From positions 1-20,582 of the forward strand of contig MGSU01000020.1 in NCBI GenBank assembly GCA_001799195.1: a stretch of DNA of 20,582 nucleotides, given 5' to 3'. Below, one piece after another: positions 1 through 20,582 of this stretch. The notes below the pieces were generated by a model. That model did no database searches. It saw nothing but the letters and a program-made list of their open reading frames with translations, and was not told the origin of the DNA. The DNA is from Deltaproteobacteria bacterium RIFOXYA12_FULL_61_11 (GTDB taxonomy: Bacteria > Bdellovibrionota_F > JAHFAK01 > YA12-FULL-61-11). Within the stretch, counting starts at the first letter, position 1. Every line of letters begins with the position of its first letter. The translations under genes were made by a program, and so were the position numbers.

Positions 1-2164
1 GCTCGATCCAATGTGGCAAGGGGTGGGACAGCAGCCGCTGGGCTTCGCCGGGTTCCAGGTCCTCGGTCTCGCCGAGCACGGATGCGGTCGTGCGCGCCTC
101 GCGGGCCTGCTCCTGCAGGCTGGCAACCACGCTCTCTACGGAGTCCTCCACCTTTTCGGGATTGAGGATCGTCTCGATATACAGCTCGTCGAACAGGTGA
201 CCCGCTTGGGCCGAGTCGAGGACGTCGCCGGTCTTGTCGATGCCGAACTCTTTGAAGATGATGGCGAGCTTCTGCTCCAGGACCTCCCGAACCCGGTGTT
301 CGACCGAGCCTTCGAAGACGAAGTTGACCGCGCGCACTGCATGGGTCTGGCCGATACGATCCACCCGGCCGATCCGCTGTTCGAGACGCATCGGGTTCCA
401 GGGGAGGTCGTAGTTGATCACCACGTGGCAGAACTGTAGGTTCAAACCCTCCCCGCCTGCCTCGGTGGAGATGAGGATGCGGGCTTCCTTGGCGAAGGCC
501 TCCTGGACCCGCTTGCGCTCCTCCATGTCCATGGAGCCGTTCAGGCAGACGACCGGGAAACCGCGCTCGGCCAGGAATCGCCGTAGCATCTCCTGGGTGG
601 GCACGAATTCGGTAAACACCAGCGTCTTGAGCTCCGGGTCGCCCTCTTCGGACTGGAGACGGTAGAGCCAGTCGAGCAGCGCCTCGGCTTTGGCATCCGG
701 TCCGAGCTGCTCACAGCGGGCTGCGGCCTCCAAGAGCAGCTTGACCTCAGCACGCTCGTTCTTGAGCGCCGTGAGACGGGTGCGGAGCAGTATGTCGATC
801 TGCTCCTGGCCGTCCAGGTCATGGAAAGATTCTAGTTCCTGGTTCATAGTTTCTGGTTCATCGAACAAACCAGTAACCAGAGACCCGGAACCAAGAACTT
901 CGAGGCGGCGTGCCAGCGTCGTCTTGATGGCGCTTGTGCTGGAGACCACCAGGCGCTGCATCAGGATCATAAGAAAGCCGATGTAGCTCCGCTTCTCCCG
1001 CAGGGCCTGGTTGTAGCCTTCGCGGACGTATTCCGTGACCGCCTCGTAGAGGAGCTGTTGACTGCGGTGACGCTCCTCCCAGGAGACCGGAGCAAGCTGT
1101 GTGTGCCGGGGCTTGAACAGCGGATTTCCATTGGCATCGATGGCGCGGCGTTTTTCGGTGCGGATGACATGCGGCTGGACACGCTCGCGGGTGACGCTGC
1201 TGACGTCCGGGAACTCCTGGGCGTCGATCAGGGAAACCAGCCGATGAAAGGCGTCGGTCTTGCCCTGGTGCGGGGTGGCCGAAAGCATCAGAAAATAGGG
1301 TGCGGCCTCGGAGAGTCCCTGACCCAGTTTGAAGCGGGCCACTTGGTCGGTGCTGCCGCCGAGACGGTGCGCTTCGTCCACGATGACCAGGTCCCAGCCG
1401 GCAGAGATCAAGTCCTCGAATCGTTCGCGGTTGTGCTCGCCTACCTGGGCCGCGGTCCAGCCACGCCGCTTGTCCAGGGGTTTGACCGAATCCATCGGCA
1501 CGACCACCTGGGAAAACATTGTCCAAGGGTTGGCAGGTCCCTGGTCCCTGGTCCATGGTCTATGGTCCCTGGTCTCTGGTTGTTGTTTCCAACCAGGAAC
1601 CAGGAACTCCGAACCAGGAACCGCCGAAATGCGACTGAGCATTTTGAGGTCGTCTGGTACGACAAGCTGGAAAAGTTCGTTGAAGTGGGTCCGCATTTCG
1701 GCCACCCACTGGCTCACCAAGCCCTTCGGGGTGATGACCAGGGTCCGCTTGACCAGCCCGCGGAGCTTGAGCTCCCGCATGATGAGCCCGGCCTCGATGG
1801 TCTTGCCCAGGCCGACCTCGTCCGCCAGGAGATAGCGCACCCGGTCGTTGGCGATGGCGCGGGACAGGGCCCGGATCTGGTGCGGCAGCGGGATGACGGA
1901 GGACTCGATGGGTGCGAGCAGTACGTCGTGGGCCAGGGCGTCGGCAACTCGCGCGGCGGCAGCGATGTAGGCGATATCGTCCGGCGAGCCGGTGTCTGCG
2001 CTCTCCAGGGACTTGAGCCTGGAAGCCGGAATGCGGACCACGGAGTCGCGGCCGGGCAACCAGACGCGGCAGGTCGTCTCTCCCCAGAGTGTCTGGGTCT
2101 CGATAACCTGACAGAGCTGCCCGTGGTCGGGGGAATAATGCCATTGGCCATCATTCTGTTGCAT
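1..2164 (-). CDS. brxHII: BREX type 3 SNF2-family helicase BrxHII (3' end beyond window)
   Basis: Continuous reading frame from ATG at 2164 to the left edge (721 codons, no stop), so the C-terminus is missing. It is a superfamily 2 SNF2-type DNA translocase. Visible motifs are Walker A LADEVGLGKT (residues 113-122), motif Ia LVITPKGLVSQW, the DEAH box VIVDEAHRLGG (260-270), motif III LMLSATPHQGK, and the second RecA domain with ISTEAGGEGLNLQ and RIGRVDRIGQ. It overlaps the AlbA_2 gene upstream by 14 bases; an AAGGA sits 8 bases before this ATG, while an in-frame ATG at 2173 has no usable spacing. A SNF2-like helicase follows pglX in type 3 BREX, which supports the name; pglZ and brxA would come next. 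Two heptamer tracts lie in the coding sequence (residues about 181-210 and 420-444), the first between motif Ia and the DEAH box, and neither breaks the frame. A generic SNF2 helicase of another system is the alternative. Confidence 0.86.
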   Translation of the reverse strand, partial: MQQNDGQWHYSPDHGQLCQVIETQTLWGETTCRVWLPGRDSVVRIPASRLKSLESADTGSPDDIAYIAAAARVADALAHDVLLAPIESSVIPLPHQIRALSRAIANDRVRYLLADEVGLGKTIEAGLIMRELKLRGLVKRTLVITPKGLVSQWVAEMRTHFNELFQLVVPDDLKMLSRISAVPGSEFLVPGWKQQPETRDHRPWTRDQGPANPWTMFSQVVVPMDSVKPLDKRRGWTAAQVGEHNRERFEDLISAGWDLVIVDEAHRLGGSTDQVARFKLGQGLSEAAPYFLMLSATPHQGKTDAFHRLVSLIDAQEFPDVSSVTRERVQPHVIRTEKRRAIDANGNPLFKPRHTQLAPVSWEERHRSQQLLYEAVTEYVREGYNQALREKRSYIGFLMILMQRLVVSSTSAIKTTLARRLEVLGSGSLVTGLFDEPETMNQELESFHDLDGQEQIDILLRTRLTALKNERAEVKLLLEAAARCEQLGPDAKAEALLDWLYRLQSEEGDPELKTLVFTEFVPTQEMLRRFLAERGFPVVCLNGSMDMEERKRVQEAFAKEARILISTEAGGEGLNLQFCHVVINYDLPWNPMRLEQRIGRVDRIGQTHAVRAVNFVFEGSVEHRVREVLEQKLAIIFKEFGIDKTGDVLDSAQAGHLFDELYIETILNPEKVEDSVESVVASLQEQAREARTTASVLGETEDLEPGEAQRLLSHPLPHWIE
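831..903. repeat. heptamer inverted-repeat tract inside brxH
   Basis: Degenerate TGGTTCC-type heptamers on the left arm (about 831-870) are followed by complementary RACCAGN heptamers on the right arm (about 876-900), forming an imperfect hairpin. It is read in frame in the helicase between the two RecA domains and encodes GSGSLVTGL followed by EPETMNQE, the same pattern as the tracts in brxC. Confidence 0.8.
1534..1623. repeat. heptamer inverted-repeat tract inside brxH (RecA domain 1)
   Basis: Plus-strand units such as CCTGGTC, CATGGTC, TATGGTC and TCTGGTT are followed by complementary AACCAGG-type units, making an imperfect hairpin. The tract sits in frame in the helicase as residues about 181-210, encoding SEFLVPGW then QPETRDHRPWTRDQGP. 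It lies between helicase motif Ia and the DEAH box, where SNF2 proteins are normally compact, so it looks like an insertion. I checked the frame codon by codon through this stretch. Confidence 0.85.
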
Positions 2165-3410
2165 CCGATTCATCCTTGATGGCGGCAAACATGGTGAGCA
2201 GAAGCTCGGATTCATCAATCAGACGATAGACAGGACGTATACCCGAGAGTTTCTCGCTCTCATGCAGGATGATCGGAACCCCATCGCCTCTCTTTTCCAT
2301 AAAGGAGCCTCTACCAACATCTCCCACAGTTTCGGCAACATGAGTCTCCGCCAATAGGCTGGTGATAAGTTCGTTTCGGGTCGCCTGGCGCAGCGCCATG
2401 CTCTCGATAGTTACGGTGTTTGGCAATGCGCCAGGAGAGTATATTTCCATTCTGTCGTCGAAGATAAAGAATCTGATTTTCGATCCCGCAATACTGTAGT
2501 CGCGATGAGCAACGGCGTTGACGATGGCTTCGAATACCGCACGCGTGCTGAACTGTGGAGTTTCGACACGTTGCGGCGTCTTGGACGCAGCAACAATCTG
2601 ATTTAGCATCAGAAATGACATCGCTTGATTGATTTGAGCGTCAAGCGGGCCGCATATTTTCCTTGCGTCGACTTGATAATTGGAGTCCTGCCTTATGCCT
2701 CGGTACCGTACAGCTTCGATATAGGCACTGGTAAGGAAGCGTTCCGGTCTTTCGCTGCAGAGGAGGACACCTGCAACTGAGCAACGCAATGGCCCCCCTT
2801 CCTCGGTCGATAGCAGATTACGCTTCAACAAAACAACCTCATCCGGCTCGGTTGAGCGCGTGGTGTATCGGCGCCAAAGATTTTCCGCTAGATCGCCAAG
2901 GCTGGTTCCTGGAACCGTCTGCTCTTCGAAGCGGATCAATCGGGCCTGACTGCGTTGTTGGAAGAGTCGGGCAAGGTAATCCGGCGGTATCTTGCGTTTC
3001 GAGCTTCCCTGCCTATGGAAATAGCCTCCAGGACTCTCGTGAACGAATAGACTGCGCGGCACTTCCACCTTAAGGACGGCCCGCGGCATCCCGGCGCTGT
3101 CGGGTAGTTCGATGCGGAAAGAGCGAAACACAACCGAGGGTTTGACACTGTCGGTGCATACTTCAAAGATGAGACGCTCCACCGCTTCCAATCTCTCCAC
3201 CGGAATACCGTCTATATCCCGCGTTTTGTCGTCCACACCAAGTACAAGAACGCCGTCGTGCGTGTTGGCGATTGCTGCAATCTCGTCTGCAAGATCTTCA
3301 CGGGCGGGAGCGGACAGGCGGTCGCCTTTGAAGCGGACGGTCTTCAATTCCAGTGATGTATCTTCTCCGAGACGGATTTTTTGAAGTAACTCTTCCCGGC
3401 TGTCAAACAT
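2151..3410 (-). CDS. AlbA_2 (Schlafen-like) domain, GHKL-type ATP-binding protein
   Basis: 419 residues. The N-terminal half matches the AlbA_2/Schlafen AlbA family: ELKTV (21-25), then LADEIAAIANTHDG (40-53) and VLVLGVDD (54-61). The C-terminal half carries a GHKL-like ATPase signature with EAIVNAVAHRDY (294-305, the N-box) and FDDRMEIYSPGALP (317-330, the G1-type motif). Proteins of this architecture are annotated as ATP-binding proteins or putative transcriptional regulators; some Schlafen-like relatives are nucleases acting on RNA in defence. The start ATG at 3408-3410 overlaps the end of the PHP-ATPase gene by 8 bases, and the stop lies inside the start of brxH, so its translation is probably coupled on both sides. 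It is not a core type 3 BREX gene. Its base composition is lower in GC than brxC or the ends of pglX, suggesting separate acquisition together with the PHP-ATPase. The function here is unknown. Confidence 0.86.
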   Translation of the reverse strand: MFDSREELLQKIRLGEDTSLELKTVRFKGDRLSAPAREDLADEIAAIANTHDGVLVLGVDDKTRDIDGIPVERLEAVERLIFEVCTDSVKPSVVFRSFRIELPDSAGMPRAVLKVEVPRSLFVHESPGGYFHRQGSSKRKIPPDYLARLFQQRSQARLIRFEEQTVPGTSLGDLAENLWRRYTTRSTEPDEVVLLKRNLLSTEEGGPLRCSVAGVLLCSERPERFLTSAYIEAVRYRGIRQDSNYQVDARKICGPLDAQINQAMSFLMLNQIVAASKTPQRVETPQFSTRAVFEAIVNAVAHRDYSIAGSKIRFFIFDDRMEIYSPGALPNTVTIESMALRQATRNELITSLLAETHVAETVGDVGRGSFMEKRGDGVPIILHESEKLSGIRPVYRLIDESELLLTMFAAIKDESDATE

Positions 3411-6171
3411 GGCGCCCCTCCAATACTATTCGGCGATAGCGTTGCTCGAAAGCCTTTTCACCGCCTTCCATGACGTTACAGATGGTTTGCCTTACCGTTT
3501 TCTCCTGAAGGCACCCGACAGCCTCCGGTTGTGTCTGCCCGGCCCGCACGGTCAATGCGACAACCAGTTCGGCGTCGCCGTTCACAACTATATTGGCGTT
3601 GTGTGTAACGACGATGACCTGGCGTCGCCGCTTGACTTCACGCAGTTGGGTGACGATCAAATCGTAGATCAAGTGGTTGTCGAGATCGTCTTCCGGTTGA
3701 TCCAGAATGAGCGGCTCCTCGCCATAGGAAAGCAGAAAAGCCAGCAGCGCGGCTGTCTTCTGCCCCGGAGAACCCTCATGAATGGGACGGAACGTTTGCC
3801 GGTCGGACGATGTGCTGTACTCGACATCCAGAGAGTCTTCCGGAAACCAAAGGTCAATCCTATCCAACGCCTCCGGCGGTAGTTTGGCGAGGTGAACAGC
3901 AAATCGCCTGTCGGCCACTTGTGCCTGCGATGGGTTGCTGGAAATATCTCTGATCTTTTGTTTCAACTCCGCCAAACGTTGCTCGATGGCAGCCGTATCC
4001 TGACAACCCCGGTAGAGGTTTCCCAGCAACCCTTCACTGTCGGGCGCCCCGATATCCTTCTCGAACCCACCGGTGTCGCGTTGAATCAGCCGACGCAACT
4101 CGGCTTCCACTGTCTCTCTCGCGCCATAGGGAACAACGCGGATTTGCACATACGAATTGCCTTTCAATACATCGTCAAGAAATGTCCGCCTTTTTCCCGT
4201 GATCTCTCGGCGCAACGATGCCCTTCGCTCAAAGCATTCGACGGCTTGCTTCTCCAAATCCACAATCTGTTTCTTGCGCCCTTCCAACTCCTTTATCTTG
4301 CTATAGATTTGCTGGCGCCGCTGAACGAGAACACCGTAACCCGACGGATTGGCCACGCCCTCGCTTTCAAGGCTCGCTTGGAGAGTCGTATAATCTAGAA
4401 TTGCCCTATCCGTTGCGACCTTCCATGCGGACGTGTCCCTTTCCTTTTTCCACTTGGCAACCACACCGTCTGCCTTCTCTGCCAGCGACTTGATCTGATT
4501 CGCTATCTCTTCAACCGACTTGGTCGTCTGCTGAACTAGTTCAAGCAGTTGCACGTTCTCTGGGCTGTCTGTGTCGAAACTCGTTTCGTCCATATTTTCC
4601 GGTCGGATTTCCTGAGCCATCTCGCGCAAGCGGCGTCCGGCATCGACCAACCCAGGCTCCCAAGACTCGACCGCCTGGAGTTGACGGCGCCTTTTCTGCA
4701 AAGTTTTGAGAGTTTCGGCGTGCCCGGACTGCTCGAAGATCGCCAGCTTGCGCTTCACGTCTTCCAGTTCGCCTTTGAGCCTCGATTCCTCCGAGAGCCC
4801 CGTCTCAATCTCGCGAATCTTGGCACGTAACGACAGGTACTGGTTCTCTTCGGCGCTCAAGCGCTGCTTCCAGGAGGCATAGTCTACCTCCGGCGCATCG
4901 TTGATGATGCTCAGTAAGGCGAGTGGAGTGCGCGCCAATTGAAATATCTGTTTCTGACTGTACATCCGTGCAGGGAACCTTTGTCGAATATCACCTTCGG
5001 CTCGTCTCCACCCATCGGAGGTCCGCTCCTGAATGGAATCCAGCGATCCTCTTGGGTTCCATTGAATGCGATAGGACGATCCATCTTTCCGATAAACGAC
5101 CCGAATCTCGGCATCGTTGGTCAGCAGGCCGCTTTCGTTGCGGTCCTCGTACACCTGGCGATACTTCTCAAAATCAGTTTTCAAGGCATCCGGCAGCTCA
5201 TCGTCGCGTCTCAAAGCGATACGAAGGAACTCGATCAAGGTCGATTTCCCTGTTCCTCTGCCGCCGATAATCGCATTCATCCATGGATTGAGACGGAGTT
5301 CGAAGGCGGTCGGCCTTCCCATATAGCGCGCATTCTCAACCTCGATTGACTCGATCACCATATCAGCATGTCGATTCGGATCCTGAGAAACTGCATCCGA
5401 GCGGACCACTGAAAGCGGGCCATCGAGAAGGGCCAATCGAAGCCCCTCAAAGCTGGGGGTGCCCATCTTTACCCAGGAGAATCGGCTGCCTGGAAACTTC
5501 TGACCCGGATTTCCTGTTGGATGATGAGCGTCGGAGCCGACAAGCTCGGTCCACGGTTGTTTGCAGGAAGAGTATGCCGCCGGCATCATAGAACCAGCAT
5601 CCATCAATTCCATGGCAAAGAAATGCTCGCAGTCGAGGGCTTGCTGCAGCGTCGGGCCGGTTAATTCGAAAAGGCCCTTTGCTTCGTCCACATGGGCAGG
5701 GATAGCAATGCCCCCCCCCCTAATCTTTGTGATTTCCTCGGCTACTTCGTTGAGGGTTCTACTGGTCACAGAATTGCATAAACCCTTGGCTCCATTATAC
5801 CTAATGGCTACCAGCAGGGTGTCAATATCGGATGTATTTTTCTCCTTGTCCAAAATGGCAAGGACATGAATGTTCCCATGAACTGAAATCTCAACGCCCG
5901 GGAAAATGTGTATCGGCCGAAAGCCTGGTTGTTGTTCCCTTTCCATGAAGGCATATTCGATCTTGAGCGTGTCTATCCATGCGCCTGTGTTGTGGTCCGT
6001 GATAGCGACGCAATCAATGCCAGCATGCATGTAGTCAAGCAGCCATTCTTTCGGCGTGCGGGTCTTCAACGCAGCCTGATCCGCGCCCCTACCATAGTCA
6101 TCGGATTTAGGTGTGTGGGTGTGGAAGTCGAACTTCCACCATCGTGCACCGTTCCATTTCCAGTCTGTCAT
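3403..6171 (-). CDS. PHP domain plus SMC/Rad50-like ATPase (TrlF/Ppl-like)
   Basis: 922 residues. The N-terminal PHP phosphoesterase domain has metal-ligand motifs HTHTP (17-21), ITDHN (57-61), PGVEI (91-95), an isolated His160 and GSDAHH (212-217). An ABC/SMC-type ATPase follows, with Walker A GGRGTGKS (303-310), a long charged, probably coiled-coil middle (about 450-780), Walker B LILDQPEDD (821-829) and a switch-like VVTHN (855-859). This is the layout of TrlF-family AAA-like ATPases and of the single-gene Ppl (PHP-like) defence protein, so a nucleotide-gated nuclease or phosphoesterase is a reasonable inference. The start overlaps the pglX stop in an ATGA (6168-6171); the stop overlaps the next gene. 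It is an accessory gene rather than core BREX. A G10 run (plus-strand C10 at 5711-5720) lies in codons for RGGG just before His160, and a one-base slip there would destroy the protein. Confidence 0.86.
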   Translation of the reverse strand: MTDWKWNGARWWKFDFHTHTPKSDDYGRGADQAALKTRTPKEWLLDYMHAGIDCVAITDHNTGAWIDTLKIEYAFMEREQQPGFRPIHIFPGVEISVHGNIHVLAILDKEKNTSDIDTLLVAIRYNGAKGLCNSVTSRTLNEVAEEITKIRGGGIAIPAHVDEAKGLFELTGPTLQQALDCEHFFAMELMDAGSMMPAAYSSCKQPWTELVGSDAHHPTGNPGQKFPGSRFSWVKMGTPSFEGLRLALLDGPLSVVRSDAVSQDPNRHADMVIESIEVENARYMGRPTAFELRLNPWMNAIIGGRGTGKSTLIEFLRIALRRDDELPDALKTDFEKYRQVYEDRNESGLLTNDAEIRVVYRKDGSSYRIQWNPRGSLDSIQERTSDGWRRAEGDIRQRFPARMYSQKQIFQLARTPLALLSIINDAPEVDYASWKQRLSAEENQYLSLRAKIREIETGLSEESRLKGELEDVKRKLAIFEQSGHAETLKTLQKRRRQLQAVESWEPGLVDAGRRLREMAQEIRPENMDETSFDTDSPENVQLLELVQQTTKSVEEIANQIKSLAEKADGVVAKWKKERDTSAWKVATDRAILDYTTLQASLESEGVANPSGYGVLVQRRQQIYSKIKELEGRKKQIVDLEKQAVECFERRASLRREITGKRRTFLDDVLKGNSYVQIRVVPYGARETVEAELRRLIQRDTGGFEKDIGAPDSEGLLGNLYRGCQDTAAIEQRLAELKQKIRDISSNPSQAQVADRRFAVHLAKLPPEALDRIDLWFPEDSLDVEYSTSSDRQTFRPIHEGSPGQKTAALLAFLLSYGEEPLILDQPEDDLDNHLIYDLIVTQLREVKRRRQVIVVTHNANIVVNGDAELVVALTVRAGQTQPEAVGCLQEKTVRQTICNVMEGGEKAFEQRYRRIVLEGRHV
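5711..5720. repeat. C10/G10 homopolymer inside the PHP-ATPase gene
   Basis: Ten consecutive C on the plus strand, read as G10 in the coding strand (A, ten G, then C). As sequenced it keeps the 922-residue frame open, encoding Arg-Gly-Gly-Gly at residues 151-154 of the PHP domain. Poly-G tracts of this length inside genes are classical slipped-strand phase-variation sites, but they are also frequent sequencing-error positions. Confidence 0.9.
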
Positions 6172-8987
6172 GAGTCACCTCCTGAACGCGTCACCGCCTG
6201 GTCGTACCACATGAGGAGCTTGGGGTCTTCCTGGAGGACGTTTTCGGGGATCTTGCGGGCCACGGTGATGATGGTGGCGTAGTCGCGCTCTTGCCAGGCT
6301 TTTTTGAAGCCGGCGCGGACGGCCTCGAGGCGGAAGACCTTGAGTTTGGGTGAGCGGCCGCTCGCCCCTACAGCGCGGTAGTCCTCAAATTCCCGGAGCA
6401 GCGACCGCTCGCGCAGCTTTTCCAGGTCGCCGGCCTTGTTGGGATCGGGCACGTACCAGCGGTCCTTGCCCTTGGCGCGCAGGCTCTCGTCCTCCTTGGG
6501 CAGGTTGCGCAGCTCCTTCCAGTTGGAGGAGAGATACGCGTGGATCTGCTCGGGCACCAGGCCCCTACCGTCGTAGCAGAGGAAGTTTTGTTCCAGCAAC
6601 TCGGAGAGCTCCAGCGGCTTTTCGTGCTTCTGCCAGCCGCCGATACCTCTGAGGAATTGTGGATGAATATCCTGAAATGTTTGCGGTTTTGCCTTCAGCA
6701 GGTTTTGCAACCATCGTATTGCCGAGAGCTCATCCACAGGGGCAAATTCTGGCAGCGCAATATCCTGCACCGTCATGCGTTTCTGGTCGTATTCGGCCAC
6801 CTGCTCAGGCAGGAAGTACATCCCATCCCGCTCGGAGAACCGTTGGACCAGCCCGGCATAAAACTCCGCCGCGGACAAAGGTAGGGTGACGCCGCGCTGG
6901 ACGTGAAAGGCCACCAGGCGGTCGAAGAGGAGATAATTCTGCCGCTCGGCGAGGACCTCCGCTTGACCGTCTTTCGAGACGAAACGCGGAAGTTGCTTCA
7001 GGTGGGTACGGACGAAATCCCAGACTCCCTTTGCTGTTCCGGCTTCTAATTTGAACCGGTCCTCTAGGCCTCCGTTGGGTTTGTAGCAAGAAATTATCAA
7101 GTCTTGCTTAGTTGCACCGGAGATATAGTATTCTTGATATACAGTGCCCTTCTGTTTGTCTAAGGTGTGCACATCAGCGATAACAAATCCCGCATCTCCG
7201 AGAGATGTCTGGATCGCGTTCCAGATTGAGCTCTTCGAGTTATGAAATTCCATCGTTAACCAGCGTCCTGGCTTCAGCACTCGGTAGAACTGCTTCAAGC
7301 AACTTGTAAGCAGCGATCGGTAAGTGGACTCATCTTTATGCTGTGTGTCATTGACGACTGCTTCGGAACAATTGTTCGTAACGCAGCCAAGCCAACTTTC
7401 TGTCAAGAAATTCATCTCGGAGTACATAATGTTCGCCCCAAAGGGTGGGTCCACAAAGATATAGTCGACGCTCGCATCGGGGAGACGATCGATCCCTGTG
7501 GCTGATTCCGTGGAAAGGCAGTACCGTCCCTGAAACTGTGCAATAGCGGAAAAAGCTCGGATGATAGCCCGGCCCTTTGACCGGGCTAGCTCAATCATGT
7601 TCTGTTCGGCGAAGAGACTAGGGAAGTAGAGGCAATTCGTAAGGGGTCCGTTGATGCGACCGTTGGGGTTGTGCTTGTTGATCACGAACCGGTTACCTCG
7701 GAACCCATTACGGGAGATAAATGACGTTAAAACGAGCCTCATGCGTCGGCTATTGTCCGAAGAGCCAAAGCGGTTCCAGAGGCTTGCAAGAGCGAGCAAC
7801 TGTCTTGGATTGTAAAAGTGGTGAACGTGGGTTACTCCCGAATGATACCCCGCTCGGTATACGTCGCCCCATGGCTCGTCCTTAAACATCATCTTCGCGA
7901 TGGGCGGATGCAACTCTGCCGCCTGTTTCAGGCACTTGGCGACGACATCGGAATCTCGTCCATTTGCCTCGCGCTCGTGACCTCGGTTGTGAAGTACGAA
8001 AACCGGCACTTGGCGAGGCTGGGAGATCGTTCGTTGAAGAAGCGGATCGAAAAATGTGGTCATTCGATGTTCGAGACGCCCCTTGCTGTTCTTCGACCCG
8101 CAATGTGGGCACGGGACAGGATCAATCTCTCCAATTACCCGCTTTACCCCATTCCCCCAGAAGACAATGTCGCGGGAGCAATTTGGGCAAATGAATACAT
8201 CGGACCACACTGTGAGGCTTATCTCATCGGATTTGGCTTGCCCATCAGAGAACGAATAGGCCCATTGGAGATCAGTGGCTACCTCCTCGATGCACCGTTT
8301 AAGTTCCAATTCGAACGCACTGACATTGATAGGGACGTTGTAGTTATGGGCGATGAAAGTCGCGAACGGCGACAGGTCGAAGAGTAGTGGCAGGCGGGCA
8401 CCCCACTGCGCGCTAGGCATCTCTGCCTGGAGAGTTGCCCGCAGTTCCGCAGGTGGGTTTGCGCACATCTGTGCAGCTACGCCAGTCATGCCTGTTCCAC
8501 AAAAGCCATCGAGAACGATGTCCCCAGGGGATGTATAGTGAAGGAGAAACCGCATAATGGCTTGGTGCGGCACCTTGGTGTGGTAAGAGTGTGCGGTATA
8601 CACTGGATCACTCTTCCCTTCGCTCACATCCGCAGCGAAAGGCTCGCAATTGTATGGCATACTCGGATCGTAAGGCGTGCCGTAGTGCTTGATGAAGTCG
8701 GCAATGAACGGGTTCGGGCAGGCGGTGTAGTACGGCGGGTCGGACAACGCCAGGAGGTCCTCGTCCGAGCCTATGGGGAAGCCCTCGATCTTGCGGAACT
8801 CGGGGTCCTTTAGCTTCTCGGCCAGGAGGCCGAGGAAATGCTTGCGCCGCTCCTCGTCGTTCGGGAAGGTCATGCCGAGACAAGAGACTGGTCCCTGGTC
8901 CCTGGTCCCTGGTCCATGGTCCATGGTTTTGGGTTCCAGGTTGGGGAAAAGGGGCATGGTTTCCGGTTGCTGGTTCCTGGTTGTCAT
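6168..8987 (-). CDS. pglX: BREX type 3 adenine-specific DNA methyltransferase PglX (PglXI type)
   Basis: 939 residues. N-terminal SDPPYYTACPNPF (82-94); SAM-binding motif LDGFCGTGMTG (159-169); a zinc-ribbon with CPNC (267-270) and CPHC (293-296); catalytic motif IV VDPPFGANIMYSEM (512-525). This is the DPPF-bearing large amino-methyltransferase layout of BREX PglX proteins, expected to methylate adenine in host DNA to mark self. The start ATG at 8987 overlaps the stop of the four-helix-bundle gene (ATGA), and the stop overlaps the PHP-ATPase start in the same way. The first about 38 residues are encoded largely by a heptamer tract and look foreign; the conserved protein probably begins near Met39 (8873), which has no clear ribosome site. 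The central part (about 7050-8250) is markedly poorer in GC than both ends, suggesting mosaic origin. Assignment to BREX rests on sequence motifs plus neighbours. Confidence 0.88.
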   Translation of the reverse strand: MTTRNQQPETMPLFPNLEPKTMDHGPGTRDQGPVSCLGMTFPNDEERRKHFLGLLAEKLKDPEFRKIEGFPIGSDEDLLALSDPPYYTACPNPFIADFIKHYGTPYDPSMPYNCEPFAADVSEGKSDPVYTAHSYHTKVPHQAIMRFLLHYTSPGDIVLDGFCGTGMTGVAAQMCANPPAELRATLQAEMPSAQWGARLPLLFDLSPFATFIAHNYNVPINVSAFELELKRCIEEVATDLQWAYSFSDGQAKSDEISLTVWSDVFICPNCSRDIVFWGNGVKRVIGEIDPVPCPHCGSKNSKGRLEHRMTTFFDPLLQRTISQPRQVPVFVLHNRGHEREANGRDSDVVAKCLKQAAELHPPIAKMMFKDEPWGDVYRAGYHSGVTHVHHFYNPRQLLALASLWNRFGSSDNSRRMRLVLTSFISRNGFRGNRFVINKHNPNGRINGPLTNCLYFPSLFAEQNMIELARSKGRAIIRAFSAIAQFQGRYCLSTESATGIDRLPDASVDYIFVDPPFGANIMYSEMNFLTESWLGCVTNNCSEAVVNDTQHKDESTYRSLLTSCLKQFYRVLKPGRWLTMEFHNSKSSIWNAIQTSLGDAGFVIADVHTLDKQKGTVYQEYYISGATKQDLIISCYKPNGGLEDRFKLEAGTAKGVWDFVRTHLKQLPRFVSKDGQAEVLAERQNYLLFDRLVAFHVQRGVTLPLSAAEFYAGLVQRFSERDGMYFLPEQVAEYDQKRMTVQDIALPEFAPVDELSAIRWLQNLLKAKPQTFQDIHPQFLRGIGGWQKHEKPLELSELLEQNFLCYDGRGLVPEQIHAYLSSNWKELRNLPKEDESLRAKGKDRWYVPDPNKAGDLEKLRERSLLREFEDYRAVGASGRSPKLKVFRLEAVRAGFKKAWQERDYATIITVARKIPENVLQEDPKLLMWYDQAVTRSGGDS
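8881..8979. repeat. heptamer tract forming the 5' end of pglX
   Basis: Plus-strand CTGGTCC repeated four times, two ATGGTCC/ATGGTTT units and further CTGGTTC-type units near 8946-8979. Unlike the tracts in brxC and brxH, all units have one orientation. Read on the coding strand it gives TRNQQPET and HGPGTRDQGP, the reverse-strand heptapeptide of the repeat, directly ahead of the recognisable methyltransferase sequence. Confidence 0.8.
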
Positions 8988-9373
8988 TTGTATTTTTGAC
9001 CTTTCAGGTTAGATCGTTTGAGATAGTTCATGAAACCGGCTATCAACTTTTTGGTGGAAGAAGCTGTTGATCTTATGGAATCAAACTGTTCCTGATTGAT
9101 ATAGCCTTGGTCGAGGGCCACATAAAGCTGGGCTTCAACTTCACCCGCAGATCCTTTGGCTATTGCGAGAAATTGCGAAAACTCCTTGGAGCCACCCCGT
9201 TCGAAACCTTCTGCAATGTTGGACATGATCGACACAGCGGCCCGCCGTATCTGATCGCGAAGGCCAAAATCTTTGGCAAAAGCGTCTTTACCCGAGCAGG
9301 AATAGACCGCATTGGTCAATTCCCGGGCCTTTTGCCACGCCTCAACGTCCTCGAATTTCTGTATCGTCGCCAT
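8984..9373 (-). CDS. four-helix-bundle protein (S23/IVP family)
   Basis: 129 residues with the family hallmarks: FEDVEAWQKARELTNAVY near the N-terminus, LRDQIRRAAVSIMSNIAEG (38-56), GSKEFSQFLAIAKGSAGE and a helix of the EAQLYVALDQGYI type. The family (TIGR02436-like, first seen in 23S rRNA intervening sequences) folds as an antiparallel four-helix bundle and is related to the Avd accessory protein of diversity-generating retroelements; its molecular role is mostly unknown, probably nucleic-acid binding or oligomeric. A good ribosome site, AAGGAAG, lies 4 bases before the ATG and directly follows the 13-unit heptamer array. The stop overlaps the pglX start (ATGA), so the two are likely translated in step. 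No rRNA lies nearby. It is not a recognised BREX component and, with repeat tracts on both sides, may have arrived as a small mobile unit. Confidence 0.92.
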   Translation of the reverse strand: MATIQKFEDVEAWQKARELTNAVYSCSGKDAFAKDFGLRDQIRRAAVSIMSNIAEGFERGGSKEFSQFLAIAKGSAGEVEAQLYVALDQGYINQEQFDSIRSTASSTKKLIAGFMNYLKRSNLKGQKYK

Positions 9374-9384
9374 ATTTCTTCCTT

Positions 9385-9475
9385 AACCATGAACCATAAA
9401 CCATGAACCATAAACCATGAACCAGAAACCAGGGACCATAAACCATTGACCAGAAACCAGGGACCAGAAACCAGA
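9385..9475. repeat. 13-unit heptamer array (RACCAKN) between nuclease and four-helix-bundle genes
   Basis: Thirteen consecutive 7-base units with no slip: AACCATG, AACCATA, AACCATG, AACCATA, AACCATG, AACCAGA, AACCAGG, GACCATA, AACCATT, GACCAGA, AACCAGG, GACCAGA, AACCAGA; a decayed unit follows to about 9480. It fills most of the 161-base gap between the DUF1016 gene stop (9535) and the four-helix-bundle start (9373), and ends right at the latter's ribosome-binding site, so it forms part of its leader. Positions 2-5 (ACCA) are invariant; variation is confined to the remaining positions. Confidence 0.95.
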
Positions 9476-9534
9476 AACCCAATCCTTGGTCACTCCCGAG
9501 CGGATAAGAACCATTTCTGATCCCATGAACGGTA

Positions 9535-10647
9535 TCATGATTCCGCTTCCCTGACCTGTTCTTCAATAAAACGCTGCATCTCCTCCTTCTTGGGAAGTTC
9601 AAGCTGGTACTTGGAAACAAAAAGGCCGTTGTCCATGCCGGCCAGCGCGTATTCCACCAGTGTGCTGTCCCTCTGGGTGCAAAGCAGGATGCCGATAGGC
9701 GGATTGTCTCCCTCAGCCATCATGTTCTTTTTGTACCAGCTCACATAGGTGTTGAGCTGGCCGATATTCTCATGGCTGAAGTGTTCGAGTTTCAGCTCGA
9801 CCAGCACGTGGCAATTGAGAACGCGGTGATAGAAAACAAGGTCCACGAAGTTGTGCGTATCTCCGATCAGAATTCGCTTCTGGCGGGCTTCAAAACAGAA
9901 CCCATGACCCAGTTCGAGCAAAAAATCCTGAATTTTATCCAAGAGTTGATCTTCCAGATGGGATTCGCTCATGACTTCGCTTGGCTTTAACCCAAGGAAT
10001 TCGAAGACGTAGGGATCGCGTATTGCCAGTTTCGGGTCGGCAGCTTCGGCGCCCTTTTGAGCCAGCTCCGCCAGCTTTTTCTTGTCTTTGGATAAGCCTG
10101 ATCGCTCATAGTACAGGCTGGCAATCTGTCTTTTGAGTTCCCGGACGGACCAGTTTCCCCGGATGCATTCGATTTCGTAGAAAGTACGTTTGAGCTCATC
10201 GTCAACGGCGACAATCAGTTCAAAATGGCTATAGGCCAGGTTGGCCAGGAGCTTTTCAGGTGCAATGGGCAAAAGTGCGGACACTGTCCGCACTTTTGGG
10301 CTAACAAGGGTTTCAGGAAGCAAGTGGCGGGATTGTGCGGGCACCGTCAGCACAATCTGCGGATAGGCACGGTAAAAAGCCAGATAGTTGTACAACTGCC
10401 GGCGTCCGGTATTGCTGACCTTGTGCCTGCGTAGCTCCTTGGAAAGCTCGCTGAGCAGGCGGTCTCCATAGCTCGCCCGATCCGAACCACGAAGCTCGAA
10501 CTCAGCGATGTAGGCGCCGATCAACCAGTTTCGCATCGTAAGACTGATATTGACCGCTCGACCAGCCTGGGCCGCCAGTTCTATATGCGCCTGCCGGATC
10601 GTCCCGACAAGCTTTTCAAAATTCCATTCGGGTCTTTCCGGGTTCAT
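9535..10647 (-). CDS. DUF1016 N-terminal domain plus PD-(D/E)XK nuclease (YhcG family)
   Basis: 370 residues, the usual length for the family. The N-terminal DUF1016 domain (about 10-190) shows NWLIGAYIAEFE, GDRLLSELSKEL and the typical YLAFYRAYPQI and SHFELIVAVDDELKRTFYEIE segments. The C-terminal nuclease domain shows the PD-(D/E)XK core: Asp269 in FVDLVFYHR, Glu284 and Lys286 in VELKLE, then GQLNTYVSWY. Family members are predicted Holliday-junction-resolvase-like nucleases, often carried within restriction and other defence loci. The start is 9 bases after the brxC stop, so it is probably in the same transcript. Codons 116-126 contain a perfect 29-base palindrome (10270-10298). No catalytic residue appears lost. 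Its substrate and its role within BREX are not known. Confidence 0.94.
   Translation of the reverse strand: MNPERPEWNFEKLVGTIRQAHIELAAQAGRAVNISLTMRNWLIGAYIAEFELRGSDRASYGDRLLSELSKELRRHKVSNTGRRQLYNYLAFYRAYPQIVLTVPAQSRHLLPETLVSPKVRTVSALLPIAPEKLLANLAYSHFELIVAVDDELKRTFYEIECIRGNWSVRELKRQIASLYYERSGLSKDKKKLAELAQKGAEAADPKLAIRDPYVFEFLGLKPSEVMSESHLEDQLLDKIQDFLLELGHGFCFEARQKRILIGDTHNFVDLVFYHRVLNCHVLVELKLEHFSHENIGQLNTYVSWYKKNMMAEGDNPPIGILLCTQRDSTLVEYALAGMDNGLFVSKYQLELPKKEEMQRFIEEQVREAES
10270..10298. repeat. perfect 29-base palindrome inside the DUF1016 nuclease gene
   Basis: Fourteen-base arms (CAAAAGTGCGGACA and its exact complement) around a single central base, entirely within coding sequence and encoding PKVRTVSALLP. 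A weaker related motif (GTGCGGGCACCGTCAGCAC) follows at 10336-10354. Confidence 0.9.
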
Positions 10648-10656
10648 TCGCGGTTT

Positions 10657-13600
10657 CTACTCCAAGACAATCCGGACTTTGCCGGGTTCCTTGCCCTTGG
10701 TAAGCCCGTCGAGGTATTCCTCGAACCTCTTCCTCATCTCTGCCGGGGTGGCCGGGGAGCCGCCCGAAAGCAGGGCGTCGCGCAGGTCGGCGATCTTGAC
10801 CGAGACCTTGGTGAGCCCGGAAAGCACCTCCTGCAAGGCATGAATGAAGTCTTGGTCCAGGTTGTCCGGCAGAGTCCGCTTCTTGATAAAGCCGTCCACC
10901 AGTTTGCGCGGCTCAGGCTTGAGCAGGCTCAGGTTGCCCTTAGTGGTCGGGTCTTCGAGGTTGGAGAGCAGCGCCGCAGTCCATTCGGCGATCATTTTGT
11001 CGAGTTGATCGTCGAGCTGTTGGAGGGCAACGGCGGCGTTGATCGGTCCCTGGTTTATGGTTCCTGGTTCCTGGTTAGCCAAACCAGAAACCAGAGACCA
11101 GGAACCAGTAACCGTTTCGGCCGCAGGCCGGAAGCCGCAGTGCAGGCAGACCGGCGAGTCCGCCAGTTCCTGTTCAGTGAGTAAAAAACAGCTTATCAGA
11201 TCACCGAGGCGTTTCTGAAAATCTGTTAATTGTTGACGCGGCATCAGTTCGACGGTTGCAAGTTTTTTCAAAAACTCCATCCGTTCATCAACGGATAGCT
11301 GGGCCTTGCGCTTGTCCTCGTTCACGCCGAGACGCGCTTTGGCGTGCATCGATAGATAGGCCAGAATATAGGCTTTCTTGAGGTCACCGAGCTTGCGCAG
11401 AATCTCCTGGCGGAGATTCGGTTTCTGGTTTCTGGTTTTTGGTTCCTGGTCGGTTAAACCAGAGACTAGGAACGAGGAACCAGCAACCGCCGCGAGGACT
11501 TCAGTCCGAACGGCGTTCATCTTGTCGACCAACTCGTGGCCGGGTGGCAGGACAGCCTCGGCGGTAGAGAGGTACGAGGCTGTGCCACCGAGGTTGCTCA
11601 CCAGTTCCTCAAGTGATCTGAGCTCGGCAAGGGAATTGAGCCCGTCCCGATGGGCCGTTACTTCCGAGGTGTTATAACGGAAGTTTTTGAGTTTTCCGGC
11701 CGAATTGAACGCCTGTAAAGATTCGAGGAAGGTTTTACAGGCGTTCAGTTTCTGGTTCACGGTTTCGCGTTCCTGGTTTGAACCAGAGACCAGAGACCCG
11801 GAACCAGGGACTAAGTTTTTGCCCCAGAAGAACAGCCCGGTCTGAAGGCTCTGCTGCATGAGCACCAGCTCCTCCACAGTGGTGGTAATCGCCTTTTGCA
11901 GTTCCTGGACAGGTTCGTCCTTGCTCTGGGTGACCAATTGGGCCATGCCCGGCGTGAGCCCGAGTAGTTCGAAGAGCGCCTTGAGCGCCGGCAGGTTCCA
12001 GTCCTTGGGCCGCTCGAGGTGCTTGAACTGGGCCAGCTCGTCGAGGCCGGTTCCGGCGAGTTGCGGCAACCCTGTGGCATCGAACTTCTTGCCCGGGATG
12101 GAGAGGACCACTTCGCCGGCATAGATCAGCGCGGCCAGCACGACCACGGCCCATTCGGGTTCGAGCCGGAGCGATTGCGGCGCAAGGTATTCCACGCCGA
12201 GAACCTCTAGGATCAGCTCGGAGCGGTTGACCACCTGACCGGGCCCCTTCTTCTTGGCGAGCTCGAGGATGTGCTTGGCATACTTCGACCGATACGGATC
12301 GAGCCGCTCGCCGTCGAGAAGCTCCAGGGCATCCAATACCGCGGTGGCCTGCTTGGTACGGTTCTGGCCGGCGAGGGTGCGCAGAGCGTCCTGCGCAGCC
12401 TGGGCCCGGTTCGCTCCCGTGATGAGCACCGAGAAGAACGGATAATCAGGGGCCTGGTCCTGGAAGGTAGTCGCCAGACAAATGCCCGCGATGGTGTTCA
12501 CCAGGTCCCGGAAGTTGATACGCTCATGGGAGCCAATGCCGGAAAGCTCTCGGATGGATTTTCCCTTGGCCCAGTCGGTGAGCGACTTGGAACGTCCCTG
12601 GTAGGTGACCTCGAAGGCGGTGGTCATGTTCTTCTGAAGCCATTGCACGAGATCGCGCAGGAAGTTCGAGGCCTTGGATTCGTAGGTTGACTTGGCGTGA
12701 CCCGAAGCGGTGGCTGCAAGATCCAGGGCAGCGGCGTAGCTTCGAAGCGCGGTGCGGAATACTTCGTCCGTGTTCGTCAGGCGCAGGAACAGCTCCTCGG
12801 GCTTCTTCTCGTCTTTGAAATGTGGCGGATCGAAGGGCTGGAGGAAATAGAGGTAGAAGTCCCGAGGCGGTACCGCCGTGGAGCGTTCGTTGGGCGCGCC
12901 AAAAAAAAGGTATCCTTGGCGTGCAGCCTTGTGCTCCCGCCATTCAAGTTCGTACTGCCAGATCTTGTAGCCCGTCACGTAGGTCTGGTCCGTGCATTCC
13001 AAGACTCGCCGGAGTGCCTCATAGTAATAGCGGTCGAGCTGGGAGGCATCGAGGCTTTCGGCTCGTTTCTCGATCAGTGCGTCGAAATCGTCGGTCTTCT
13101 TGAGGTCCAGGTAGTATTGGCGGTTATCCAGGTTGGATGAGATGAATTGGCCGTTTACCGTCTTGTGGATTTCCCGCAGGACGGTCTCCACCTGGGAAAG
13201 CAGGTCGTCGGCCGGATCGCCGCCCAGTTCCTCGATGCCCGGCTGGAAGAGGCACAACCCGTCGCGCAGTTCCTCCGCCGTCGCGCCCAGGGTGGCGTAG
13301 ATGTCGCCCGTCGTAAGCCGGTGGACCGACAGCGCATGGATGAGCTGGGTCGCCATGGGTTTGTAGGCCGGGCGGGTGAAGGCCTGTTGGATCCGCGACT
13401 CAAGCACCATGCTGCAATCGATAACCGCCTTGATATCGGGAACGGCGCGGAAGGATGGGTTCTCGCGCAGGGTTGTCCAGTAACCGTCATAGGCAATGAC
13501 CCCGGGCCGGTCGTCGGGTACGTTCTGGCCGAGCAGCTTCTTCATGGCCAAGGACAGGGTCTTGAGTACCTCGCGCTTTTCCACCGCGGTGACCCGCTCG

Positions 13601-14514
13601 AAGGTGTCGATGTAGTCGGGATGCACCGGGAAGAGGCGCACGAACTCGTCCATGCGTTCGTTCATGCGGCCGTAGAACTTGGCGAAGGGGGTCAGGTACT
13701 CTCGGATGTTCACCTGCTGGTCAGCGGTCTTCTTGAGCAGACGCTCGGCCACTACGAACTTGACGTCCTTGCGGGCGATGAGGATCTGCTCGAAGCGGTC
13801 TTTCACCCGACGGATGCTGTCGGCCACAAAGGAGAAGCGTGGGCTGTCGAAAATGGCTTCCTGGACGCCGGCGATGAAGCGAAAGCGCAGGTCCTTGCAG
13901 ACCTCGCCGAGCTCGCGCAGGAAGTTGAGGTCGAGGATCAGCTCCTGGTCCTTCCGGGTGCGCAGGTAATCGAGCAATTCGTCTACCACCAGGAGCACAC
14001 CGTGGTCGGGATACACCTCGTGGAAAGCGGTCATCATCTCTTCGAAGGGGCGCTTGTTGCTTACCACTTTGTCCGCGGGCGGGAAGGAGTAAGCCACGCC
14101 CATTTCGGCCAGGTGCTCCTCCAGTTCGGCCACGAGGATATCGCGGAGCGTCATGGTGGTCGCGCCGATCTCGGTTCGGACCACCTTGAAGCGCCCGCTG
14201 ATCTTGCCCGCCGCAAGGGCCACGCTCTTGTCGTTCAGATGCGTTGCGAGCTCGTCGTTTTCAGCCAGGGCGGAGATCACGGACATGAGGTGAGACTTAC
14301 CGGTGCCGTAGTTGCCGACGACCAACAGCCCTTTGTTGTCCATGGGCTGATCAAACTGAAGCTGAGGAACGACGAGGTTCACCAGCTTCTCGGCCATCTC
14401 TTTGGAGATGACATAGGTCTGGACAAGCTGCCGGGCAGCAGCGGCCTCATCGGCGTCCCGTAGTTGGACCACGGACTCGATAGGCTCGAACTGGATGAGG
14501 TCTGAATACTTCAT
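10657..14514 (-). CDS. brxC: BREX type 3 P-loop ATPase BrxC
   Basis: 1285 residues from ATG at 14514, chosen because AAGGAG lies 8 bases upstream and [18 protein letters not shown] matches the expected N-terminus; a longer frame begins at 14574 but would overlap brxF. It carries Walker [12 protein letters not shown] (65-75) and Walker [12 protein letters not shown] (174-184), in the large DUF6079-like ATPase family that defines BrxC of type 3 systems. The protein is thought to be a DNA-associated ATPase in the BREX complex. The C-terminal third has long helical, coiled-coil-like stretches and a CLHC motif near residue 1125. Three heptamer hairpin tracts are embedded in frame in this third (residues about 900-923, 1008-1032 and 1133-1157). 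It follows brxF after 22 bases and precedes the DUF1016 nuclease by 9. A T8 run on the coding strand (12901-12908) is a minor slippage site. Confidence 0.92.
11044..11114. repeat. heptamer hairpin tract in brxC (C-terminal copy)
   Basis: Left arm of TGGTTTA/TGGTTCC units to 11076, short AGCC loop, right arm of AACCAGA/GACCAGG units to 11114. In frame in brxC, coding [10 protein letters not shown] then [11 protein letters not shown]. The arms are complementary over most of their length. Confidence 0.88.
11419..11489. repeat. heptamer hairpin tract in brxC (middle copy)
   Basis: Left arm TCGGTTTCTGGTTTCTGG and onward, loop near CGGTT, right arm AAACCAGAGACTAGGAACGA to 11489. In frame, coding [10 protein letters not shown] then [11 protein letters not shown]. 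The peptide pattern matches the copies at 11044 and 11746. Confidence 0.86.
11707..11746. repeat. 13-base inverted repeat in brxC abutting a heptamer tract
   Basis: Arms GAACGCCTGTAAA (11707-11719) and its exact complement (11734-11746) flank a 14-base loop inside coding sequence ([15 protein letters not shown]). The right arm ends exactly where the next heptamer tract begins, so the two structures are contiguous. Confidence 0.85.
11746..11813. repeat. heptamer hairpin tract in brxC (N-proximal copy)
   Basis: TTTCTGGTTCACGGTTTC and onward on the left arm, TTTGA loop, then ACCAGAGACCAGAGACCCGG and GAACCAGGGAC on the right arm. In frame in brxC, coding [12 protein letters not shown] then [11 protein letters not shown]. 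Confidence 0.86.
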
Positions 14515-14536
14515 ACGAGCTTCTCCTTGCGCGCCT

Positions 14537-15040
14537 TCAGTCCGGTCTGACCGTTTCCGAGCGGCGCTGTGCATCTACTGCAGGAACGATTATTGCCTGT
14601 GACCTTTGGTATTGCCGATGCTCGGGATGTCCGGGCGCCGCGTACCTAAGTTTCTCGTCGTCCAGCTCTCCACTCCAGGTTGCTACCACCGTGCGATTGC
14701 GGCTCAGACCCTGAAGCAGGCGAAGGGGATCTTGCTGAAGTTCGGTCGAGAACAGGAGCTCGGTGTTGTCGAGGAGCAGCACGTCGCCGGAGTGGCTGTG
14801 AACGAGCTCGCCGAGCAACCTCGGAGCGCGAAGCGCCCGTTGCTTGGTGGTCAGCTCGAGCAGCCGCTTGGACAGCTCGAGGTTGACGTTGACCAGGGGC
14901 CATCCGCGTTCCTGGGCGAGCTCACGAAGGGCTGTGGTCTTACCAGTTCTTGTAGGTCCGACGACCAAAACAAGTCGGTGATAGGCAAGTAGAGCCGGCT
15001 CGATTTTTTCGAGAATTCGGGAGGTCAGAGGTGCAGCCAT
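14537..15040 (-). CDS. brxF: BREX type 3 P-loop protein BrxF
   Basis: 167 residues from ATG at 15040; a longer frame starts at 15079 but overlaps the EVE gene, and GAAGAGG precedes this ATG. It has Walker [11 protein letters not shown] (26-35), a Walker B-like [12 protein letters not shown] (86-97) and, near the end, VVATWSGEL followed by [12 protein letters not shown], which I recognise as typical of BrxF. BrxF is the small P-loop ATPase at the head of type 3 BREX loci and is a marker for this type. It starts 10 bases after the EVE stop and ends 22 bases before brxC, consistent with one transcript. Length and motifs look intact. Confidence 0.92.
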
Positions 15041-15050
15041 GTTTACCTCT

Positions 15051-15455
15051 TCACCCCAACTCCCCCACCAACCACTCAAAATCCTTCGGGGTGAGTTTCA
15101 TAAAACCCCCGTGGCACATCAGGAGATTGGCCGGTGAGGCCGACTTCTCGAAGGGTGCGAGCCCCCAAAAGCTCTCCAACCCTTCCTTTACTTTGTTGGT
15201 GTCCTCGAACTTCACCTTGCAGCGCCAGGGATAGACCTGGTCGTCGGCAAAGATCAGGGTGTCCTCCTCGAACGGGTCACTCACCAGGGTGCCGTACCCG
15301 CAAAAGCGTTTGACCTGAGAAATGTAGCAGACGAAGCAGTCGCCCTTTTTCAGCTCGGCAAAGCGCTTCTTGTGGGCCTCGCGTACGCCGAGGGTCTGGT
15401 GTTTTTTAACCTTCTCAAAGGTGTCGGGGCGAAAGAGAAAAAGCCAGTGGTTCAC
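15051..15455 (-). CDS. EVE domain protein
   Basis: 134 residues from a GTG at 15455, chosen because NHWLFLFRPDTFE is the normal start of the EVE fold and CGAGG lies 6 bases upstream; a TTG at 15482 would add nine residues. Family features: HWLFLFRP (3-10), then ...HQTLGV, the central RFAELKKGDCFVCYIS (β-strand plus turn), GYGTLVSDPF, and PWRCKVKFED. EVE is a PUA-like fold whose characterised members bind modified bases, for example 5-methylcytosine or 5-hydroxymethylcytosine in DNA, or modified RNA. Here it lies 10 bases upstream of brxF with a possible promoter just before it, so it is probably the first gene of the BREX transcript. It is not a standard type 3 component; an inferred role is sensing modified bases. 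Four to five Cys are present but no clear metal motif. Confidence 0.86.
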   Translation of the reverse strand: MNHWLFLFRPDTFEKVKKHQTLGVREAHKKRFAELKKGDCFVCYISQVKRFCGYGTLVSDPFEEDTLIFADDQVYPWRCKVKFEDTNKVKEGLESFWGLAPFEKSASPANLLMCHGGFMKLTPKDFEWLVGELG

Positions 15456-15557
15456 CACACACCTCGCTGCGGAAAGTCCCAAAGGTTCTAAGAGCCGGGC
15501 TACCCTAGCAAGGTGAGGACAACATTTCCAGGGAAAAGGGTGAGAGCAGCGCAGAGG

Positions 15558-15585
15558 TTATTATTGCAATACTTTGGAATCACAA
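15558..15585 (-). promoter_or_regulatory. candidate sigma-70 promoter for the EVE-BREX operon
   Basis: On the minus strand TTGTGA (15585-15580), a 16-base spacer, then TAATAA (15563-15558), about 100 bases upstream of the EVE start in the only sizeable gap between the glycosylase-like gene and the operon. Assigned by eye, with four of six matches in the -35 box. Confidence 0.35.
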
Positions 15586-15624
15586 GATGGCATTCCTGCC
15601 GGTACCGCGCTTCCCCCGGCTTGG

Positions 15625-16620
15625 TCAGGACAAGCGCTTCTTGGGGTTGAGGCCGAAAGGGCAGAAGGTTGGCACGCACGCCGAGCAAGCCTTTTCTGGC
15701 TCCTGGGCACATGGGTCCCCGTGCGCAAGACGATTTGAGCGCGAACCGAACCAGTACAAGGCTTGCTGGACCAGGCGGGGGGAATATTGCGGCAAGTTCG
15801 GATGGTAACACCGAAGATCAATTTCTTTGGCCTGAAGCCGCAACCATTGCTCTCGGGCCCGGGCTGTGCGCGGGCTACCCTTCGGTCGCAGCAGGTCGAG
15901 CAGACGATTGGCATGAGTGTCGAGCACCACCAGGTCATGGCCATCGAAGTCCGGCCATAAGGGGGCCAGCCCGGGGGCCAAGGCGGGGGTGCTAAGGGCG
16001 CTGACCAGCAAAGTAGAGACCTTGGGTCCGAGCCCGGCGAGCTGTTCGAAGTAGGTCACTAAAAGCTGCGCTCGCCGGCAAGGATCAGTCTCTTGCTCAA
16101 GGATTTCCTTCAGGACCGTGGACCAACGCCGGCGATGATAAAGCTGCAGCCAGGCGGAGGTCGGCAGTTTGCCCAGAACCCCGGTACGCCGGAGGATTGT
16201 GCCAGCTTCCCGCACCGGGCATCCACGCACCTCAGGATGATTGCAGGTAACCTGCCCTTTGCATTTCCAAGGCCTGCAGGCCGTTTCGAAGGTCTCGACT
16301 TGCCGTAGAGCCGGACAATCTGAGGTTGTGACCAGCAAGGCAAGTTTGCCGGGCGAAGTCAGCAACGCTACCTCGGCCTTGCTCAGTCCCCGTTGCTGAG
16401 CCTGGATCAGTCGGTCCCGCCGGGCCTGGTACATGCCCAGCAAGACGGTGAGTTTGAAAATGGCCGCAGGTCGCCCGGCCCGAAGCTCGGCTTCCCCGAC
16501 CGCCAGCAAGCCGACTTTCTTGGGGTCACAGTAAAACGGCAGTACCCCAGGACCCTCCCAGCGGCCATAGACCGTGCAGCAATACCATCGGACGATGCGT
16601 TGGAGAGGGGTGGAGTTCAC
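15625..16620 (-). CDS. HhH-GPD (endonuclease III superfamily) glycosylase-like protein
   Basis: 331 residues from a GTG at 16620; no strong ribosome site is visible. The helix-hairpin-helix GLGPKVSTLLVSAL (196-209) aligns with the LPGVGRKTA hairpin of endonuclease III and keeps the catalytic Lys (Lys200). VVLDTHANRLLDLL (231-244) aligns with the VDTHxxR segment and keeps the catalytic Asp (Asp234). Near the C-terminus Cys304, 312, 315 and 320 make a C-X7-C-X2-C-X4-C pattern close to the 4Fe-4S loop C-X6-C-X2-C-X5-C. A second Cys group (102, 115, 120, 126, 134) and an about 170-residue N-terminal part are unusual for the family, which is normally nearer 210-230 residues. It probably excises or cleaves at an abnormal or modified base. 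It is divergently spaced from BREX (about 170 bases), so may be transcribed separately. A 67-base copy of its Asp region lies at 17111-17177. Confidence 0.68.
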   Translation of the reverse strand: MNSTPLQRIVRWYCCTVYGRWEGPGVLPFYCDPKKVGLLAVGEAELRAGRPAAIFKLTVLLGMYQARRDRLIQAQQRGLSKAEVALLTSPGKLALLVTTSDCPALRQVETFETACRPWKCKGQVTCNHPEVRGCPVREAGTILRRTGVLGKLPTSAWLQLYHRRRWSTVLKEILEQETDPCRRAQLLVTYFEQLAGLGPKVSTLLVSALSTPALAPGLAPLWPDFDGHDLVVLDTHANRLLDLLRPKGSPRTARAREQWLRLQAKEIDLRCYHPNLPQYSPRLVQQALYWFGSRSNRLAHGDPCAQEPEKACSACVPTFCPFGLNPKKRLS

Positions 16621-16745
16621 TGGGGTGAAGATAGAAGGTTATGCAATAGGACACGCACGGAACCGCTGTCGAGCGGTATACCGGTAAGGGAAGAGGGGAG
16701 GTGGACTTTGGGTGCTGGTTTTAGTCGAAAAGGTGAAACATCTTC

Positions 16746-16767
16746 ATAGCCCCTAGTGCAGGGCTAT
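16746..16767. repeat. short inverted repeat (ATAGCCC arms)
   Basis: ATAGCCC (16746-16752) and GGGCTAT (16761-16767) flank an 8-base loop, followed on the plus strand by AAAAAA. The A run lies on the wrong side for a minus-strand terminator, and no plus-strand gene precedes it. Confidence 0.6.
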
Positions 16768-16774
16768 AAAAAAT

Positions 16775-16915
16775 CCAAACCAGACCACACCACACCAAGC
16801 CTCACCACACCAAGCCACGCCAGGCCACACCAAACCCAACCTTCCCCTACCAAACCAAAACCTTACCCTACCAAACCTTGCCCAACCTTACCTTACCATA
16901 CCCGGCCACGCCGTG
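16775..16915. repeat. degenerate pentamer array, 28 CCNNN units
   Basis: Seventeen consecutive 5-base units starting with CC (CCAAA, CCAGA, CCACA, CCACA, CCAAG, CCTCA and so on) run from 16775 to 16859. One extra A at 16860 shifts phase, and eleven more units run from 16861 to 16915 (CCTTA, CCCTA, CCAAA, CCTTG ...). The first two bases are CC in every unit; the rest varies, with G strongly under-represented until the last three units. The tract lies upstream of the glycosylase-like gene and does not encode anything recognisable. Confidence 0.92.
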
Positions 16916-17110
16916 ATCGGAACATTGTCAGAATAGCACAAGCTCCAAGGGTGTCAACGCCTATCACAGCGCGGCTGAGAGCGGTTTCGACTGAGAGTTG
17001 GAGGTCTCGACCATCGGCCTGAAACCTCACCCTTGCAGCGCGACGTGCTACGAAGCCAGCGAGCGTTCCAGCCGGTTTGGGGTGGCGTCGTGGTAAAAAT
17101 GCTTGGTACT

Positions 17111-17177
17111 TCGAGCAGACGATTGGCATGAGTGTCGAGCACACTAGGGCGTGGCCGTCGAGGTCCGGCCATAAGGT
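17111..17177 (-). pseudogene. 67-base fragment copy of the HhH glycosylase-like gene
   Basis: The first 32 bases are identical to 15896-15927, and the remainder matches 15928-15961 with several substitutions and one missing base. That deletion shifts the frame, so the coding potential (WPDxDGH, then LDTHANRLL in another frame) is broken. It covers the segment around catalytic Asp234. No similarity is evident outside this stretch. Confidence 0.85.
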
Positions 17178-17270
17178 GGTCACGGGAACTCGAGTGCCTT
17201 CTCTTTCGTTTTTACCAGCGCAGAACCAGCCAGGGGGGTGAGGCGTGAAACCCACGGGCTATCGAAGAAC

Positions 17271-17501
17271 TGGTTGGAGGGTTGGAGGTTACTAGAAATT
17301 ATCAATAGGTATAAAAGATAAATGATTTTTCTACTGTTCGAACATCGGGTTCAAGAGAGGTACAATGGATACTAATAGTAAAGGAGGGTTGATTTTTTAC
17401 CTCCAACGGGGGACCTCCAACCTTGCGATGATATTTCATAAATGTGAATAAATTTAATGTTGTACTACCGACTGACCGCTGTTGGAGGGGGGGTTGGAGG
17501 T
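17271..17501. repeat. three GTTGGAGG doublets in alternating orientation around AT-rich DNA
   Basis: Doublet A (17271-17290) carries two GGTTGGAGG units on the plus strand. Doublet B (17399-17422) carries two copies of the complement ACCTCCAAC separated by GGGGG. Doublet C (17480-17501) carries two plus-strand GTTGGAGG units joined by a G run. A and B could pair around an AT-rich 108-base segment, or B and C around 57 bases. A single further GTTGGAGGT occurs at 16995-17004. No open reading frame of note. Confidence 0.75.
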
Positions 17502-17688
17502 GCAAGCCCAGGGTCAAGGGTAGTGAAAGATGGCCAATTGTTCTTCCCGTATCCGGGGCTCACACTACCAAGATCACACAAGCACGATCAGCCAGCCACG
17601 TGCGGGGGCTAATGCCATGCCCAGGTGTACCGAGCCCTTGCGGTGGACCCCCCTTCTGAATAATCCTGCCCCCTGCGGCACTCATTGT

Positions 17689-17798
17689 GTCGACAACCCC
17701 AAGCGTGTGTCGACAGGATGTCGACAGTTGGTGCCTTGTTCCAGCCGTCATCCCCGCCCTGTGTATTCCTGACGCGCGGGGATCCAACGGGTGTCGAC
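17689..17798. repeat. cluster of four GTCGAC palindromes
   Basis: GTCGAC at 17689-17694, 17709-17714, 17720-17725 and 17793-17798. The first three and the fourth are each preceded by T (TGTCGAC). Three fall within 37 bases. Confidence 0.8.
17750..17783. repeat. REP-like hairpin (ATCCCCGC/GCGGGGAT)
   Basis: Eight-base complementary arms at 17750-17757 and 17776-17783, within a CGTCATCCCCGC...GCGGGGATCC context that resembles common proteobacterial extragenic palindromes, although with an interrupted loop. Confidence 0.5.
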
Positions 17799-17821
17799 CT
17801 CACCCCGTCAGCCGAGAGTCA

Positions 17822-17856
17822 CCTGCCAGGCAGGAGGCAAGCGCCGTCATGGTGAG
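17822..17856. repeat. copy of the 3' end of the FGE-like gene
   Basis: CCTGCCAGGCAGGAGGCAAG and the following GCCGTCATGGTG match 18127-18162 with a one-base indel and a few substitutions. The matched part at 18151 includes the stop codon of the FGE-like gene and its trailer, so this is a duplicated gene end rather than a gene. Confidence 0.65.
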
Positions 17857-18150
17857 GTCCTGCCAGAAACACTCGCATCGCCGGGTCCTCGTAGAGCCCT
17901 GCACACGGAAATCATCTTCAGGTGGGCGTGGCGATCATTGACCCTATCGGACACGATATCTGCTTTCATCGATTCCACTGTGGGTCAAGGAAACAAAAGG
18001 GAAGGGAAAGGAAAGAAAAGGAGATCAAAAAATCAAGAACTCAAAGTCCCTGGGCGTGAGGATGCACCCGTCTATGTGGCGCGGTGCGCACATGGAGGTG
18101 CGCCTCATAGCAGGTCGGGAGGCAGACCTGTCTGGCAGGAGGCATCGCCG

Positions 18151-20582
18151 TCATGGTGGGGAGGCGCAACGGAACCCGAGGTTGTTGTTCCTGTCGCCGG
18201 GGCTGCCACTGCCGCGGACCGCCGAGCGAACGTAGAAGCTGTTGCCGCTCCAGCCGCCCCCGCGCAACACCCGGGACGAACCGCTTCCCGGGCCAGTGGG
18301 ATCAACCTGGGCCGCCGAGGGGTAGGTGCTATACCAATCGGCCACCCACTCCCAGACATTGCCGGACATATCGAAAAGACCATAAGACGAAACCCCGGTC
18401 AGGTACGTTCCTACCGCCGTTGTTTCGCCAATAGTACCGTTGTAGTTCAACCGGGTCGAGTCCGGGGCCTCGTTGCCCCACGGGTAAGTGTGGCCATTGT
18501 TGCCCCGGGCCGCATACTCCCACTGCGCCTCGGTCGGTAGGTCGCCACCGCGCCATTGGCAGTAGGCGCGGGCTTGATGCCAATCCACGCAGTTGATTGG
18601 GTGGTCCTCTTTGCCTGCAGCCTGGTAGGTGCAACTTCCACCAGTATTAGCAACCGTGCATTCGCCAGCCGTCACGCAATCCGAGTAGTCACCCGCTGTC
18701 ACCTCATACTTTTGGATACGATAGGCCGACAGCGTAACTTGGTGGACCGGTTCTTCGTCGCCATCCCCATCGGTGCTGCCCATTTGGAAGGTCCCGCCAG
18801 GGATGGTGACCCACTCGTCGGTGCCAGGATCACCTACCTCGTGTTCCAGAACAATACTCGCCTGGGCCGGTGCCGAGAGGTTGCTGGCCGCATCATTCAA
18901 CCAGGCATACACCGTTTTCTGCCCGTTGATGTCGCTCAAGGTGAAAAGGTAGTCGACCGACAAGGTTGCCGTTGCGGCAATGGGTTTCCAACATGTGGCA
19001 TTGGTCAAGGGGGGGGCTGAATCCTCCTTCAAACAATAGGCAATAATGGCCATATCGTCAGTACCGCTCAGGTGAACCAATACCTCCTGGTCTTTGGTCG
19101 AAGCAGTTCCCCCGTCAATGGTCAGGTCGGTAAAGCTCGGTGCTTGAGTGTCTGCGGTCCATCCCTGGCCTGGAGAGGCGCAACGGAACCCGAGGAGGCC
19201 GGACTTGTATTTGTAATCGAGATAGACGCGGCTCGCCGAGCGAACGCCGCTGTCGCCGCCGCCGCCCCAGCTACCCCCGCGCAACACATGGACCGAGATA
19301 CCTGCCGGGCCAGTGGGATCTACCTGTGCTTCTGAAGGGTAGCTGCCGTAGCAATCGGCCACCCACTCCCAGACATTACCAGCCATGTCGTGCAGACCGA
19401 AGGGAGAAACCCCGGTCAGCTTACTGCCCACAGCCACAGTTTCACCGTCACATCCTAAATACTGGGCCAAAGTACAGGTTGGGGCATCGTTGCCCCACGG
19501 GTAGATCCGGCCGACGCTGCCCCGCGCCGCGTACTCCCATTGCGCCTCGGTCGGCAGGTTGCCGCCGAGCCAATAGCAGTAATTTTGCGCCAGAGACCAA
19601 TCCACGCAGTTGATCGGGTGATCTGCTTTTCCCGCAGCTTGGTAGGTGCAGCTATCGCCGGTGTCGGCTGCGGGGCATTTTCCGGCCATCACGCAATCCG
19701 AGTAGTCACCCGCTGTCACCTCATACTTTTGGATACGATAGGCTGACAGCGTGACCTGGTGAACCGGGGTTGCAACACCATCCTGCCCCATCATAAAGGT
19801 CCCGCCAGGAATGTTCACCCACGGGTTTGGCGGCGGGTCGTGCTCGTCGGTCGGGTCGGTGCCGTTCAGGGCCTCTTGACTATCGTCTATCCCATCCCCG
19901 TCGTCATCGGTGTCACCCGCATTGCACAACCCATCGCTGTCGGTATCGGTGCCGTCGGTGGCGGTGGTGACGACCGTGCCGGTTGCGCACTCGTCACAGG
20001 TGTCGGAGTCAAGGTCATGACACAGCAAGGCATTGCGCGGGTGGCTGTCGTCTTGATCCACCACCCCATCACCGTCCTGGTCGGTATCGCCGGCGTCGCA
20101 GAGGCCGTCTTCATCGAGATCCGGTCCGTCAGCGGCAACCGGCATTACCGTCCCGCTGCTGCACTCATTACAAGTGTCGTTGTCCAGATCATGGCAGGAA
20201 AAACGATCGTGGGGGGCTAGATCCTGGTCGTCGGGCACTCCATCGTTGTCGTAGTCCTGGTCGCCGGCATCGCACACCCCGTCACTGTCCCGGTCAGGTC
20301 CGTCATTCGCGGGCTCGACCAGCGCACCGCTTGCACATTCGTCACAAGTATCTCCGTCCAGATCGTGACATGACAACGAGTTCAATGGAGCGAGGTCCTC
20401 ACCGTCGAGCTCTCCATCGCCATCGGTGTCCTCGTTCAAGGGATCGGTGCCGGTGTCGTCAACAGAAATCCAGAAGCCGGTATTGGTCTCAGCAATGAAG
20501 AGCGAAGCTTCAAGGGGCAGGGACACACGAGCGAACAGGGGAGGAACAGAAGGAAGAGAGAGGGAGCGAGAAACGGAAGGGG
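18151..20582 (-). CDS. tandem FGE/SUMF1-like protein with calcium-binding (TSP3-like) repeats (5' end beyond window)
   Basis: The frame is open to the right edge; a GTG at 20526 (residue 1 in the numbering used here) is probably internal, so the N-terminus and any signal peptide are missing. Residues about 25-230: Asp-rich thrombospondin type 3-like repeats (DTDGDG, DYDNDG, DQDGDG, DDDGDG) with a 58-residue period marked by CHDLDxDTCxECxxG at 53, 111 and 169. About 236-455: first FGE-sulfatase domain (IPGGTFMMG, PTEAQWEYAARG, GNVWEWVAD, LGFRCA). About 457-565: Ig-like spacer. About 570-791: second FGE domain. The catalytic Cys pair expected soon after RGGSxxC is absent in both domains, so formylglycine formation is unlikely; a binding or structural role on the cell surface is more likely. 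The C-terminus (VLRGGGWSGN...NNNLGFRCA) resembles retroelement-diversified lectin-fold proteins. The two domains share a 55-base identical stretch. Confidence 0.9.
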   Translation of the reverse strand, partial: PSVSRSLSLPSVPPLFARVSLPLEASLFIAETNTGFWISVDDTGTDPLNEDTDGDGELDGEDLAPLNSLSCHDLDGDTCDECASGALVEPANDGPDRDSDGVCDAGDQDYDNDGVPDDQDLAPHDRFSCHDLDNDTCNECSSGTVMPVAADGPDLDEDGLCDAGDTDQDGDGVVDQDDSHPRNALLCHDLDSDTCDECATGTVVTTATDGTDTDSDGLCNAGDTDDDGDGIDDSQEALNGTDPTDEHDPPPNPWVNIPGGTFMMGQDGVATPVHQVTLSAYRIQKYEVTAGDYSDCVMAGKCPAADTGDSCTYQAAGKADHPINCVDWSLAQNYCYWLGGNLPTEAQWEYAARGSVGRIYPWGNDAPTCTLAQYLGCDGETVAVGSKLTGVSPFGLHDMAGNVWEWVADCYGSYPSEAQVDPTGPAGISVHVLRGGSWGGGGDSGVRSASRVYLDYKYKSGLLGFRCASPGQGWTADTQAPSFTDLTIDGGTASTKDQEVLVHLSGTDDMAIIAYCLKEDSAPPLTNATCWKPIAATATLSVDYLFTLSDINGQKTVYAWLNDAASNLSAPAQASIVLEHEVGDPGTDEWVTIPGGTFQMGSTDGDGDEEPVHQVTLSAYRIQKYEVTAGDYSDCVTAGECTVANTGGSCTYQAAGKEDHPINCVDWHQARAYCQWRGGDLPTEAQWEYAARGNNGHTYPWGNEAPDSTRLNYNGTIGETTAVGTYLTGVSSYGLFDMSGNVWEWVADWYSTYPSAAQVDPTGPGSGSSRVLRGGGWSGNSFYVRSAVRGSGSPGDRNNNLGFRCASPP
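18672..19743. repeat. 55-base identical repeat between the two FGE domains
   Basis: 18672-18726 and 19689-19743 are identical, encoding SAYRIQKYEVTAGDYSDCV region in each domain, while flanking sequence has diverged. Only the two end segments of the given interval are the repeat. Confidence 0.85.
19911..20445 (-). repeat. 174-base tandem repeat of calcium-binding units
   Basis: Protein repeats of 58 residues, each with CHDLDxDTCxECxxG, a variable linker, then DGxDxDxDGxCxAGD and DxDxDGxxDxxD. Three full units are visible, with a partial unit at the right. Spacing of the first Cys is exactly 58 residues twice. Confidence 0.85.

Follow-up and report, generated by a model that had tools for sequence, protein, structure and literature searches.

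The window, which is one entire contig of 20.6 kb, carries brxF, brxC, pglXI and brxHI together, and these PADLOC model matches place the locus in the type 3 BREX class (Table 1); pglZ and brxA would be expected past the contig end. The MAG to which it was assigned comprises 4.64 Mb and is 87% complete, and because the window is a complete contig, its membership of the MAG bin is unproven. At the far end of the window (18151-20580), a protein with DxDxDG-type (thrombospondin type 3-like) repeats and SUMF1-like domains was recognised by eye in the translation.

Table 1 Genes and heptamer arrays in the window (positions of the window; all features on the minus strand)
Feature	Position	Strand	Description	Support
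brxH (BrxHI-type helicase)	2..2218	-	runs off contig	PADLOC PDLC02500, 1240 bits
Tract A	831..899	-	solo hairpin within brxH (BrxHI helicase); encodes LGSGSLVTGLFDEPETMNQELE	RNA fold z -3.96
Tract B	1533..1623	-	solo hairpin within brxH, motif I to DEAH motif	RNA fold z -5.18
pglX (PglXI-type methyltransferase)	6168..8987	-		PADLOC PDLC02541, 1284 bits
Tract C	8881..8983	-	array in first 36 codons of pglX; right arm of full IVP element	
IVP / S23p four-helix-bundle gene, 129 aa	8984..9373	-		PF05635 E 1.6e-36; PDB 2gsc E 4e-18
Tract D	9385..9480	-	intergenic; left arm of IVP element, inverted relative to C	
brxC (DUF6079)	10657..14529	-		PADLOC PDLC02482, 2014 bits; PF19557
Tract E	11041..11113	-	solo hairpin within brxC; +63 nt relative to most orthologues	RNA fold z -8.13
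Tract F	11419..11487	-	solo hairpin within brxC; +39 nt net	RNA fold z -3.84
Tract G	11748..11815	-	solo hairpin within brxC; +27 nt net	RNA fold z -4.16
brxF	14537..15079	-		PADLOC PDLC02496

Against an expectation of 0.03 from shuffles, none of which came close, the window contains 26 matches to the pattern TGGTYYNTGGTYY; the exact heptamer TGGTTCC gave a weaker signal (10 against 3.4 expected). The TGGTYYNTGGTYY matches group into seven arrays, A to G. The original prediction had described a spreading repeat family with six tracts, two in brxH, one in pglX and three in brxC, of which five were inverted repeats that add hairpins to the mRNA. A spreading family is supported, and the six tracts lie where they were placed with all frames open; the inventory nevertheless missed array D and the PF05635 gene. 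Tracts A, B, E, F and G are indeed inverted repeats, and their mRNA strands fold with z values of -3.8 to -8.1, mostly into a series of short stems with small internal loops between them, about one stem per heptamer. Array D is the longest, with 13.6 units, and tract C has a lag-7 match of 0.96. When the family was mapped genome-wide with a three-unit heptamer pattern, all 18 matches in the 4.64-Mb MAG fell in the window contig and none elsewhere. Other hairpin-like sequences were also recorded in the window. A single-unit palindrome, GGTTCCTGGAACC, at 2903-2915 in the AlbA_2 gene is the sole trace of the heptamer family in an accessory gene; a perfect 14-bp palindrome (CAAAAGTGCGGACA / TGTCCGCACTTTTG) at 10270-10298, in frame within the DUF1016 gene, represents a different type of in-gene hairpin; and a 17-bp inverted repeat at 11703-11750 adjoins tract G and overlaps conserved brxC codons.

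The five solo tracts encode peptides that fit the pattern GSxxLVxG...QxPxTxxQ or come near it. The common pattern that had been noticed is thus largely present, but it arises automatically from the repeat. In a heptamer array each of the three frames comes round once per 21 nt, and TGGTTCC accordingly yields the cyclic heptapeptide GSWFLVP in any of the three frames and the reverse, GGAACCA, yields GTRNQEP. Because this translation is automatic whichever frame is read, no selection at the peptide level is required to account for the pattern. About half of all possible heptamers would be stop-free on both arms.

Arrays D and C enclose the IVP gene, and together they form a full element, D-IVP-C, situated between DUF1016 and pglX in the BREX island. 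Its PF05635 gene is the only copy in the MAG and is absent from the solo hairpins A, B, E, F and G, while the TGGTTYN unit of the element is common to these five hairpins in brxC and brxH. The longest arrays flank this small IVP gene, and the earlier suggestion that the repeat predates the accessory genes is unsupported.

The flanks of IVP genes were examined in a main set of 58 genes from BREX-carrier genomes, with 120 nt scanned on each side, and in a hold-out of 59 genes from other genomes in two further phylum samples at identical settings. The main set showed a self-similarity peak at lag 7 (0.61 on the left and 0.59 on the right, against 0.38 in far flanks) with echoes at 14 and 21, and the hold-out gave 0.57 and 0.54 against 0.39. 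With array-calling thresholds that we set without tuning on an independent set, an array was found on at least one side of 35/54 genes in the main set and 33/55 in the hold-out, chance being about 4-5% per flank (and lag); approximately 40% of IVP genes have no clear array at these thresholds. Both arms were clear in 21 main-set genes and were mostly inverted copies of one unit. The inverted similarity of a gene's own arms was 0.66 compared with 0.46 for mismatched pairs, and 18/21 genes ranked in the best tenth; the corresponding hold-out values were 0.67, 0.45 and 13/15. The heptamer unit itself varies from one IVP element to another. A pair of copies at separate places in the same genome (L116 and L131) was 93% alike over 410 nt, and the identity stopped at the arrays. 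No transposition was observed, and neither an empty site nor a target-site duplication was found, duplications having been sought by eye at L116 and L131, two copies only. The outer flanks of an element were no more complementary than mismatched flanks, giving no indication of a palindromic target beyond the arrays, and the long open frames inspected offered no clear example of an IVP gene lying in frame within a larger gene. As a separate observation, of the IVP loci L117 and L106 one has a group II intron match and the other an Acido-Lenti-1 RNA match.

Arrays also occur without the gene. Sampled stretches of IVP-rich genomes contained 33 lag-7 arrays in 669 kb (49/Mb), compared with two in 688 kb of IVP-less genomes (2.9/Mb; p = 1e-8), and other lags gave 0-4 arrays in the same stretches. 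No IVP gene was found within the sampled stretches of the IVP-rich genomes, and in 23 of the 33 solo arrays, mostly from the two genomes G008 and G019, the unit resembles an IVP-flank unit from the same genome. Only one of these 33 arrays lies inside a long ORF, although 64% of random positions do. The BREX loci differ: with the window left aside, 14/17 arrays that do not flank IVP genes lie inside long ORFs, and the ORFs identified are BREX core genes. The original prediction that BREX core genes are favoured agrees with this contrast (p = 1e-8), which calls for a matched survey because the genomes sampled differ between the two sets. IVP genes are present in 6/80 BREX loci and heptamer arrays adjoin all six. 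The link between arrays and IVP within BREX loci is weaker (8/22 against 3/24 loci, p = 0.09; per kb, p = 0.02). Units within a locus are more similar to each other than units from different loci (0.63 against 0.49), which exceeds every shuffle.

The insertion sites were compared across 80 BrxC loci from many phyla, and length gains were taken relative to the modal orthologue length. The three net gains in brxC are each a multiple of three, as had been anticipated. E alone, however, is a clean insertion; at F and G some native sequence has been replaced as well. At site E the short modal length is seen in 63/76 rows and the insert in four; besides the window, inserts of identical length occur in L042 (Planctomycetota), L045 (Desulfobacteraceae) and L070 (Coprothermobacterota), and the version of the unit differs in each. 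Orthologues from other phyla share the length of the insert at this position with other residues and heptamers, which agrees in part with the outcome that the original prediction had named as refuting it. Other heptamers are found at sites F and G in L038, L039, L042, L045 and L054, the length at site F being unchanged in L039 and one residue less in L042. Site B of BrxH is a loop of variable length among orthologues and also holds arrays in L031 and L074, and residues similar to those at site A are present in L063 and, less closely, in L041. All five solo sites recur in other phyla with different heptamers, and L042 and L045 each contain several different heptamers within a single locus. A single ancestral insertion at site E followed by vertical descent was considered and rejected, because its four carriers occupy dispersed positions in the BrxC phylogeny (four changes, at least three forced). 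The BrxC of the window resembles the other site-E carriers only at residues 1121-1185 and elsewhere mostly resembles L026 and L022, and this confinement suggests that lineages have exchanged patches of sequence. In a predicted model of the BrxC C-terminal part (531 residues, mean pLDDT 88.7), G, F and E form the three main low-confidence inter-helix loops; the added peptide loops that had been envisaged thus coincide with regions predicted to be flexible.

Several further observations concern the same genes. An identical 35-nt heptamer array is present in the brxC of a planctomycete MAG (L042:12176) and of a spirochaete MAG (L098:12257), which suggests recent exchange. BrxC site E has an insert of two residues in L030 and L040, and in L030 the underlying DNA, TCCCGAGAAATCGGGA, is a small hairpin. 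In the window and in several orthologues, the heptamer hairpins have a short GC-rich palindrome immediately on their upstream side, TTCCGGCCTGCGGCCGAA at site E and GGACTGAAGTCC at site F.

The design of the full element recurs in ribosomal RNA genes. Sporomusa ovata has four IVP copies inside 23S rRNA genes, as judged by matches to an LSU model, and these are accompanied by inverted arrays; L114, L130, L138 and L141 are the comparator IVP loci inside 23S rRNA. A 23S-like copy in Desulfofustis (L144) resembles the Sporomusa rRNA loci in sequence and matches them in its inverted-array design. In Coxiella, the intervening sequence (IVS) has heptameric repeats before the S23p ORF in strain-variable number, for which no general explanation was given, and the S23p protein of Xanthomonas is a pentamer (PMC4990558). 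The 23S rRNA IVSs of Coxiella, Leptospira and Sporomusa resemble the element of the window in having a PF05635 gene between inverted stem-forming arms and heptameric repeats adjoining the ORF (PMC4990558), whereas the window copies lie in BREX genes or between genes, outside rRNA, and its solo copies are translated. No association of IVP with heptamers beyond the Coxiella IVS was found described in the open-licence literature, and a prior description elsewhere is possible.

Other families of small repeats share single features with these arrays. The Rickettsia palindromic elements are in-frame palindromes within protein genes. The tracts of the window likewise are short palindromic inserts that keep the frame open, but they are set apart as tandem heptamers linked to IVP with a unit that varies among genomes. 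The solo tracts are comparable to MITEs in being short gene-less hairpins whose termini are shared with a gene-bearing relative, although that relative here encodes the IVP four-helix bundle and no transposase. Dependence on a separate protein family recalls the small palindromes of the REP/RAYT system, except that the heptamer arrays flank IVP and not a Y1 transposase, Y1_Tnp matches lying elsewhere in the genome. The STRR heptamers of cyanobacteria are tandem 7-nt direct repeats and are mostly intergenic. The same holds for the TAACTGA repeats of Beggiatoaceae, which are alike in being tandem 7-nt direct repeats and differ in being mostly intergenic direct repeats; the text of the paper makes no mention of S23 or four-helix proteins (PMC4679880).

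Taken together, the tracts are probably MITE-like solo copies of IVP elements, a widespread class of hairpin elements, that are tolerated or kept in BREX genes. In this reading the full form is a small PF05635 gene (IVP/S23p, an Avd-like four-helix bundle) between two inverted arrays of degenerate heptamers, and the short form is a hairpin made of the arrays only, with no gene. IVP may bind the repeated stem, with about 5 bp and a 2-nt internal loop per unit, either as RNA or as single-stranded DNA, and could help the arrays to be copied elsewhere, possibly together with an enzyme of the host or of Y1 type. Within genes, only stop-free hairpins that land in flexible loops would persist. IVP is not known to have a nuclease or polymerase. 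Y1 transposases are possible helpers, their association with IVP being weak (p = 0.017). A reverse transcriptase was rejected as the partner of IVP: RVT_1 had no match in the MAG of the window or in the IVP- and array-rich G019, both of which may be incomplete, and the association of reverse transcriptase with IVP was not significant (p = 0.08). A retro-route in cis is unlikely given this absence from both MAGs, incomplete as they are.

The hairpins within genes may instead be kept because they aid BREX, for example as cleavage points in the long mRNA for RNase III or under the control of IVP. Such a benefit would fit the excess of in-ORF arrays in BREX loci over other genomic stretches, the recurrence of sites across phyla and the strong folding of the hairpins; however, most orthologues do without them, as the counts at site E illustrate, and flexible loops would also explain the tolerance, and we consider this benefit unlikely as the explanation. 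A local microsatellite grown by slippage and hairpin template switching, with the IVP gene as a nearby passenger, appears rather improbable. Although the arrays are degenerate and variable in length, no mobilising enzyme is evident and the family is restricted to one contig of the MAG, such an origin has to contend with seven separate arrays sharing one unit within 11 kb, with inverted arrays of gene-specific units flanking IVP genes in many genomes, and with an array density 17 times greater in IVP-rich genomes.

It is very unlikely that the tracts are phase-variable contingency tracts, in which gain or loss of heptamers shifts the frame and toggles BREX genes. A change of 7 nt is a frameshift, tract C at the start of pglX has three identical consecutive units, and heptanucleotide repeats elsewhere reportedly show phase-variable behaviour, which we counted in favour of this mechanism. 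The arms are nevertheless inverted, the length at site E is exactly equal in four lineages of different phyla, comparable arrays also occur in rRNA and between genes, and slippage should be low because most units differ from their neighbours. The least convincing alternative is a system like a diversity-generating retroelement, in which an Avd-like IVP aids a reverse transcriptase that rewrites target sites with the local heptamer; the resemblance of PF05635 to Avd (PMC10053308) and the lineage-specific units at given BrxC sites, whose replacement at nearly constant length at site F would follow from such rewriting, speak for it, but the lack of RVT_1 matches and of a significant association noted above, and of any visible template and variable repeat pair, makes it highly improbable.

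The interpretation of the tracts as solo copies of IVP elements can be extended, tentatively, to a more general proposal. IVP/S23p genes and heptamer hairpins may possibly constitute one general class of mobile element, of which some rRNA IVSs are a special case and whose spread involves no nuclease or reverse transcriptase encoded by the element itself; in type 3 BREX genes, its gene-less form might overwrite the same loop codons again and again in different phyla and perhaps be kept there for regulation. The 23S rRNA IVSs were described decades ago, and neither their movement nor the role of S23p has a generally accepted explanation. Our results tie them to a class of elements found between and within genes and identify the hallmark of that class: heptamer arrays in inverted orientation whose unit is particular to the individual element. 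They would also account for a puzzling set of in-frame inserts within the genes of a major phage-defence system.
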